The notes beneath the pieces were generated by a model. It did no database searches. It was not told the origin of the DNA and saw nothing but the letters and a program-made list of their open reading frames with translations. A program made the translations under genes and the position numbers. A stretch of 64,000 bases of DNA, taken from Methanosaeta sp. PtaB.Bin018 (GTDB lineage: Archaea > Halobacteriota > Methanosarcinia > Methanotrichales > Methanotrichaceae). Every line of letters begins with the position of its first letter. Positions within the stretch are counted from its first letter, which is position 1. The stretch lies in assembly GCA_002067755.1 (NCBI GenBank), contig MVQH01000101.1, positions 62,001-126,000 on the forward strand, written 5' to 3'. Of the stretch, positions 1 to 64,000 are shown one piece after another.

Positions 1-499
1 TCTCAGCCTTTACCTGCTCCGGATTGTAACCTCGCTCGCCAACATCCCTGCGCACCTTCCAGAGCCGCTTCACTGAGCGGGAGGGATCTACGAAGATTTT
101 GAAGTCGATGAGACTGCGCAGCCGCTCAGTGTAAAGCGGATGCAACCCCTCCACGATGATCACTGGCGCCGGACCGAAGGGCACAGCCCCACAGATCTCG
201 CCCTTGCTGTGATCGTAGACGGGTTTGTCGATGCCTTCACCGCGGCGCAATCTCTCCAGATGGTCTGCTAAAAGATCGAGATGATTGGCTGCAGGGTGAA
301 GAGGCGTGATGCCACGCTCTTTGCGCTGGTTTCTATCTAGGCTGTGGTAGTCGTCCATAGAGAAGGATGCCACCATATCCTCGCCAAGTATCCTCTTTAT
401 GCCACGAGAGATGGTGGTCTTGCCAGATCCACTATCGCCCGCAATCCCGAAGACGAAGACTCTGCGAGATTTGATGATCCTATCCATGAGTGATTTCAT
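1..499 (-). CDS. prk: phosphoribulokinase / uridine kinase family (partial)
   Basis: The C-terminal part lies beyond the left edge; about 166 N-terminal residues are visible. They show a Walker A loop GDSGSGKTT (about residues 21-29), the DDYH motif near residue 49, a stretch with KPVYDHSKG, an EGLHPLY segment and WKVRRDVGERGY at the edge. This order is characteristic of phosphoribulokinase rather than of plain uridine kinase. In methanogens such enzymes phosphorylate ribulose 5-phosphate and are known to work with form III RuBisCO in the reductive hexulose-phosphate pathway; that role here is inferred, and no RuBisCO gene is in the window. Two in-frame ATG codons, at 499 and 487, are possible starts; neither has a strong ribosome-binding site. 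Confidence 0.85.
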   Translation of the reverse strand, partial: MKSLMDRIIKSRRVFVFGIAGDSGSGKTTISRGIKRILGEDMVASFSMDDYHSLDRNQRKERGITPLHPAANHLDLLADHLERLRRGEGIDKPVYDHSKGEICGAVPFGPAPVIIVEGLHPLYTERLRSLIDFKIFVDPSRSVKRLWKVRRDVGERGYNPEQVKAE

Positions 500-558
500 A
501 AGCTTGCGAAGCCTTGAAGAAATTTAGCTGTTTGCCCAAGGTGACCATTCCAAGGTGA

Positions 559-1488
559 CTATTTATTCTGCTTTTCTCTGACCAGGCTCTCAAATTCACG
601 GGTCTGATCTATCGTCTCTAGCTCTCTTCTCTCTATGATGGCAGTCTCCTCTATGCACTCCAGCTTTGTTACGCCGTCCACTATCACCGCCGACTTCGTT
701 TTGGCTACCGCGGAAAGGCTGCTCATGAGCTTGGCCTTTTTGAGCATGCTCTGAGAAAACTTGGAGACGCCCGTCAGCACGACAAGGTCATCGTCCCTGG
801 TTATGGCATTGAAGGGTGCCTGCGCCGTGGGAACTACCTCAAAGCCGATCTCCAGGAGCAGCCTCAATATCTTGTCAGTGACCTCTCCTTGCACGTCATC
901 TATGTTTGCTGTGTGGAAGGGGTCCACAGGCTGGATCAGCTCCTGCATAAAGATCTCCTCAAGCTTCAAAGCCACATCCACCGAGGTATCCATGCTCTCA
1001 GTCTCATACTTGCTTATGGTTCTGCGGGACACGCCCAATTCCGACGCCAGCGCGCCCAGTGATATGCCGCGTTCGAGCCTTATCTGCCGCATCTTTGTCC
1101 CGTCGATGTGCACATAAAGCCCTCCGTGGGCTGCATAGGCCAGGGGCAGCGCCTCCTCCAGGAGACAGTCCGCCAGGGTGAAAAGGCTGAGCGTTGGAAT
1201 GCCGTAGCGGAAGTAGACCGCACCCCTTTCCAGGTACTGATCACGGGTCTTCTCGCCCACTAGAAGCGGGCTGGCAAAAAGGTGCTTGGCCAGGCGGCGG
1301 ACCTCCATGGCAGTCTGCTCGTTAAGGCCGTCGATGTTGGAGAGGATCTTCAGCAGTAGGAATAGATCTCCTTTTCTGGCAGCGAGATCGAAGCTCCTGG
1401 GACGGAAGTAGCAGCGATCCGAGGTGGAGAACCCGGCCTGCTCAAGAACCTCTTCCACGCGCCTGGCGAGAAGTTCCTTATCCATCAT
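559..1488 (-). CDS. archaeal XRE-type transcriptional regulator (COG1395-like)
   Basis: This 309-residue protein has a central Cro/C1-type helix-turn-helix at about residues 131-185, including GALASELGVSRRTISKYE. It is flanked by an N-terminal nuclease-like alpha/beta region of about 120 residues and a C-terminal region of similar size. This architecture matches the conserved archaeal family of putative HTH regulators (COG1395), whose targets are unknown. It is transcribed divergently from tiaS with only about 36 bases between start codons. The first two codons are both ATG (1488 and 1485), so the start is uncertain by one residue. Regulation of tiaS is possible from position alone but unproven. 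Confidence 0.8.
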   Translation of the reverse strand: MMDKELLARRVEEVLEQAGFSTSDRCYFRPRSFDLAARKGDLFLLLKILSNIDGLNEQTAMEVRRLAKHLFASPLLVGEKTRDQYLERGAVYFRYGIPTLSLFTLADCLLEEALPLAYAAHGGLYVHIDGTKMRQIRLERGISLGALASELGVSRRTISKYETESMDTSVDVALKLEEIFMQELIQPVDPFHTANIDDVQGEVTDKILRLLLEIGFEVVPTAQAPFNAITRDDDLVVLTGVSKFSQSMLKKAKLMSSLSAVAKTKSAVIVDGVTKLECIEETAIIERRELETIDQTREFESLVREKQNK

Positions 1489-1524
1489 TATATATCATCG
1501 TTTGACCGCTATATAAGGTTGACC
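1489..1524. promoter_or_regulatory. interleaved divergent promoters between the XRE regulator and tiaS
   Basis: The 36-bp gap has two TATA-like elements: TATATAT at 1489-1495 and CTATATAAGG at 1509-1518. The first lies about 30 bases before the tiaS ATG, and the second about 25 bases before the regulator ATG on the other strand. Archaeal transcription usually starts about 25 bases after the TATA centre, so both genes would be read from crossed promoters with almost no leader. This is inferred from spacing only. Confidence 0.45.
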
Positions 1525-2772
1525 ATGTTCATTGGAATAGATGATACCGATTCGGAGAGGGGCCTGTGCACAACTTACCTGGCCGCTGTGCTCATGGAGA
1601 GGCTCAGGCCTTATGGCAAGATCAGTGGCTTGCCCAGGCTTATCCGGCTTAACCCTTGCGCGCGCTTCAAGACACGCGGCAATGCAGCGCTGGCATTTGC
1701 TCTTGAGAGCGATCGCCCCCAGAAGGTAAAGGAGATAGCTCTGAAGGCGGTTTTGGAGCTGTCTGACTTCTCAGGTGTGAACACCAATCCAGGACTTGTG
1801 ATAGCCGATGATGTGACGCCACGAATGACTGCCTTTTATCGTCGCGCAGTCACACAAATTCTGCAGATCGATGATGCTAGGGCGCTTCTGGATGATGAGG
1901 GGATCTGGTACAGAGGATTCAAGAAGGGCAGGGGTCTGATCGGTGCACTGGCTGCCATTGGAGCCGATCTCACTGACTTCACCTATGAGCTGATCGCGTA
2001 TAGACAGCGCCAGCGTTGGGGCACGCCCAGAAGCATCGAAGCAGAAACTGTTTGGAGAGCCGATGCCCTTACATACCCTGGCACATGGGATACAGTAGAT
2101 CATTTTAATAAGAGGATTGTCTTCGCACCCCACTCCGGAGATCCAGTGCTTTTCGGCATAAGGGGGTCTGATCCGGAGGCGATCGAAGAGGCGTTTCAAA
2201 CCATAAAGTCAGAGCCATGGGAGAGAAGAGTGCTCTACAAGACCAACCAGGGCACTGATGCTCATATATTGGAAGGCGAGATTCATGAAGTCTGTGACAG
2301 CCAGAGCTACAGGCTGCGCGGCTTTGTGGATCGATCGCCTGAGGCAATCGAGGGCGGACATATCTTCTTCACATTGCAGAATGGAAAAGGGCAGATAAAA
2401 TGCGCAGCCTTCGAGCCCACCAAGAACTTCCGGTCGATTGTAAAGCAGCTTATGCCAGGCGACGAGCTGGAGGTCTGGGGAGCTGTGCGGGATAAAACCC
2501 TCAACCTGGAGAAGATGAATATACTCCGCTTGGCCGAGCAGGGAGTGCTGGTCGCTCCAACATGTCCGCAATGCAAAAGGCGTATGGAATCTGCTGGAAA
2601 GGGGCAGGGCTATCGCTGCAGGAGGTGCAAGACCACAGCTTTGGGCCGTGAACGCAGGCCTCTTATCAGAAATTTGGAGACGGGCTTTTATGAAGTGCCT
2701 CCATGCGCACGCAGGCATCTTTCCAAGCCGCTGGTGCGCATGAGTGGCGAGAATATACACCACAGCAGATGA
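1525..2772 (+). CDS. tiaS: tRNA(Ile2) 2-agmatinylcytidine synthetase TiaS
   Basis: TiaS joins agmatine to C34 of the CAU-anticodon tRNA-Ile so that it reads AUA; it is essential in most archaea. The protein (415 residues) begins MFIGIDDTDS, the family's signature N-terminus. It has an OB-fold-like region near residues 278-335 and a C-terminal zinc ribbon with two CxxC pairs (CPQC and CRRC, about 347-368). An in-frame TTG at 1519 would add two residues, but ATG at 1525 is preferred because it gives the canonical N-terminus and has AAGG about six bases upstream. Its substrate agmatine is the product of the arginine decarboxylase encoded at 25.6-27.5 kb. Confidence 0.95.
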   Translation: MFIGIDDTDSERGLCTTYLAAVLMERLRPYGKISGLPRLIRLNPCARFKTRGNAALAFALESDRPQKVKEIALKAVLELSDFSGVNTNPGLVIADDVTPRMTAFYRRAVTQILQIDDARALLDDEGIWYRGFKKGRGLIGALAAIGADLTDFTYELIAYRQRQRWGTPRSIEAETVWRADALTYPGTWDTVDHFNKRIVFAPHSGDPVLFGIRGSDPEAIEEAFQTIKSEPWERRVLYKTNQGTDAHILEGEIHEVCDSQSYRLRGFVDRSPEAIEGGHIFFTLQNGKGQIKCAAFEPTKNFRSIVKQLMPGDELEVWGAVRDKTLNLEKMNILRLAEQGVLVAPTCPQCKRRMESAGKGQGYRCRRCKTTALGRERRPLIRNLETGFYEVPPCARRHLSKPLVRMSGENIHHSR

Positions 2773-3114
2773 AATGCGAATTTTCCGAGATGTAAAGCTA
2801 TCATATGCATGGCTATGATACTATAAATCGATACACACTATTTGACATTAAATGTTACAATTACCAATAATAATCATAATAAATATGTTATAAGTTCTTC
2901 CAGGAATCGGCATCTTCTCAAATGCTGCAATCTTGCATAGGTCGATTTATTAAATTATTCAATGAATAGTTCCACGATCCAAATGATAAAGAATAGCAAT
3001 TAAACCGAAATATTTATTAAATTAAGAGAAACTGTGTAGTTCAGATCTTAATGGTGAGCCTCACGTTCAACTCGAATCTTAGAACTCGCTTATATGGTCC
3101 ATGGAGGAATGTAA
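2773..3114. promoter_or_regulatory. AT-rich intergenic region with promoter of the ABC ATPase-cobN operon
   Basis: This 342-base gap separates tiaS from the next gene and contains no credible ORF. An archaeal promoter-like element, CGAAATATTTATT, lies at about 3006-3018, predicting a transcript start near 3035-3045 and a leader of about 75 bases. A clear ribosome-binding site, GGAGG at 3103-3107, lies seven bases before the TTG start at 3115. The leader could hold a regulatory RNA, such as a corrinoid or metal sensor given the downstream genes. I do not recognise a cobalamin riboswitch core in it. Confidence 0.4.
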
Positions 3115-3903
3115 TTGGTAAGCATTACCATCAAAGGCCTGACCTTCAGCTACAACAGTCACAAGATCCTCGACGACCTCAATGTCGTAGTTGATGACTC
3201 GGAGATCTTGGGGCTGGTGGGGCCGAATGGTTCAGGGAAGACAACTCTCATAAAGTGCATTGACCGCATCTTAAAGCCGAAGGGAAGCATCCTCCTGGAC
3301 GGAAAGGAGATCGAGAATATGAGTCGGCAGGAGGTAGCAAGGCAGATAGGCTATGTGCCACAGTCCAGCTCCACCCCCCTGGCCACTACTGTATTTGATA
3401 CTGTCCTCATGGGCAGAAGGCCGCACATAAGTTGGAGGGTCACCGATGCCGATCTGGATAAGGTGGCGGAGGTTCTGGAAAGGTTGCACCTGGGAGATCT
3501 GGCCATGAGAGATTTCTCCCAGCTCAGCGGAGGCCAGAAGCAGAAGGTGCTCATCGCCAGGGCTCTTGCCCAGGAGCCTGCTGTGCTCCTGTTGGACGAG
3601 CCCACCTCCAACCTGGATATGAAACATCAGCTAGAGGTCATGGAGACGGTTAGCAGTCTTGTCAAAGAGAAGAATATCTCGGCGGTGATGGCCATCCACG
3701 ACCTCAACTTAGCAGCCAGGTTCTCTGACCGATTGGTGATGCTCAAGGACGGCCAGGTATATGCAGCTGGCGAGCCCAAAGTTCTTCTCAATGAGGCCAA
3801 CATCTGCAAGGTCTACGGCATCGAGGCCATGGTAATAAATGCCCTGGGCAGACCGTACATAGTGCCGGTTCGCTCCCTGACAGGTGCTCTTATATGCGAT
3901 TAG
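3115..3903 (+). CDS. ABC transporter ATP-binding protein, FecE/BtuD type
   Basis: This 262-residue ATPase has Walker A GPNGSGKT (36-43), the signature LSGGQ (137-141) and Walker B with DEPTSNLD (161-168), plus the Q-loop VPQ near 81. The closest family is the iron-siderophore/cobalamin importer ATPases (COG1120). It starts at TTG, supported by GGAGG seven bases upstream. Its stop overlaps the start of the CobN-like gene by about ten bases, so the two are probably co-translated; this favours corrinoid, cobalt or haem-type substrates. The partner permease and binding protein are not in the window, so it must pair with components encoded elsewhere. Confidence 0.88.
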   Translation: MVSITIKGLTFSYNSHKILDDLNVVVDDSEILGLVGPNGSGKTTLIKCIDRILKPKGSILLDGKEIENMSRQEVARQIGYVPQSSSTPLATTVFDTVLMGRRPHISWRVTDADLDKVAEVLERLHLGDLAMRDFSQLSGGQKQKVLIARALAQEPAVLLLDEPTSNLDMKHQLEVMETVSSLVKEKNISAVMAIHDLNLAARFSDRLVMLKDGQVYAAGEPKVLLNEANICKVYGIEAMVINALGRPYIVPVRSLTGALICD

Positions 3904-6900
3904 CGTCGCTCACATGGGCAAGTGACGTGGCCCTTCTCCTCGAAGCTGCCAAAGAGACGAAGATCGAGCTGGCTGCATGGGCCGTCTCAGACCTAGACGA
4001 AGGAAACGTCGAAGATTGCATCAGTTCTCTGAACATGGCCGAGGCCATCTTGCTCCATCCCTGCGAGCAGGACTGCCTATTCGATCGCGTGTTGGAAAAA
4101 ATTGACAAGAGCATCCCCATCATATCCTTCGGCCTGAACCCTTCGCTCAGGTCTCTATCAAATGTATCAGCAAAAAATACCACTGCTGTGAACGCTTACG
4201 TGATTTATGGCGGACCTGAGAACATCGCCAATATGATTCGATACATAGGGCGAGAGGTTTTAGGTTACGACTACGATTACGAACCTCCCAAAGAGAATCT
4301 ATGGCAGGGGCTCTACCATCCAGATGCAGACGAGGCATTCGCCACCGTGGATGACTTTCTGCAGTGGTATGGAAGGAGGCATTCTCGTCGCGTCGGCATC
4401 CTCTTCTTCAGGACATATTGGGCCAATGGCGACCTGGCAATTGTAGACAGCTTCATTCGGGAGCTGGAGAAGGATGTCGATGTGCTGCCGGCTTTCTGCT
4501 TTGGTCTGGGCGATGAGGATCTTGGAGCCAAATCCAGCGGCGAAGTAGTAGAGGAATACTTCACGGGAAGGGTTGACGCCATCGTTAACCTGCAATCGAT
4601 CTTTCGCGCGGAAAGCGTGGAAAAGTCAGCGCAGGCCTTGAAATTGTTGGATGTACCTGTCTTTCATCCTCTTACAGTCTACCACAAGAGCGAAGATGAA
4701 TGGCTAGAGGACATTCACGGCCTTAGCAGCTCCGAGGTGGGCTGGTCAGTGGCCCTGCCAGAGTTCGAAGGCCTGATCGAACCAATTCTTGCAGGAGCAT
4801 CATTTCGCGACGAGATCGGAGGCACTGAGTTTGAGAGGCATATCGGGATTGATGATAGAGTTCAGAAGGCAGCCCGTCGAATCAAGAGATGGCTGCGCCT
4901 GAGAGAGACGCCGCCCTCGCAGAGGAAGGTCGCCATCATCATGCACAACAACCCTTGTGCTTCGGCAGAGGCCACAGTCGGCTCAGGCGCCCATCTGGAC
5001 ACTCTGGAGAGCGTTGCCCGCATCCTGGAGAGCATGTCGCAGGCTGGCTACAGGATAGAGAATCGCCCTGCCAGCGGAAAAGAGCTTATTGCCACGATCA
5101 TGGATCGAAAGGCGATCTTTGAGTTTCGCTGGACTCCTGTGGAGGAGATCGTGAGCAAGGGCGGGGCCCTGGCGATGATGGATACGAAGGACTACGAATC
5201 ATGGTTCAATACTTTGCCAGAAGCTGCCAGGCAGAAGGTCTGCAGTGCATGGGGGATGCCTCCAGGCGAAGAGAGGGACGGCGTTCCCCCATCGATGGTC
5301 TACAACGGCAAGATGGTGATAACTGGAGTTCAGTTCGGCAACGTCGTAGTCTGCGTTCAGCCAAAGAGAGGTTGTGCAGGCGCTCGATGCGACGGCCAGG
5401 TCTGTCGCATTCTGCACGATCCCGAGGTGCCTCCGCCACATCAGTATCTGGCTACCTACCACTGGATCGAGGAGGTCTTTGGAGCGGATGTCATGGTCCA
5501 CGTGGGGACGCACGGAAACATGGAATTTCTGCCGGGAAAGTCTGTGGGCCTTTCTGGAAGCTGCTTTCCGGACATTGCTGTGGGCGACATTCCATACCTT
5601 TACATCTACAACTCAGACAATCCACCGGAGGGTACTATCGCCAAGAGGCGGAGCTACTCTGTGATCGTAGACCACATGCAGACTGTCATGACCGGCTCGG
5701 GAATCTATGGAGACCTAAAGGAGCTGGAGGACAACATCGCCGCCTACAACCAGAGCAAGGTGTCAGAAAAGGGCAGGGCGCATGCCCTCGAGCATGTGAT
5801 CTTAGATCTCCTCGAGAAGACCAACATGGCAGAGGAGTTGAAGCTCGAGGCACTCATCCAGGCAGGTACACCCTTCGAGAAGATCCTTGAGATAGCGCAT
5901 GAGAAGATATCTGAGATTTATAACACTCGGATCCCTGATGGAATGCACATCTTCGGAGAGGTCCCACATGGTGAGAAGCGCGTGGACCTGATCAATTCCA
6001 TCCTGCGCTTCGACTCTGAGACAGCGAAATTTCTATCGGCTCTGGTGGACGGTCCCATCTCGGACCAAGAGCTCGACCCCCTTGCCAAGGAGTTCATTCG
6101 CGCCTACATTGCAGGCGAATCTGAGCCTGAGGCCCGCATCCTTGGAACGCGTCTGAGGAGGCTCCGAGAAGAGAAGGCGCCATCCACCTTCAAAGAGAAG
6201 GTGCTCGATCTGTGCAGCAGAATTGATGCATCTGACGAGATGAAGAGCCTGCTGCATGGATTTGATGGAGGATTCATCCTGCCCGGACCTTCAGGCTTGA
6301 TCACGCGAGGAAAGCCCGATGTGCTTCCTACCGGCAGAAATTTCTATTCGCTCGATCCGGCCAGCGTGCCTACCAAGGCAGCCTGGCGCGTGGGCAGAAA
6401 GCTGGCTCATCTTTTGATCAAAAAATATGAAGAAGAGCATGGGCGGCTGCCAGAGAACGTCGCCATGTACTGGATGGCCAGCGATATCATGTGGGCTGAT
6501 GGGGAGCAGCTTGCTCAGATGCTTTTTCTAATAGGCGTCGAGCCTGTCTGGAGAGGCGGACGTGTGACTGGCTACAGGGTCATGAGGCTGGAGGAGTTGG
6601 GCCGTCCCAGGATCGATCTGACAGTGCGTGCCAGCGGAATTACAAGGGATTGCTTCTATGGCAGCATCGAGCTGCTGGACCAGGCCATCCGTGAGGTTGC
6701 AGCGCTCGACGAGCCCCTGGAGATGAACTTCTTGCGCAAGCACTCCGCCGACATCCCGCGCATATTCGCCAGCCGGCCTGGCACTTATGGCAATGGTGTG
6801 AATTTAGCAGTTTATGCCTCGGCCTGGAAGGAGGACAAAGACCTCACCGATGTGTTCATTCAGTGGAACAGCTATGCCTACGGAAAGGGCATATTTGGCC

Positions 6901-7571
6901 AAGAATCGCATCAGGCCCTTGTGCAGCAGCTCAAAAGCGTTGACCTGACCTTCAACAAGACTGTGACCGATGAATATGACCTGCTGGGATGCTGCTGCTA
7001 CTTCGGCACGCATGGAGGCCTTACCAATGCAGCGCGAGAACTTTCAGGACGCGAGGTCTCATCCTACTATGGGGATACGAGAGACCAAGAGAGCGCAGAC
7101 ATCCGCACCCTTGCAGATGAGGTCAGGAGGATCGTCCGCACAAAGCTGCTCAATCCCAAATGGATAGAGGGAATGAAACGCCATGGGTACAAGGGGGCCA
7201 GCGACATATCCAAGCGCGTTGGCCGCGTCTATGGCTGGGAATCGACGACTCGCGAGGTCGACGACTGGATCTTCGATGACATCGCGAAGACCTTCGTCCT
7301 GGACGAGGAGATGCGCAGGTTCTTCGAGGAGAATAACCCGTGGGCCATGGAAGAGATAGGCCGAAGGTTGCTGGAGGCCAGCCAGAGAGGCCTGTGGAAG
7401 GCTGACCAGGAGGTCCTTGATGCCTTGAAGTCCAGCTACCTTGAGATCGAGGGCTGGATGGAAGAGAGGATGGGCGATGTGGAAGGCGAATTCCAGGGCG
7501 GGGCCATAGATGTCATGCCATCAGAACATGCGCGGGCCTGGCGGGAGAAGATGCTGAAGGCCAAAGATTAA
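3894..7571 (+). CDS. cobN: cobaltochelatase CobN / magnesium-chelatase H-like subunit
   Basis: At 1225 residues this is full length for the CobN/BchH family, the large porphyrin-binding subunit that inserts a metal into a tetrapyrrole with ATPase partners of the CobST or BchID type. Recognisable segments include MVHVGTHGNMEFLPGK, with the conserved His-Gly-Asn-Glu core, near residue 535, and GTHGGLTNAARELSG near residue 1040. No CobS/CobT or BchI/BchD gene is in the window. Methanogens make cobalamin by the early-cobalt route and F430 with CfbA, so the metal and substrate of their CobN homologues are uncertain. Overlap with the upstream ABC ATPase suggests a role in corrinoid or metal-tetrapyrrole handling. 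It ends six bases from the convergent CBS gene. Confidence 0.88.
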   Translation: MRLASLTWASDVALLLEAAKETKIELAAWAVSDLDEGNVEDCISSLNMAEAILLHPCEQDCLFDRVLEKIDKSIPIISFGLNPSLRSLSNVSAKNTTAVNAYVIYGGPENIANMIRYIGREVLGYDYDYEPPKENLWQGLYHPDADEAFATVDDFLQWYGRRHSRRVGILFFRTYWANGDLAIVDSFIRELEKDVDVLPAFCFGLGDEDLGAKSSGEVVEEYFTGRVDAIVNLQSIFRAESVEKSAQALKLLDVPVFHPLTVYHKSEDEWLEDIHGLSSSEVGWSVALPEFEGLIEPILAGASFRDEIGGTEFERHIGIDDRVQKAARRIKRWLRLRETPPSQRKVAIIMHNNPCASAEATVGSGAHLDTLESVARILESMSQAGYRIENRPASGKELIATIMDRKAIFEFRWTPVEEIVSKGGALAMMDTKDYESWFNTLPEAARQKVCSAWGMPPGEERDGVPPSMVYNGKMVITGVQFGNVVVCVQPKRGCAGARCDGQVCRILHDPEVPPPHQYLATYHWIEEVFGADVMVHVGTHGNMEFLPGKSVGLSGSCFPDIAVGDIPYLYIYNSDNPPEGTIAKRRSYSVIVDHMQTVMTGSGIYGDLKELEDNIAAYNQSKVSEKGRAHALEHVILDLLEKTNMAEELKLEALIQAGTPFEKILEIAHEKISEIYNTRIPDGMHIFGEVPHGEKRVDLINSILRFDSETAKFLSALVDGPISDQELDPLAKEFIRAYIAGESEPEARILGTRLRRLREEKAPSTFKEKVLDLCSRIDASDEMKSLLHGFDGGFILPGPSGLITRGKPDVLPTGRNFYSLDPASVPTKAAWRVGRKLAHLLIKKYEEEHGRLPENVAMYWMASDIMWADGEQLAQMLFLIGVEPVWRGGRVTGYRVMRLEELGRPRIDLTVRASGITRDCFYGSIELLDQAIREVAALDEPLEMNFLRKHSADIPRIFASRPGTYGNGVNLAVYASAWKEDKDLTDVFIQWNSYAYGKGIFGQESHQALVQQLKSVDLTFNKTVTDEYDLLGCCCYFGTHGGLTNAARELSGREVSSYYGDTRDQESADIRTLADEVRRIVRTKLLNPKWIEGMKRHGYKGASDISKRVGRVYGWESTTREVDDWIFDDIAKTFVLDEEMRRFFEENNPWAMEEIGRRLLEASQRGLWKADQEVLDALKSSYLEIEGWMEERMGDVEGEFQGGAIDVMPSEHARAWREKMLKAKD

Positions 7572-7577
7572 AAAAAA

Positions 7578-8438
7578 TCAGGATGCATCCTTCTCGCAAT
7601 GATCTATCAGGGCCTTCAGGATGTCGCTGTCCTTGAGCATGCCCATCAGCTTCTGGCTGGGGGTGATCACGGGCATCTGATCTATTCTGTTCTTGTGCAT
7701 CAGGGCAGCAGATTCGCTGATGCCGTTGTTCTTGAAAGCCGTGATCGGCGGCACCATGGCCTCGCGGACAAGGATATTGCGGAGCTGAATCCTGGAGATG
7801 GTGTAATATTTGTTGATGGTCTGCATCACGCGATCCCACATCCATGCATCCTCTCCCGCGTCTGTGGACATATCAGTCTTCTCCACAGAGTCCTCGATCA
7901 CGCTGGCCTTGATGAGGTCGCGGTCGGAGATGATGCCCACCAGCTTCAGGTTTGTGTCGATTACAGGACAGGCCTCGGCTGCTGCAAACTCCATTATGGC
8001 TCCGGCTACAGGCAAGGGCATCTCGCTCCAGAGCACCACCGTCTCCTTCTCTAGGTACGGCTCGATGCTCTCTTTGATGTCCAGGCCCTCCACCACCCGG
8101 ACGATATCTGCTACTGTGATGATGCCCACCAGCTTTCTGCCCTCAACCACGGGGAGCCTTCGTATCCCGTGCCTGATCAGAAGTCTGGAGGCCTCGACCA
8201 CGCTGCTTTGAGGCCCGATCACTATCGGCTCGCGGGTCATGAGCAGAGCTGTCTGGTCCTCCTCGCGGTTCCTGAGGAGATCCTTCCGGGTTATCATTCC
8301 CACGACCTCGTCCTTCTTTATGACAGGAACGCCGGAGACCTTCCGCTCCTGGAGCGTCTTCAGGACATCGTCTCTGCTACCAGGAATGCTGACATAAGCC
8401 ACATCCCTGACCATCACGTCCTTCACGAGGATGTTCAA
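7578..8438 (-). CDS. four-CBS-domain protein
   Basis: This 286-residue protein consists almost entirely of CBS repeats: two N-terminal ones (about 1-58 and 62-120), a third (about 130-190) and, after a spacer, a fourth (about 222-283). Typical phrases are VSGVPVIKKDEVVGMITRKD and RRLPVVEGRKLVGIITVAD. CBS pairs bind adenine nucleotides or S-adenosylmethionine and act as energy or ligand sensors; no catalytic domain is attached here. Its ATG overlaps the stop of the upstream uspA by four bases, so they are translationally coupled. The partner being regulated is not evident. Confidence 0.88.
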   Translation of the reverse strand: MNILVKDVMVRDVAYVSIPGSRDDVLKTLQERKVSGVPVIKKDEVVGMITRKDLLRNREEDQTALLMTREPIVIGPQSSVVEASRLLIRHGIRRLPVVEGRKLVGIITVADIVRVVEGLDIKESIEPYLEKETVVLWSEMPLPVAGAIMEFAAAEACPVIDTNLKLVGIISDRDLIKASVIEDSVEKTDMSTDAGEDAWMWDRVMQTINKYYTISRIQLRNILVREAMVPPITAFKNNGISESAALMHKNRIDQMPVITPSQKLMGMLKDSDILKALIDHCEKDAS

Positions 8439-8872
8439 GACTGCTCCCTCGGAACCGTCAAAACAGGAATCTTGGAGTTGCGGACCACCTTCTCGGCCAC
8501 GCTCCCCAAGAGAAATTTATCCAGACCGGTACGTCCTACAGAACCGATGATTATGATGTCCATGTCCGCCTTTTCGGCATAGCTGAGGATCTCTCCCCCA
8601 GGGTTCCCCTCTACAAGGGTGCTCTCGAAGGGCACGCCCGCGTCCTTGGCCATCCTCTCCACATGCTTCAAGGCCTCTTTTCCTTCTTTGAGCAGAAGCT
8701 CTCGTATGCTGAAGAGGAGCATGTCATCAGGAAGATGGCTTGTCCTGTTTGTGTCTGCTACATATATGGCCGTTACAGTTCCACCAGATACCTTGCCAAG
8801 CTCAATGGCCACCTTGGCAGCTCTCGTTCCATGGTCTGATCCGTCGGTTGCAACCAGAATCTTCTCAAACAT
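8435..8872 (-). CDS. universal stress protein, UspA family
   Basis: The 145-residue single-domain protein starts MFEKILVATDGSDHGTRAA and has the ATP-binding signature G-2x-G-9x-G-S as GSVGRTGLDKFLLGS near residue 115. It is therefore of the ATP-binding UspA class. GGAG six bases before the ATG at 8872 supports the start. It sits between an amidohydrolase gene (9 bases upstream) and the CBS protein (four-base overlap), forming a three-gene operon with two nucleotide-binding products. A second, similar uspA lies at 59.5 kb with a near-identical ribosome-binding region. Confidence 0.92.
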   Translation of the reverse strand: MFEKILVATDGSDHGTRAAKVAIELGKVSGGTVTAIYVADTNRTSHLPDDMLLFSIRELLLKEGKEALKHVERMAKDAGVPFESTLVEGNPGGEILSYAEKADMDIIIIGSVGRTGLDKFLLGSVAEKVVRNSKIPVLTVPREQS

Positions 8873-8881
8873 AATTTGCTC

Positions 8882-9937
8882 CTAAAATACTGCCACTATA
8901 TCAGACGGCCTGGCCCTTCGCACAATGCTGGCTAGTGGGCCTTGCGATCCCCACAGGTTGTTCGATCTCCTGTTTATGACCATCACTCTAGCCTCTTTGC
9001 CTACGCAGATGGAACCAGTTCTCTGATCGATTCCCATTATTTTTGCACCATTTAGCGTGCACATCTTAAATACCTGTCTGTCGTCGTGCAGCAGAGCCTT
9101 AGCCAGAAGCTGCATCTCCTCGAACATATTGGGCGAGTTGAGCATGACGTTGTCAGTTCCAACACCCACAGTTATGCCCAGATCCAGCATCTTCAGCACA
9201 TCCGGCAGGCCGACGCCGGTCATCAGATTGGACCTAGGACAGACCACGACCGAAATTCCTGCTTTGGCCACTGCCTCTAGGTCCTCCTGCGATGCCCGAT
9301 TTAAGTGCACCAAGATGTCTGGCTCAAGGCGAAGGGCATCGGCAATGTCATCGTTGCCGGCCTCTCCGGCGTGGATGGCTACGACCTGGCCTGCTCTTCT
9401 GGCCTCTGCTACTGCCCTCTTCAGCAGTTCTAACTCGTGATCCCTGGTACTGCTGATTCCCAGGCCCCAGCACTCTTTTGGGATCTTCGTCTCTTTATCT
9501 TGCGGCCTGCCCAGGATACGGCAGGTGATGGGCAGGCCTTGCTGTGCCTCTAAAAGCATCTTCACACCTTCTGCGCCACCTTCCCGAAAATCGGCGAAAG
9601 CGAATGTGCCTGTGGCTGCCATATCCTGAAGGCTTCTTCTCATGCCCTCGATGAGAAGGTCGCGCGGCGTTTTCTCAAGCAGACGACTCTTCAAACCACC
9701 AGGCCCGACCAGGTCGGAAAGCGGAAGAAACGGTGGGTCTTTAAAGGCCGAATCGCCAACGTGGACATGCGCATTCACGAAGCGAGGGCAGACAATGCCC
9801 TCAAAATCGGCGTCAACTTTCTCCGTCCCAATCTCCTTTATTATACCCTCTCGAATGCTGATGTAGCCTTCCAGCGTTTGGAGATCATCTCCATAGATTA
9901 TAGTCCCTGAAAGAAGGATCTCTGATGATCTGGGCAT
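8882..9937 (-). CDS. amidohydrolase-superfamily deaminase-like protein (COG0402-like)
   Basis: A 351-residue metal-dependent hydrolase. The ligand pattern is complete: HxH in NAHVHVGD (His57, His59), His189 with Glu192 in AIHAGE, His211 and Asp262 in GTDN. The order fits the cytosine, adenosine or S-adenosylhomocysteine deaminase branch of the superfamily. The open frame continues upstream to 10291, but that part is only the antisense shadow of the diverging reductase gene, so ATG at 9937 (MPRSSEILLSG) is chosen. It leads the operon with uspA and the CBS gene. The substrate cannot be told from sequence; a purine or adenosine derivative is a reasonable guess. Confidence 0.8.
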   Translation of the reverse strand: MPRSSEILLSGTIIYGDDLQTLEGYISIREGIIKEIGTEKVDADFEGIVCPRFVNAHVHVGDSAFKDPPFLPLSDLVGPGGLKSRLLEKTPRDLLIEGMRRSLQDMAATGTFAFADFREGGAEGVKMLLEAQQGLPITCRILGRPQDKETKIPKECWGLGISSTRDHELELLKRAVAEARRAGQVVAIHAGEAGNDDIADALRLEPDILVHLNRASQEDLEAVAKAGISVVVCPRSNLMTGVGLPDVLKMLDLGITVGVGTDNVMLNSPNMFEEMQLLAKALLHDDRQVFKMCTLNGAKIMGIDQRTGSICVGKEARVMVINRRSNNLWGSQGPLASIVRRARPSDIVAVF

Positions 9938-10001
9938 CCAGGCTAATTGCTCAGGGAAATTATTTAGCTTCTTTTGATCACTCAAGTAGAGGTGATCCTC
10001 T

Positions 10002-10712
10002 TTGAGCAGGCCATTCGTTTTCATCAACAGTGCCATGAGCGCTGACGGCAAGATCAGTTCTATTGAGCACAAGCAGGTGAGGATATCAGGCCAAGAGGAT
10101 CTGGCAAGGGTCGATGCTCTGCGCTCCGATAGCGATGCTATCATGGTAGGAGTCGGAACTGTGCTGGCAGACGATCCAGGCCTGAGGGTGAAATCAGATA
10201 TGCTGCAAAAGCTCAGGCTTGAGAGGGGAGTGGCCGAGAATCCTCTCCGTGTGGTGGCCGACAGCTTTGCCCGCACGCCGCCCAACGCCAAAGTTTTGGG
10301 GCCAGGCTGCTTAATCGCAGTCTCTCAATCTGCGCCGTCTGACAGAGTGATGAGGCTCTCGACTAGGTGCAAGCTCGTTCGATCTGGAAGTTCGCGCGTC
10401 GATCTTTACAATTTGATGTCCATTCTTTATGAGATGGGAGTGAGACGGCTGATGGTTGAGGGTGGGGCTGCACTCAACTGGTCCCTGATCCAGTCTGGCC
10501 TGGTGGATGAAATTTATGTGTACATCGGAGGGCTGATCATAGGTGGAGCTGGCTCGCCCACCCTCGTTGATGGATCGGGCTTCATTGGAGATTTTCCCCA
10601 GTTGAATCTTATTGCTGTAAAGCCACTGGACGATGGAGTGCTCCTCAAGTGGAGCGTCATGAAGACCGCCTACAAGCCCAGGAGGCAACCTGGAGATGAG
10701 AAAACGAATTGA
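10002..10712 (+). CDS. 2,5-diamino-6-(ribosylamino)pyrimidinone 5'-phosphate reductase (RibD-C type)
   Basis: The 236-residue protein corresponds to the stand-alone archaeal reductase (MJ0671 type) that reduces the ribosyl side chain to ribityl early in riboflavin and F420 synthesis, using NAD(P)H. Diagnostic segments are SMSADGKI-like INSAMSADGKISS near the N-terminus, MVGVGTVLADDPGL near residue 50 and RLMVEGGAALNWSLI near 150. No deaminase domain is present, as expected in archaea. The start is TTG at 10002, supported by GGTGAT at 9991-9996. The 3' end overlaps the next gene by 17 bases. Lumazine synthase of the same pathway is encoded at 23.4 kb. Confidence 0.9.
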   Translation: MSRPFVFINSAMSADGKISSIEHKQVRISGQEDLARVDALRSDSDAIMVGVGTVLADDPGLRVKSDMLQKLRLERGVAENPLRVVADSFARTPPNAKVLGPGCLIAVSQSAPSDRVMRLSTRCKLVRSGSSRVDLYNLMSILYEMGVRRLMVEGGAALNWSLIQSGLVDEIYVYIGGLIIGGAGSPTLVDGSGFIGDFPQLNLIAVKPLDDGVLLKWSVMKTAYKPRRQPGDEKTN

Positions 10713-11277
10713 GCGTCTGCATGAATACCTAGAGGTCACCAAAGCGCATGAGATAGCCAGGCGTCTCTTCGTCATGAACGCCTTCGACGGTGCGCTCACC
10801 ATCATGGGTGTGGTGATAGGGGCGCATTTTTCAGGCGTGACCGATCCGCATATAGTAATAACTGCAGGCATTGGCGGCAGCGTGGCCATGGGCATCTCGG
10901 GTGTGAGTGGAGCATATCTTGCAGAGCGCGCTGAGCGCAAGAGGGATCTCAAGAAGCTTGAGATGGCGATGCTCCATGACCTGGGCGACACTCATTACGC
11001 AAGAGCCTCGGAGTTTGCGTCTTTCGTGGTCGCCCTTGTGGATGGCATCAGCCCTGCCCTGAGCGCCATTATTCTTGTAATGCCTTACTTCCTTGTTCCG
11101 GGCATCAGCATAGCGGCTGCCTTTCATGCATCGCTTATGTTGGGCCTCTTGGTGCTCTTCTCTTTGGGCATTTTCCTGGCAAGGATCAGCGATGAGCGTC
11201 CTATCATCTCAGGCCTGCAGATGATAATGGTAGGAATAATCACGATCATCATCGTGGGATTGCTGGCAGCTCATTGA
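10696..11277 (+). CDS. VIT/CCC1-like membrane protein (TIGR00267-like)
   Basis: This 193-residue protein has about five hydrophobic segments: AFDGALTIMGVVIG, an IVITAGIGGSVAMGISGV pair, a segment near 115-135, one near 140-155, and a C-terminal IIIVGLLAAH. A cytoplasmic charged loop (AERAERKRDLKKLE) lies between helices 2 and 3. The arrangement resembles the VIT1/CCC1 iron and manganese transporter family as found in archaea. Metal transport is inferred from family only. It overlaps the upstream reductase gene by 17 bases, so they are probably co-transcribed although no functional link is obvious. Confidence 0.7.
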   Translation: MRKRIERLHEYLEVTKAHEIARRLFVMNAFDGALTIMGVVIGAHFSGVTDPHIVITAGIGGSVAMGISGVSGAYLAERAERKRDLKKLEMAMLHDLGDTHYARASEFASFVVALVDGISPALSAIILVMPYFLVPGISIAAAFHASLMLGLLVLFSLGIFLARISDERPIISGLQMIMVGIITIIIVGLLAAH

Positions 11278-11330
11278 AGTCTTGGGAAGCATTTAATATG
11301 CCTTCGTCCCTACTTTAAAAGGGAGATACG

Positions 11331-12581
11331 ATGCCAAAAGATTGCCTCCAGCCGGACACGAACTATCTTTTGCAGGTTCTCAAAGATATCATCGGCTTTA
11401 AGACAGTGGCCCCTCCTGGGAGCTCTTATCAGGAGATTGTGGACTATCTTGTGCCTATTTTCAGTGGCCTGGGATTTGAGACGAAGAAGTTGGTCATGCC
11501 CCAGGAGGTATTTGCCGCCAAGTGCGAGGATGCTCGGCTGGTGGGCGATCGCTTCAATCTTCGGGCAGATCTGAATGTCGGTGCCAAGGAGACCCTTGTG
11601 ATCTATGCTCACCTGGATGTGGTGCCAGCAGAGGGCTCCTGGGAGACGGACCCGTTCTCATTGACTCGAAAGAATGGAAGGGTCTATGGCAGGGGGGTCT
11701 CGGATTGCAAAGGCTCAATTGCGGCGCTCATCGCAGCTCTTCGTGCGCTCCTGCAGACAGACGATGCAAAAAGCAGGCCAACGCGTGATTTGAAATACAA
11801 CCTCCGCATACTTCTGACAACAGATGAGGAGGTGGGTGGCTACTCAGGCCTCTGCTACTTGACAGACATTGGATGGGTCCAGGGAGACTACATGCTCTGC
11901 ATGGACGGGTTCTCCGACGATGTGGTGATCGGGAGCAACGGGATGATCACATGGGAGGTAGTGGTGCACGGAAGATCTGCGCACAGTGGTTCCAGCTTCA
12001 TGGGCGTAAACGCTGTGGAGCGGTCTTTGGTCGTCATGGAAGAGCTCATGAGGCTCAAGGAGGTTGTGCAGTCTCGCAGGTCCATGATCCCTGCCAGCTC
12101 AGCTCTTGAGGCTCTCGGCAAAAAGCATCTCATGCCTGTTCTCAACATCACAATGATCAATGGAGGGATCAAAGAGAACATCGTGCCTGACAGGTGTGTG
12201 TTGCGTGGCGATCGGCGCGTCATTCCCGAGGAGCGCATGGAAGATGCGATTGCAGAGATCGAGAAGGCTTTAAAGCCGCTGGATGTGGAATTAGATCTGA
12301 GGTTTTTCCCAGGATACCCCCCAATGAGCGTGAATCCGGACCACAAGTGGGTGGCGGAAGTGAGAGCTGCAGTGCAGAGAGGGATGGGATTCTTGCCCAG
12401 GCTCTCCGGTGCGCAGGGCAGCCTTGATCAGTCCTATGCCACTGAAAAGACTCGCATTCCTACATGCGTCTATGGCGTCGGGAGGCAGCTCGAGAGCAAT
12501 ATTCACAGTCCAAATGAGAATGTGCGCATCTCTGACCTGGAAGGATTCAGCAGGTTCCTGGTCGAGCTCTTGGCGAAATGA
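11331..12581 (+). CDS. M20-family metallopeptidase (ArgE/DapE-like)
   Basis: A 416-residue zinc hydrolase of the acetylornithine deacetylase / succinyl-diaminopimelate desuccinylase family. Metal-site motifs are intact: YAHLDVVP (His94, Asp96), GRGVSDCKG (Asp125) and TTDEEVGG (catalytic Glu166, ligand Glu167), followed by a dimerisation domain from about 200 to 320 and a distal zinc histidine near NIHSPNE. The specific substrate is unknown: ArgE, DapE and general carboxypeptidases look alike. GGGAG upstream of the ATG supports the start, and a TATA-like TTTAATAT lies about 40 bases upstream. The stop overlaps the MobB start by four bases. Confidence 0.88.
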   Translation: MPKDCLQPDTNYLLQVLKDIIGFKTVAPPGSSYQEIVDYLVPIFSGLGFETKKLVMPQEVFAAKCEDARLVGDRFNLRADLNVGAKETLVIYAHLDVVPAEGSWETDPFSLTRKNGRVYGRGVSDCKGSIAALIAALRALLQTDDAKSRPTRDLKYNLRILLTTDEEVGGYSGLCYLTDIGWVQGDYMLCMDGFSDDVVIGSNGMITWEVVVHGRSAHSGSSFMGVNAVERSLVVMEELMRLKEVVQSRRSMIPASSALEALGKKHLMPVLNITMINGGIKENIVPDRCVLRGDRRVIPEERMEDAIAEIEKALKPLDVELDLRFFPGYPPMSVNPDHKWVAEVRAAVQRGMGFLPRLSGAQGSLDQSYATEKTRIPTCVYGVGRQLESNIHSPNENVRISDLEGFSRFLVELLAK

Positions 12582-13006
12582 AGGCAATATCGGTAGTGGG
12601 AACCAAGAAGACAGGCAAGACCACACTGGTGGCGGCCCTGGTCAGATCCCTGTCCAGATACGGTCGGGTGGGGACGGTAAAGAACATGCTCAACCATCCA
12701 GTAGATCATGGCGACACAAAGCGCCATTTCGATGCCGGGGCGGACGTGGTAATAGGCATTGGCGAAGCCAGGCTGAAGGTCACGCGCGAGCGAGGCGATC
12801 TGGACTCGGCGCTCTCCGATCTCCAGGCGGAGGGCATGGATTTTGCAGTGGTCGAGGGTTTCAAGCATAGCAATTTGCAAAAGATCGTAATGGGTGACAT
12901 CGAGGTCTCCAATTGCTTGAGACGGGTTATGCTCTCCGACTTGAATGATGCACTTGTCAATGAGCTCACTGAGCTTGTTTTAGGCTTGGAGGATTATTCA
13001 GCATGA
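12578..13006 (+). CDS. mobB: molybdopterin-guanine dinucleotide biosynthesis protein MobB
   Basis: A 142-residue P-loop protein beginning MKAISVVGTKKTGKTTLV, with the nucleotide-binding GTKKTGKTT at residues 8-16 and the FDAGADVVIGIGE region near 48-60, typical of MobB. MobB binds GTP and assists conversion of molybdopterin to its guanine dinucleotide form, used by molybdenum or tungsten formylmethanofuran dehydrogenases. Translation is coupled to the M20 peptidase by an ATGA overlap. It is short compared with bacterial MobB (about 170 residues), but this is common for archaeal versions. Confidence 0.82.
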   Translation: MKAISVVGTKKTGKTTLVAALVRSLSRYGRVGTVKNMLNHPVDHGDTKRHFDAGADVVIGIGEARLKVTRERGDLDSALSDLQAEGMDFAVVEGFKHSNLQKIVMGDIEVSNCLRRVMLSDLNDALVNELTELVLGLEDYSA

Positions 13007-13145
13007 GACCATCAAGCTGCACTCTCTTTTATAAGGGTGATATCCCTCTCTTATGGTAATGATCTGCCAATTGCATCACAAGATCGATCTACGTGACTTA
13101 AGCAGACTTAGAAACCGTTAACCCAGGCTTAGGATCTTTGCTCTT

Positions 13146-13421
13146 CTATGGGAGGGTTAAATCAATTACCTGACCGAGGGCAAATCCAGGATTATGGCTG
13201 GCAACGACCACCGCCCCCAGCCGTGGATCGTAGAAGGCGATGGCCGCTGCAGGCGAGCCGTGCAGCAGATGCAGTGCCATGCCGTAGCGCCATATCGGAG
13301 CTCGGCCCTCCACGACCACAAGAGAGCCGCGGGGGATCGCGGGCAGCGGCGGCAACGGCTCGGAAGGGGTGATGGGCGAGGAGACGCCGATAGAGTAGAT
13401 GACAGGTTCCAGCATACGCAT
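13146..13421 (-). CDS. csx3: CRISPR-associated ring nuclease Csx3 (Crn3)
   Basis: This 91-residue protein carries the diagnostic Csx3 core: EGRAPIWRYG at 38-47, then H54, YDPRLGAVVV at 64-73 (Asp65, Arg67), SH at 75-76 and GQVIDL near the end. In known Csx3 the His, Asp and Arg equivalents bind and cleave cyclic tetra-adenylate, damping type III CRISPR signalling. It is slightly shorter than usual (about 105-110 residues), and the second Gly of the usual GRGPIW is Ala. Only one base separates it from the upstream hepT stop, and it is the last gene of the cmr operon. Function is inferred from these motifs and from context. Confidence 0.88.
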   Translation of the reverse strand: MRMLEPVIYSIGVSSPITPSEPLPPLPAIPRGSLVVVEGRAPIWRYGMALHLLHGSPAAAIAFYDPRLGAVVVASHNPGFALGQVIDLTLP

Positions 13422-13422
13422 C

Positions 13423-13788
13423 TCACTTTGCCTCTTGCTCCTCAGATTCTGGGGGAATCATCTGCTCAAGTCGCAAGACCATATCAGGCAGATGAGCAGT
13501 TACGACCTCCCAGATAAGATCCTGCTTGATCGAACCATACTCATGGGCTAGAACGTTCCTCTGGCCGATTATCCTCCTCCAGGGGATCTCAGGATGCTTC
13601 AGGCGAAACTCGGGAGAGACATTTCTTGCCGCCTCTCCAATTATCTCCAGTGCACGCTCAACCGCAAGCTGAAGCATCCGGTCCTGAAGGTAGCGCTCAA
13701 AGCTCGTCTCCTCGATGAAATCGAGGATCGCATGTGCCGCATCCAGCATATCCCACAGGTAAGCAATGTCACGATCTTGTGGCTGCAT
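13423..13788 (-). CDS. hepT: HepT-like HEPN ribonuclease toxin
   Basis: The 121-residue helical protein belongs to the HEPN/DUF86 family. It has the catalytic RX4HXY motif as RNVLAHEY (Arg77, His82, Tyr84) and the GEAARNVS helix near residue 51. HepT toxins cleave RNA or tRNA; in the characterised MntA-HepT pair the antitoxin adds AMP to the tyrosine of this motif. The gene overlaps its cognate mntA by 20 bases and is followed one base later by csx3. The pair is therefore inside the CRISPR operon rather than beside it, which suggests a role as a type III ancillary effector. That role is an inference. Confidence 0.9.
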   Translation of the reverse strand: MQPQDRDIAYLWDMLDAAHAILDFIEETSFERYLQDRMLQLAVERALEIIGEAARNVSPEFRLKHPEIPWRRIIGQRNVLAHEYGSIKQDLIWEVVTAHLPDMVLRLEQMIPPESEEQEAK

Positions 13789-14080
13789 AGATTATCTCTC
13801 TATTGGCGAGAATCGTCCTGCGGCGGAATGGATTTCGAAGTGACTCCTGCTCCACAAGATCAACCTCTCGGCCGGTGATCTCCTTAAGCTCCTCGATCAT
13901 ATCCACCCAGTCAAAGAGGCTCCAGCGAGCATCCTCGAAGAAGCTGACCAATATATCGATATCGCTCTCAGGCGTGAAGTCATCACGCAATGCTGAGCCG
14001 AATAGGGACATCTCCCGTATCTTCCAGCGGCGACAGAAGTCTTCGAGCTTATTTTTAGAGGCATCAATACCGAAAGGCAT
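13769..14080 (-). CDS. mntA: MntA-like nucleotidyltransferase antitoxin
   Basis: This 103-residue minimal nucleotidyltransferase has the complete active site: LFGSALRDDF (Gly28-Ser29), the SDIDIL carboxylates Asp40 and Asp42, and a third Asp74 in REVDLV. Such proteins AMPylate and neutralise HepT. The ATG at 14080 lies three bases after the Can2-like gene stop, with GGAGG about nine bases upstream inside the end of that gene. Intact catalytic residues in both partners argue that this is a working pair, not a decaying remnant. Confidence 0.9.
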   Translation of the reverse strand: MPFGIDASKNKLEDFCRRWKIREMSLFGSALRDDFTPESDIDILVSFFEDARWSLFDWVDMIEELKEITGREVDLVEQESLRNPFRRRTILANREIIYAATRS

Positions 14081-14083
14081 CTT

Positions 14084-15292
14084 TTAGGACCTCCGTATGA
14101 TATTGAATAGCTCTGAGATCTTTTCTGACACACCTGGATCTGCTGAACGCATCATCTGAGCTATCCGAAAAATCTTTTCTGGGTCGATGATTGTGCAGTC
14201 ATAGTGCTTTGCCCTTGTAGCTAGATGCTCCCGAACATTCTTTGTCTCTGGATCGATTATGTTGTTAGACGTCGTTACAAGGTATGACTTAACTTTAATC
14301 GCGCCCAGCTGTTTTCGAATTGCTTCGATCTTGTAGAGTGTGTTATCTCCTCGTCTATCCTGCTCCTGGCCGCCGCTCTTGCACTCCACAATTCGCAGCG
14401 CCTGATCCGTCATGAAGACTGCGTCCAAGTCGTTCTCCAGCTTCTGACCTTTCTTTCCTACCTGGACCCCAAGCCTGCAGTCCCAAAGTCCTCTGCCTTC
14501 GAGCATCTTCAGCATACCCCAGGAGAATACCTCAAGCCATCCGCCGGTGAAGAAACGAACCGCATACTTGTCCAGCGTCCCACTGAGCGTCCAGTCCTTA
14601 AAGCTGAGTGCAAAGGTAGATGCGATCTTCGTCCTCAGCTCCGTGTCCATTATGTAAAGCTCATCAGATTCGTCGATTACCAGGCCTCTATTTCTTCCCT
14701 CTTTGCTCTGGGAGATGCAGAAGAGCTTACCCAGAAAGCCACGAATGTCACTCTCCTGACCCCTCGCTGCGATCTCCACAGCCAGATCGAACCACCTTGT
14801 TGCTCTCTCTTCATTCTTACGTATCGCTTCAGGGTTGAACACATCAAATCCGTATCCTGCGATGAATTCCTGAGGAGAGATTTTGTGGTTCAGTGGTATG
14901 GGCGAGCCACCTGACAGGTCGATGGCCTTGGACTGGTCCCGCTCAGAGACATAGATCATCCTTGCTCTGCCTTTGAAGAACTCATAGGCTGCGATGCTCA
15001 TGGGCTTTGTGCCACCAGTGAGGTTGACCGTCCAGTCAGCATCTGGATATAGCTCGTAAGCTGCTTTGAGAACCTGCTTGGTCCGGTCCAAAGAATCTGG
15101 ATCCCCCAGATCCATCATATCGTACCGCGTTAGGTAGTCGAGGCCGCCTATGGCCAGAGCCTTGATCAGGTTGTTAGCTGCCTCTTCCATAGGCTTTGTG
15201 ACCAGCAGGATAAGCCAGTCAGGGCGAAGCTCGTGGACGGGGAGCAGATTTGGCACATGTTGATGGCTGATAAGGCAGAGGAGGAGATTCAA
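14084..15292 (-). CDS. can2: CARF-domain nuclease of the Can2/Card1 type (DUF1887-like)
   Basis: A 402-residue two-domain protein. The N-terminal half is a CARF sensor, with the ligand-binding motif NLTGGTKPMSIAAY at 90-103. The C-terminal half is a PD-(D/E)XK nuclease: Glu254 in GGWLE, the acidic NDLDAVFM (Asp288, Asp290) and the ECK triad at 303-305. Characterised relatives bind cyclic tetra-adenylate made by Cas10 and then degrade single-stranded RNA and DNA, or nick DNA. The ATG overlaps the cmr6 stop by four bases, tying expression to the effector complex. The exact cyclic oligonucleotide and substrate preference cannot be read from sequence. Confidence 0.88.
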   Translation of the reverse strand: MNLLLCLISHQHVPNLLPVHELRPDWLILLVTKPMEEAANNLIKALAIGGLDYLTRYDMMDLGDPDSLDRTKQVLKAAYELYPDADWTVNLTGGTKPMSIAAYEFFKGRARMIYVSERDQSKAIDLSGGSPIPLNHKISPQEFIAGYGFDVFNPEAIRKNEERATRWFDLAVEIAARGQESDIRGFLGKLFCISQSKEGRNRGLVIDESDELYIMDTELRTKIASTFALSFKDWTLSGTLDKYAVRFFTGGWLEVFSWGMLKMLEGRGLWDCRLGVQVGKKGQKLENDLDAVFMTDQALRIVECKSGGQEQDRRGDNTLYKIEAIRKQLGAIKVKSYLVTTSNNIIDPETKNVREHLATRAKHYDCTIIDPEKIFRIAQMMRSADPGVSEKISELFNIIRRS

Positions 15293-16287
15293 TGCCCATC
15301 CTCCCAGGATTTGTACGTCTCGATGATCTTTCTCGTATTCTTCGCGGGCGGATCATCCCACCAGCCTAATTGTTGATAGATCTTCTTTATCTCCTGGAGC
15401 ACTGGTCTTTTTAGTGGCCCATCTTCGATACTATCCCAGTTCTCTTTAAGCACTATAGGGCTCTCTCTGGCCAGGTTCTCAGCAGTTTTTCCCTTGCTCT
15501 TAGCCAGCCCCTCCAGCCATTCACGCTCAGGGTTTGGAGGCTCAAAAAATTCAAACCTACCATACCCAACTGCGGTCTTGGCGCCAGCGCCAATGCACTG
15601 CAAAGCCTCCAGGAGCCAAGCCTCAGTCTTTTCGCAGTCCTTTGTGCTGGTCCTAGGTATCAGGCCAAAGAGGAACTCCTGTCCGGCATCGACAGCCAGA
15701 AAGGGTATCGGAATTGGGCTGTTCCAATCGGCCGGAGGCTCAGAGCCGCTGTAGTACGGGCCATAATGTGGAGTCATGATCTCTTTCTTGAGCGCTACAG
15801 GGCGAAGGGGAAGCGCATCCAGGAACACAACCGAGCCAACATTGCCGGAGCCTTCTGGACCGAAGATATTGCTGACAACATCTGGATCTATCTTCTTCCA
15901 GTTGAGCGCCCACGACCTCACCATGCCTTTGATTGACGAGCCTGGCAGGTAAGGAACTCCAAGAGAGTGATGCCAAGCAAATCCATTCTCTACAGGATGG
16001 CTGCGCCCAAGTCCCGTCACGAAAGGCCCTTTGGTCCGAAATATCAGGGCGCGTCCCCCTAAGTCAGAGATGAGCGACCTTCTTCGCTCCGCCATCTCTT
16101 CAAGCAGGGCTCCATCGCCTATTTTATTGTGCAAAACCGTATCGATCCAGGCCGATTTGCCACCGTCTCCAAGCCCATTCCTCCAATCGTCATCCCATTT
16201 AAAGCAAAACTTGTCGTACCAAAGACCAGCATTTCCCTTTGGCCCTAGTTCTTCTGGGACTGAGCACCTATAGAGGGGCAGATTCAT
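15289..16287 (-). CDS. cmr6: type III-B RAMP protein Cmr6
   Basis: The 332-residue RAMP protein has the glycine-rich loop and fold marks of Cmr6: GPFVTGLGRSHPVENGFAWH near residue 85, the YLPGSSIKGMVRSW segment near residue 125 and the C-terminal GAGAKTAVGYGRFE. Cmr6 caps the backbone of the type III-B effector complex near Cmr1 at the 3' end of the crRNA. The ATG overlaps the cmr5 stop by four bases. The PGSSIKG motif also occurs in Cmr4 and Cmr1, as expected for this family. Confidence 0.92.
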   Translation of the reverse strand: MNLPLYRCSVPEELGPKGNAGLWYDKFCFKWDDDWRNGLGDGGKSAWIDTVLHNKIGDGALLEEMAERRRSLISDLGGRALIFRTKGPFVTGLGRSHPVENGFAWHHSLGVPYLPGSSIKGMVRSWALNWKKIDPDVVSNIFGPEGSGNVGSVVFLDALPLRPVALKKEIMTPHYGPYYSGSEPPADWNSPIPIPFLAVDAGQEFLFGLIPRTSTKDCEKTEAWLLEALQCIGAGAKTAVGYGRFEFFEPPNPEREWLEGLAKSKGKTAENLARESPIVLKENWDSIEDGPLKRPVLQEIKKIYQQLGWWDDPPAKNTRKIIETYKSWEDGH

Positions 16288-16688
16288 TGATCATCCTCCT
16301 TCTTTAAAAAGGCCTGGCTGAACTTCTTCAGCCACTCTAGGTACGCCAGAGCCTCTGCCTGGGCAAGGACATATTGGTCCTGAGAGCCGCTCACGATGGC
16401 GCTCATCAGATCGGACTTTTCGGGATAGATCTTTCGCTCTGCCAAAAGCCAATTTTTGATTGCCTCATAAAGGCTTTCATGCGCTTCCTTATCGCTCTTT
16501 CCCACCTCACCTCTTCCGGCAGCGGCAAGCTCGCTTGCCAGAGCCTGGCCCAGGCCGTTCATCACGATAGACGCCGGCAGCCTCACGACGTAGCTGCGAA
16601 ATTTGCCTTCATAGCCCTTGCCTTTTATCCTGTTCACGGTCTCCAACGCTATGGCTGCCCTTCTCTGCTCAAGGCTGTTTTGGGCCAT
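16284..16688 (-). CDS. cmr5: type III-B small subunit Cmr5
   Basis: A 134-residue all-helical protein starting MAQNSLEQRRAAIALETVNR and containing YVVRLPASIVMNGLGQAL near residue 33, which is the conserved Cmr5 helix. Cmr5 forms the minor filament that contacts target RNA. The open frame extends upstream to 16919, but that part is the antisense or alternate-frame shadow of cmr4, so the ATG at 16688 is used. It overlaps the end of cmr4 by 20 bases and ends in an ATGA overlap with cmr6. Confidence 0.9.
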   Translation of the reverse strand: MAQNSLEQRRAAIALETVNRIKGKGYEGKFRSYVVRLPASIVMNGLGQALASELAAAGRGEVGKSDKEAHESLYEAIKNWLLAERKIYPEKSDLMSAIVSGSQDQYVLAQAEALAYLEWLKKFSQAFLKKEDDQ

Positions 16689-17484
16689 CCACTCCCCCCA
16701 GGATGCTGACCGCAAACCAGCCCATGCCCACAGTCTCATTGCCTCCAAGCTGTAAATATGGTCTGCTATTATTGCTATTATTGAACATGCCCTTGATATC
16801 ATCCAAGGCGTTCTCCTTCCTCTCAAAGAGCATCGAATAAAGCAGAGTGTCTGGTGCCAGTGACTCCTCATACCAGAGGTTCTCGCTCTTCTTATTCGAA
16901 TCGAGCTTGTTTCGGGCATTCACAGGCAGGCCGTAGCTCGCAAACCACTGGAAATCGTCATTGTGCACCACTATGAGCTGATCTTCGAGGCGGGCCCGGG
17001 TCTGCTGATGGACTATGAGATTACCTATCTCCTCCCTGAGTTCCTTCGGCACTTTCCCATACAGGTTGAACTCCCGCTCTTCCAGGAACAGCTTGCCACT
17101 TCCTGTCCCAAGAACGCCTCCTTTCTCGATGGTAAGCGGTAGATTATCGAATTTTGGGGTAAGGCCGCAGAGCTTGAGATCCCTGCCTAGTCGTTCGATT
17201 ATGTGAGGACAGGTGGCCCACTTGTACTGGCTGGTGAGGCTTCGCACAGGAAGGAGCAGAAGTCTAGCATCAGATATCAGAAAGTCTCCCGCTCTGTACT
17301 CATCTCCGAAGATATCTTTGTCCTTTGCCAGATCTTTGAGTGATCCTTTGATGCTGGAGGCTGCGATGACCGGATAGTTGGTCACAGCCTCTCTTGCCAC
17401 AGGCAGATCGATGAACCCCTCTGACCGTCCGGCCCCTGAATGAACAGGCGTCTCGGCAAGCAAACCCAAGATCATGCTTTTCAT
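16669..17484 (-). CDS. cmr4: type III-B RAMP protein Cmr4 (backbone target-RNA nuclease)
   Basis: Cmr4 forms the crRNA-binding backbone and cuts target RNA at 6-nt intervals. Here the segment ETPVHSGAG followed by GFIDLPV supplies the catalytic aspartate, residue 26 when counted from ATG at 17484, the same position as in Pyrococcus Cmr4. The YPVIAASSIKG motif follows, and LQLGGNETVGMGW marks the C-terminal glycine-rich loop. Upstream in-frame TTG (17493) and GTG (17490) codons would extend the protein by two or three residues; GTG would give a four-base overlap with cmr3, so the start is uncertain. Catalytic residues look intact. Confidence 0.92.
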   Translation of the reverse strand: MKSMILGLLAETPVHSGAGRSEGFIDLPVAREAVTNYPVIAASSIKGSLKDLAKDKDIFGDEYRAGDFLISDARLLLLPVRSLTSQYKWATCPHIIERLGRDLKLCGLTPKFDNLPLTIEKGGVLGTGSGKLFLEEREFNLYGKVPKELREEIGNLIVHQQTRARLEDQLIVVHNDDFQWFASYGLPVNARNKLDSNKKSENLWYEESLAPDTLLYSMLFERKENALDDIKGMFNNSNNSRPYLQLGGNETVGMGWFAVSILGGVDGPKQP

Positions 17485-17486
17485 AA

Positions 17487-18584
17487 TCACCAAGCTCCTA
17501 TCACCACTTCACCAAATCCAAAACCAGTATATTCTCCTATCCTGCTGCCGTGAAGCTGCAGCACTTCCTCTTTCTTATTCGCATCTGCCTCGCAGAACCA
17601 GATTGAGCCAGGCCGAATAAAGGGCTTCAATGCTACAGGTTCTCTCTTAACTGAGTCCCAGCCTCCGATTCGTATAGGCCTATCCAGGCAGGCTGAGACC
17701 ACCTTTCCTGGAACTCCTGGAAGCACCTCGCCTGGGCCTGGCCATCTCTCGAGCCAGGCTGGAGTGAGGTGCGTCAATGTAAATCTGAGATGCCTGTTCT
17801 CGCATTCGAGGCTGGGCTTGTTGAAAAGATCTTCCTGAATAACCACCCTCTCAGCGACGGACATTTTGCTCTCCCCTCCCATCGCAAGAGCAAACTGATC
17901 TGGAAGATCATCTCTTACGCCTTCAATCCCCATCATTAGAAACGCACTTTTTTTCAGTCGGATCTTGCAACTGGAATAGAGATGCCCCTCCCTTGCAGTC
18001 CTGGTATCTGCATCCCTTGCGAGTCCAACCGCATACTCTGACTCCCATAGTTCATCGGAGGCAACTATCTTTAGATCCTCTGTCTTGCCCTGAAGAACAT
18101 CTGTAAAGCTCTTAGCGGTAAGGTAGTGTTGAATAAATGTCTTCATCCCCTCGATTCCTTCAGCCGATGGAAATCTGACTTTTCCAAGATCGGAATCTAT
18201 GCCTTTGCCAGGAGATAGCAGCTTAAACAGACGATCCTTTCCCTCTTCGTATCTGCCAAGCAGATGGAGGGGCACTGGAAACAGAGGTTCAATCACTCCG
18301 CTGCTCTCTCTGCCGATGAAAGGGCCCCTGAACATCAGAGGCCCAAGGTCGTAGCCATCTCCCAGGACCCTGATGATCTTCTCATCCCACTTGCCATCCC
18401 TCCATCCCATCCTCTGGTACTTCCATCCCATCCTCTGGGCGAGATAGGCCCTTATCGCTCCAACAATGGTGAATGCACTTGGAGGAAAGATGCTTTCTAT
18501 ATCTGCAGATGGCTCGCCCTGATGAAACGGCCGACCATCCCTGAAGAACCATGAGTCAAGGGGGGTCAGCTTGAGATAGTTCAC
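17487..18584 (-). CDS. cmr3: type III-B RAMP protein Cmr3
   Basis: The 365-residue protein opens with LTPLDSWFFRDGRPF, the classic Cmr3 N-terminus, followed by FPPSAFTIVGAIR. Cmr3 pairs with Cmr2 and grips the 5' handle of the crRNA. The start is GTG, overlapping the cmr2 stop by four bases. An imperfect 21-base direct duplication at 18401-18442 doubles the peptide QRMGW near residue 50, and the reading frame is kept. Confidence 0.92.
   Translation of the reverse strand: MNYLKLTPLDSWFFRDGRPFHQGEPSADIESIFPPSAFTIVGAIRAYLAQRMGWKYQRMGWRDGKWDEKIIRVLGDGYDLGPLMFRGPFIGRESSGVIEPLFPVPLHLLGRYEEGKDRLFKLLSPGKGIDSDLGKVRFPSAEGIEGMKTFIQHYLTAKSFTDVLQGKTEDLKIVASDELWESEYAVGLARDADTRTAREGHLYSSCKIRLKKSAFLMMGIEGVRDDLPDQFALAMGGESKMSVAERVVIQEDLFNKPSLECENRHLRFTLTHLTPAWLERWPGPGEVLPGVPGKVVSACLDRPIRIGGWDSVKREPVALKPFIRPGSIWFCEADANKKEEVLQLHGSRIGEYTGFGFGEVVIGAW
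18401..18442. repeat. imperfect 21-bp tandem duplication in cmr3
   Basis: Two adjacent 21-base units, starting at 18401 and 18422, share their first 17 bases (TCCATCCCATCCTCTGG). Because the period is a multiple of three, the protein gains a repeated QRMGW segment without a frameshift. Confidence 0.85.
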
Positions 18585-20542
18585 TCAGACACCTCCTTTT
18601 GTGCCAGAAACTTTATCAAGAGAGGACCATCGACTCCGAAGGCTGGATTGAGATGCGCTGTCCCTCTACCAATCTCGATACCTTTATGCCTCTGGCTGAC
18701 TTTGTGAAGCTTGCTCATGATTATTTCTGCATTCTTTCGAGCCATATCATCTATCTCAATGGTATGCTCCAGTGCGTTGAGATATTCGGCTAAAAGTAGC
18801 TGCTTGATATCGATATCTTTTATCTCTCCCTCCAGCTCGAGAAACATGCCCGGCCTCCAGAGGGATTCGCCTGACAGCATTACCATCAGATCCCTCATCT
18901 TGTAGAAGAAGGACCTTGAGAGACGCCCCTCTCTATTCAGCGAGTTTGCTATATCTTCAAGAAGGACTCCCTTTTCATCTGTCAGACCCTTCCAGGAGCT
19001 GACATACTGGCAGTACTTGCCGCTTCCCTTGAGAACGCTCACCGCTATGCTCCCCCGACCGTTCTCCTCTTTGGCAACACCGTCGAGGATGAAATGGGCC
19101 TCTCTCATGACCGAGCGCAGCGGGACTTTGTAGCTGGCAAAGACAAGCCCTGCTGAGATGGTTGCGTCTATCCCCTCGCTTTGAAAAGCCCTTTTAAACT
19201 CCTGGGAGAGAGCATTAGCGCAGCCCAGCGCCTTTGGCCTTGGGAGCATGGCCAGGACATCATCGCCACCAGCGTAGATCAGGATCCCATCATGACTGCT
19301 GACGATGCGATCTACCTCATTGGTGAAGCGGGCAAGGGCCTTGCTGACCGCACTTCCATGGCCTCGAATCAACTTGCCCATGCTGTCGCCGTCCATGAGG
19401 AGCATCCCATAGAAGGGAAACGGTTCGATGTCCGATTTTTCGTAGAGTTCATTTAGCGATTCTATTAGGTCTCGGCGGCTTTTGCTCACCTCTTCAGGTT
19501 CCTTACCCTCCTCTGGAGTTCCAGCTAAGGGTGTCCTTCTAGAGTCCTTCAATGCTGATTTAAAATAGAAGTGGCCATCGATCTCAAGGAAAGGATGGCC
19601 TCGTCCTTTTTCACCGAATATGCGCTCGGAGACCCCCCTGCGCTCTATCTGGCCCGCTTCCGTCATCGCTGCCATTGCGTATTTGTCTGCTAGGCCTAAT
19701 AGGTCTGGACGATCAAGCACAGCCTTCAGCCACGGAATTGCAGCCACGTAAACTGTGGAGGGCCAACGGTCGGCCTCTACCTCCCAGCCGATAGTCTCCT
19801 TTGAGACCTTTGGGAACATCCTCTTTATGAGAGCGATGGAGCAGAGCCGCTCGCCTTTTAGCAGATCCATTCCACCAGTATTCTTCCGGAGTTCGTCCCA
19901 GAACTTGTCCTGCCTTCTGCTATCCTTGGCTCGCACATATCCGGAGATCTCCTGCCATTCGCCCATTATGGTGCAGTGGTCTCCACCCTCGATTGTGGGT
20001 CGGCCCTTCTGCCAGTTGTCGTAAAACCTCCAGTTCTTCCGCGCCTCTATGCTCGAGAGATCTCCGACCGTCCAGTAGATCTCCCAGAAGTTATTGATCT
20101 GCCGATTCCAGATCTTCTCTGTATCTGAGTCAAATTCATGGGCTGTGCTATTAACGTACTTTCTCCAGACCTCATCAGCTATCGTCTTCCAGGAGGCTTT
20201 GACGCACTTCACCGCAGCTTTGGCTGCATTGGTCGGATCTGTCGCAATTGCTTGGAATCGATTGGGTAGGGTGCCAATCCGCGGCGGCGACTCGCTATCC
20301 TTCTCTCCCTTCTTGACTTTCTCGATCCATCTAAGTAGTGGATCTTCAGTCACATCAGGAATTATTATCTTTCCGTCCCACTTTCTGTCCGGATTTATGA
20401 TCTCAGCCATAGCGCATCCTGAGAGGTAGGAGAGCAGGAAGGAGCCGCTCCACAGATCCCGTGTACGTCTGGCCTGGGCAAGAAATCCCTGCACAGGGCC
20501 GATGGTGAAATGAATTGTTAGATCATTCTGGCTGTCGCTCAT
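18581..20542 (-). CDS. cmr2: type III-B large subunit Cmr2 (Cas10) with cyclase motif, no HD domain
   Basis: Cas10 of type III-B complexes makes cyclic oligoadenylates when target RNA is bound. This 653-residue version has the N-terminal FTIGPVQGFLAQARRTRDLW segment, then the second Palm domain with MDGDSMGK (Asp384, Asp386) and the GGDD cyclase motif at 425-428 in IYAGGDDVLAM. The usual N-terminal HD nuclease domain of Cmr2 (family length about 850-1000) is absent: the protein begins directly at the first Palm-like region. It should therefore signal but not cut DNA itself. It overlaps cmr1 and cmr3 by four bases on each side. Confidence 0.93.
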   Translation of the reverse strand: MSDSQNDLTIHFTIGPVQGFLAQARRTRDLWSGSFLLSYLSGCAMAEIINPDRKWDGKIIIPDVTEDPLLRWIEKVKKGEKDSESPPRIGTLPNRFQAIATDPTNAAKAAVKCVKASWKTIADEVWRKYVNSTAHEFDSDTEKIWNRQINNFWEIYWTVGDLSSIEARKNWRFYDNWQKGRPTIEGGDHCTIMGEWQEISGYVRAKDSRRQDKFWDELRKNTGGMDLLKGERLCSIALIKRMFPKVSKETIGWEVEADRWPSTVYVAAIPWLKAVLDRPDLLGLADKYAMAAMTEAGQIERRGVSERIFGEKGRGHPFLEIDGHFYFKSALKDSRRTPLAGTPEEGKEPEEVSKSRRDLIESLNELYEKSDIEPFPFYGMLLMDGDSMGKLIRGHGSAVSKALARFTNEVDRIVSSHDGILIYAGGDDVLAMLPRPKALGCANALSQEFKRAFQSEGIDATISAGLVFASYKVPLRSVMREAHFILDGVAKEENGRGSIAVSVLKGSGKYCQYVSSWKGLTDEKGVLLEDIANSLNREGRLSRSFFYKMRDLMVMLSGESLWRPGMFLELEGEIKDIDIKQLLLAEYLNALEHTIEIDDMARKNAEIIMSKLHKVSQRHKGIEIGRGTAHLNPAFGVDGPLLIKFLAQKEVSE

Positions 20543-21717
20543 TCTGGGAACACCTTCTCAAAATTCGAATCCAGAAAATCCCGAATAACTTTGAAGCTCT
20601 TTGCAGCATCCTCGTCGACTTGGACCTCGGACTCAGGAGGTTCTTGTATCGATTCGCCCTCCTTTTTCTGACGCTTCATGATAATTCTGGCGCCCTCTGG
20701 AAGAAAGATCGCTGGTATTAGGGCGGCAACCACAGCATATTCTCCATTCTTTAGCTCTTGAATGTGAATAAATAGAGGGCTTGCTCTTCTTTCATAGTTT
20801 GTATCTTTTGATCTACCCTTAACTTCCAAGGTCGCCTCGGGCTTAAGGAAGTGATAGTTATGGGGAAGACCGAAAAAAACTCTGTCTGGATGGCTATCAA
20901 CTCTCTTAGAAAGGGCTTTTTTTGCCAGATCTGTATCTGAAGAGAACTTGCTTGGATGTCCGGGAGTACCTATGCGATATTGTCGCATCCTTTTGCCTAT
21001 TTCATCTAAAATCCTTTTGCCTATTTCATCTAAATCCTTCCGCGGATTGGTGGATCTATTTTGATAAACATAGACAGATGTCTCAGAGCTAAATGCAGTG
21101 TATTTGGGGAGATTCCTAGAGCGATCGATCCCAGATAAAAGATCGGTTATGAGCTTTTTCAAGTCGTCCAAGCTGGCCGGTTGCCCAAAGATGCTCACTC
21201 CATTGCTCTTCAAATCCAAAAGGTTGAATGAACCAAAACCTCTCCTCGACCTCGAACCAAGCCCTCCAAAGAGCCCCATGGCTATGAGGGCGGAGGAGAG
21301 CTGATCTGCAACCTCTGAATCTGGCAGCTCATTATTGCCTCCTGGTCGAATATTGATGTGAAGCTTAGCGTTTATTGGGGGCTTGAGATAATTCCGTGTA
21401 AGTTTCCCTTTTTCAATTGGACCGTATCCAAGATACATCAAATTCTGGTACCCTTTGAAAAATTGATCTTCAACTGGCCCCAGGTCTTTTTGAGATACCT
21501 CCATGATCACCCTCGACTGCCCATGCTTTGTGCTGCCGAAGATCTTGCCCTCCTCCTCCTTTATCGCTTCAAGATTCCCATCGTGCCTGCCTAATGCTGC
21601 CGCCCGCCACCAGAATCGAAGTGCGCCTTTAATTCCAGGCGCCCGCAGCGCAGGTTCCTTTGGGTCAGCTCCGCCCATGAAGAGCGGAGTCACGATTTTA
21701 AAGTCTGCATCTATCAT
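20539..21717 (-). CDS. cmr1: type III-B RAMP protein Cmr1
   Basis: The 392-residue RAMP protein begins with DFKIVTPLFMGGADPKEP and has the RAPGIKGALRFWWRA motif at about 26-40, both typical of Cmr1, plus GGLGSRSRRGFGSF near 155 as the glycine-rich loop. Cmr1 sits at the 3' crRNA end of the complex. It is the first gene of the operon. AAAGGAGA nine bases upstream supports the ATG at 21717, and a TTTTAAAA element lies just upstream. An exact 24-base tandem duplication (20987-21034) doubles the peptide LDEIGKR. Confidence 0.92.
   Translation of the reverse strand: MIDADFKIVTPLFMGGADPKEPALRAPGIKGALRFWWRAAALGRHDGNLEAIKEEEGKIFGSTKHGQSRVIMEVSQKDLGPVEDQFFKGYQNLMYLGYGPIEKGKLTRNYLKPPINAKLHINIRPGGNNELPDSEVADQLSSALIAMGLFGGLGSRSRRGFGSFNLLDLKSNGVSIFGQPASLDDLKKLITDLLSGIDRSRNLPKYTAFSSETSVYVYQNRSTNPRKDLDEIGKRILDEIGKRMRQYRIGTPGHPSKFSSDTDLAKKALSKRVDSHPDRVFFGLPHNYHFLKPEATLEVKGRSKDTNYERRASPLFIHIQELKNGEYAVVAALIPAIFLPEGARIIMKRQKKEGESIQEPPESEVQVDEDAAKSFKVIRDFLDSNFEKVFPE
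20987..21034. repeat. exact 24-bp tandem duplication inside cmr1
   Basis: Two identical 24-base units, 20987-21010 and 21011-21034, lie head to tail. They encode the eight-residue unit LDEIGKR plus Ile or Met, so the duplication is in frame. Perfect identity at synonymous positions suggests a recent event or an assembly artefact. Confidence 0.9.
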
Positions 21718-21884
21718 TGCGAGACTCTCCTTTTAAAAGCACCAATTTTCCCTGGGTTAGGATATATGGGTCGCGAACTGTCAATGGCAAATGGCAATGA
21801 ATTCTCCTCAGATCTACTTAAGACTTTTCCATTTTGCGTTTCAGATTTGATCACGCTTGTGGGACTGATCCATGCGTCTTTCGG

Positions 21885-22412
21885 TTAAGCCCACCATTCC
21901 TCAGCAAATCGCCTTCTGTTCACATGTGGGTCGAGTGCCTCACTTAGTAAAATTTCAAATGAAGTCAGTAGGGATATGCTCACTTCGAGATAAGACAGAA
22001 CGGCATTCAGTATCTGACTGGCATTCTCCGAGAAGAAGTTGCTCCACCTGAGCTGAGTAAACCTTACAATCTTCGCCTCGGGATTGCGTCGACGTATGAT
22101 TGTATAGATTCTCCTGCTGATAATCAATGTGAGAATGGCGATCCTGAACCGATAATACCAACTGCTATCGCTCAAAATCTGTTTCGAAGCTCTCTCATAA
22201 TTGCGCTTCAGACCAGCAAGGGTTCGCTGGAAAAAAGTTCCGTATCCAATAGCTAAGACCCAGAAGATGACCACTGGATCGATCTTGCGCTCACGCTTGA
22301 TCAAAACAGTCTCTTTTGCCTTGTCTCTCAGCCATTCGGCTGGAGACAGCTCACATAGCTCCCTTTCGATCAGATTCTCTTCATCGAATGAGGTGCTTTT
22401 AAACACCTTCAT
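21885..22412 (-). pseudogene. IS4-type transposase remnant with internal deletion
   Basis: The first 90 residues match the N-terminus of IS4-family transposases: RKIDPVVIFWVLAIGYGT, an RTLAGLKRNYERAS helix and a YYRF segment. Residues from about 92 onward (AILTLIISRRIY, then RWSNFFSENASQIL) match the distal C-terminus of the same family. The DDE catalytic core between them, roughly 200 residues, is missing, yet the joint keeps the frame, leaving a 175-residue open frame. It cannot be an active transposase. It lies directly upstream of the CRISPR operon, suggesting past mobile-element activity at this locus. Whether the short product is made is unknown. Confidence 0.75.
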
Positions 22413-22550
22413 CGACCCATTCGAGGTTAGAAAGAGATCTATATTATTTATATGTTATTAACAGAGTCATTCCAATAGATGTATAATGAGATGACACCAA
22501 TGGAACAGGGAGAGTATTTAAATCAAGCCTTAACCGATGATCAATGGATG

Positions 22551-23123
22551 TTATTCCTGTCCGAATAATGGTTCTAGTAATGTAAGCACCGTTGAGCAGA
22601 ATAGTGCTAAGAAACCTGCTGCAATCCCTGCCACTTCCCCATGAATATATGGATTATTAGGTATGGCTAATGCCCATACTAAAAAAGCAACAAATCCGGC
22701 TGACATTTTCCATAGTGGAAGATCAGTTTTTGGTAAAGACAAGCCGGCCTTCTTTGATTTTCCATGATAAACTAAATAGATTACTATCGGTGTAAATATT
22801 GCAAAAAACCAAAATAGTGATTTATCGTTGATATACGAAGATATTTGTGTCAGTGCAGAGGACGCGGAAATGGCAGCCACATACAGAGTGAGTGTTTCAG
22901 TTGGGATATAACCGGTAAGGGCGTTAAGTCCGTTGGTGATAGTATTATCTTGGATGTCTTTCTCTGCTTTTACAGTTGGTCCTATGATTTTAACTTCGTT
23001 AGCCAAACTCGCATCAAGCGAATAAAGTCTGTTGAAACTTACAATGCTCTCTTCTGGAACTTCACTCCAAGATACGTCTTTTTTGCGCCTTATTTCGGCA
23101 CTTGTCATTGAATTTATACTCAT
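22551..23123 (-). CDS. hypothetical four-helix membrane protein
   Basis: This 190-residue protein is not recognised. The N-terminal 70 residues are hydrophilic and charged. They are followed by about four hydrophobic segments: near TLTLYVAAISASSAL, LFWFFAIFTPIVIYLVY, SAGFVAFLVWALAI and VAGIAAGFLALFCSTVLTLL. GAGGAG about seven bases before the ATG at 23123 supports the start. It stands alone between the transposase remnant and ribH, and its base composition is more AT-rich than that of its neighbours, hinting at acquired DNA. A link to the CRISPR operon is possible but unsupported. Confidence 0.6.
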   Translation of the reverse strand: MSINSMTSAEIRRKKDVSWSEVPEESIVSFNRLYSLDASLANEVKIIGPTVKAEKDIQDNTITNGLNALTGYIPTETLTLYVAAISASSALTQISSYINDKSLFWFFAIFTPIVIYLVYHGKSKKAGLSLPKTDLPLWKMSAGFVAFLVWALAIPNNPYIHGEVAGIAAGFLALFCSTVLTLLEPLFGQE

Positions 23124-23404
23124 TCGGAGACTCCTCTATTATTATGTATCAAGTACTAACTAAAAAATGTTTGTATGAATTCCAGGGTCGTGTATTTAGG
23201 ATGAGCTCAGGGCGTCACTTGACTGGATAATGCCTTCCTTCCTGCCCCGAACATCCGGTAAAGATGTCCAGGAGGCTGAAGGCCCAAGACCTGTAGTCAG
23301 GTGCAATGTGAAGATTGCGTTTTGATCGTAAATCCCAGAACTTATCGATGGGTTTATTACTGAAGGAGAGAAGGAGTGTGGCTACTTTGCGGGGTTTGGA
23401 GCTT

Positions 23405-23815
23405 ATGGCTAAACTTGGTTTCGTTGTTTCGGAGTTCAATAGAGATATCACTTATCAAATGGAGCTGCTGGGCAAAGAGCATGCCCGTTTCCTGGACGCT
23501 GAGGTGGTCTGTGTCGTTTACGTTCCTGGTGTTTACGACATGCCACTTGCTGTAAAGAAGCTGCTACGTCGCGAGGATATCGATGCGGTGGTGACCATAG
23601 GATGCGTCATTCAGGGAGAGACTGCCCACGATGAGGTTGTGGCTCAGCACGCCGCCCGCAAGCTGATGGATCTATCAATAGAGTTCAACAAGCCAGTAAC
23701 TCTGGGAATCACAGGACCCAGGATGTCCCGGCCGGATGCACACAAGCGCGTGGAGTATGCCAAGAGGGCCGTCGAGGCTGCAGTCAAGCTGCTACAGAGG
23801 CTGGGAGGCGACTAG
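23405..23815 (+). CDS. ribH: 6,7-dimethyl-8-ribityllumazine synthase
   Basis: The 136-residue enzyme condenses the ribityl-diaminopyrimidine with dihydroxybutanone phosphate, the penultimate riboflavin step. It shows VSEFNRDIT, the [10 protein letters not shown] substrate loop, [14 protein letters not shown] with the catalytic His75, and [14 protein letters not shown]. The open frame extends upstream to 23315, but ATG at 23405 (MAKLGFVV) is the standard N-terminus; GTG at 23378 with AAGGAG in front is an alternative. It is followed three bases later by an aminotransferase gene. The reductase at 10.0 kb acts earlier in the same pathway. Confidence 0.92.
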
Positions 23816-23818
23816 CGC

Positions 23819-24958
23819 ATGGTATCGGCACGGATGGCTTCGATCCATGAGTCAACGACCTTGAAGATCTCCGCCATGGCCAAGAAGCTCGCAGCCAGCG
23901 GGCTGGACATCATCGACATGGGCGTGGGAGAACCAGATTTCAATACCCCGAAGCACATCGTAGAGGCAGGATGCAACTCCATCAAGATGGGTGAGACGCA
24001 TTACGCGCCAACTGCTGGCATACCTGAGTTGCGACAGGCAGTAGCAGAGAAGCTCTGCGACGAGAATTTGCTGGAGGTAACCGCAGATGATGTCGTAATA
24101 ACTCCTGGAGCAAAGATGGCAGTCTTCGCTGCCATTCAGGCGCTCATGCAGGAAGGAGATAAATGCGCTTTTCTTGGGCCTTCCTGGGTCAGTTATGAAC
24201 CATGTGTGGCCTTTGCCGGTGGCAGCGTGGTATGGGGAAAGGTGGACAAACAGTTCATGCCGGTCGACCTCGCAGAGAGCATAAATTCAAAGACAAAGTT
24301 CGTTCTCGTCAACTCGCCCTCCAATCCCACGGGTGCCGTGTTCGATCGCAAGGTTCTTGAGGAGATTCGCGATTTAGCCTGCGATCATGATCTTTTCGTA
24401 ATATCCGATGAGATATACGAGAAGATAATTTACGATCACGAGCACATCAGCATAGGTTCTCTGCCGGGGATGGAGGACAGGACGGTGACCATTAACGGCT
24501 TTTCCAAGGCCTACGCCATGACCGGCTGGCGTCTGGGATACCTCACTGGGCCAAGGGAGACTATGAAGTGGGTCACAAGGCTTCTGTCGCATTCGGTATC
24601 TCAGGCAACGACCTTCGTGCAGCGCGCCGGAGTGGCAGCTCTGCGCGGCCCTCAGGATGATGTAGCGGCCATGGTCGCGGAGTTCAGGTCTCGCCGAGAC
24701 CTACTGGTCTCAGGTCTGAGGAGATTGGGGATACCATGTAACATGCCTGGCGGTGCATTTTATGTCTTCCCGGATGTGGCGCAGCTAGGTGGTGGGGATG
24801 CCTTCACCGAGAGGCTCCTAAAAGAAGCCCTCATTGCAGCCACACCAGGATCTGCATTCGGGCCAGGGGGCGTAGACTACGTCCGGCTCTCTTATGCCAC
24901 ATCCCAGGACCGGATAAGAGAAGCATTGGAGCGAATTGAAAGGATGCTGGGGGGCTAA
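23819..24958 (+). CDS. PLP-dependent class I aminotransferase (aspartate aminotransferase-like)
   Basis: The 379-residue fold-type I enzyme has the PLP site intact: SNPTGAVF near 168-175, Asp197 and Tyr200 in SDEIYEK, and the Schiff-base Lys230 in NGFSKAYAMTGWRLGY. The SKxxxMxGWR pattern is typical of the aspartate or aromatic aminotransferase subgroup. GGGAGG about nine bases before the ATG supports the start, and the gene follows ribH by three bases, so the two are probably one transcript. Substrate specificity between aspartate, aromatic or other amino acids is not resolved. Confidence 0.9.
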   Translation: MVSARMASIHESTTLKISAMAKKLAASGLDIIDMGVGEPDFNTPKHIVEAGCNSIKMGETHYAPTAGIPELRQAVAEKLCDENLLEVTADDVVITPGAKMAVFAAIQALMQEGDKCAFLGPSWVSYEPCVAFAGGSVVWGKVDKQFMPVDLAESINSKTKFVLVNSPSNPTGAVFDRKVLEEIRDLACDHDLFVISDEIYEKIIYDHEHISIGSLPGMEDRTVTINGFSKAYAMTGWRLGYLTGPRETMKWVTRLLSHSVSQATTFVQRAGVAALRGPQDDVAAMVAEFRSRRDLLVSGLRRLGIPCNMPGGAFYVFPDVAQLGGGDAFTERLLKEALIAATPGSAFGPGGVDYVRLSYATSQDRIREALERIERMLGG

Positions 24959-25587
24959 GGCAACAAAAAAAAGCATAAAGAAGCCAATCACCTTAGTGAT
25001 GCCTGAGCTCGCCAAATCATAATAAATCATAATGCCTTTGGCATTGTGCCGCGTCCTGCTGCCATATCGAGGACTCCAGAACAGAAGGCTGAGATCAAAG
25101 CATGCTGCGCATTTTACAGCGCGCATATCTACGACCTCTTATTTGGGTCATCAGCCTCTTTCTGTGCTCACGAATGCTGCTTAGAAACAGCACCCTCACA
25201 GGGCCCAGAGGAGCTTCGAAGACATCGAACTCCTTAGCCCTTAAGGCTCAGCCGTGAAGCTTGCCCTCGCGTTCGCAGCCCAATGACGCGGCAAACTGCA
25301 TATATAACCATTATGATTATTTGTAGTTTGCGGTAGAACTATGCGGTAGGATTGCAAAGCCAGAATGCTGAAGGTCAGCTCAAGGGTTTTAACATCGATG
25401 GTAAAACGACCAATCCATATATTATCGCCGCCACCAATGCAGCCTCGATCGCATACACACCTAACTGGAACAGATCCATTTTTTCCACAACATGTCCTTC
25501 GGCCATACTATCCCCCAAACATAACCTGCTCGGCCAAAAAATTTTAGACAATATAATTGCGCGAGAAAAGTATTTAAAATTAATGAT
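24959..25587. other. 629-base convergent intergenic region
   Basis: No gene is supported here. An A-rich run follows the aminotransferase stop, whose complement could aid termination. A TATA-like GCATATATAACC near 25299-25310 has no credible protein downstream; a transcript from it would begin near 25330, where GCGGTAG occurs twice within about 15 bases. This could drive a small RNA or be decayed sequence. A 93-codon open frame at 25352-25633 runs antisense into the arginine decarboxylase end and has no family resemblance. Confidence 0.4.
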
Positions 25588-27522
25588 TCAAAGGCTCGTC
25601 ATCACACGAGCTTCGTCCTCTTTTCCCTTCTGATGCCCATTGGGTTTGTTGATGAAATAGGTGTATCCTTTCAGTGTCCTGTTGAGTTGCGCCTCGATCT
25701 GCTCCAGCTCCTTCTTGCGAACGCACTCCTTCTCCGCCACACAACGGTCCATGATCTCCCAGATGTAATCCTTGGTCTCATAGTTGAAGAAGTCCAGGAG
25801 CTTGCGACAGGTGTCGCCCTCCACCTTCTGGCAGATGTACCAGTCGCCAGCTTCTACCATGACGTGCACCTCATGGGCGCAGCCCAGTAAGTTGTGAAAA
25901 TCCCCCAGAGTGTCTTGATATGCCCCCAGAAGGAAGATGCCCAGGTAGTAGTCCTCATTCTCCATCAGAGTGTGCATATCCAGGTACTCCAGGCCCTCGC
26001 TGTCGCCTGCATAGCGCTTGATCTCCCCGTCCGAGTCGCAGGTGATGTCCACGATCCTCCCACGCTCGCAAGGCATCTCGTTTAAGCGATGTAAGGGAAT
26101 TGTGGGAAAGATCTGCTCCACACCCCACATGTCGGGCACTGACTGAAAGAGCGAGAAGTTGCCGATGTACTTCTGGCTCACCAGCTTCTTCAGCTCCTGA
26201 AACTCATCGGACTCGTCGCCAGCCTGCTTGGCGAGGAAGGCAGCCTTCTTGCAGACCATCCAGAAAAGCGTCTCGCCCTTCGCTCTCTCCTCGAGGCCAA
26301 TGTTGCCCAGGTTGAATGAGTCGTAAAGCTCATCCCTGTACTGTAGAGCATCATGATAGTGTTCTTTGTAGTTGTCGATGTTGATCTCCTTGAAGGCGCT
26401 GCATAGATCTTCAATCTGTATCGGGTCCTCATCATTCGGGGTGCGCAGCAGCGAGTCCTTTGCATTTTTCTTCCCGATGATCTTGAAGATGAGCATGCTG
26501 TGGTAGGCTGCGATTGCCCTGCCGCTTTCTGAGACTATGGTCGGGCAGGGCACCTCCTCATCCTCACAGATCTTTTGCACAGTATAAACTACGTCATTGG
26601 CGTACTCTTGCAATGTATAGTTGGCACTGGATGGCGTAGCTGTGTTGGAGCCGTTGTAATCCACTGAAAGGCCGCCTCCAACATTCAAGTACTCAATGTT
26701 AGCCATCTTGCGAGCTTTGGCGTATATGCGCGCAGCCTCGTTCATGGCGTTCTTGATTGTCCGAATATCTGTGATTTGCGAGCCGATATGGAAATGAATC
26801 ATCTTCAGGCTGTCAATGAGCCCGTTCTCTCGCAGTATCCTCATCAGCTCCAGCGCCTCGCTGGTTGATAAGCCAAACTTAGCAGACTCGCCGCCAGACT
26901 CCACCCAGCGCCCCGAGCCGCGGGCAAAGAGCTTTACCCTCATTCCAACTCTCGGCGTAATGCCCATCTGCCCGGCATACTTCAGGATATCGAAGATCTC
27001 CTCAAAAAGGTCGACGACAATCACTATATTATTAACATTATGAATGCTTAGGGCCAGACGCAAATAATCTTCATCCTTGTAGCCGTTGCAGATTAGCAAC
27101 GCTTCCCTGGGAAGGCCAAGGGAGAGTGCTGCCAGGAGTTCGGCTTTGGTCCCTACCTCAAGTCCGATTCTGTACTTGGCGCCATACTTGATGATGTACT
27201 CGATCACCTCTTTTCTCTGGTTGACCTTCATGGGAAAGATGGGTTGATAGGTGCCTTTGTAGGAGAAATCATCTATCGCACCTAAAAAAGCTCCGGTGAT
27301 CTCATTGATTCTGTCCTCCAAGATCTGTGGGAAGCGCAGGAGGACTGGAAACTCCAGATCTTTGGATTTTTCGATCTCCTCGATCAGGTCCATCACATCC
27401 ACGGACTGGGTTCGGTCTTTGTTCGGAAGTATTATGATGTTGCCTTTATCATTGACTAAAAAATAGCCATTGCCCCAGTTCTCTATTCCGTAGAGCTCCA
27501 AAGAATCCTCAGCTTTCCACAT
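25588..27522 (-). CDS. speA: biosynthetic PLP-dependent arginine decarboxylase
   Basis: At 644 residues this is the full-length bacterial-type SpeA, a fold-type III enzyme that converts arginine to agmatine. PLP-binding Lys99 lies in PIFPMKVNQRKEV; GLEVGTKAELLAAL, HFHIGSQI and NVGGGLSVDYNGS follow in order, and the C-terminal regulatory barrel is complete. Most methanogens use a small pyruvoyl-dependent enzyme, so this bacterial type is notable. Agmatine feeds polyamines, and thereby the deoxyhypusine synthase encoded divergently next door, and also TiaS at 1.5 kb. The ATG at 27522 lies about 35 bases after a TATA-like GGTATATAAGC. Confidence 0.95.
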   Translation of the reverse strand: MWKAEDSLELYGIENWGNGYFLVNDKGNIIILPNKDRTQSVDVMDLIEEIEKSKDLEFPVLLRFPQILEDRINEITGAFLGAIDDFSYKGTYQPIFPMKVNQRKEVIEYIIKYGAKYRIGLEVGTKAELLAALSLGLPREALLICNGYKDEDYLRLALSIHNVNNIVIVVDLFEEIFDILKYAGQMGITPRVGMRVKLFARGSGRWVESGGESAKFGLSTSEALELMRILRENGLIDSLKMIHFHIGSQITDIRTIKNAMNEAARIYAKARKMANIEYLNVGGGLSVDYNGSNTATPSSANYTLQEYANDVVYTVQKICEDEEVPCPTIVSESGRAIAAYHSMLIFKIIGKKNAKDSLLRTPNDEDPIQIEDLCSAFKEINIDNYKEHYHDALQYRDELYDSFNLGNIGLEERAKGETLFWMVCKKAAFLAKQAGDESDEFQELKKLVSQKYIGNFSLFQSVPDMWGVEQIFPTIPLHRLNEMPCERGRIVDITCDSDGEIKRYAGDSEGLEYLDMHTLMENEDYYLGIFLLGAYQDTLGDFHNLLGCAHEVHVMVEAGDWYICQKVEGDTCRKLLDFFNYETKDYIWEIMDRCVAEKECVRKKELEQIEAQLNRTLKGYTYFINKPNGHQKGKEDEARVMTSL

Positions 27523-27642
27523 GATCGTATCGAACTTTGCTTTAGAGAGCTTTTTGGTATATAAGCTTCATGCAGGGCTCATGAGAATGGATAATCTTTA
27601 AACGTCACCAGGCTGTTCTGAGAATTGCTTGGAGTGGATTGC
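27523..27642. promoter_or_regulatory. divergent promoter region speA / deoxyhypusine synthase
   Basis: A TATATA element at about 27556-27566 is placed to start speA leftward, and TAATCTTTAAACG near 27590-27603 is placed to start the deoxyhypusine synthase gene rightward. GGAG at 27631-27634 is eight bases before the ATG of the latter. The assignment is by spacing only. Confidence 0.4.
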
Positions 27643-28674
27643 ATGGATCACGGTCATGACTTTATCTGTGATGGCGAGAAGATAAGGACAACAATCCCCA
27701 TGGTTGACAGAGACGTGGCAGGTCTCGTAAAAGACATGGGCAAGATGGGTTTCCAGGGAGGCCAGCTCGGGACATCCCTGCGTGTCTGGGAGCGCATGCT
27801 GGATGAGGATGTGACAATATTCCTCGGACTGGCCGGTGCGATGGTACCGGCAGGCCTTGGTGAGTTCATCGCTTACCTCTTGCGAGAGAGAAAAGTTGAC
27901 TGTCTTGTGAGCACAGGAGCAAATTTGTTTCACGACCTGTGCGAAGGCCTGGGGATCGTACATTATCGAGGTAGCGCATGCGCAGATGATGCCTACCTCA
28001 ATGAATGTAAGATCGACAGGATTTATGATGTCTTCGTCTCTGAGATAGAGCTGCACAAAGCCGATAACCATATATCCAATTTCGTGAAGGGCCTCGATCC
28101 TGCTCGGCGCTACTCCTCACGCGAGCTGATGGACATGGTTGGCAGGGGCCTGCCAGAGACGACCATCTTGGGAGCAGCTCACAGGTCAGGCGTTCCCATC
28201 TTCGTGCCAGCCTTGGGAGATAGCTCATGGGGGATCGGCATGGTCATAGCCCTGCGCGAAGGCTGCAGGGTCATGGTAGACCAGATTAAGGATGTGGATG
28301 AGATCACAAGGATCGTGGAGAAGTCCTCCAAGACCGGCGTGATCTACATCGGCGGTGGAGTCCCCAAGAACTTCATTCAGCAAACCGAGGTGATAGCAGA
28401 GCTCATAGGCGACTACTCAGGGGGCCACAGCTATGCCCTTCAATACACCACAGATGCGCCGCACTGGGGTGGCCTCTCAGGCTGCACCTTCGAGGAGGCA
28501 GTCTCCTGGGGAAAGGTGAAGAAAGAGGCGAGCAAGGTGCAGGTCTTCTCCGACGCCACCATCACAGTGCCTCTAGTGGTGCAGGCACTGCGGGCATCTG
28601 GCAAAAGGCGAAAGAGCGTGCCAGTGTTCGACTGGATGGAGAGCGGGCTGGAGCTGAGGTACGAGAAGAGATAG
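27643..28674 (+). CDS. dhs: deoxyhypusine synthase
   Basis: The 343-residue NAD-dependent enzyme transfers the aminobutyl group of spermidine to a lysine of archaeal translation factor aIF5A. The family signature VSTGANLFHDL and the C-terminal EEAVSWGKVKKE, with catalytic Lys near 291, are present, as are GGGVPKNFIQQ and QYTTDAP. TTG at 27625 and GTG at 27634 are possible earlier starts, but ATG at 27643 has GGAG eight bases upstream. It is divergent from speA, so arginine-derived polyamine synthesis and its main protein-modification use share one control region. Confidence 0.9.
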   Translation: MDHGHDFICDGEKIRTTIPMVDRDVAGLVKDMGKMGFQGGQLGTSLRVWERMLDEDVTIFLGLAGAMVPAGLGEFIAYLLRERKVDCLVSTGANLFHDLCEGLGIVHYRGSACADDAYLNECKIDRIYDVFVSEIELHKADNHISNFVKGLDPARRYSSRELMDMVGRGLPETTILGAAHRSGVPIFVPALGDSSWGIGMVIALREGCRVMVDQIKDVDEITRIVEKSSKTGVIYIGGGVPKNFIQQTEVIAELIGDYSGGHSYALQYTTDAPHWGGLSGCTFEEAVSWGKVKKEASKVQVFSDATITVPLVVQALRASGKRRKSVPVFDWMESGLELRYEKR

Positions 28675-28710
28675 AGGGTGGGCAGGGCGTCTGGCCTGAT
28701 CGCATCTTTT

Positions 28711-31248
28711 TTAAGAGAGATCTTCTCTCAAACCTTTCAAGAAGTGCCCCGAGGTTATGCCTCCCAGGGCCATGGGCCTGATGCTATCTTTCAATGTGCA
28801 AAGCCCTTCGGACAGGGATTTTTCCGTCATCTCGATGGCTTTTAGATAAATTTGAGCCATATCCTGTGCGTACCTCTCAGTCCGGCCACGGGCGTCCACT
28901 GCCACTCTGTCAAGGCCTATCTCAAAGAGCTCTGGCATCCAGTCCAGAAGGCAGGTCTCTGCAGCGTTGAAGACATGCGTCCTTTTTTCGTCGTCCAATC
29001 TCAAGGGAAAGATGCGCCTGAAGTCCTGCAAGCCCCAGAACGTCAGAGCATCAGTGTCTTTATCCAGCCATGGAATGCAGTCTTCGCTCACAATGACCTC
29101 CAGGTTGCCCTGCACCACCAGCTCAAGAGCGGGCACACTTTTGCTTTGGCGCGACAGGGCAATCATCCTCGCCAGTTGACCTTTGGACAGCTCAGGAGAG
29201 AGCGTTAGAAGCTGGAAGGTCGGTGTGAGCGCCTGCACAGTCAGGTGATTGCACACATTCAGGCCCGAGGCACCATAAATGCGGGCGTTGGGACTGGCTG
29301 CCATGACCGCCTCAGCTGCGCCGATGCTCTCAACCATTATCCCATCGCAGGCAATCTCTGAGATCAGTGGCCGGACGAACTCAAGAAAGTCCTCTCTGGT
29401 AATCTTGGGCCACTTCCAGATCAGCTCTGCATCTCTGCAAATGGCCTTGGCCCCTCGCAGCAGCTCTTGCATTCTCTTTGCTCGACCTTTCTGTACCCCA
29501 AGGCGTGGCTCAAAATAAATATGCCTGCATCCACCCTGGATCGCTCCTCGCACTGTCTCAATACTGTCGGCATAAACTGATAGAATTGGAGCACGGCCCT
29601 CAAGCGGAGCGCTCGTCTTTGCCAATCTCAAACCATCCAGACATCTTTGTGCCCTTGCGATCTTCTCCTTGTCTGGACGGCGAGCCTCGAGAATGGCTTG
29701 TTCTACGCTTGCAAGTATTTCGCGTCTGAGCTGATTGATGGCCCCCAGTGGTGCGAAGAGCCCGCCAGGATAGTCCATCTCCACATCTCTGATCACAAAA
29801 GGAGTCCTTCCGGTCCTTCGCAATTGGGCCTCGATCTGTTGTGCTGTGGTTGGACATTTTACAGCGTTCTGCATTTTGAATCCGGCTCGAACCCGGAGAT
29901 GAATGTCACCAGCATCGCTCTTCGGCCGTGCATCGACCAAAGGCACTCCGTCTTCCCAGCTGATGTAAAGGTCGATGGGGACCTTGGTCTTGGCGCAGGA
30001 TATGATCTTTTGGGCCTTGCGACTGAGGGCGGCGCTGCCAGTGAGGTATACTTTGGCCCCCGGCCTGACCCTCTCGGGGGTCCTCAGCCTTAGCAGACCC
30101 TCTTTGTAATTAGGCCTTTGCACCACAAGCCCCATCTCCTGGCCGGGCCAGTGGAAGACAAGTCCGTCGCCCTGCTCTGGAACCACAGTCCCTGAAAGGC
30201 GCACAGCAGCCTCGCCTCTCAGCACATCAAAGGCTGCAACGCTCCCGATGAAAACCCCTTGGTTGTCAGACATCTGCCTGCCCATGACATCTTTTGCGCC
30301 CAGCAGATATCCTTCAGTGAAGTCGCGGTTGAAGGCCAGCGCAAGGTCCAGTTCATCATCCCTAGAAGGCGACCATGATCCGCGAGAGATGGCATCAAGC
30401 GCCTTTCTATAGATGCTGGTCACGATGGCCACGTACTCTGGAGACTTCATCCTTCCTTCGATCTTCAGCGACTGCACAGGAGAGCGCACGATCCTGTCCA
30501 GATTCCTATAAGTGGAGAGGTCGCGGGTGGATATGAGGAACTTCTCTTTGATTGGCACAGCCACCAGGTTCTTTGGGCGGCCATACTCATCTCTCTCACC
30601 CTTGAGCAGAACGTATGGTTTGCGGCAGGGCTGCGCGCACATCCCACGATTACCACTGCGCCCTCCTATGGCCGAAGACAGAAGGCACTGTCCGGAATAA
30701 GAATAGCACAATGCGCCATGCACAAATACCTCCAGGCCTATCCCGATGTCTTTCATCTTCTCGATCTCTTTTAGGGAGACCTCTCTTGCCAGCACCACCC
30801 GCTTGAACCCATTGCGGGCAGCCCATGCAGCCCCCTCTCGGCTATGAATGGTCATCTGCGTGGAGGCGTGTAAATTCAGATCAGGCACAATTTGGCGCGC
30901 AAGAGCTGCGACTCCCAAATCCTGGACGAGCACTGCATCAGCACCCATCTCGTAGATCCGCAAAATGAACTCACCGATCTCTGCAAGCTCGTCGTCCCTG
31001 ATCAGAGTGTTGACGGTCACATAGACCTTCACGCCCCGCAGGTGGGCGTAGTCTATGGCCTGCTGCAATTCGGGCTCATCGAAGTTGGTCGCAAACTTTC
31101 TTGCTCCGAATCTCTTGCCGCTGAGATAGACAGCATCCGCTCCGGCGGCAATGGCGGCGCGCAGTGCCTCGGGCGAGCCGGCAGGCGCGAGGAGCTCAGG
31201 AGTTCTTATCAAGGTAGATCTGCGATCTCTTTGAGGTCGCGAGTTCAT
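28711..31248 (-). CDS. peptidase U32 family protein (RlhA/TrhP-like)
   Basis: At 845 residues this is a long-form U32 protein: the N-terminal domain includes PELLAPAGSPEALRAAI and the U32 signature around residues 173-209, EVFVHGALCYSYSGQC then RSGNRGMCAQPCR. Four cysteines (181, 188, 204, 208) match the iron-sulfur ligands of members that hydroxylate tRNA or 23S rRNA. A second domain follows from about 390, and a C-terminal extension of the DUF3656 type is likely. Despite the name, peptidase activity is doubtful; RNA hydroxylation using prephenate is the better-supported role in bacterial relatives. It is monocistronic here. Confidence 0.85.
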   Translation of the reverse strand: MNSRPQRDRRSTLIRTPELLAPAGSPEALRAAIAAGADAVYLSGKRFGARKFATNFDEPELQQAIDYAHLRGVKVYVTVNTLIRDDELAEIGEFILRIYEMGADAVLVQDLGVAALARQIVPDLNLHASTQMTIHSREGAAWAARNGFKRVVLAREVSLKEIEKMKDIGIGLEVFVHGALCYSYSGQCLLSSAIGGRSGNRGMCAQPCRKPYVLLKGERDEYGRPKNLVAVPIKEKFLISTRDLSTYRNLDRIVRSPVQSLKIEGRMKSPEYVAIVTSIYRKALDAISRGSWSPSRDDELDLALAFNRDFTEGYLLGAKDVMGRQMSDNQGVFIGSVAAFDVLRGEAAVRLSGTVVPEQGDGLVFHWPGQEMGLVVQRPNYKEGLLRLRTPERVRPGAKVYLTGSAALSRKAQKIISCAKTKVPIDLYISWEDGVPLVDARPKSDAGDIHLRVRAGFKMQNAVKCPTTAQQIEAQLRRTGRTPFVIRDVEMDYPGGLFAPLGAINQLRREILASVEQAILEARRPDKEKIARAQRCLDGLRLAKTSAPLEGRAPILSVYADSIETVRGAIQGGCRHIYFEPRLGVQKGRAKRMQELLRGAKAICRDAELIWKWPKITREDFLEFVRPLISEIACDGIMVESIGAAEAVMAASPNARIYGASGLNVCNHLTVQALTPTFQLLTLSPELSKGQLARMIALSRQSKSVPALELVVQGNLEVIVSEDCIPWLDKDTDALTFWGLQDFRRIFPLRLDDEKRTHVFNAAETCLLDWMPELFEIGLDRVAVDARGRTERYAQDMAQIYLKAIEMTEKSLSEGLCTLKDSIRPMALGGITSGHFLKGLREDLS

Positions 31249-31355
31249 AAGCGCTCTCCTCTCAAGGCATTTCGGCTGAATGAGGAGCTAAACGGATGAG
31301 CAGACCTACATAGGTTATTTATTTTAGAAGACCCCAGATGCTGTCGGTGAATGAG

Positions 31356-32363
31356 ATGAAATTGTACTCAATTATTTTTATTTTGCTGGCTCTTCTCTTG
31401 CTCTCTTGCAGCGGCCAAGCATTGCGGACCTTCTCTGGAGAGACAGTCTCCATAGATGTTCCTGTAGAGGACGATGTCTTCGCGGCAGGCAGCATTGTAA
31501 ACATCAATGCGCCTGTGGATTCAGTCGTGGCCGCAGGAGGTACGCTCAACATCAATGCGCCTGTGAAGGGGGATGTCTTCGCAGCCGGAGGCCAGGTTTA
31601 CATCAACTCAGATGTGGGCGGAAAACTTGTGGTTGCTGGCGGGAACATCTACCTGGGCGGCAAAATAGGCACCAATCTGGTGGCTGCTGGCGGCCAGGTG
31701 AATATCCTTCCAGGCAAGACAATCGGTCGCGATGCTCTGATCGCTGGAGGAAGCGTTTTCAATGCTGGACAGGTCAACGGCACACTGACCGTGAGCTCCA
31801 GGCAGTTCAACGACACAGGCTCTGCTGGAAAAGTGAACTTCTACAAGGTAGAGGATAACAGGGAAGAGAGAGAAAAGTCCGAAGAGATGATTAGCATCTT
31901 TGGCCTTCTCACAATTCTGGGCTACTTCATCCTGGGACTGATTCTGGTCAGATATCTGCCAGGCATCTTCATGGCTGTAGATCGAGAGATCAGGAGCTCT
32001 CCCGTTCTGAAGACCGCTGTTGGCTTCGTTCTGATGATCGCCACATTCATAGCCATGCTGCTGGTGGCCATAACCGTCGTGGGCATACCCATTGCCTTGA
32101 TGGGTGCGCTTCTGTTCGCCTCAGCGCTTATGCTCACAGGAACCTTTGTCTCCTACAGCCTAGGAAAATGGATAGGCGAGCACCTGAAGCTCAAATACGG
32201 CAACTTGGTCCTCTTTGTTATAGGCTTCGTGATACTTAATATCATGTTCCTGCTGCCATTCGTGGGCGGGCTGGTCTCTTTGATCTCCATGAGCTTGGGG
32301 TTTGCCGCAATTCTTTATGCAGGACGCCGTCTATCAGAGGTAGGCGAGACAAAGCCCGCATAG
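31356..32363 (+). CDS. exported bactofilin-like repeat protein with C-terminal membrane domain
   Basis: The protein has an N-terminal export signal (MKLYSIIFILLALLLLSCSG) and a stretch at about 25-150 of short beta repeats (DVFAAGS, VVAAGGTLNINAP, DVFAAGGQVYINS), which form a right-handed beta-helix as in bactofilins. About four C-terminal transmembrane helices follow. The LLSC sequence could be a lipobox, or cleavage could be after GQA. ATG at 31356 is preferred over 31338 because GGTGA lies five bases upstream. The architecture resembles membrane-anchored polymer-forming proteins; its function in this archaeon is unknown. Confidence 0.7.
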   Translation: MKLYSIIFILLALLLLSCSGQALRTFSGETVSIDVPVEDDVFAAGSIVNINAPVDSVVAAGGTLNINAPVKGDVFAAGGQVYINSDVGGKLVVAGGNIYLGGKIGTNLVAAGGQVNILPGKTIGRDALIAGGSVFNAGQVNGTLTVSSRQFNDTGSAGKVNFYKVEDNREEREKSEEMISIFGLLTILGYFILGLILVRYLPGIFMAVDREIRSSPVLKTAVGFVLMIATFIAMLLVAITVVGIPIALMGALLFASALMLTGTFVSYSLGKWIGEHLKLKYGNLVLFVIGFVILNIMFLLPFVGGLVSLISMSLGFAAILYAGRRLSEVGETKPA

Positions 32364-32373
32364 GGAGCAAGGT

Positions 32374-32440
32374 CCGGGCATAAATCGTCTCCTCTGTGGT
32401 TGAGGCAGAGCATCGCGTTTCACCACAGAGGACAATAATT
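32374..32440 (+). repeat. dispersed repeat, copy A (inverted-repeat element)
   Basis: This sits in the 77-base gap between two convergent genes and contains a perfect 10-base inverted repeat, CCTCTGTGGT at 32391-32400 and ACCACAGAGG at 32422-32431. Its left part (CGGGCATAAATCGTCTCCTC) matches copies at 54151-54219 (reverse strand) and 55432-55560. It may work as a two-way terminator or be a small mobile element. Confidence 0.7.
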
Positions 32441-35400
32441 TTAGCGGAACTCCAGTTTGGCATCCCTCGTGGCCTCGATCAAATAGGCCTTTCCAGGCTC
32501 AAGGGTCTCGTTCTCTCCCAGGTGCGTCCAGCCCTCATCCTCATACTTCCAGATAAAGGCAGAGACCAGGCCCTTCTGTACTGCTTCAGGATAAGTGTAT
32601 CTCTTATGCTCGGCATTTACTGTAATGTTATTCATATCCACTGTCCTGTTCACAGGCAGGCCGATCATATTCCATCCTGAATGCAGATCCAGGCGATAGG
32701 GCAGATCAACCGGCTTGCCAGAGATCATCATGGTGAAGTTCCCAGCGCTGTCAATTAGATACCCTTCGCCGGGCTTGAACTTCGTGACATTGACCATGCC
32801 CGCATCCTTTGTGCTGAAGGCCCATCCGCTCGCTGCACTGGAGAATATGCCCCTGTAAGGCTTATTTTTCAGGTACTTGCTTGCCGAAGGGTCCATTGGA
32901 TTCAGGTAGACTGAGATGGCATTCCAGCCTGCCGTCACATAAATCACCTGAACCTCGCCTGGGACGAGACTATATTCGATCTGGAAGCTCCTAGTCTCAC
33001 CGAGCCGCGGCCGAACGATTGGCCACATCACCTTTTTTTGGTCGCCGACGATCATCTCATCATGCCAAACAGCAAGGCCCATCTCTTTTACGACGACCTT
33101 GTCTGCATCTTTGGGCAGCGACACCTCGCCTATGATAGCGGGTGGAGCATTGAGATTCAGCTCTCCGGAGGAGCTGTCGGTCTCTATCCAGTAGATCCAG
33201 TCTGTCGCACTCTCATTCTTTGGCGTCACAGATGCCATAAGTGTGGTCTTGTTCTTTGCTGTGCCATTGGCAGCCGTGACCTTTGTGGTGTAAGGGAGAG
33301 CTGGTGATTTGGGAAGGTTGGGCCGGAAGCTGGGATCCCCTATGATCACGTTCATGTATGCAGTTTGATTGAGCATCTGCTGCACAGTCTCTTCCCAGTT
33401 AGGAAGTTCTTCGTCGTATTTGGATATGTCCTTTAGATTCTCTGCCCCCCTGAACTTAAGCTTGAAAAGGTTGTCTGCGTCAAGCTGGGCTTGGCCCACT
33501 GTGGCGTTCTCAAAAACAAGAGACTGGTAGAACTGCTTGAAGAAGTCATCAGACACGAAGATCCAGGATAAGGCAGACTCTCCAATATAATTTACAGCGC
33601 CAGCCCGAACGAATGCCAGGGCTATGGAGTCCTCTATATTCTTGGGTATGTACATCCTGGTCCCGCTGACGTTGAGGTAATAGCCCTTGAGGTTCACTGT
33701 AACGCAGGCCGATGATGTAGTGGTCTGAGGCGACAGGACAAGCTCCTTTACGTGCGCTCCAGTCAAAGTCGGGTCCATGCTCGACCACTCAGACAGCGAC
33801 CATGATTCTTCATTTCCATGATGATCGAAATGCACTATATTTTGACCGTTGTTCATCTGCGAGACAGCCTGCTGATATGTGGCCTCTTCGTATCGCAGAT
33901 CTTTGACAGCAAGCCCTGCTTCTTGTAGGTAGTCTCTGATGCTTGCGGCAATCGGAGCCTGGGGATATGAGAGGGGCGGCGAAGATATGACAAGGCCGTT
34001 GTTCTTCCAGGAACCACTTAGACGGTCGTATGCTAGGGTGCGGGCTAGGAGCTGAGATGCATCATAAACTGAGAGCCCCACGATCCTACCTACAGCAACA
34101 TTGCTGTAATTGTCGAATTCCTCGGGCAGTTGATAGTCCCTGTAGATCTCATACTCCATGACGCTTGTCAATTTCTGAACAAGGCCAGTGGAGATGAACG
34201 GCATTGACCCTGGATCGCCCACCACCATCAGGTATTTGGGCGAGAGCTCCAGATCATCGACCTTCTGGTTTAGTGATGCTTCCTCGTTTAAGGGATCTAT
34301 CTGTTGCGGGTCCTTTGCCACATCCAGCAGCAGGGCCCTGCGAGCTGAAGCTGCTTGAGACGCGACCATCGACAATCTTGGCACTTTGGTATGGCTGAAG
34401 GCAGTTATGTTCACAGGATCGGTGTTCGATCGCACATCGATGCTGTAATTCTCAGTTCTGTGGGTATATCCATCTCCAGCCTCTATATTGAACTTCCAGA
34501 CCCCTGGTGTCAGGAGCTGCACTCTCAGATTGTAAAGCTTGTCCGGCGCAATATCTGTGATCTTAACGCCGCCTTCCCTTCCATCAGGGCTGTAAAGGTT
34601 GAGGGCTGTGTAACTGGCATCTTTGTCGAGGTTCCATGATATGTTTGCTCTGCCAGAGTAGATCCATGTGGGATAGGTCAGATTGACGACTGGCCAGTCA
34701 TCAGTATTCTCGAGCGTGTGGTTATAGGAGAATCCCTCATATGCGGCGGTCGCGCCGGTATCCAGGCGCTGCTTCCAGCCAGAGTCCATAGGATACAAGA
34801 ACTCGACCTCAAGGTTCAAAGTGGCAGACTCTTCCGGCTTGAGCCTGACCAGATTCCAGCGCAGCAATGATCCATTGAGGAATGCGCTGTTGGCGTCCGT
34901 CGGCAATCCCGTATACGGATCAGTCACATTCACTTCACCCTTACTTGCTCTGGGCCATTTGATGAGCCTTCCCATTGGGAATATGTCCATCAAGCGTACG
35001 CTTGTCAGGTCCTTTGAGCCTGTGTTTGTAAGAGTTACATTGAGCCTGACTATCTCACCAAGCTCCTCTGCCGGAATTTGGCCAGGGCTGGCCTCAGTTC
35101 TAACTTGAAGATCCTCAACATAGGCACGTTCGACCACAGGATCTGGCGAGGGGGGGAGCAGTGACAGGTCATGCGAGTTGGTCATGACCACCATATCAGG
35201 ACTTTGGCCCCTATCCTTCATCTCCTTGATCAGGAGCTCGCTGTTGCCATTCAGAATGGTGATATTCATCTCCGTCAGGTTCTGTCTCACCTTCTCCGAG
35301 ACTGGACCTACTATCACAACCTCCTTCGCACTGAGGCGCCTCAGTGCCGCCGCTGTCTCCTCGGGGAGTTCGTCATTCACAAAGAGCAATGGCCAGTTGA

Positions 35401-36787
35401 GATAGGATGCAATTGGGGCTGCCTGCAAAGCTGAGCTGTAGTTCTCGCCAACTATCACTGTTCCAGGCGAGCTCTTCCAGTAGTGGCTGAGCTTCTCCGC
35501 CATATCATAACTGTTGTTGGCTTCCAGCTTTGTGTCGCTCTTCCAGGATACATTGCCAATTGCAAGCGACCTTCCGCCCAGTTGCTGAATCAGCCAGCTA
35601 GCCGCAGATGACGGCGGCTCCAGCTCCGACCACAGGGGCGTATAAACTACATCGTATTCAAAGGCCACTCCTTTGATTTTAGCCCTGGTGAGGTCCTCGA
35701 TGTACCTTACGGCACCATCCACATTTTGAGTGGAGAGGACGTAGCCCACATAATCATCGCTCAGCCTGACATAGGTCGGCTTATTGCTCATGCCTGCTGC
35801 AAGTTGTGCATCCTGGGCAGAGAGAGGTGCGATAATGGCGAAGTCGACCTTCTTGGCCATTTCTGCGTAATTGTATCCCTGATTGCGATCAAAGGGATTG
35901 TCTACAGCAACGCCCAGCTTCACAGGACCCAAATCGGATGTTATGTTTTTGGATTCGTCCACGATCTGCAAGATCTGTTCCTGCTTCCACCTGTTCCACC
36001 TGTCAAGGTTGTAGCTGTTGGCTTTGACCTTGGTGATGTCAATGCCTGTGTCCTTGTAGAACTTCTCTTTGCAGACGTCGCAAAAGCAGTAATTCTCATC
36101 CTGGAATCCGAATTTGTAAAGCACCACTCCATCGACTTTGTAGTCGTCAATCAAAGCCTCGATCTTGTTGTAGAGATGATCCCGCACCTCTGGATTGGCA
36201 GGACAAAAGTAACTCGCATTGCCTCCAGTCTCGGGATTGGCAACCTGCAACCAGCTCGGATCTATTCGTGACTCATCTGGAGCTGCGCCTTTAAGGCCGG
36301 CCTCTGCAAGGAGAGCAGCCTTTGCCTCTGGCACAGCCTCAATCTCATTCGTCTGGGGCTCTGAGATCAAAGGAAGCTCCAGAGATGCCGTAACATATGC
36401 ACTCATCCCGTTCTTATGAGCTGCCTCCACCAGTGCCTTGACCTGATCTCCTTCACCGTGAATCGTGATGGCTGTGACGTTGGCTGCTTTGAAGGTGCCC
36501 AGTATGGCTGAGGCTCCATATTTATCCAGATCGCTCTCTTCGACCCAGCCATTTCTATCGCCGGCGTTTACGTTCTTTGGCAGGATCAACAGCGTTTTCG
36601 TGATGGTCTTGTTGTCATCAGACCAAATGGCAAGTGGCGTGGCTGCAACTGATGCATGCCAGTCGTAAGCGCCTACCAGGATCAGATCCTCTACATCACC
36701 TTTCACACCTCGTTCCAGATCAGCGGCTGCAAGAAGCATTGCACTGGACAAAACCGCCATGATCAATACTGCTCTGAGCAGTTTCAA
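32441..36787 (-). CDS. very large surface protein: GH-like domain, cell-wall-binding-like repeats, gingipain-like domain
   Basis: This 1448-residue exported protein starts with a signal peptide. Residues about 60-400 resemble a glycoside-hydrolase-like barrel with a CxCxxC cluster (234-239) in DENYCFCDVCKEKF. Residues about 405-540 resemble cell-wall-binding repeat 2 (AIGNVSWKSDTKLEANNSYD, VVIVGPVSEKV). From about 850 to 1150 there is a peptidase C25-like fold: MVVGDPGSMPF, His990 in FDHHGNE and Cys1028 in SSACVTV make a plausible catalytic pair. The C-terminus carries GWNAISVYLNP and GWNMIGLPVN repeats. The gene overlaps the upstream surface-protein gene by four bases. Substrates are unknown; activity is inferred from motif spacing only. 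Confidence 0.72.
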   Translation of the reverse strand: MKLLRAVLIMAVLSSAMLLAAADLERGVKGDVEDLILVGAYDWHASVAATPLAIWSDDNKTITKTLLILPKNVNAGDRNGWVEESDLDKYGASAILGTFKAANVTAITIHGEGDQVKALVEAAHKNGMSAYVTASLELPLISEPQTNEIEAVPEAKAALLAEAGLKGAAPDESRIDPSWLQVANPETGGNASYFCPANPEVRDHLYNKIEALIDDYKVDGVVLYKFGFQDENYCFCDVCKEKFYKDTGIDITKVKANSYNLDRWNRWKQEQILQIVDESKNITSDLGPVKLGVAVDNPFDRNQGYNYAEMAKKVDFAIIAPLSAQDAQLAAGMSNKPTYVRLSDDYVGYVLSTQNVDGAVRYIEDLTRAKIKGVAFEYDVVYTPLWSELEPPSSAASWLIQQLGGRSLAIGNVSWKSDTKLEANNSYDMAEKLSHYWKSSPGTVIVGENYSSALQAAPIASYLNWPLLFVNDELPEETAAALRRLSAKEVVIVGPVSEKVRQNLTEMNITILNGNSELLIKEMKDRGQSPDMVVMTNSHDLSLLPPSPDPVVERAYVEDLQVRTEASPGQIPAEELGEIVRLNVTLTNTGSKDLTSVRLMDIFPMGRLIKWPRASKGEVNVTDPYTGLPTDANSAFLNGSLLRWNLVRLKPEESATLNLEVEFLYPMDSGWKQRLDTGATAAYEGFSYNHTLENTDDWPVVNLTYPTWIYSGRANISWNLDKDASYTALNLYSPDGREGGVKITDIAPDKLYNLRVQLLTPGVWKFNIEAGDGYTHRTENYSIDVRSNTDPVNITAFSHTKVPRLSMVASQAASARRALLLDVAKDPQQIDPLNEEASLNQKVDDLELSPKYLMVVGDPGSMPFISTGLVQKLTSVMEYEIYRDYQLPEEFDNYSNVAVGRIVGLSVYDASQLLARTLAYDRLSGSWKNNGLVISSPPLSYPQAPIAASIRDYLQEAGLAVKDLRYEEATYQQAVSQMNNGQNIVHFDHHGNEESWSLSEWSSMDPTLTGAHVKELVLSPQTTTSSACVTVNLKGYYLNVSGTRMYIPKNIEDSIALAFVRAGAVNYIGESALSWIFVSDDFFKQFYQSLVFENATVGQAQLDADNLFKLKFRGAENLKDISKYDEELPNWEETVQQMLNQTAYMNVIIGDPSFRPNLPKSPALPYTTKVTAANGTAKNKTTLMASVTPKNESATDWIYWIETDSSSGELNLNAPPAIIGEVSLPKDADKVVVKEMGLAVWHDEMIVGDQKKVMWPIVRPRLGETRSFQIEYSLVPGEVQVIYVTAGWNAISVYLNPMDPSASKYLKNKPYRGIFSSAASGWAFSTKDAGMVNVTKFKPGEGYLIDSAGNFTMMISGKPVDLPYRLDLHSGWNMIGLPVNRTVDMNNITVNAEHKRYTYPEAVQKGLVSAFIWKYEDEGWTHLGENETLEPGKAYLIEATRDAKLEFR

Positions 36788-38364
36788 GCTCTCACCTCCT
36801 CCATCAAGACGCCAGCATCTTGCAGCGCTCTGGCATTCGCCTCTAAAATGTCTCCCACTATCAAAGCCTTGGAGAGAGTAACATTGCGTTTGGTCATGAC
36901 TTTGATTGCGGATCTAGCAGCTTCTGTCACATTACCCTCGCATATTATCAAAGGCAGGCTACCGTTCTTGGCCACCTGGTAAGCCCTGAATATATCCACT
37001 GGTTTGGGACTCGATAATACGACCTCGGAGATTCCATCCTGCCACATCTCAGCTGTGAGTTGCCAGCATTCTTCAAACAGGCCATCTCCCTGAATGCGCT
37101 TGATCTCGACGCCATCAAGGACTTTTTCGGCATCCATAGAGACTATGGTGTGGTTGCCAAAGATCACAACTCTGGCAAAGTCCTGCAGCCATTCACGATC
37201 CTTATCGCTGAGCTTGCCTGGCGGAACTGTGATGATGGCCACCGATCTATTAGCTGGCGCGCACAAGGACGCCACTGTGCTGTACTGGAGATCTTCCCCC
37301 GTCAGGACCGCCACACCCTCGGGCTGCACCACTTTGACGGAGGTCATCTCCTGGGGCATGGGAATGCCATTGGAATCGATGAGCCTGAAAATAATCGGAT
37401 AATCCCCAGTTTGAGATGCCAGCATAGTGAAGTTGGCAACGCCAGGCTTTTCCGGATTGACCTCCACTACCTGGGCCTGAGGAATGACCATTAGCTCCGA
37501 CGGCGTTGCAATTCCGACCAGCACCTTCTCCTTGACATCGAGTATGACGCTAAATGAGCCTTTGTAGGTCTTATTGGCTACGATCCTATCTGGAACCTCG
37601 ATATCGACGCGGTAGCCCCTGACGGCCATGCCAAACTCAACGCTGGCATTGACTGTGTCGTTTCGGGAGCGGTTGCCCAAAGATGTCGCAGTTATCTGCA
37701 GCTCACCCCTCTTTCCCGGTTCAGTTGTTTGTATCTGTAACTTCATAAAATGGGTTGTGCCGGAGTCCAAAGATACATCGTATGGCAAGGAGACCTCCTC
37801 TTCACCGTCGAGCAGTGTCACGCTCCAGCCATCAGGCAACGGGGAGGAGTCGACATGTGCTACATCTCTGAACAACCCTAGGTTTTTTACAGCCAGCTCG
37901 AACTGTGCGATGTCTTCCGCTTTGGCGGCGAGCGACGCGGACTTGGCATCGTCGATGGTCATGCTGAGGCCGTAGCTCTCCTGACCCACGATGTTCAGAT
38001 TGAACTCAATTCTCACTGGCATGGTGGGAGGCGTGTTGTCCAGCAGATACATGAATCCAGTATAGGACCCTGGCTTTGTCTCCTGTGGGACTGCGAAGTA
38101 GACCTTTATCTCAGCATCATCCTGAGGCTTTAGCGGTTTTTGTTCAGGCATGCTCAAGATTATAAAGTCCTTAGCACTTCCGCTCACTTGAGTGCCTGTG
38201 ATTTTGAAAATGGGCGCATCGCCCACATTGGTCAACTTTAGCGTCCTCTCCTCCACCTCCCCTGGGTGGAGCACAACATCGAACTTCTCCTTATCTGGCG
38301 CCAGCTGGGCAGCGCCCAAGCTGATCAGCAGAATCAGAATGACTATCGGATATATTTGCCTCAT
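36784..38364 (-). CDS. secreted beta-sandwich protein with cell-wall-binding-like C-terminus
   Basis: The 526-residue protein has a signal peptide ending near LGAAQ. Several immunoglobulin-like beta-sandwich domains follow (LTNVGDAPIFKITGTQVSG, KNLGLFRDVAHVDSSPLPDG and others; NEW3-like). A C-terminal domain from about 385 to 526 has VVIFGNHTIVSMDAEKV and ALIVGDILEANARALQDAG, resembling the cell-wall-binding repeat seen in the next gene. Many N-x-S/T sites suggest glycosylation. It is translationally coupled to the 1448-residue protein by an ATGA overlap, and the two are likely partners on the cell surface or sheath. Confidence 0.65.
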   Translation of the reverse strand: MRQIYPIVILILLISLGAAQLAPDKEKFDVVLHPGEVEERTLKLTNVGDAPIFKITGTQVSGSAKDFIILSMPEQKPLKPQDDAEIKVYFAVPQETKPGSYTGFMYLLDNTPPTMPVRIEFNLNIVGQESYGLSMTIDDAKSASLAAKAEDIAQFELAVKNLGLFRDVAHVDSSPLPDGWSVTLLDGEEEVSLPYDVSLDSGTTHFMKLQIQTTEPGKRGELQITATSLGNRSRNDTVNASVEFGMAVRGYRVDIEVPDRIVANKTYKGSFSVILDVKEKVLVGIATPSELMVIPQAQVVEVNPEKPGVANFTMLASQTGDYPIIFRLIDSNGIPMPQEMTSVKVVQPEGVAVLTGEDLQYSTVASLCAPANRSVAIITVPPGKLSDKDREWLQDFARVVIFGNHTIVSMDAEKVLDGVEIKRIQGDGLFEECWQLTAEMWQDGISEVVLSSPKPVDIFRAYQVAKNGSLPLIICEGNVTEAARSAIKVMTKRNVTLSKALIVGDILEANARALQDAGVLMEEVRA

Positions 38365-38474
38365 CTAACACCACACGATGGCATGTGCCGGATTTTTTCA
38401 CAGTTATTATAAACCACGTCCCCAAGTGATAAATAAATTTGGTTGCTCTTGGGGCAGGCTAGTTTATATCTGTT

Positions 38475-38981
38475 ATGTCTCAAAACAGAATATCGGGTGT
38501 ATCCTTGGATCGAGAAAAAGCCTTTCTAGTGGCCACGCCCTTCAAGAAGCGCGGCAAGAAGAGCCTTAAGATCAGCGACTTCATCTTTGCATTGTACCTG
38601 GACATGAAATGGGGCCCGCCCGAGAAGGTGCGCGCTTTGCTAAGAGATGCGGAATCAGAAGGTCTGGTGAAGATGGACGGCGATATGGTCTTTGCCACCT
38701 TCGATGCCGAGGCTGTGGATGTGCCAGTAGGGTTCAAACCAACCACGGATGAGGGCATTTTGGATCGCGGAATTCGGCTCATCACCTCCCAGACGGGTAT
38801 GAGCAGAAAGGAAGTGATCGCCCTTGCCAATGAGAGACAAGATTCACTACAGAAATTGGTAGAGCTGGATGCCGTGGTCCTTCTTGTGGCGAGGGAGCTG
38901 GGCCTGGATGTGAGCAGCCTGGCAGAAGAGGCCTATCGAAACCTTCTGGCCAGAGTACAGCAAGATCAGAAAGCACCATGA
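38475..38981 (+). CDS. DUF2240 family protein
   Basis: This 168-residue protein matches the archaeal DUF2240/COG3612 family. The N-terminal half is a winged-helix-like region (KKSLKISDFIFALYLDMKWG, then EKVRALLRDAESEGLVKMDG), and the C-terminal half is helical (LITSQTGMSRKEVIALANERQ). The winged-helix resemblance suggests nucleic-acid binding, but the function is unknown. It begins a two-gene unit, with an ATGA overlap to the next gene. Confidence 0.75.
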   Translation: MSQNRISGVSLDREKAFLVATPFKKRGKKSLKISDFIFALYLDMKWGPPEKVRALLRDAESEGLVKMDGDMVFATFDAEAVDVPVGFKPTTDEGILDRGIRLITSQTGMSRKEVIALANERQDSLQKLVELDAVVLLVARELGLDVSSLAEEAYRNLLARVQQDQKAP

Positions 38982-39304
38982 GCAGGCCTCCCATGTCTGA
39001 CGTCACCCTTTATGATCTCCTGGGCATGTCCAAAGAACGCGCAGAAGAGATTGCCAGGAGGGTAAGAGCCTCCTTTTCAAAGTCCAAGAGTCCAGATGAG
39101 TGGCTAAAAAAGCTGATAGAAGAGTCGGAGGTCACGCCAGATAATGCTGAAGCCTTTGCATGCGGCTGGTTTGCCGGGCGATATGCAGGCGTCTCCGAGG
39201 TATTTCGTATAGTTCAAAAAGAGATGGATAAGATGGAGAAAGACAGAGGAGAGAGGAATAGAGAGGAGAGATATAACCCTTCCGGCACAGATGGTTATGC
39301 ATGA
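38978..39304 (+). CDS. hypothetical small protein coupled to DUF2240
   Basis: A 108-residue charged protein, not recognised. A helical middle (KERAEEIARRVRASFSKSK) is followed by NAEAFACGWFAGRYAGVSEVF and a basic/acidic tail. Coding is supported by the four-base overlap with the DUF2240 gene, good codon structure and absence of a competing ORF on the other strand. No function is offered. Confidence 0.6.
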   Translation: MSRPPMSDVTLYDLLGMSKERAEEIARRVRASFSKSKSPDEWLKKLIEESEVTPDNAEAFACGWFAGRYAGVSEVFRIVQKEMDKMEKDRGERNREERYNPSGTDGYA

Positions 39305-39383
39305 GCCTGATGCGCGAATGCTGAAATAGGCGACCTGCAATTAATCGTAAGATTAATCTTCATGCGGCGAAACAGAGCGACTA

Positions 39384-40721
39384 ATGGCCCCCAGAGTTCT
39401 GTTCGCAACCATTTACAAAAAGGCCTCCGAGCCCTATGACTACATTGGAGCCAATACCAGATCATGGTTCAGATTCTACTGGCCACGCATTCAGTCCTTT
39501 GGCCTGCGCTTTCTCAAGCAGAATATCCCCGAGCTGGAGATCTTGGAGTTTCCTACCTGGGAAGAGTACTGCAAGAAGCTAGAAGAGGGCTGGGATGTGG
39601 TGGGTCTGTCGTTCTATCTCAACGAGACCCATGAGGCCCTGGAGATGGTCAAGGAGGCGCGCAAGGCACCCGTTGGCGAGATCTGGGCCGGAAACTATGG
39701 CGCCTTGACTCCAGAGATCCAGGAGAAGTTCGACAAGGTCTTCGTGGGTTATGCTGAGCAGCAGGTCGCGTCGTATTTCGGCCGACAAATCAAGGAGATC
39801 ATACATCCGCCTCTCATCGAGTATCTAAACTCGCCTTTTGGCATAAAGCTGAACGTTTACGGCATCATGTTCACCACGCGCGGCTGCCCAGTTGGCTGCA
39901 AATTCTGCCAGACCCCAGTGTTCTGCAATAAGCCCAACACAATTCCCCTCAAGAGCATCGAGCGACTGCTTGCCTACTACAAAGAGCATGGCATCAACGT
40001 TGTCCTGATAGAGGATGAGAACTTCGGTTGCAACCGCCGTCATGCGGATGCCGTTGTGGAGCTGCTGGACGAGTATGGCATGGTCTGGGGCTGCATGGCC
40101 AGAGCCGATTATCTGCGAAGAATGATCGACGAATGGGCGGAGAAGAGAAAGAGAAACGGAAAGCGTGTATCGGGCTTCGGAGGGGCAGCGATAGGCATCG
40201 AGAACCTGCACCAGGAACGATTGGACGACATAAAGAAGAAAGAGGGCACTGAGGACATCCTTGAGACGGTGCGCCTGCTGCAAAAGCACGGCCTTGGAAC
40301 AGTAGGCTATTACATGATCGGCTTTGAAGACGATACCAGGGAATCGCTTAAAATCGACATCCCCAAACTGGCTGCATTGAAGCTTGACATCACTCAGATC
40401 TGCGTATTAACACCACTGCCACAGACGCCTCTCTGGAATGAGATCGAGGAGAAGTACGGCATCTGGGACAGGGACTGGCATCATTATGACGGCAAGAACC
40501 TTGTTTGGAATCATCCAAGCATAAAACCGGATGAGATTCCGGGCATTCTGGATTGGTCGTTTAAGAAGGTTTATCCCTGGACCATGCCCCTGCGCACATC
40601 TGCACGGGTGTGGAGAGGAGCCTTTCGCTATGCAGGTTGGGCTGGAGTGAAGGAAGTGGCATCATACATAAGCAAGGCCAACAGGTTCGACTTCAGCCAG
40701 AGAAGGCTGCTGGAAGCTTAA
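39384..40721 (+). CDS. radical SAM enzyme with N-terminal B12-binding-like domain (first of pair)
   Basis: This 445-residue protein has an N-terminal Rossmann-like region (about 1-140), then the radical SAM cluster motif CPVGCKFC (Cys168, Cys172, Cys175) and the AIGIENLHQERLDD and TVGYYMIGFEDDTRES segments of the barrel. The N-domain lacks the DxHxxG cobalamin signature, so B12 binding is uncertain. The C-terminal LTPLPQTPLWNEIEEKYGI region resembles B12-type radical SAM enzymes that modify lipids or cofactors. It is immediately followed by a second radical SAM gene, with the start codon directly after this stop. Confidence 0.82.
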   Translation: MAPRVLFATIYKKASEPYDYIGANTRSWFRFYWPRIQSFGLRFLKQNIPELEILEFPTWEEYCKKLEEGWDVVGLSFYLNETHEALEMVKEARKAPVGEIWAGNYGALTPEIQEKFDKVFVGYAEQQVASYFGRQIKEIIHPPLIEYLNSPFGIKLNVYGIMFTTRGCPVGCKFCQTPVFCNKPNTIPLKSIERLLAYYKEHGINVVLIEDENFGCNRRHADAVVELLDEYGMVWGCMARADYLRRMIDEWAEKRKRNGKRVSGFGGAAIGIENLHQERLDDIKKKEGTEDILETVRLLQKHGLGTVGYYMIGFEDDTRESLKIDIPKLAALKLDITQICVLTPLPQTPLWNEIEEKYGIWDRDWHHYDGKNLVWNHPSIKPDEIPGILDWSFKKVYPWTMPLRTSARVWRGAFRYAGWAGVKEVASYISKANRFDFSQRRLLEA

Positions 40722-42176
40722 ATGAAGATCCTACTCTTGTCATCTCCAGTGGTCCAACAGGACTTCGACCGCATAGCCCGTCTGCCTAACCTCGGGCTGG
40801 CATCACTGGCAGCACACGTGAAAGACCTTTGCACAATTCACGTCGCCGACATCCACGGCATGAAGAACTACCGCGAATACGTGCGCAAGGCCGTCAACAG
40901 CTATGACCTTGTGGGCTTCACTGCCATGAGCTTCCAGTATCAGGAAGCGCTGAGGCTGGCCAGCATCGCAAAGGAGTCCGGTGCAAAGACGGTCTTTGGC
41001 GGATACCATCCAACACTTGCATGTGAGGAGATCGGCCAAAGCGAGGACGCAAGGCTCATCGACTACATCGTGCGAGGAGAGGGCGAGGCCTCCTTCAGGG
41101 AGCTGGTACAGTCCCTGCTTGCCGGAGTAGAGCCAAAGGGCGTCTTGGGCGTCTCATACCATGTGGGCGAGACGATGGTGCACAATAGGCCGCGACCGCT
41201 TCTCAGGGTCGAGGAGATCGAGATGCCCGACAGGGACGCGCGACTCATCACCAAGGGCTTCTACAGCTTTGATGTTCCCATCGACTCCGTTGAGACCAGC
41301 CGGGGCTGCACTCAAGGGTGCAAGTTTTGCAGCATCAACCTGATGTACGGCCGCAACTTCCGCAAGTTTCCCATCCAGCGCGTTATCGCCGATATCCAGG
41401 ACGCTGAGGAGCACGGCGCAGGTTCCATCTTCTTCCCAGACGACAACATCACCCTGGACGTGAGGCGGCTAGAGCAGCTCTGCCAGGCCATCATAGATGC
41501 TGGTCTGACGCATTTGCGCTACAAGACCCAGGCTTCGGCCTCTGGCATAGCATCCAGTAAGCGGCTGGTTGACAAGATGAGTGAGGCCGGATTCGATGGA
41601 GTCTTCCTGGGAGTCGAGAGCGTGAACAAGCGCAATCTTCAGTTCCTCGGCAAGGGCCGCATGTCCGATGATGCTGAGAGAGCTGTACGATATTTGCATG
41701 ATAATGATATCATCGTCTCCACTGGTCTCATCGGTGGAAATCCGGATGATGATGCAGAAGACATATGGGAGAATTTCCATCTAGCTCGGCGGCTGAAAGT
41801 TGATTTTCCGATTTTTTATATCAACACACCATACCCCAAGACTCAGATGCGCGCCGAGCTTGAGGAGATGGGGCTGATCACGAGGAATGATTTCACCAAG
41901 TACGATGGCCTGCATGCCAACTTGAGGACGAAGCATCTCAGCGACGAGGAGGTTCAGTACATCACCTGGGAGATGAATGCAAGATATTATGATTTCGAGT
42001 GGCTGCGCTACAACAAAGTAAAGAGGATTTACCCTAGGTGGTTTGCAAATGAGCTGAAGCGGCTGGCGCCATTCTATGCAAAACGCAAGCTTGATCTGGC
42101 CCTGGGAAGGCGCACCCGGCAGGACTTCTTCCTGGAGGACCTGAAAAGCGGCGAGCTGTGCAAGGGCGTAACATAA
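40722..42176 (+). CDS. radical SAM enzyme with B12-binding-like domain (second of pair)
   Basis: The 484-residue protein begins with a typical B12-binding-like domain (LPNLGLASLAAHVKD at 21-35, VFGGYHPTLACEE near 91), followed by the cluster motif CTQGCKFC (Cys196, Cys200, Cys203) and the FLGVESVNKRN segment. The DxHxxG cobalamin motif is replaced by DIHGMK. The gene abuts the first radical SAM gene without a gap, so they are co-expressed. They may act in one pathway such as membrane-lipid or cofactor modification; there is no direct evidence for either. Confidence 0.82.
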   Translation: MKILLLSSPVVQQDFDRIARLPNLGLASLAAHVKDLCTIHVADIHGMKNYREYVRKAVNSYDLVGFTAMSFQYQEALRLASIAKESGAKTVFGGYHPTLACEEIGQSEDARLIDYIVRGEGEASFRELVQSLLAGVEPKGVLGVSYHVGETMVHNRPRPLLRVEEIEMPDRDARLITKGFYSFDVPIDSVETSRGCTQGCKFCSINLMYGRNFRKFPIQRVIADIQDAEEHGAGSIFFPDDNITLDVRRLEQLCQAIIDAGLTHLRYKTQASASGIASSKRLVDKMSEAGFDGVFLGVESVNKRNLQFLGKGRMSDDAERAVRYLHDNDIIVSTGLIGGNPDDDAEDIWENFHLARRLKVDFPIFYINTPYPKTQMRAELEEMGLITRNDFTKYDGLHANLRTKHLSDEEVQYITWEMNARYYDFEWLRYNKVKRIYPRWFANELKRLAPFYAKRKLDLALGRRTRQDFFLEDLKSGELCKGVT

Positions 42177-42181
42177 GTGGA

Positions 42182-43843
42182 TTAAGATTGAAGGATCTCT
42201 CTTATTCTCCTCCTGCAGTCCTGGTCATTGAAAATCGCCCTTAGCTCCTCCTTCACCATCTTCCTCAGGCTGGCTCTATCTGAAGCAGCCATCTGCTGCT
42301 CTTCCTGACAATTTCCAAGAGCATTCATTCCATTCCCAAAGATCCTAAGAGGCCTCGTGAACACTGGCGCCTCGCCCTCCCTGAGCCGTTCCAGGCAGTC
42401 GTACAGCTCATCTAGCAGTCCATCTTTTCCATAGAAGTACTTCCTGAGCATCTCCTTCGTTATCTCCTTGTAGCTCTGGAAGCCCAAGATGTTCATCTCG
42501 TTATTCTCGATATAGTTTATCGACTCTGTGATTATATCGTGAAGCCTCCACTCCAAAGTGCCTGGACGCTTATGCTCTCCGATAGTGCCTCCATAGGGGT
42601 TGCGAAGCAGGATGAGCATATCCTCCGCCTTTCCACCACCCAATTTGCGGTAGACCATTATCTTGTTCTCCGACAGGCCCGTCCTCTCCTGTACGGCCTC
42701 CTTTATATCCTTGGTGCGGAAAAAACCGCGGGTGAAAACCAGGACTCGATCGGCCTTTGTAGGATCGCATGGGAACAACCGTCCGTCTTTGCCCGCAGGC
42801 AAAAGGCTCCCCTTGCCAAGGGCTCCCTCCACCAGCTCCAGCTCATCTCCCTCATGTGCTGCTTGAATGCAGTAGCACGGCACAAGAATGGGCGGAAGCA
42901 GACCTTCACTGCCAGCTCCCTCACGCCTCCTGGAGATCCCATTCGATCCATTGTTCTCCCCATTCACTTCCCAGATGACCCTCCTGATGCCTTGTGAGTC
43001 GTCCTGGAGCAGGTCCCCTGGATAATTCCTGAGATCGAGGAGCGGCTTGAGAGAGTTGTAGATGCAGACATCCATGCCGGTGTAATTGCCCCCAAACCTC
43101 TGCACCAGGGTCTGATTGTCTACCAGGATCAGAGCATCTATTCCTTCGCCCGAGGCCTTTGTGAGCAGGTCATACATTGCAATGACAGCGCCCAGATCTC
43201 TCTGGCCTTCTGTGGCCTTTCTCTTATCTGTTCCCTTCTCAGTCAGAATTCCCAGTACGAAGATTGGAAATATGGGCTCCTCAGATCGGACATAGCTCGT
43301 GATCGGGTTTATAAACCCAGTGCCAGTTCCACCACCTAAAGAGGCTATGAAGAGAATGCTATCGCACAGCTTGGATCTTGCGGAGCTTGTGGAAATAATC
43401 GTATGAGGCCTTATGCCTACCTGCCACATATACCCGGAAAGGGGATTATCGTTGCTCTTGAACTCCTCCAGGCAGACCTCCTTCAGCTTGGGGTCGAATT
43501 CGAATACCTCGAAGATCCCTTTCAGATACTCTGCCCTGCGGTCGAAGCCTGGCGCTTTGAGGTCGAGCCCGTAGGTATCACTCAAATATCTGCGGGTGTC
43601 AGAGCCTTCGCTCACATTTCCATGACAGATCAAAAAGGGGGGGTACTGTCCCTGTACCAGACTTCCGTAGTAGCTCTGGCGTTGTGTGTCTTGGGTGGCA
43701 GATTCCAGCCACAGTCCTTTGACTCCCCCGTAGGCCAGATGCCTTCCAAATTGAAGGCCCATTAGATTGATATCCTGGCTCTGTAAAAACTGCCTCAGTA
43801 TATTTCCACCTGCACCACCGATTCCAACGATACAAGGTCTCAT
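42182..43843 (-). CDS. divergent tubulin/FtsZ-superfamily GTPase
   Basis: A 553-residue protein opening MRPCIVGIGGAGGNILRQFL, where GIGGAGGN is the first nucleotide-binding loop of the FtsZ/tubulin superfamily. The glycine-rich tubulin signature follows as SLGGGTGTGF (169-177), and NYTGMD near 253-258 sits where FtsZ has the T7 loop NxDxxD, with the middle Asp replaced by Thr. A long, unfamiliar C-terminal half (about 270-553) follows. It is too diverged to be FtsZ1, FtsZ2 or CetZ and resembles the FtsZ-like families proposed to act in membrane remodelling. The open frame runs upstream to 44167, but ATG at 43843, overlapping the previous stop by four bases, is chosen. It is the last gene of a four-gene operon. 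Confidence 0.8.
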   Translation of the reverse strand: MRPCIVGIGGAGGNILRQFLQSQDINLMGLQFGRHLAYGGVKGLWLESATQDTQRQSYYGSLVQGQYPPFLICHGNVSEGSDTRRYLSDTYGLDLKAPGFDRRAEYLKGIFEVFEFDPKLKEVCLEEFKSNDNPLSGYMWQVGIRPHTIISTSSARSKLCDSILFIASLGGGTGTGFINPITSYVRSEEPIFPIFVLGILTEKGTDKRKATEGQRDLGAVIAMYDLLTKASGEGIDALILVDNQTLVQRFGGNYTGMDVCIYNSLKPLLDLRNYPGDLLQDDSQGIRRVIWEVNGENNGSNGISRRREGAGSEGLLPPILVPCYCIQAAHEGDELELVEGALGKGSLLPAGKDGRLFPCDPTKADRVLVFTRGFFRTKDIKEAVQERTGLSENKIMVYRKLGGGKAEDMLILLRNPYGGTIGEHKRPGTLEWRLHDIITESINYIENNEMNILGFQSYKEITKEMLRKYFYGKDGLLDELYDCLERLREGEAPVFTRPLRIFGNGMNALGNCQEEQQMAASDRASLRKMVKEELRAIFNDQDCRRRIREILQS

Positions 43844-44442
43844 TGCCGCCAAGCCTCCAGAAAACCAATTGATATTGGCAAGATCATGAGGACCGCTGCC
43901 GCCGCTAGCATCATGTATCCCAGATTCCAGAAGAACGGATTGCTGGTTGGGTAGATGATTCCAAGATGCATGGAACAGATGATAGACCCGAGAAGCAGGA
44001 CGGGAGTTGCAGCTGCAATTGCTTTGAGACGTTTGTGTATCAGATAATAACTGTAGACCTTTGGAACAAATATGGAGATCAGAGCTCCTGGGATCAGTGC
44101 TGCTACGCCAAAGATGGCAAACCCCCAATCCAATGAGGCCACGCGTGGGATCTTGAAGTAGTTCCACTCCGGAAAGATACTGGGAGTCAGCAAATAAAGA
44201 AAAGCCAGTGCCACGAACAATAGGCTCCAGGAGAGGATCATCATGATGTTGAAATTCGACCCCTGAGAGATGTGCATAGACCTCATGAGATCTCCGAGGT
44301 TGAAATCGCTCTCTTCAGTGCGCAATACCATGGACTCAATCATTTTCAGATACATCACGTGTAGGGTTCCACCTAAAAGCAAAATAGCTACCAGGCATAT
44401 GAGCATGTAAGCCTCAAATATATCATGCCCGAGCAGGTTCAT
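43840..44442 (-). CDS. polytopic membrane protein of the tubulin-like operon
   Basis: This 200-residue protein has about five transmembrane helices: LICLVAILLLGGTLHVMY, MMILSWSLLFVALAFLYL, FAIFGVAALIPGALISIF, TPVLLLGSIICSMHLGII and MMLAAAAVLMILPISIG. It belongs to no family I recognise. It overlaps the upstream exported protein and the downstream GTPase gene by four bases each, so it is probably made in fixed ratio with them. It could be the membrane anchor linking an external assembly to the cytoplasmic GTPase, which is an inference from order and topology. Confidence 0.7.
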   Translation of the reverse strand: MNLLGHDIFEAYMLICLVAILLLGGTLHVMYLKMIESMVLRTEESDFNLGDLMRSMHISQGSNFNIMMILSWSLLFVALAFLYLLTPSIFPEWNYFKIPRVASLDWGFAIFGVAALIPGALISIFVPKVYSYYLIHKRLKAIAAATPVLLLGSIICSMHLGIIYPTSNPFFWNLGYMMLAAAAVLMILPISIGFLEAWRQ

Positions 44443-45824
44443 CTGTAAAACCTCCTCTCCAGAAGAAGGCCGAGCACAAATGCCAGCAGCAAAATGGCAG
44501 CCACATTGCCCAAGCTCAAAGCGGATATGGTGTCGTATCTGACCAGTTTAGCACTAAGCGGAGCTTGTGCATCCTGCTCTATATGATCCCTCTGGTTCTG
44601 GTCATATTCTGAATACTCGAATTTATAGCGGAAGCTCTGGTTGGCATCGAGAACATCAAAGGGCTTGACGAGGAAGTAAACTGCCTTTGGATTGCCCGAT
44701 AAAACCACGTTCTGGCTCGCAATTGCCCTCCATGGGTGGGCCTTTGTGTCCAAATAGAGAGATACTTGCACCTGTGCATCCTCAGGCTCTTGGTTCTTCA
44801 TCTCCAGGCTGAAGTTGTAACTCTGCCACCAATATTGGTTTTGATCTTCAGGTGTAACCTTTGGCCTCCCCACCCATATGGCAGTGCTCTTCTTTAACTG
44901 AGGCCCCTTTTGAATGCCGGTTACGGAGACGTTTATGCCGTCTCCAAAGGAATAGTAATATGTGAAATTCTTGCCTGCATCATCCTTATTAAAAAACCCG
45001 TACTGGCTGGCCATGAATTGTACTCTCTGGCCGGAGGTGACCATTTGGGTTGCATTCGATCGTTCGCTTCCCTTCTCATCCAGTATATGCAAGGTGACAT
45101 TAACAGCATCGCCGTTTGCATCAGTGACGTTGGCAACATATGTGATGGGATCATTATACCTCGTGGGGTTCGGAGCCTCGATGGACAGATCAGATAGCAC
45201 AGGAGGGCTATTTGTTACATTAAGCGTGAGATTCTTAGAGGTCCAGGTGTATTGTCCGTCGGTCGCCTTCAACCTAAGAACTACAGTGCCGACCCTTTTT
45301 AGATCCCGGAATGATGTCAGCTCAGGAAAGGCTCTGTATGTGAAGTTTAATCCATCATTCGATTCCTGGTATTCATTTATCTGAATGATCTGTGGTATGG
45401 AATTCACCTGTGAGAAGGCATTCTCGCCTGGCAAGAGGGCCTCCAGGCGCAGGTAAATCGCTCTGCGTATCTCTATTGGATTGGAGTTTACAACATATGC
45501 TCGTACTACAAAATCCTGAGTTCTATTGAGCGTCGTGTTGCCCTTGAAATCCAGGCCCAGCCCTAACTTATCGCTGTATTCCTTAGTGGTAAACGGCTCA
45601 ATGTAGAGCAGTTTCTTCAACTGCTCGAACTTCTGAGGCTTTTGCTCCTTTCCTTCCTGCAAAGCCTTTAAGATCCTGTCCAAATCGGTCTGCCTGCTCC
45701 CACCACCCCCGCCACCTCCCTGCGATGGCGTAGGTGGGGGAATGTCCAGCATCTGGCATGCGACAGGCTGGTTCAATAGCAACAGAAGCATCAGGAGTGC
45801 AGCAAACCGAAGTGCTTGGCCCAT
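44439..45824 (-). CDS. exported protein with C-terminal membrane anchor, tubulin-like operon
   Basis: The 461-residue protein has a signal peptide (to about residue 24), a glycine run (GGGGGGG near 36-42), a charged helical stretch (about 45-75), then a large beta-rich extracellular part with two or three cadherin/Ig-like domains (NSPPVLSDLSIEAPNPTRYN, VTDANGDAVNVTLHILDEKG). A single C-terminal helix follows (VAAILLLAFVLGLLLERR). The short tail LERRFYR faces the cytoplasm if the helix exits normally. The start codon directly abuts the stop of the upstream gene. Confidence 0.68.
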   Translation of the reverse strand: MGQALRFAALLMLLLLLNQPVACQMLDIPPPTPSQGGGGGGGSRQTDLDRILKALQEGKEQKPQKFEQLKKLLYIEPFTTKEYSDKLGLGLDFKGNTTLNRTQDFVVRAYVVNSNPIEIRRAIYLRLEALLPGENAFSQVNSIPQIIQINEYQESNDGLNFTYRAFPELTSFRDLKRVGTVVLRLKATDGQYTWTSKNLTLNVTNSPPVLSDLSIEAPNPTRYNDPITYVANVTDANGDAVNVTLHILDEKGSERSNATQMVTSGQRVQFMASQYGFFNKDDAGKNFTYYYSFGDGINVSVTGIQKGPQLKKSTAIWVGRPKVTPEDQNQYWWQSYNFSLEMKNQEPEDAQVQVSLYLDTKAHPWRAIASQNVVLSGNPKAVYFLVKPFDVLDANQSFRYKFEYSEYDQNQRDHIEQDAQAPLSAKLVRYDTISALSLGNVAAILLLAFVLGLLLERRFYR

Positions 45825-47450
45825 TTAATTGCTCACCACATCGAATTTTATGGTCTTGTGCCAGGGTTGGTTCTTCCATATCAGCTCTTGCCATTCTGAG
45901 CAATTAGATCCATACGCTTGGATCTGATGAGATCTATTCCAGATCAATCCATCATCCGTGTAGATCAGCTCGATTTTCAGGCCAGGTCTCGATGATTTTA
46001 CCTTCACCTTATAATCAAAACGATCAGTATTGCCGATGCGGCTGTACAGCAGATCCCGAAAAGCCACATCGATCTTCGGACCGACGTATTTTCCCAGAAC
46101 AGTGTCTCCAAGCAAGAACCTATAGCTTGCATTGCCCAACTCATCGCTCACAGGATCTAAGCTTACATTTTTCCAAACGAGTGTGTCATTGTCTCCACTG
46201 TATGTCGCAGTTCCTCGATTTGTCCAGACCCAGCCGTTTGGCTGTGCTGTCTGCAGTTCGATATCACAACTTGGCAGCCTTGTTTCTACCTGGACAGAAT
46301 AGTTGTAACAGGTGAAGACTGAGCCATTTGCAGGGCTCACCGTCCAGTTTTTCAAGTTCACCGCAACCAGTGCTGGGCCTGAAGAATACTTACCGGTTTT
46401 TTCATAAGTGGTGGAGAAAGGATTATCAGAGCCTTGATAGTAAAAGCTGAAGTAATAGTTGGACATGCCGCTTGATTCTGCAGACGATGAGGGATTGACC
46501 TCTTTCCAGACCATAGTCTCCCACTGACCGACGTTACCGTAGCTTTGCCTTCCTGCAGAAATATATCGTTTGTTGCTCACATCCCAGACATTCAGCCCCA
46601 CATCGATGGCCTTCGCTGCTTTAACATCTATGCTGTAGTTGAAGGGCGTATCTGACAAGCCCCTATCCGGAGATACACTGCTATTTTTATACTCGACATC
46701 CACAGGCCATGAGGGCCCATCGAATATCATCTGTTTTCTGCCACAAATCCTGTAAGCAGCAGAGTCAAAATCGAAGCCCAGGCTTACGTTGGACCACTTG
46801 AGGGTCTGCCGGATTCCAGGCGTCGTATATGCTCGTGTGCCCACCAAAGTCCAGGGACCACTGCGTGACGGACCAACCTCCAAAGTTATGTTATCCTGGA
46901 CCGTGGATAGAACTGAAACCTCGTACTGATAACTATCCTCATTTGATCCCTTTCTTGGAGTAACCTTCTGGTCCCAAAACTCCTCGAAGACTTTTACAAG
47001 AGACGGCTTGCCGGTATGATCCTCGGCTTGTATAGGTTCCTCGAAGGGATTGAGAGAAGTGACTGCAACCCTGTACCACGCTTTATCCCATGTTTCCGTC
47101 CGGTTTTGGTCGCTCAGCCATTTTCCAAATTCACCGCTCAAGAATTCAGAGCTCTGAAAATTCACAGGAAATTGAACGGTGACCGATTCGCCGTTTGCGT
47201 TTATATCCTTTTTGATGGTTTTTGAGACAGATTGATCAGGTCCCGGCCCGACAGTAAGCTCAATGGTGTACAGCATCGATTTACTTGCACCAGAGATCTG
47301 AACATCGTATACTATTGTCTTGCCCACATCAAAAGGCTCAATCAAAGTGCCTGCTTGATTTGTGAATACAGATATCTCATAAGAATTGACAGGATTGACA
47401 AGCCACAGGAGTAGTATAGAAAAAATGATCATAGATCGTAGGCAGCCCAT
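45825..47450 (-). CDS. exported multi-domain beta-repeat protein, tubulin-like operon
   Basis: This 541-residue secreted protein begins with a signal peptide (to about residue 24) and contains about four or five related beta-sandwich repeats. Each opens with a pattern like F/Y-x-Y-x-V (YQYEVSVLS, FNYSIDVKA, YNYSVQVET, FDYKVKVKS) and ends with a Trp-Lys-Asn pattern (LKWSNVSLG, MVWKEVNPS, LVWKNVSLD, LIWKNQPW). No known family is evident. It is first in a four-gene operon ending with the tubulin-like GTPase. N-x-S/T sites suggest glycosylation; a structural surface role is inferred. Confidence 0.65.
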   Translation of the reverse strand: MGCLRSMIIFSILLLWLVNPVNSYEISVFTNQAGTLIEPFDVGKTIVYDVQISGASKSMLYTIELTVGPGPDQSVSKTIKKDINANGESVTVQFPVNFQSSEFLSGEFGKWLSDQNRTETWDKAWYRVAVTSLNPFEEPIQAEDHTGKPSLVKVFEEFWDQKVTPRKGSNEDSYQYEVSVLSTVQDNITLEVGPSRSGPWTLVGTRAYTTPGIRQTLKWSNVSLGFDFDSAAYRICGRKQMIFDGPSWPVDVEYKNSSVSPDRGLSDTPFNYSIDVKAAKAIDVGLNVWDVSNKRYISAGRQSYGNVGQWETMVWKEVNPSSSAESSGMSNYYFSFYYQGSDNPFSTTYEKTGKYSSGPALVAVNLKNWTVSPANGSVFTCYNYSVQVETRLPSCDIELQTAQPNGWVWTNRGTATYSGDNDTLVWKNVSLDPVSDELGNASYRFLLGDTVLGKYVGPKIDVAFRDLLYSRIGNTDRFDYKVKVKSSRPGLKIELIYTDDGLIWNRSHQIQAYGSNCSEWQELIWKNQPWHKTIKFDVVSN

Positions 47451-47584
47451 CTCAACTCACTCAACCCTTTTGCATTCTTTTTCCAAGTTACTCAAAAGCA
47501 AAATCATGCTTATAAGACTTTTGGATGGCGATATAGAATTAAATGACTCAGAAAAAATTTTATAGATTAAAGGTGTATGACAGA

Positions 47585-48730
47585 TCAAACTCCCAGCACC
47601 CTGCTCGCGGCCTCAACGCCCGCGCCACGTGATCGCAATTGCCCTTCCTTTGCCAACACCAGCTCAAGGGTCTGGATCGTCCTCAAAATATCGCCTGATG
47701 AGCAGGCGCCCATGGTGCCGATGCGAAAGATCTTGCCCTTGAGCTGCTCCTGGCCGCCGGACACAACCACGCCCTGCTTCTTCATGCCGCCACGCAGCTT
47801 GTCATCTGTGACCCCAGCAGGCATCTTCATGGCAGTGACCGTATTGGAGTAATGAGAATGCTCGTTCACCTGGGGGAAGAGCTCGATGTCCAGCGCTCTG
47901 GCCGCAGACCGAACTGCTTCAGCCTGACGGGCAGTTCTGGCCCTGCGAGAGGCGAAGCCCTCCTCTGACGCCATATGCAGCGCTTCTTGTAGAGCGAAGA
48001 ACAGAGGAACCGCTGGAGTGTAAGGCGTCTGCACAGGACTCTTCCTCGCGCTCTTCAGATGAGCCTTCAGATCTGCATAATAGCTGGCGCTCTTTGCCTC
48101 AAACCTCTCTTCTGCCTTTGGCGATACTGAGACCACTGCCAGGCCAGGAGGCACCGCCAGCGCCTTCTGAGAGCCGGTGATGGCGATATCGATGTTCCAA
48201 TCATCTGTCAGGAATTCATTCCCGCCTATTGAAGATATGCCGTCCACTATGAAGATCGCGTCATGCTTTTGGGCCAGCTTGCCAACCTCTTTTGCAGGGT
48301 TGGTGAGGCCGACGGAGGTCTCATTATGGACCATTGCCACAGCTTTAGCTCCCTGTTCAAGTGCAGCTTCAACCTTTTCCAGATCGAAGGGAGTGCCCCA
48401 CTCGAACTTCACTGGAAGGACCTTGCCGTACCTCTCTCCGATCTCAGTGAACCTCTCGCCGAATTTTCCGTTGGATACGGTCACGATGGTGTCCTTCCGA
48501 CCGATGATGCTGCCCACGGCTGCGTCCATACCCACCGTGCCGCTGCCGGTCATTATAACTACATCGTTCTGCGTCTCGAAAAACTGCTTGAGAAGTCCGA
48601 TGCAATCGCTGTAGATGGCTCCGAACTCGCTGCTTCTGTGGCTGATCATAGGCTTGGACATGGAGCGCAAAACGCGCGGTGCGACCTTGACAGGCCCTGG
48701 AATCATGAGCAACGTATCCTCTATATCCAT
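47585..48730 (-). CDS. alanine/serine-glyoxylate aminotransferase family protein
   Basis: The 381-residue PLP enzyme of the class V group starts MDIEDTLLMIPGPVKVAPRV, the classic N-terminus of the alanine-glyoxylate / phosphoserine-type subgroup. Asp163 (FIVDGISSIGG) and the Schiff-base Lys189 (ITGSQKALAVPPG) are intact. MIPGP and GSGTVGMDAAVGSI match serine-pyruvate/alanine-glyoxylate transaminases. In methanogens homologues are annotated as AGT; the true amino donor is not resolved. RNase HII and an exported protein lie upstream on the same strand, with gaps of tens of bases. Confidence 0.88.
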   Translation of the reverse strand: MDIEDTLLMIPGPVKVAPRVLRSMSKPMISHRSSEFGAIYSDCIGLLKQFFETQNDVVIMTGSGTVGMDAAVGSIIGRKDTIVTVSNGKFGERFTEIGERYGKVLPVKFEWGTPFDLEKVEAALEQGAKAVAMVHNETSVGLTNPAKEVGKLAQKHDAIFIVDGISSIGGNEFLTDDWNIDIAITGSQKALAVPPGLAVVSVSPKAEERFEAKSASYYADLKAHLKSARKSPVQTPYTPAVPLFFALQEALHMASEEGFASRRARTARQAEAVRSAARALDIELFPQVNEHSHYSNTVTAMKMPAGVTDDKLRGGMKKQGVVVSGGQEQLKGKIFRIGTMGACSSGDILRTIQTLELVLAKEGQLRSRGAGVEAASRVLGV

Positions 48731-48769
48731 GAGTATCCCAACTCTAAAGCACTCTTAGTTTCAGGCGGT

Positions 48770-49402
48770 CTATATAAAACTAGCTTTTATACGTTGTGCT
48801 GTGGTCCAGCTATGCCTGGCACATGGTGGAAGCTCCCGATTTTCTCTAACCCAGCAGCTCAAAAAGTCGAGTGTATCCTTATCGGTGGGGTAACCGCTTC
48901 CGATCTTGCATCCCAGCTCCTCTTCCAGTTCCCGCAAAGATGCATCTCGCCTCACCTTGGCAAGGATGGATGCGGCTGAGACTACCAGGTGGCGCTCGTC
49001 TGCCTTATGCTCGGCGATCAGCTCCATGCCGGTTTTGCTGGCGTCTCTCACCCGCCCTGCGAACCTGGCAGCATCCACATCTGCGGCGTCGAGAACAGCC
49101 CTGTCGGCATGCAGCCTCTGCACCACCTGAGAGAAGCTCCTTACCATGATCTCGTTCATGGTCATCGCCAACCGAAGCTCATCGATGACACGCGGCGAAA
49201 CTTCCAGGATGTACTGGTCGGCAGAGATGCTCGAGATCTTTCTGGCCAGCACCTCGCGGGCCTTTGGGCGGAGACGCTTGGAGTCCTTTACGCCCATAGC
49301 AGCGAGGTCAAAGAGCCTATCCTCCTCGATGACCAGACCTGCGATGAACATCGATCCCACAACTGGGCCTTTTCCTGCCTCATCCACGCCCAGCAGAAGC
49401 AT
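48770..49402 (-). CDS. rnhB: ribonuclease HII
   Basis: The 210-residue enzyme removes RNA from RNA/DNA hybrids, including misincorporated ribonucleotides. The DEAGKG motif (Asp7-Glu8 when started at MLLLGVDEAGKG) and the conserved Asp residues in VLDAADVD provide the metal site; the GSGYPTDKDTLDFL segment is typical. The open frame extends to 49423, but ATG at 49402 gives the family's normal N-terminus. Archaeal RNase HII is usually a single housekeeping gene, and the one here looks intact. Confidence 0.93.
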   Translation of the reverse strand: MLLLGVDEAGKGPVVGSMFIAGLVIEEDRLFDLAAMGVKDSKRLRPKAREVLARKISSISADQYILEVSPRVIDELRLAMTMNEIMVRSFSQVVQRLHADRAVLDAADVDAARFAGRVRDASKTGMELIAEHKADERHLVVSAASILAKVRRDASLRELEEELGCKIGSGYPTDKDTLDFLSCWVRENRELPPCARHSWTTAQRIKASFI

Positions 49403-49472
49403 GACGACGAAATTGAATGCCAAGATATTTTAAGTGATCGAAAAAAAGAAGGACTAATAAGAAGTACCTGCA

Positions 49473-50129
49473 TCAGGGTGTCGGAGTCAGGCGAATGTCG
49501 CCCGTCGAAACAATGTGGCTGCCGCCTATGTGAAGGTATAGGAAATCACTGCAGACGTTGTATCCTGCATTTCCATCAATTTCGACATACTGAATTGAGA
49601 CAAATGGGAAGGCAGTCCATGGTCTTCCATTTTCGGGATTGAAGTTTCTAATTTTTGTTCCTGCTGATGGGACACTCAGTCGATCATCGCCAGTCAATAG
49701 CAACCCAAAACCACTATCTGTCGTAAAATACACTCTATCGAAACGGTCGTAGGTGCCTATCACACCGGATATATCATTGAATACAAAGTCAGGAGCATTA
49801 AAGGCAATCAGGGGCTGATTGTAGTCTTGATCTCCCATCTCCACTTTCGTGCCTGGTGCCGCACCTGGATTGCCATTGCCCCAGGACAGTCGAACCCTTG
49901 CATCGCTGTTTGCAAATTTTCGCAGATAGATCGTGTCTCCCACATCATAACCATTCGCACCTGAGTCCACGTATCCAATATCATTGGGGTTTGCTGTTAG
50001 AAATACTAGTGGATACCCCCAATCGTAGTTATTATGGGCAACTTTGCTTCCAAATGCATAACCCAGCGCGGAAGTGCTCAGCATTAAAATCAAACAGAGC
50101 ATTAACGAGATCTTAAATATTGTTCGCAT
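49473..50129 (-). CDS. hypothetical secreted protein
   Basis: This 218-residue protein has a signal peptide (MRTIFKISLMLCLILMLSTS, cleavage near ALGYA) and then a beta-rich mature part with aromatic and glycine-rich phrases (NYDWGYPLVF, GYDVGDTIYLRK, GNPGAAPGTKVEMGDQDY) and an ending HIVSTGDIRLTPTP. It is not matched to a known family. Methanothrix cells wear an amyloid-like protein sheath, so a surface or sheath-associated role is one possibility; it is not shown by the sequence. Confidence 0.65.
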   Translation of the reverse strand: MRTIFKISLMLCLILMLSTSALGYAFGSKVAHNNYDWGYPLVFLTANPNDIGYVDSGANGYDVGDTIYLRKFANSDARVRLSWGNGNPGAAPGTKVEMGDQDYNQPLIAFNAPDFVFNDISGVIGTYDRFDRVYFTTDSGFGLLLTGDDRLSVPSAGTKIRNFNPENGRPWTAFPFVSIQYVEIDGNAGYNVCSDFLYLHIGGSHIVSTGDIRLTPTP

Positions 50130-50663
50130 ACGTACCGTTCCTCCTGCTCAATGTTAGCCAAGATCTTTTACAAAAATCTTTTGCTAACTACAAAAACTAT
50201 TGGTGATAGTATTGGTTTAAATTGATTGCTGGACCATTTTACATCACCATTTTTCCGTGCTAATCGACAGATCTCCACAATCGTAATAAACGTATTAATA
50301 AATATTTAATTATCTCAAAAGTCTGCCGATAAGCTGCATCTGCGGGATTGAATGCAATGGGAGGGCGGAAGGTCACGAATTCTCCGACCTTCTGGTCGGG
50401 TATGATCAAAAATTTGGTTGAAGTTTTTTTGTACTCGCATGCATAGAGCGATCATACGTGCATGCTCTGCTCAAGATCAACTCAAGAAAATTGGCATTCT
50501 TATAAAGTTGCGCATAGGTGATCATTATATCATTTGTACCAACGAAGATAGTATGCTCATTTTGATGGTAGGGCCACGAAGCAAAGTTTACGATGGACGA
50601 TAGCATTTCCGCGCCGGCGTTCAGCGATGGTGACCGCCTACACTGCTGAAGTCGCGGGAGACT
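50130..50663. other. 534-base intergenic region with two perfect hairpins
   Basis: No gene is supported. The region holds AT-rich sequence upstream of the secreted-protein gene. It also holds a perfect six-base stem with a TTCT loop (CCGACC-TTCT-GGTCGG, 50384-50399) and a seven-base stem TGAAGTC-GCGGGA-GACTTCA (50647-50666) that overlaps the stop of the downstream flavoprotein gene. The second may be a transcription terminator for that gene or, less likely, the end hairpin of an old IS200/IS605-like element; no transposase is present. Confidence 0.4.
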
Positions 50664-51836
50664 TCACCCAAGCGCGAAGCGCAGCAATCTGGCCAGCCGT
50701 ATTGCATCCCAGTCCAGGTGCACAAGCATCATGGCCATGAGGCGGCTTGGCCTGTCGATATCCCCATGCGCCTCAATGATCCTCAAGAGGCTGGGCTTTC
50801 CTGCTAGGCAGCATACCACTTCGTCGAGATCTTCTGGGCTCATCTTGTTCAGCATCCTGTTCGCCCTCAGCCCCACATCCAGCTCCCGGCCAAGAGCAGC
50901 CCTCCACAGTCGGTCGTACTCACCGAGGCGCTTCATAGAGCAGTCATCGTCCAGCGCTGCTGCAGCGGCCACTCTGCCCGCGATCTTGGCTGCCACAAGC
51001 CCAGGATAGATTCCCCCTCCAGAGGTGGGCTTTACCTGGCCCGCAGCATCGCCCACTGCCAGGAATCTGTCGGCTGAAGCAACCGCTGGGGGCCCAAGAG
51101 GCAGGCCGCCCACGAAGAGACCGACTGGCGAGCCAAGGATCCTTTTTTTTATCACATCTTTTTTTAAAAAAGCTTTCAGACGATCGTATCCTCTGTCACA
51201 GGCACAAAGCCCAATTCTGGCAGCCTGCTCACCGGAGGGAATTACCCATGCAAAGAGCCCGGGAGACTCGCCCAGATGCACCTCCACTCCCTCGCGATCC
51301 TCGAGTGCAAATGGAACCTCGACCTGCGCCCCAGACAGGACCTTCGAAGGAGGCTTAATGCCTGCCAGTCGCGCCAGGCGGGCCCGTACGCCCTCTGCAG
51401 AAATCACCACATGCGTCCGGATCTCCTCACCATCTGCGAGCGTCAGGACGAGGCCGCCTTGCTCCTTCCTGATCTTTCTGACTGCTGAGCGCAGCCTCAG
51501 CTCAGCGCCCTTTTGCAAGGCATCTCTGGCCAGGGCCCTGTCAAATAGCCTCCTATCCACGACCAATGCTTTGCAATTCTTTGCCTTGAAGTCAAGACGA
51601 AATCCACCAGGCGAGAAGACCGCAGCCCCGCGCAAGCCTTGCAATATGAATGCACCTCCTGTCAGCTCGGACTCCTGCATGGCCTCCAAGCCCAATAGAC
51701 CTGCGCATTCTATAGGCCAGCCAACGCTGGAATGCTCCTCCAGTAAAAAGACCTTTGAGCCGGATGTTGCGGCATACTTGGCTGCCATGGAGCCCGCGGG
51801 CCCGGCACCGATGACTGCTACATCGCACTGATCCAT
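50664..51836 (-). CDS. geranylgeranyl reductase-family FAD flavoprotein
   Basis: The 390-residue enzyme has the N-terminal FAD dinucleotide motif AVIGAGPAGSMAAK (7-20), the family's GWPIECAGLLG segment near 39-49 and the second FAD motif FLAVGDAAGQVKPTSGGGIYPG near 265-286. It belongs to the digeranylgeranyl-glycerophospholipid reductase (GGR) family, which saturates archaeal membrane isoprenoid chains in several steps. Several paralogues exist in methanogens, so this one may act on other polyprenyl substrates. It is the last gene before hdrD on the minus strand, separated by 50 bases. Confidence 0.87.
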   Translation of the reverse strand: MDQCDVAVIGAGPAGSMAAKYAATSGSKVFLLEEHSSVGWPIECAGLLGLEAMQESELTGGAFILQGLRGAAVFSPGGFRLDFKAKNCKALVVDRRLFDRALARDALQKGAELRLRSAVRKIRKEQGGLVLTLADGEEIRTHVVISAEGVRARLARLAGIKPPSKVLSGAQVEVPFALEDREGVEVHLGESPGLFAWVIPSGEQAARIGLCACDRGYDRLKAFLKKDVIKKRILGSPVGLFVGGLPLGPPAVASADRFLAVGDAAGQVKPTSGGGIYPGLVAAKIAGRVAAAAALDDDCSMKRLGEYDRLWRAALGRELDVGLRANRMLNKMSPEDLDEVVCCLAGKPSLLRIIEAHGDIDRPSRLMAMMLVHLDWDAIRLARLLRFALG

Positions 51837-51886
51837 TTTTTAGAAAAAAGATGTTGAAAGGATGCCCAATGACATCCTTTTTTGCT

Positions 51887-53257
51887 TTAGTGAGCCTCGC
51901 CCACAATATCCTTGCCTGGCTCCTTGCGCTCTATGGTCTCTACCTTGCAGACCTCAGGCCCGCAAACCAGGACATCCTGCTCCTGGAATTTGGTGTAAGG
52001 ATTCTCGGGGATGGTCATGTCAAGGCCCATGGATGCGGCCATGAGTTCCACCACATCCAGTACTTTAATGCTGGACTTGGCATCATTCCTGCCATCCATT
52101 ATGTTCCTTCTGCAGAATGGGCATGTGGATGCGATGATGTCTGCCTGGACTTCCTCGCCATCCTTTACTCTGGCTTTGGCCATGTCCAGGGCCAGGTCGG
52201 GAATGCCGGCTTTGACTCCTCCACCCGCGCCACAACATCTCTGTAAAGCTCTATTTCTCACCATATCTTTGAACTTTACTCCGGGTATGGATTCGATGCA
52301 TTCACGGGATGCTTCGAAGGCCCAATCCTTTCCTTTGAGATGCATCAAATGTCTGCCGTTGTGGCATGGATCATGATATGTAACAGTGTAGTTCAGAGGA
52401 ATCTTATACTCTACCTCACCCTTCCTTATTTTATCCCTAAGGAATACCGAGAGCGGCATAGTCTCATAAGGAATGTAGCCTTCATACCATTGGGGCCAAT
52501 CAATGGCAGCATTTCTAAGACAACCTGCACAGGCAAATAGCACATTCTTTGCACCGATGTCCTTGAGAGCATCTACATTATGCACTGCGTGCTCTGCCAT
52601 TACCTCCCTCTGGCCGGTTCTAACCATAGCAGAAGCACAGCACCACTCATCTTTGCCCAGCATCGCGAAGTCCACATTCAGCTTATTTAAAATCCTAACA
52701 GTGGCGACTCCCAGGGCTTGCTGTCTGTATGCCGCGGTGCAGCCTGCGAAGTATACTATCTCGCCCGACTCCTCGACCTTGGCGTCCTTTGGAACCCAGC
52801 ACAGCCTGTCCTCTTGTTTGGCCTGGTAGGGGTTCCGATCTGCTTTGACGAGCTTGGGGAAGAACGACTGCTTCCCGTAAGGTCCATTTCCGCGAGCCAC
52901 AAGGTTGGGCCGCATTGCCTCCCAGAGTTCTACTGTCTTTATTCCCGCCTCGCAAACAGTCCCGCAGACGCCGCAGGTGGTGCAGTAGTACACGTCCTCG
53001 GTGAAGGCCTTCATCTCGTCCTCATTAAGGGGCTTTGGCCCGAAGATCTTGGCCCTGAGGCTATGGCTCTTGGCCTGCAGCTCTCTCCACTTGGCATTCT
53101 TGTACATGGGCGTGATGCCGGGTCGGTCAGGCCTTACAGCGAAGGTCGGACACCACTTCATGCACTCCTGACAGCGGTTGCAGCCATCGATCTCCAGGAG
53201 CTGTGTAGATATCATGTAGCCTGTCATCAAAGGCTTGGATTCCTTATTGTCGGCCAT
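51887..53257 (-). CDS. hdrD: CoB-CoM heterodisulfide reductase, catalytic subunit HdrD
   Basis: HdrD reduces CoM-S-S-CoB at the end of the methanophenazine chain. The 456-residue protein has two N-terminal 4Fe-4S motifs (CNRCQECMKWC, Cys26/29/32/36, and CTTCGVCGTVC, Cys92/95/98/102) and two CCG domains with cysteine-rich loops (YFAGCTAAYR, DEWCCASAMVR, ACAGCLRNAA; and YHDPCHNGRH, QRCCGAGGGVK, CPFC), which hold the unusual catalytic cluster. It lies directly after hdrE (one base apart) in the order hdrE-hdrD. This membrane-bound form marks cytochrome-containing methanogens. Confidence 0.97.
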   Translation of the reverse strand: MADNKESKPLMTGYMISTQLLEIDGCNRCQECMKWCPTFAVRPDRPGITPMYKNAKWRELQAKSHSLRAKIFGPKPLNEDEMKAFTEDVYYCTTCGVCGTVCEAGIKTVELWEAMRPNLVARGNGPYGKQSFFPKLVKADRNPYQAKQEDRLCWVPKDAKVEESGEIVYFAGCTAAYRQQALGVATVRILNKLNVDFAMLGKDEWCCASAMVRTGQREVMAEHAVHNVDALKDIGAKNVLFACAGCLRNAAIDWPQWYEGYIPYETMPLSVFLRDKIRKGEVEYKIPLNYTVTYHDPCHNGRHLMHLKGKDWAFEASRECIESIPGVKFKDMVRNRALQRCCGAGGGVKAGIPDLALDMAKARVKDGEEVQADIIASTCPFCRRNIMDGRNDAKSSIKVLDVVELMAASMGLDMTIPENPYTKFQEQDVLVCGPEVCKVETIERKEPGKDIVGEAH

Positions 53258-53258
53258 C

Positions 53259-54011
53259 TTATTCTCCTCCTCTGTTGGCCAGAAGGGTCATGGGCGTAGC
53301 TATCACATGGATGTATTTGGTCCAAGGCAGAACGAAAGCAAAGAGTCCCAAAGCCAGCACTGTGTGAATCAGAGCGAAATGAGGCGCATAAATGGGATAT
53401 TCAAAGGCATTGCCAACCAGCAGCGCATTCCCGCGCATCCACTCTGCATAAAATCCAGTGATGGTAATCAAAAATACTGCGCCAATCAAAAAAGCGTCGT
53501 ATGCAGTAGTGTTATCCCTCACGAACTTGAGCAGGATCCTTCTGGACACAGCGATGGTCGAGCCGATGAGAAGCAGGTACCCGAAGATATCAAAGGGCAG
53601 AGACATCGCCTCCTTGGCAATCTCAGCCTGCTCAGCGAGCCCAAGCAAGTTGAAGTGCTCGACGATATCGATCATGAGTCCGAGGCCAGAAAGTGCTGCA
53701 AGCGTCAGGAAGCCATAGAACATGCACATGTGCATGACCCAACGTACCGGGCTTCTGGCCAGAGTTCTTCGCAAGAGAAGAACATCAAGCACAGCCGTTC
53801 TGAGAAATACCCATACGCCTTCCTTAAATGCCTCATGAATCCAGGTGGCGATGAAGAGCCAGAAGCTATTTCGCAACTGGTCGTGGTAACCTGTGGATCC
53901 GAGGCCCCATTTCTTAAAGTTGAAATATATACCATATATCCAAACAGCGAGTACAATAACTGTTAGGAGTATCACAAGATCAAAAGTGAGGCCCAACGTA
54001 TAGAACGCCAT
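53259..54011 (-). CDS. hdrE: heterodisulfide reductase membrane subunit HdrE (b-type cytochrome)
   Basis: The 250-residue integral membrane protein carries haem b and takes electrons from reduced methanophenazine to HdrD. About five transmembrane segments are visible, for example FDLVILLTVIVLAVWIYGIY, the segment after MHMCMFYGFLTLAALSG and FLITITGFYAEW; the histidines in RWVMHMCMFYG and near FALIHTVLALG are candidate haem ligands. GGAGGAGG seven bases before the ATG at 54011 marks the start. The pair is transcribed leftward from a promoter near 54.1 kb. Confidence 0.95.
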   Translation of the reverse strand: MAFYTLGLTFDLVILLTVIVLAVWIYGIYFNFKKWGLGSTGYHDQLRNSFWLFIATWIHEAFKEGVWVFLRTAVLDVLLLRRTLARSPVRWVMHMCMFYGFLTLAALSGLGLMIDIVEHFNLLGLAEQAEIAKEAMSLPFDIFGYLLLIGSTIAVSRRILLKFVRDNTTAYDAFLIGAVFLITITGFYAEWMRGNALLVGNAFEYPIYAPHFALIHTVLALGLFAFVLPWTKYIHVIATPMTLLANRGGE

Positions 54012-54039
54012 CTCATTTCCTCCTCCTTATATTTATTTA

Positions 54040-54104
54040 GTATCGGGGCGATACGACCAACGTTTGTGACCAGTTTACCAGACAACTAATACTTAAATAT
54101 TCCC
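54040..54104 (-). promoter_or_regulatory. hdrED promoter and leader inverted repeat
   Basis: A BRE/TATA-like GGGAATATTTAAGT on the minus strand (about 54091-54104) predicts a start near 54072 and a leader of about 60 bases. The leader contains a perfect inverted repeat, GTATCG-GGG-CGATAC, at 54040-54054 on the plus strand, close to the strong ribosome-binding site. It could act as a protein-binding site or an RNA stem; neither is shown. Confidence 0.4.
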
Positions 54105-54150
54105 TCGCTGTCGCCCGATATCCTTGCTTGCTCGCAAGTGATGCACTAAT

Positions 54151-54219
54151 CCAAGCATAGAGACACAGAGGAGACTATATACGCCCAATCTTTACCACAC
54201 AATTTTGGCGAAGAGCCGC
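54151..54219 (-). repeat. dispersed repeat, copy C
   Basis: Read on the minus strand, this 69-base segment matches the start of the copy at 55432 almost along its length: GGCTCTTCGCC, then ATTGTGTGG, a GGGC segment and GTCTCCTCTGTG-type sequence. It lies in inverted orientation relative to that copy, about 1.2 kb away. The 54.0-54.38 kb gap otherwise contains only the hdr promoter and short sequence of no recognised kind. Confidence 0.65.
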
Positions 54220-54376
54220 AAGAGCAGTAAGAACAATTTGGCCTTTTAGGCTGGCCCGCGAAGGGTCCGAGATCCTGGATCTTGTTTCGAATAAGATCTC
54301 ATAACGGGGCAGATCTCATACGGAGCAGATCGACCAAAGGAGATTAAGATCAGGACGACATCATTTGCCACGACCT

Positions 54377-55162
54377 ATGATGGAAAGCGTTATGGCCGGG
54401 AGGCTCTTTAGTCTTCTTGATGTGGCCCCAACCATTGCCAGTGTTTTGGGCATCGATCTTTCCAAGACCGATGGCCACTCTATCGATGTGGTAGAAAAGT
54501 GGGGATGCAGAAACGTCGTGCTTATCATCATCGATAGCCTGGGATACGACCTTTATCAGTGGCTTGAGCCGCAGCTCGAAAGCATTCCAGCATTGGCAAG
54601 AGATGGCCTTCTCCTGAGAGCTGAGACTGTATCCAACCACACTACCCCAGCCATTGCTACAATCCTGAGCGGTCTTCTGCCCGAGCATCATGGTATCCTC
54701 GACAAGGCAGGAGCAAAGGAATCAAGCACGATCAGCATACCTGAGATCGCCAGCGCCAGCGGCCTCAAGACGGCTGTGATCATGGAGCAGAACGGGGCAG
54801 ATGTCTATCAAGGCTTAATTGAGATCACAGGAGGAATCCCGGACAGTATAAGTCCGGAGGACTTCGATTATGAAGTATGTCGCATGACGCTACAAGCCAT
54901 TGCCCAGAGGCCCAGGCTTCTGGTAGCATACTTCATAGGAATCGACAAGAGCGTTCACTTGGGCAGAGGACCAAAGGAGATCAAAGAAGCCGCGCAGATC
55001 ATCGACCGATGCGTGGGAAAGATCTTATGCGCAGCAGAAGAGCAGACATTGTTCATAATCTGCGGCGACCACCCCATCCATGCTGGAGGTCTCAGGAGAA
55101 TTAAAGGCCCCTTTGCTGTGGCTCTGATCCTTGGAAAAAGCAAAGAGCAGGATGGAGAATGA
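54377..55162 (+). CDS. alkaline-phosphatase-superfamily phosphodiesterase-like protein
   Basis: The protein (about 261 residues) has the type I phosphodiesterase / nucleotide pyrophosphatase fold marks: VVLIIIDSLGYD with the first metal aspartate, a TTPAIATILSG segment around the nucleophile threonine, GIDKSVHLGRG and CGDHPIHAGG with metal Asp/His pairs. It is short for this superfamily, and the substrate is unknown. The start is ambiguous: TTG at 54365, ATG at 54377 and ATG at 54392 are all in frame without a clear ribosome-binding site. Inverted copies of a dispersed repeat flank the gene on both sides. Confidence 0.72.
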   Translation: MMESVMAGRLFSLLDVAPTIASVLGIDLSKTDGHSIDVVEKWGCRNVVLIIIDSLGYDLYQWLEPQLESIPALARDGLLLRAETVSNHTTPAIATILSGLLPEHHGILDKAGAKESSTISIPEIASASGLKTAVIMEQNGADVYQGLIEITGGIPDSISPEDFDYEVCRMTLQAIAQRPRLLVAYFIGIDKSVHLGRGPKEIKEAAQIIDRCVGKILCAAEEQTLFIICGDHPIHAGGLRRIKGPFAVALILGKSKEQDGE

Positions 55163-55211
55163 TCCTGGCTGCGATAGGTTTAAATGCTGCAAGCAGATAA
55201 CCAGACTATCA

Positions 55212-55334
55212 ATGGATGAAGATCTCTTCGAGGTTTTTCAACTAATTGCCGAAGATGAACGCAAGCGCAGATACCTAAAGGAGATCGGCGACTGGCTAAT
55301 CGAGGAATACTTTGAGCTGAATCAGGCGTCTTGA
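55212..55334 (+). CDS. small acidic hypothetical protein
   Basis: A 40-residue open frame, MDEDLFEVFQLIAEDERK onward, ending FELNQAS, with helical amphipathic character. A TATA-like GGTTTAAATG at about 55178-55187 is about 30 bases upstream of the ATG, which would give a leaderless transcript. The same frame also extends upstream to 55131, overlapping the preceding gene, so a longer product of 67 residues is possible. No family is recognised. Confidence 0.4.
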   Translation: MDEDLFEVFQLIAEDERKRRYLKEIGDWLIEEYFELNQAS

Positions 55335-55345
55335 CAAAATGGACT

Positions 55346-55429
55346 TTGTTTCTGACTTTGTATCCCTAAACATTTGTTTCTGACTTTGTATTCCTAAACA
55401 CTTGTTTCTGACTTTGTATTCCTAAACAG
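55346..55429. repeat. three perfect-length 28-bp tandem direct repeats
   Basis: Three adjacent 28-base units start at 55346, 55374 and 55402. Each is TTGTTTCTGACTTTGTAT followed by a CCTAAACA-type end; they differ only at one internal base and the last base. No spacers separate the units, so this is not a CRISPR array. The segment is non-coding. Confidence 0.9.
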
Positions 55430-55431
55430 TT

Positions 55432-55560
55432 TGGCTCTTCGCTAAATTGTGTGGGTGAGATCGGGCATAAAATGTCTCCTCTGTGCCTCTGTGTCTCTGT
55501 GGTTCAGTTAGCGAATCACGTTTCAGTACAGAGTCACGAAGACACAGAGATTTTGCGATT
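55432..55560 (+). repeat. dispersed repeat, copy B (longest copy)
   Basis: This copy begins TTGGCTCTTCGC and contains GGGCATAAAATGTCTCCTCT, followed by repeated CTCTGTG units and a downstream partly complementary CACGAAGACACAGAG. It matches copy C along about 70 bases (opposite orientation) and copy A over its central part. The rest of the gap to 55806 holds no recognised gene. Confidence 0.7.
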
Positions 55561-55806
55561 CAAGTTCACCCATACTAAATAGCGAGGAGCCAACAGTTTT
55601 TTTGGTGGCGAACCTCCACAGAGTTGTCGCACATAAAAACCACATCGTTGGACCGTGTGATCCTAGATATACCATATCGGGCGCCAACCAGACGCAATCC
55701 CATCATTTCGTAGCGGCTCTGAGACTCCCGGAGGACAGGTCAAAACGATGAAGGTAGACTACTCAGTTTTAGGGATTGTATCTGTTAAAAAAAATATTTT
55801 GTTTTG

Positions 55807-56097
55807 TCACCGTAGATCTTTCAGCTCGTTATTTATTTGCTTGAAGTTGTCTAGCAGACTCATGCCTTTTTCAGTCGTCTCGTACAGTACAGTATTCTTA
55901 TAGCTAACATTTATCAAACCATTTTTTATCAGCAAATCGATATAAGGGTTTACAGTTCTGAAATTTAGGTTTGCCTGGTATACTATCCTTGTCTTGCTTG
56001 CACCATCTTTGCAGATATCCAATATTTCTGATATAATATTATGCCTGCTGCGCTTAATGATCTCACGCCCTGATTCAATTATTTTTAGTATCAGCAA
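55807..56097 (-). CDS. small winged-helix protein
   Basis: A 96-residue protein with a winged-helix DNA-binding fold: a helical N-terminus, KTRIVYQANLNFRTVNPYID as the recognition region, LLIKNGLINV, and a wing-like NTVLYETTEKG followed by a C-terminal helix. It resembles archaeal single-domain ArnR/PadR-like regulators. The best start is a TTG at 56097; no ATG is available, so the N-terminus is uncertain. It lies alone in AT-rich DNA. Confidence 0.6.
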   Translation of the reverse strand: MLILKIIESGREIIKRSRHNIISEILDICKDGASKTRIVYQANLNFRTVNPYIDLLIKNGLINVSYKNTVLYETTEKGMSLLDNFKQINNELKDLR

Positions 56098-56442
56098 TAT
56101 TGCTTAGGTCGACAAGTCAATAAAAAGCTGTTGAATTTGTTATCCGTATCCCCATTAAGCAATAACAACTAATTAATATGATTCATTATTTTTTGAATTA
56201 AAAACACATTTAAATTAAAAATATATACATAAAAGTTTTAATCGTTCATCATGACTGAAATTTTGTTTATGCTTGCCGAGCTCTGTATTAATTATTCAAA
56301 TAGTTTCCTGACGGGGGGCTTTTTATATAGCAAGATTAAATTATTGTAGTTTCATAATTATTGGAGATATCCCGCGATCTATCTTCTGAAGGCTTGACAT
56401 GCCATGCGGTCGCTTTAAATTTAAAAAGAGCAAGAACTCTTC
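56098..56442. promoter_or_regulatory. AT-rich intergenic region with lipoprotein promoter
   Basis: This 345-base gap between the winged-helix gene and the lipoprotein gene contains no ORF. It is very AT-rich near 56200-56240. Two TATA-like elements point rightward: CTTTTTATATAGC near 56322-56334 and CTTTAAATTTAAAAAG at about 56413-56428. The second is about 25 bases before the lipoprotein ATG, suggesting a near-leaderless transcript. Confidence 0.4.
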
Positions 56443-56820
56443 ATGAAACGGGTGCTATTCGTTGCCATATGCTTTGCAATTCTGATTGCAGGCTGCATCG
56501 AGCTGGAGAATGCTGGAGACGAGGATGCTACAAATGCAGCTGAAGGAGGCGCGGAAAAGCTCACAGTGACGATCTCCTCACCAAATGCTGGGGAGATCCT
56601 GCAAGGAGATGAGGATATTGGCTTTGATGCCGTCATAAAAGGTGGCAAGGAACCTTACGACTATAGCTGGAGCTCGAGCATTGACGGGGTTCTGTCCACG
56701 AGCAGATCTTTCCGCCAAGATCCATCAAAGCTGAGCAAGGGAGGACATGTGATCATCCTAAAAGTGACAGATGCCACCGGCAGCTCGGGACAGGGCAGCG
56801 TTCAGATCGAGGTGATGTAA
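56443..56820 (+). CDS. putative lipoprotein with PKD/Ig-like domain
   Basis: The 125-residue protein has a lipobox, LIAGC (Cys18), after a hydrophobic signal. A short acidic linker (about 20-38) follows, and then one beta-sandwich domain with KEPYDYSWSSSIDG and a VIILKVTDATG strand, as in PKD-like modules. It is probably anchored outside the membrane; its function is unknown. It converges with the phosphorylase gene (8 bases apart). Confidence 0.7.
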   Translation: MKRVLFVAICFAILIAGCIELENAGDEDATNAAEGGAEKLTVTISSPNAGEILQGDEDIGFDAVIKGGKEPYDYSWSSSIDGVLSTSRSFRQDPSKLSKGGHVIILKVTDATGSSGQGSVQIEVM

Positions 56821-56828
56821 GGCATAAG

Positions 56829-57584
56829 CTATAGCGAAGCGTCTGACAGAGCATCCTTGCAGTCGCAGGACCTATGGGCAGGAATATTTTGCGATGCCCT
56901 GTAGATTATTTCCCGGATGCTGTCGCAATATTTTTTCATCGAGTCGGAGATCTCTGAAACGCTCAGCTTCTTTTTGCCTGCCAATCCACATGCAGGATTG
57001 GTAACAATGCATAGCGATGCATAGCAAAGCGCCGCCTCTTTTGCAAGGACGACCTCCGGGTAGCCCGTCATTCCAACCACATCCCCGAACTGGCGCAGCA
57101 TCATTATCTGGGCGGGGGACTCCAGGTGGGGCCCCTCAGAACAGACGTAGATGCCCTCGGAGACCGTAAGGCATAAAGAGCGCGCAGCTTCTGCCAGGTG
57201 GGCGCGAAGTTCTGGACAGTATGGCTGGCTCATATCCACGTGAACAGCTTTATCCTCAAAGAATGTGTTGCACCTGGACTTTGTAAACTCCACAAAATCA
57301 TAAGGCAAAAATATGCAGCCACTTGAGTGAGACGACATCGAGCCGACTGTATTTGTGGAGATGACACGCGAGGCGCCGCATCTCTTGGCTGCAGAAATGA
57401 TGGCACGGTAATTGACCTTGTGAGGTGGCAGGTGGCCATCGCCGTGCCTGGAGATGAAGACGACTCTCCGCCCTTTCATCCTGGTAAAGACGACAGGAAC
57501 ATCTCCGTGTGGCGTCTCGATCTCATCTGCCAAGCCCTCTAGGCAGAAGCCCACGCCACCGATCACTGCCAGCTCTGCGTTCAT
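56829..57584 (-). CDS. MTA/thioinosine phosphorylase family protein
   Basis: The 251-residue nucleoside phosphorylase of the class II (MTAP) family starts AELAVIGGVGF and has GDGHLPPHKVNYRAI near residue 48 and STNTVGSM. The substrate loop EGPHLESPAQIMMLR lies near 150, and VGMTGYPEVVLAKEA near 169. It cleaves methylthioadenosine or methylthioinosine with phosphate in methionine salvage. The usual GMT-x-x-PE motif is present as GMTGYPE. Fifteen bases separate it from the upstream enolase gene, so they are probably one transcript. Confidence 0.88.
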   Translation of the reverse strand: MNAELAVIGGVGFCLEGLADEIETPHGDVPVVFTRMKGRRVVFISRHGDGHLPPHKVNYRAIISAAKRCGASRVISTNTVGSMSSHSSGCIFLPYDFVEFTKSRCNTFFEDKAVHVDMSQPYCPELRAHLAEAARSLCLTVSEGIYVCSEGPHLESPAQIMMLRQFGDVVGMTGYPEVVLAKEAALCYASLCIVTNPACGLAGKKKLSVSEISDSMKKYCDSIREIIYRASQNIPAHRSCDCKDALSDASL

Positions 57585-57599
57585 TGAAATATAAACCTG

Positions 57600-58850
57600 T
57601 TAAAGCCTGACGTAGCTGGACGCATCCCCCAGCTCCTCCTGTATCCTCAGGAGTTGGTTGTACTTGGCAGTTCGCTCAGACCGAGCAGGCGCACCTGTCT
57701 TGAGAAGCTCGCAGCCAAGGGCCACAGCCACATCTGCCAGAGCTGAATCCTCCGTCTCCGCAGATCTGTGAGAGGCCATTACCTTCCAGCCAGCCCGGAA
57801 GGCCATCCTGGCAGCATCGAAGGCCTCGGATACTGATCCGATCTGGTTTAGCTTGAGCAGCAGGGCGTTGGTGGCGCGCATCTTTATGCCCTTCTCAAGA
57901 CGCTTTATGTTGGTAACATAAATGTCGTCACCTACTATTATCGTTCCTGGGAGCTTTGCAGTCAGCCTGGCAAAATCGTCGTAAGCCTCTTCTTCAAAGG
58001 GGTCCTCCAACAGGATGATCGGATAGGTATTTACCAGGTCCACATAGTAATCGATGAGCTCTCCTGGAGAAAGCCTGTTTGCATCCACTGAGTAGCCACC
58101 TTCCATGTAAAAGCTTGAGGCAGCAGCATCAAGGCCTATCTTGATCTCGCCTTCGTAGCCTGCAGAATCAATGGCGCTCATGATGGCGTCCAGAGCATCG
58201 CGGGTCTTGATGAGCGGCGGTGCATAGCCTCCTTCATACCCAACATTGGTAGCGCCCACGCCATATTTTCCCTGCAGGATCTTTCCCAAGGAGTGGTAGG
58301 TCTCTGCAGCCATGCGCAGGCCCTCGCTGAAGCTCTTCGCGCCAGTGGGCTGGATCATGAACTCCTGAATGGACAGCTCATTGCCTGCATGCTTGCCACC
58401 GTTGAGGACATTGAAGGATGGGATGGGCAGCCGGGATGTGTTCACTCCACCCAAATATTTGTAGAGCGGCATGCCACAGGAAGAAGCTGCAGCCTTTGCA
58501 GTGGCCAATGAGACGCCGAGAATCGCATTGGCTCCGAGATTGGACTTGTTCGGAGTCCCGTCCATCTCTATCATTAAATGATCTATCTCCCTTTGAGCCG
58601 AGGCATTCATGCCCAGCAGCTCGGGGGCTATGACCTCATTCACATTCTTCACGGCCTTCAAGACCCCTTTGCCATTGTATCTGTCGCCCCCATCGCGCAG
58701 CTCCAGGGCCTCGTGCGTGCCTGTAGACGCGCCCGAGGGCACTGCTGCACGGCCAAAGCCGCAACATGTGTAGACGTCTACCTCGACTGTCGGGTTTCCG
58801 CGCGAATCCAGTATCTCACGAGCATGAATCTTCTCGATCTCAAATGACAT
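57600..58850 (-). CDS. eno: enolase
   Basis: The 416-residue enzyme interconverts 2-phosphoglycerate and phosphoenolpyruvate. It starts FEIEKIHAREILDSRGNPTV, with GASTGTHEALELRDG near 40, GANAILGVSLA near 107 and GVNTSRLPIPSFNVLNGGKH. The magnesium and catalytic acids lie in LLEDPFEEEAYDDF, with LLLKLNQIGSVSEA and the SHRSAETED loop towards the C-terminus. All key residues look intact and the length is normal. Confidence 0.96.
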   Translation of the reverse strand: MSFEIEKIHAREILDSRGNPTVEVDVYTCCGFGRAAVPSGASTGTHEALELRDGGDRYNGKGVLKAVKNVNEVIAPELLGMNASAQREIDHLMIEMDGTPNKSNLGANAILGVSLATAKAAASSCGMPLYKYLGGVNTSRLPIPSFNVLNGGKHAGNELSIQEFMIQPTGAKSFSEGLRMAAETYHSLGKILQGKYGVGATNVGYEGGYAPPLIKTRDALDAIMSAIDSAGYEGEIKIGLDAAASSFYMEGGYSVDANRLSPGELIDYYVDLVNTYPIILLEDPFEEEAYDDFARLTAKLPGTIIVGDDIYVTNIKRLEKGIKMRATNALLLKLNQIGSVSEAFDAARMAFRAGWKVMASHRSAETEDSALADVAVALGCELLKTGAPARSERTAKYNQLLRIQEELGDASSYVRL

Positions 58851-58947
58851 GCCATATCACGCCAGGCACTTCGCAGCCTTCTTTATTAAAGGTTGGCGTC
58901 AAGAAAAAGACGTTAAAAACAAGTACCTTCAGGAACAACATTCCAGT

Positions 58948-59400
58948 ATGGCCCAACTAGCCGAAGAAAACAAGAAATGCTGCATCTTCTGCGACATTGT
59001 CGCGGGCCTTTCGCCGTCTCATAAAATCTACGAGGACGATCTGTCCCTTTGCATTCTGGACATCAATCCATTCGCCCGCGGCCACTGCCTTGTGATCCCC
59101 AAGAGGCATGTTCCATGGTGGCATGAGCTTACGGATGCGGAGAACGCCAGCCTTTTTCGCGTAGCAAAGGCAGTGGCCAAGAAGATGATGCTGGCACTTG
59201 AGCCGGATTTCGTTTGCATGTATGCCAGGGGCAGAAGAATTCCGCACACACATATTTTCCTCGTGCCGACATACAAAGGCGATGTTCTGGACAGGTTCTT
59301 CAATGCACTGGAGCTGTTCCAGGAGTCGCCTCCCAAGCTCTCAGCTCTGAGAGATGATGCGAAGATGGACGAGACAGCAGACCAGATCCGCAAGGCATAA
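58948..59400 (+). CDS. HIT-family protein with altered triad
   Basis: The 150-residue HIT-superfamily protein begins MAQLAEENKKCCIFCDIVAG, with an N-terminal CxxC (Cys12 and Cys15 area) and the FARGHCLVIPKRHV segment typical of HIT hydrolases. The motif near residue 103 reads PHTHIFLV: the first two histidines are kept, but the third of the usual HxHxH is Phe. The C-terminal tail is longer than in minimal HIT proteins. It may bind or hydrolyse nucleotides; the substitution makes activity uncertain. The ATG at 58948 is chosen because the upstream frame to 58849 is only non-homologous sequence over the enolase promoter. Confidence 0.75.
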   Translation: MAQLAEENKKCCIFCDIVAGLSPSHKIYEDDLSLCILDINPFARGHCLVIPKRHVPWWHELTDAENASLFRVAKAVAKKMMLALEPDFVCMYARGRRIPHTHIFLVPTYKGDVLDRFFNALELFQESPPKLSALRDDAKMDETADQIRKA

Positions 59401-59511
59401 CACCTTTTTTTGAAGTACACATCTCATGAACTTTTGGCGTACGTCAACATCACAAGCATCTGCCCTTGAGTTTAAAGAGAGATCATTTAGATATTGGCCT
59501 CACTCCTCCTC

Positions 59512-59967
59512 TTAATGCACGTCGCCTCCTCCCCGAACCAGCAGCACAGGTACAGCAGATTGCCGGACCACCTTCTCCGCCACGCTTCCCAGTAGAAATC
59601 TGTCAAGGCCCGTCCTCCCTACGTTGCCCATGATGAGCAAGTCCATTCCCGATTCCTGTGAGATCCTGAGCAGCTCTGTACTGGGATCTCCTTCGGCAAG
59701 GATCTTTTTGCATGGAACTGTGGCAGAACGAGCCATCTCCTCAACATACTGAGTCGCCTCACGGCCCTCCTTTTGCATCAGCTCCAGCAATTGGTCTTTC
59801 AAGCCAGGAAAGGTCGCATAGCCAGGCAATTGGGCCAGGCGAAAAACGTCCATTACATAGACAACTGTGATGCTTCCGCCAGAACTTCTTGCAATCTCCA
59901 CACCCACACGTGCAGCATTCCTGCTCGTCTCAGATCCATCGGTAGCAACCATAATCTTCTTCATCAT
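59512..59967 (-). CDS. universal stress protein, UspA family (second copy)
   Basis: The protein (151 residues) reads MMKKIMVATDGSETSRNAA, with the ATP-binding signature GNVGRTGLDRFLLGS near residue 110. ATG at 59967 is used rather than 59985 because GGAG lies nine bases before it, in the same arrangement (GGAG, then CAAATT-type sequence and ATG) as in the 8.8-kb uspA. It has no operon partner and is flanked by divergent and convergent genes. Confidence 0.9.
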   Translation of the reverse strand: MMKKIMVATDGSETSRNAARVGVEIARSSGGSITVVYVMDVFRLAQLPGYATFPGLKDQLLELMQKEGREATQYVEEMARSATVPCKKILAEGDPSTELLRISQESGMDLLIMGNVGRTGLDRFLLGSVAEKVVRQSAVPVLLVRGGGDVH

Positions 59968-60104
59968 AATTTGCTGCTCCATCATTTCTTATGATAATGA
60001 TTCCCATCAATCTTAAACCCCATTTTCATGCTCATGGATGCCCAAACGAGCATGAAAGTTTAGCTCTTCAAATGTCTTTTGAGTCGACACCTCCGACTAC
60101 TGGA

Positions 60105-61157
60105 TTACATCCTTGGAGTCGTATATCCCGTGAAACCAACTGCATCGAACTGATATTCCCTTCCCATCTTCGAATAGAGGACTCCTTGCAGATCTGAGAC
60201 CTGCTGGAATACCAGATAACTGGGAGCAGGTGCAGGATAATCAATCATCAGAGGAACTGTCTTTTGCACATTTGCCGTCATGTTCAGTAGAAAATCATTG
60301 TTCTCAGCCACTACCTCGTACCTTGATGGATAGGTTTCAGCAGTTTGTGGGTCGTTTGCGAACCTGGTCATATTCAGCCTCACCTGCTTGCCGGAAAATA
60401 TGATTGTTCTGCCCTCGAATTTTATTCCTAAATACGATCTTTGCTGCTCTCCAAGGATGTCGCCTAAAGTCAGGCTGAAGCCTTCTTTGGGAATGGAGCA
60501 TTGAGCCCAGGCGAACTGGGGATCATTCAGTGCCCAGCGGCCCCAACAGTGATCATGATATCCTGTGCCGTCCACTTTGAAAACGCTCTCGCCAAGAGTC
60601 AGGCTTCCTGAAACATTCGCTGAAGGCATATAGGCCAGCCACTTCATCCAGCCACCTTTAGTGTGGCCTACTTTCTCTTGAACTGGAATTGCAAACCAGG
60701 GGCTGACTGCTGGCTGATAGATCAAGTTCCAACTGATTGGGGTGCCGGATGTCTCGTCGCTTGCCCTTCCCCAAACATTCAAGCTGGATTCATCCTGAAG
60801 AGCAAAGCCGCTCTGATCGAGATCGAGGGTCGGAGAATTTCGGTCCCCGCCAAATCCGCGACTCTGACGCAGGCCGATGACCGGTGGCTTGCCGTCTTCA
60901 AGAACTGCAGCCAGTACCTGCAGCTTTCCAGATCCCGTCAGGTTATCTGGATCGCAAAGAAGGTAGAAGACAAAGAACTGAGAGTTGTTAGATATTGCAT
61001 TGAAGTACCACCACTCATTGTAGAGATTATCGTCGATGCTGTTCCTCATGTAATGGTAAGCATCGTCCTTCATAGATGCGTCGGCTGCAAGCCCTGTGCC
61101 AGATAAAAGTAATACAGACAATATCGCTATCGCATAATGATTGCAAATTTGCGTCAA
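60105..61157 (-). CDS. exported CrtC/AttH-like lipocalin-fold protein
   Basis: The 350-residue protein has a signal peptide (ending near GLAADAS), then NEWWYFNAISNNSQFF and GYHDHCWGRWALND, the two signature segments of the hydroxyneurosporene synthase (CrtC) / AttH family. In bacteria CrtC adds water to carotenoids; other members are lipid-binding. Its role in an archaeon is unknown. The start is a TTG that overlaps the stop of the SLOG gene (TTGA), so the pair is co-translated. Confidence 0.72.
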   Translation of the reverse strand: MTQICNHYAIAILSVLLLSGTGLAADASMKDDAYHYMRNSIDDNLYNEWWYFNAISNNSQFFVFYLLCDPDNLTGSGKLQVLAAVLEDGKPPVIGLRQSRGFGGDRNSPTLDLDQSGFALQDESSLNVWGRASDETSGTPISWNLIYQPAVSPWFAIPVQEKVGHTKGGWMKWLAYMPSANVSGSLTLGESVFKVDGTGYHDHCWGRWALNDPQFAWAQCSIPKEGFSLTLGDILGEQQRSYLGIKFEGRTIIFSGKQVRLNMTRFANDPQTAETYPSRYEVVAENNDFLLNMTANVQKTVPLMIDYPAPAPSYLVFQQVSDLQGVLYSKMGREYQFDAVGFTGYTTPRM

Positions 61158-61591
61158 ATCACTGCCCCCGCCAGCTTCACAGCATCCTCAGGCGTCTCTG
61201 CCCTGACAGTGCCCGGAACCTCCCAGCTTTGCAGGCTGATGACGCGCTTGCCCATCTTCAAAGCAAGTGCTATCTCGGACAGGGTTCCGTGCATCCCCGG
61301 CAGGGCTATCACAACATCGGCGCTTCTCACGATTATCACATTCCTGGCATGGTTCATGCCTGTTGCGATCGCTATGCCAACGCACCTGTTTGCCTCCTCC
61401 TTGTCTCCAGGCAGTATGCCGACGGATATACCTCCTGCATCTCTCGCTCCGCAGCAAGCGGCCTCCATCACACCACCAAGGCCGCCGCAGAGGAGGACGT
61501 GACCCTGCTCTGCCAGAAGCCTTCCCAGCCGCCGGGCCATCTCATGCACCTCCAGGCTGCAATCGCCTCCGCCCACAACTGCTATCTGCAT
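61154..61591 (-). CDS. SLOG-family protein (TIGR00725-like)
   Basis: The 145-residue Rossmann-like protein opens MQIAVVGGGDCSLEV and carries GGLGGVMEAACCGARD, then ALPGMHGTLSEIALAL, the region that is PGGxGTxxE in cytokinin-activating LOG enzymes; here the second Gly is Met. This matches the TIGR00725/SLOG group, of unknown substrate. The frame extends to 61669, but ATG at 61591 is chosen. It is divergent from the helicase gene, whose start lies about 55 bases away. Confidence 0.78.
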   Translation of the reverse strand: MQIAVVGGGDCSLEVHEMARRLGRLLAEQGHVLLCGGLGGVMEAACCGARDAGGISVGILPGDKEEANRCVGIAIATGMNHARNVIIVRSADVVIALPGMHGTLSEIALALKMGKRVISLQSWEVPGTVRAETPEDAVKLAGAVI

Positions 61592-61645
61592 CTCACTAAT
61601 CCTCCATCGCAAGCTTTTCATACCCTCTTCAGGATATAATTGTTT

Positions 61646-64000
61646 GTGAACGCGTTCAGCCAGCTTCATCCCAGGATACGCGAGATGCTTGCTTGCCAGT
61701 CCATCATCGAGCCGACGCTGCCACAGGAGCAGGCGATCCCTGCAATTTTAGCAGGCGAAAATGTGCTGCTCATTGCGCCCACAGGGACTGGCAAGACCGA
61801 AGCTGCAGTCCTTCCGATCTTTCATAAAATCCTGTGCAGAGATCATCAGGGCACGCAGGCTGTCTACATCACTCCCCTTCGTGCCCTTAACAGGGACATG
61901 CTGCGCAGGTTTCATGAGTGGGGCGAGAGGCTTCAAGTATCCGTTGCAGTTCGTCATGGTGACACGAGCCAGGCCGACCGCAGAAAACAGTCGCTTCGTC
62001 CCCCGGAGCTCCTGATCACAACCCCCGAGACTCTGCAGGTTATGCTGACAGGAAAGCGGCTGCGCAAGAACCTGGCGAGCGTGGGTGTAGTGGTTGTGGA
62101 TGAGATCCATGAGATGGCCGCATCCAAGCGCGGCTCACAACTGGCGGTGCTCCTGGAACGGCTGGCTGAGAACGCAGGAGAATTTCAGAGGATCGGCCTT
62201 TCCGCTACTGTTGGGTCTCCTGATGTCGTTGCGAGGCTATTGGTCGGAAATTTTCGCAGCTATAAGATCTTTCAGGCAGATGTAAAGAGAGCAAGCGATC
62301 TTAGAGTGGTGAGCCCCAAGCCTACAAGGGCGGACTATGCCATGGCAAGCACACTTGAATGCGATCCCAGCCTGGCTGCGCAAATTCGTTTCATCCGGGA
62401 GACCACTCGCTCCAGAAAGTGCCTGATATTCGTCAATACCAGGCAGGCGGCTGAGGTTTTAGGCTCCAGGTTCCGGCAGCTTGGCGAGCCCATAGGAGTT
62501 CATCACGGCAGCCTTTCAGCCGAGGCGCGGGTGGAGGCCGAGGAGGCATTCAAAGGCGGTGAGCTGCGCGGCCTCATCTGCACATCCTCCATGGAGCTTG
62601 GCGTTGATATTGGCGATGTGGATCACGTAATTCAGTACAGCTCGCCTCGCGAGGTCTCGCGCCTGCTGCAGCGTGTGGGCCGAGCAGGACACAAGATCGG
62701 CCTGATCTCATCTGGGACCATCATCGCGACCTGCGCAGATGACGTGGCCGAGGCCTGTGCCATCGCCCGCAGGGCCACTGCTTCACAGCTCGAGCCCATA
62801 CAGGTTCACGAGAAGCCAATGGATGTCCTGGCCAACCAGATTGTGGGGCTGGAGATGGACTTTGGAGACATCAGCCTGGAGAAGGCATACCAGATCTTCA
62901 ATCGATCCTATCCGTTTCGGGATCTGACGGTGGAGGAGCTGAAAGGAGTACTGGCTCAGGTTGAAGAGCACAGGCTGGCGAGGGTGCAAGATGGCATCCT
63001 GCAGAGGACCCGCAAAGCGCGGGAGTACTACATCGAGAACCTCTCGATGATCCCTGATGAGAAGAGGTACAACATCTACGATATCGTGGGCCGCAGATCC
63101 GTGGGCACCCTGGACGAGGCTTTCGTGGTGAGCTTTGCCCAGCCAGGCGCAACCTTCGTGACAAAGGGAGAGATCTGGGAGATCTCACAGGTCGAGGAGG
63201 ATGAGATCAAGGTCGTCCCAATCCACCGCAGCGGCGAGATCCCGAGCTGGACAGGCGAGGAGATTCCAGTCCCCTTCGATGTGGCACAGGAGGTAGGCAT
63301 GATCAGGCGGGAGATTCGCGAGGCTCTGGAGGCGGGCTGCAGCGATGAGCAAGCAGCCGAGCAGCTCCGTGAAAGATACCCAGTGGACCAGGAGGCTTCA
63401 GCTGAGCTGGTTGCCCTGGTAAGAGCGCAGCTCGATCAGAACCTGCCCGTTCCCGATGAGTCTCACGTGGTGGTGGAGAGCGGGGGAGATGGGGTCATCA
63501 TCAACTGCTGCTTCGGCCACAAGACAAACGACACAATAGGCCGCGCCCTCACCTCCATCCTCTCAGCCAGATTTGGGAGCAGCGTGGCAATGCAGATCGA
63601 TCCCTATCGAATTGAGCTGACGCTGCCCAAAGCCCTCCTGGCCGAGGAGATAGCGAAATTGATTGAAGAGATGAACCCAGAATACGTCGAGCCGATCCTC
63701 GAGATGACGCTGAAGAACACCACGCTATTGCGCTGGAAGATGGTTCACGTGGCCCGAAAGTTCGGAGCCTTATCGCGCGACGTGGACTACCAGAGGGTGA
63801 GCATGAACAAGCTCCTGGCGGTCTTCGAGGGCACCCCAATGTACCGCGAGACGCTGCGGGAGATCTACCACGACCGGCTGGACCTTCCGCGAGCTAGGGG
63901 CGTCCTGGAAAAGATCCGCGACCATTCGATAGAGGTCATCACAAGCAGCATCAGCCCCATTGGAAATTGCGGCAGGGGCGGGGGAAGGGACGTCACATCG
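61646..64000 (+). CDS. lhr: Lhr-type superfamily 2 helicase (partial at right edge)
   Basis: The visible 785 residues are an ATP-dependent SF2 helicase of the archaeal Lhr type. Motif I is IAPTGTGKTEA (43-53), motif II is DEIH (152-155), motif III is LSAT (185-188), and motif VI appears in SRLLQRVGRAGH. A winged-helix and Lhr-core region follows. Archaeal Lhr enzymes unwind DNA or RNA/DNA and are linked to replication repair. Translation probably starts at GTG 61646, with AGGATA nine bases upstream; TTG at 61640 is also in frame. The reading frame is still open at the window edge. Confidence 0.87.
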   Translation, partial: MNAFSQLHPRIREMLACQSIIEPTLPQEQAIPAILAGENVLLIAPTGTGKTEAAVLPIFHKILCRDHQGTQAVYITPLRALNRDMLRRFHEWGERLQVSVAVRHGDTSQADRRKQSLRPPELLITTPETLQVMLTGKRLRKNLASVGVVVVDEIHEMAASKRGSQLAVLLERLAENAGEFQRIGLSATVGSPDVVARLLVGNFRSYKIFQADVKRASDLRVVSPKPTRADYAMASTLECDPSLAAQIRFIRETTRSRKCLIFVNTRQAAEVLGSRFRQLGEPIGVHHGSLSAEARVEAEEAFKGGELRGLICTSSMELGVDIGDVDHVIQYSSPREVSRLLQRVGRAGHKIGLISSGTIIATCADDVAEACAIARRATASQLEPIQVHEKPMDVLANQIVGLEMDFGDISLEKAYQIFNRSYPFRDLTVEELKGVLAQVEEHRLARVQDGILQRTRKAREYYIENLSMIPDEKRYNIYDIVGRRSVGTLDEAFVVSFAQPGATFVTKGEIWEISQVEEDEIKVVPIHRSGEIPSWTGEEIPVPFDVAQEVGMIRREIREALEAGCSDEQAAEQLRERYPVDQEASAELVALVRAQLDQNLPVPDESHVVVESGGDGVIINCCFGHKTNDTIGRALTSILSARFGSSVAMQIDPYRIELTLPKALLAEEIAKLIEEMNPEYVEPILEMTLKNTTLLRWKMVHVARKFGALSRDVDYQRVSMNKLLAVFEGTPMYRETLREIYHDRLDLPRARGVLEKIRDHSIEVITSSISPIGNCGRGGGRDVTS

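Follow-up and report, generated by a model that had tools for sequence, protein, structure and literature searches.

A conserved four-gene operon of the Methanotrichaceae with a divergent tubulin-superfamily protein and predicted membrane and surface partners

Layout of the operon and the predicted surface and membrane proteins

The window, a stretch of 64,000 nucleotides of contig MVQH01000101.1 from Methanosaeta sp. PtaB.Bin018, carries at positions 42182-47450, on the minus strand, four ORFs that follow each other without gaps. Gene 1 (P0004, 45825..47450) codes for a secreted protein of 541 amino acids, gene 2 (P0003, 44439..45824) for an exported single-pass membrane protein of 461 amino acids, gene 3 (P0002, 43840..44442) for a five-helix membrane protein of 200 amino acids and gene 4 (P0001, 42182..43843) for a cytoplasmic protein of the tubulin/FtsZ superfamily of 553 amino acids. 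Genes 1 and 2 abut, gene 1 ending at 45825 and gene 2 starting at 45824; genes 2 and 3 overlap by four bases (44439-44442), as do genes 3 and 4 (43840-43843, ATGA). The four-gene operon and the abutting or overlapping junctions, described in an earlier note made from the sequence alone, were all found at these places.

The last of the overlaps follows from the choice of the gene 4 start: a GTG at 44167 was rejected in favour of the ATG at 43843, from which all family members align, and the protein so defined begins with MRPCIVGIGGAGGN. An aminotransferase gene (47585-48730) and an RNase HII gene (48770-49423) are located upstream of the operon and are its neighbours in many relatives as well. 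Purifying selection was found for all four genes (dN/dS 0.09-0.23, where dS was not saturated), which argues that the operon is not a chance arrangement; the four genes very probably act together.

Hydropathy analysis of the gene 1 product revealed an N-terminal hydrophobic signal and no second transmembrane segment. Ig-like repeats are apparent by eye, and a search of Pfam with the protein and its homologues yielded no domain beyond one marginal member. The gene holds the first position of the operon in relatives too, where its product ranges from about 537 to 1460 amino acids.

Alignment and hydropathy of the gene 2 product gave the order signal, Gly-rich linker, Ig-like ectodomain, C-terminal transmembrane segment and short basic cytoplasmic tail. 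The basic tail is ERRFYR in the window copy, and in 10 of 24 homologues a Lys/Arg-rich tail of 41-54 amino acids is found. The Pfam matches were weak (Cadherin_4, PKD, Big_9). Genes 1 and 2 had been described as coding for two exported beta-rich proteins: the N-terminal signals and the membrane tail of gene 2 bear out the exported part, and for "beta-rich" there are the weak Pfam matches, which concern gene 2 only.

Five hydrophobic segments were detected by hydropathy in nearly all homologues of the gene 3 product, and the AlphaFold model of this protein is confident and has five helices (pLDDT 90.4, pTM 0.86), in agreement with the five-helix membrane protein that had been proposed. A QGSNF-like motif preceding helix 2 is conserved in the alignment. 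The model had no match at E<0.001 when compared with PDB folds.

Gene 4 as a separate family of the tubulin superfamily

The gene 4 product matched the Tubulin profile PF00091 with E=9e-7 and 29.8 bits, just below the curated cut-off of 33, yet stayed under the threshold of the Tubulin_2 profile PF13809. PF00091 was matched by all 24 aligned members of the family (best 4.3e-9), several of which exceed the cut-off and have their neighbours in frame. When a profile of the gene 4 family was searched against the PDB, the matches listed all belonged to the tubulin superfamily. The best of them was CetZ 3zid (E=3e-5), which we take to be the CetZ of a Methanosaeta, followed by Haloferax CetZ2, FtsZ and tubulins. 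The organism assignment of 3zid agrees with PMC9856176. In comparisons between profiles, the closest and longest match of gene 4 was to CetZ (185 columns); FtsZ was weaker, and FtsZl1 aligned over 57 columns only, around the T4 loop.

The AlphaFold model of gene 4 (pLDDT 77, pTM 0.81) had tubulin as its best fold. The matches listed by Foldseek against the PDB were tubulins and CetZ, with prob 1.00 and E about 1e-13, the TM-score by target being only about 0.6-0.7. The PDB profile matches and the fold search rule out another P-loop fold, the finding that according to the earlier note would have spoken against its proposal. A viral origin was also rejected, the fold matches of this kind being only remote and PhuZ-like.

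In a tree built with FtsZ1, FtsZ2, CetZ and FtsZl1, gene 4 formed a clade of its own (support 99) on a long stem. The deep branching order is uncertain because of the long branches, and the placement of gene 4 beside FtsZl1 is a long-branch join that is not to be trusted. Sequence profile, fold and tree agree with the initial description of a divergent relative of tubulin and FtsZ that falls into none of the FtsZ1, FtsZ2 and CetZ families: gene 4 almost certainly belongs to the tubulin/FtsZ superfamily, where it is a new family, apart from FtsZ1, FtsZ2, CetZ and FtsZl1/Tubulin_2.

The two nucleotide-binding motifs read from the window, GIGGAGGN and GGGTGTGF, are nearly invariant in the 24 homologues. 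In the T1 loop (43802..43825, minus strand, residues 7-14), G7, G9, G10 and G12 are invariant and there is one G13C; in the T4 tubulin-signature loop (43313..43336, minus strand, residues 170-177), G170 to G176 are invariant. The DN of the T6 position does not vary across gene 4 members either, and the alignment showed large and variable inserts in the stretch from T1 to T4.

In FtsZ, the acidic residues of the NxDxxD motif, in the loop after H7, complete the active site of the neighbouring subunit. Alignment to FtsZ and column counts showed that this motif is missing at the T7 position (42998..43036, minus strand, residues 270-282) in 24/24 gene 4 members. R272 and P275 are invariant there instead, and residue 277 is acidic in 18 of the 24. 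In the model, residues 270-282 sit between the helices 254-269 and 283-291. From these residues we infer that hydrolysis by gene 4 may be unusual or slow, and with the T7 acids lost the protein could fail to polymerise as FtsZ does; the invariant arginine and proline suggest that the function of the site was replaced and not merely lost.

The missing NxDxxD motif and the large variable inserts between T1 and T4 would also be consistent with a GTP switch, non-polymerising or dead in hydrolysis, that regulates a membrane complex as one of its subunits, for instance one for protein export or signalling. We regard such a switch as improbable: both GTP loops are almost fully conserved, the fold extends beyond the GTPase domain as in FtsZ and CetZ, and the suggested replacement of function at T7 also argues against it.

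Distribution of the operon, FtsZ2 decay and the sheath

The Methanotrichaceae are major acetate-using methane producers and form chains of cells inside a sheath. Gene 4 was found in 32/61 near relatives, all of them Methanotrichaceae, and gene 2, which co-occurs with gene 4 across genomes, in 31/61. Among the Methanotrichaceae genomes at least 90% complete, 32 of 33 have gene 4; in this count the value for one genome, G006, was taken from the search of near relatives and the remainder from the tubulin scan of the family. A neighbourhood that is not conserved would have told against the original proposal, and the order 1-2-3-4 was identical in every contig long enough to show it. The operon is real, conserved and new at the family level. 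The main text accompanying the expression data of M. thermoacetophila does not mention the operon genes.

In a sample of 394 genomes of the phylum, strong matches to gene 4 were restricted to the Methanotrichaceae and one further genome, G092, and no other strong homologue was found in the Halobacteriota sampled. G092 belongs to another class, of which one genome in 11 has such a match; it lies on a 14.8-kb contig whose dinucleotide signature was closer, in a small sample, to a Methanothrix locus than to the DNA of G092 itself, and the contig was probably mis-binned or transferred. Weak matches in family f3 (E about 1e-9) were rejected as members, the ORFs carrying SGGTGSS loops of the CetZ type.

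The exception among the 33 genomes was G004, which we take to be M. soehngenii/concilii strain GP6. Homology searches of the whole genome of G004 found neither gene 2 nor gene 4, and at its aminotransferase locus, the syntenic site, unrelated genes lie next and the operon is missing.

The tubulin scan of the family identified FtsZ1 and CetZ in 33/33 of the same genomes. FtsZ2 had a normal score in 13, was weak or decayed in 8 and absent in 12, so that it is lost or decayed in 20/33. The low-scoring copies nest within FtsZ2 in the tree; the GGGTG motif of T4 is gone in 5/7 decayed copies, and one further FtsZ2 (G032) is interrupted by stops. When intact and lost FtsZ2 were mapped on the FtsZ1 tree, seven changes were counted, of which well-supported branches force only two. 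Outside the family, FtsZ2 was present in 5/5 genomes checked, and FtsZ2-scoring matches were seen, among the matches listed, in the genomes checked of the class outside Methanotrichaceae.

G004, the sole genome without the operon, has kept FtsZ2, and the genome of the window, which lies near G004 in the FtsZ1 tree, carries the operon and lacks FtsZ2. Since only one genome is without the operon, no statistical weight can be given to this reciprocity. The operon also occurs in 12/13 genomes with a normal FtsZ2; loss of FtsZ2 is therefore no obligatory consequence. The distribution suggests that the roles of the operon and of FtsZ2 overlap. The loss of FtsZ2 could follow from life inside a sheath instead.

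Two further readings may be named. Gene 4 might be a third class of division tubulin, coupled to membrane and surface, which would build the septal envelope and which, with a re-engineered T7, took over work of FtsZ2, its cytoplasmic filament serving directly as template for an extracellular septal or plug structure; we hold this to be unlikely. The decay of FtsZ2, so read, is independent in several lineages. The other reading, which we hold to be somewhat less unlikely, is an organiser of cell shape, polarity or surface adhesion, that is, a CetZ-like scaffold that would place Ig-like adhesins without any role in division. CetZ is the closest superfamily relative of gene 4 in the full-length profile comparison, and the length of gene 1 varies strongly among species, as it does in adhesins or surface filaments; however, such an organiser would be a second system of its kind in genomes that all have CetZ already, and it leaves the decay of FtsZ2 unexplained.

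The earlier note had also proposed a sheath-building machine. In such a machine, gene 4 filaments would direct how sheath hoops are exported and inserted, acting by way of the membrane and surface proteins. In favour of this, the Methanotrichaceae form sheaths and the operon is nearly universal among them; a small secreted protein, SH-like by size, is encoded 2 kb away (49473-50129). The operon is not present in all sheathed strains: it is missing from G004, which, taken as GP6, is a sheath-former. The sheath of GP6 serves as a reference in the literature; Patel et al. 1986, cited in PMC6242892, made a detailed comparison of it. No proteins have been linked to the assembly of the sheath or to its plugs, and no conserved neighbours were found for the SH genes (PMC11576556), so that an operon of such a kind would be welcome. 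The Halobacteriota sampled outside the family have no strong homologue, the odd contig of G092 aside, yet sheath proteins were reported in Methanospirillum, Methanolinea and ANME-1 (PMC11576556). With SH proteins elsewhere and, provided that G004 is GP6, a sheathed strain without it, the operon is neither needed for a sheath nor common to sheathed archaea. The proposal of a sheath-building machine is weakened by these findings and is now improbable. The operon may serve an aspect specific to the Methanotrichaceae, such as plugs, septa or the organisation of the filament.

Proposed role and comparison with known tubulin relatives

Our tentative reading, which we regard as quite possible, is that the operon encodes a lineage-specific, membrane-coupled tubulin-like system of the Methanotrichaceae, which would organise the surface at septa or cell ends and overlap in part with FtsZ2. 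An envelope machine joining a cytoplasmic filament to surface proteins, as first put forward, is still plausible. Gene 4 would bind GTP and form filaments or patches on the inner face of the membrane; owing to the altered T7 loop, these assemblies would hydrolyse GTP slowly and persist for long. Anchoring of gene 4 would fall to the five-helix protein and to the basic tail of gene 2, and the gene 2 ectodomain, together with the secreted repeat protein of gene 1, would transmit its pattern through the membrane to the S-layer or septal surface. The likeliest task would be a surface assembly organised at the division septum or at cell ends within the filament, with some functional overlap that may partly relieve FtsZ2. 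Against a septal scaffold stands the growth of GP6 without the operon, if G004 is this strain.

A conserved operon leading from a tubulin relative to the cell surface is a concrete candidate for how the Methanotrichaceae shape or partition their cells, and a natural comparison is offered by genomes that have or lack the operon and by those that have or lack FtsZ2. The tubulin superfamily gains a family with an altered catalytic loop.

Among the relatives described, FtsZl2 is found in Proteobacteria only, with all loops including T7 conserved and no associated genes (PMC2875224); gene 4, which is archaeal, without the T7 motif and in an operon, is set apart by this description. Halo.Tub comprises CetZ-like quasi-tandem paralogues in Halobacterota, around which coiled-coil proteins are frequent (PMC9871819). 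Gene 4 is likewise a non-canonical archaeal tubulin relative from this phylum and differs by description, occurring as one copy, rarely two, within a four-gene operon of fixed order.

FtsZl1/Tubulin_2 (PF13809) has been proposed as a membrane-remodelling system (PMC2875224). As with gene 4, it is a divergent tubulin relative encoded with membrane or exported proteins, with inserts between T1 and T4 and a T7 that is not recognisable. In contrast to gene 4, whose model lacks a long coiled coil, FtsZl1 has a coiled-coil architecture of roughly 1000 amino acids and a helical C-terminal domain, and none of its partners (vWA, kinase, P-loop GTPase) is found among those of the gene 4 operon. True FtsZl1 was found in family f3 and not in the Methanotrichaceae, and gene 4 itself scored 12.1 bits against PF13809, for which the cut-off is 27.

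FtsZ1 and FtsZ2 share with gene 4 the superfamily and the GGGTGTG loop at T4, but the region between T1 and T4 is about 70 amino acids longer in gene 4. An assignment to FtsZ was rejected on the NCBIfam ftsZ score (19.2 bits, cut-off 295), the missing NxDxxD at T7 and the separate clade.

CetZ (3zid, 4b45) gave the best profile matches to gene 4 within the superfamily; the DNQ.L motif at the T6/H7 position is common to both, and both the GTPase and the C-terminal domain align. CetZ is shorter, about 370-380 amino acids compared with 553, and has SGGTGSS at T4 where gene 4 has GGGTGTG. Unlike CetZ, gene 4 is part of a conserved operon whose other genes code for membrane and surface proteins. 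A CetZ is present in all the genomes in addition, and the two proteins form separate clades, each with a support of 99.

FtsZ2 and copies of the tubulin-like gene in Methanotrichaceae

A tubulin scan of 33 Methanotrichaceae genomes (at least 90% complete) found FtsZ1 and CetZ each in 33 of 33, and FtsZ2 normal in 13, weak in 8 and absent in 12. FtsZ2 has been lost or is decaying across the family; the cases include G012, G033, G032, G424-G428 and other genomes (loci L190-L203).

The tubulin-like gene (gene 4 of the four-gene operon; window 42182-43843, minus strand) was duplicated in three genomes, with the two copies lying on contigs C210 and C102 in G027, C56 and C51 in G425, and C79 and C72 in G426. 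At L066/L033 an additional partial copy of 184 aa was located immediately downstream, and in G026 (C38) the gene was split by an in-frame TAG. A complete operon with approximately 49-57% identity was present at L104 (G092:C75), in a genome from a different class, reflecting either horizontal transfer or a mis-binned contig.

Gene 2 tail and other genes of the window

A basic cytoplasmic tail of 41-54 aa was carried by 10 of the 24 homologues of gene 2, the exported single-pass membrane protein (L047, L050-L054, L056, L057, L062 and L065); its C-terminal residues are frequently LKMLRRG-like. The tail may be a peptide on which the tubulin-like protein docks.

A secreted protein of 218 aa (window 49473-50129, minus strand), which matches in size the reported sheath (SH) proteins and has two tandem relatives at G000:C22:22601-23859, is a candidate SH-like protein. 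Two neighbouring radical SAM genes (39384-42176, plus strand), the second encoding a B12-binding domain, are convergent with the operon. The region at 32441-38364 (minus strand), kept in close relatives, encodes two proteins, one of 1448 aa that contains a C25 (gingipain-like) peptidase domain and an exported one of 526 aa, from genes that overlap by four bases. Type III-B-like CRISPR effector genes span 18581-21717 (minus strand); Cas10/Cmr2 occupies 18581-20542, and a RAMP gene covers 20539-21717.

Other tubulin-superfamily proteins

L145 and L147 (G092 and G074) encode a tubulin-superfamily protein with a GGGTGS loop, for which no grouping with FtsZ1, FtsZ2 or CetZ was found in the tree. 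In genus g22 (family f5), 7-12 PF00091 matches per genome were present among the matches listed (G369, G396, G431, G442, G443, G445, G446 and G448-G450); these are perhaps the tandem Halo.Tub paralogues, the CetZ-like proteins of Halobacterota (PMC9871819).
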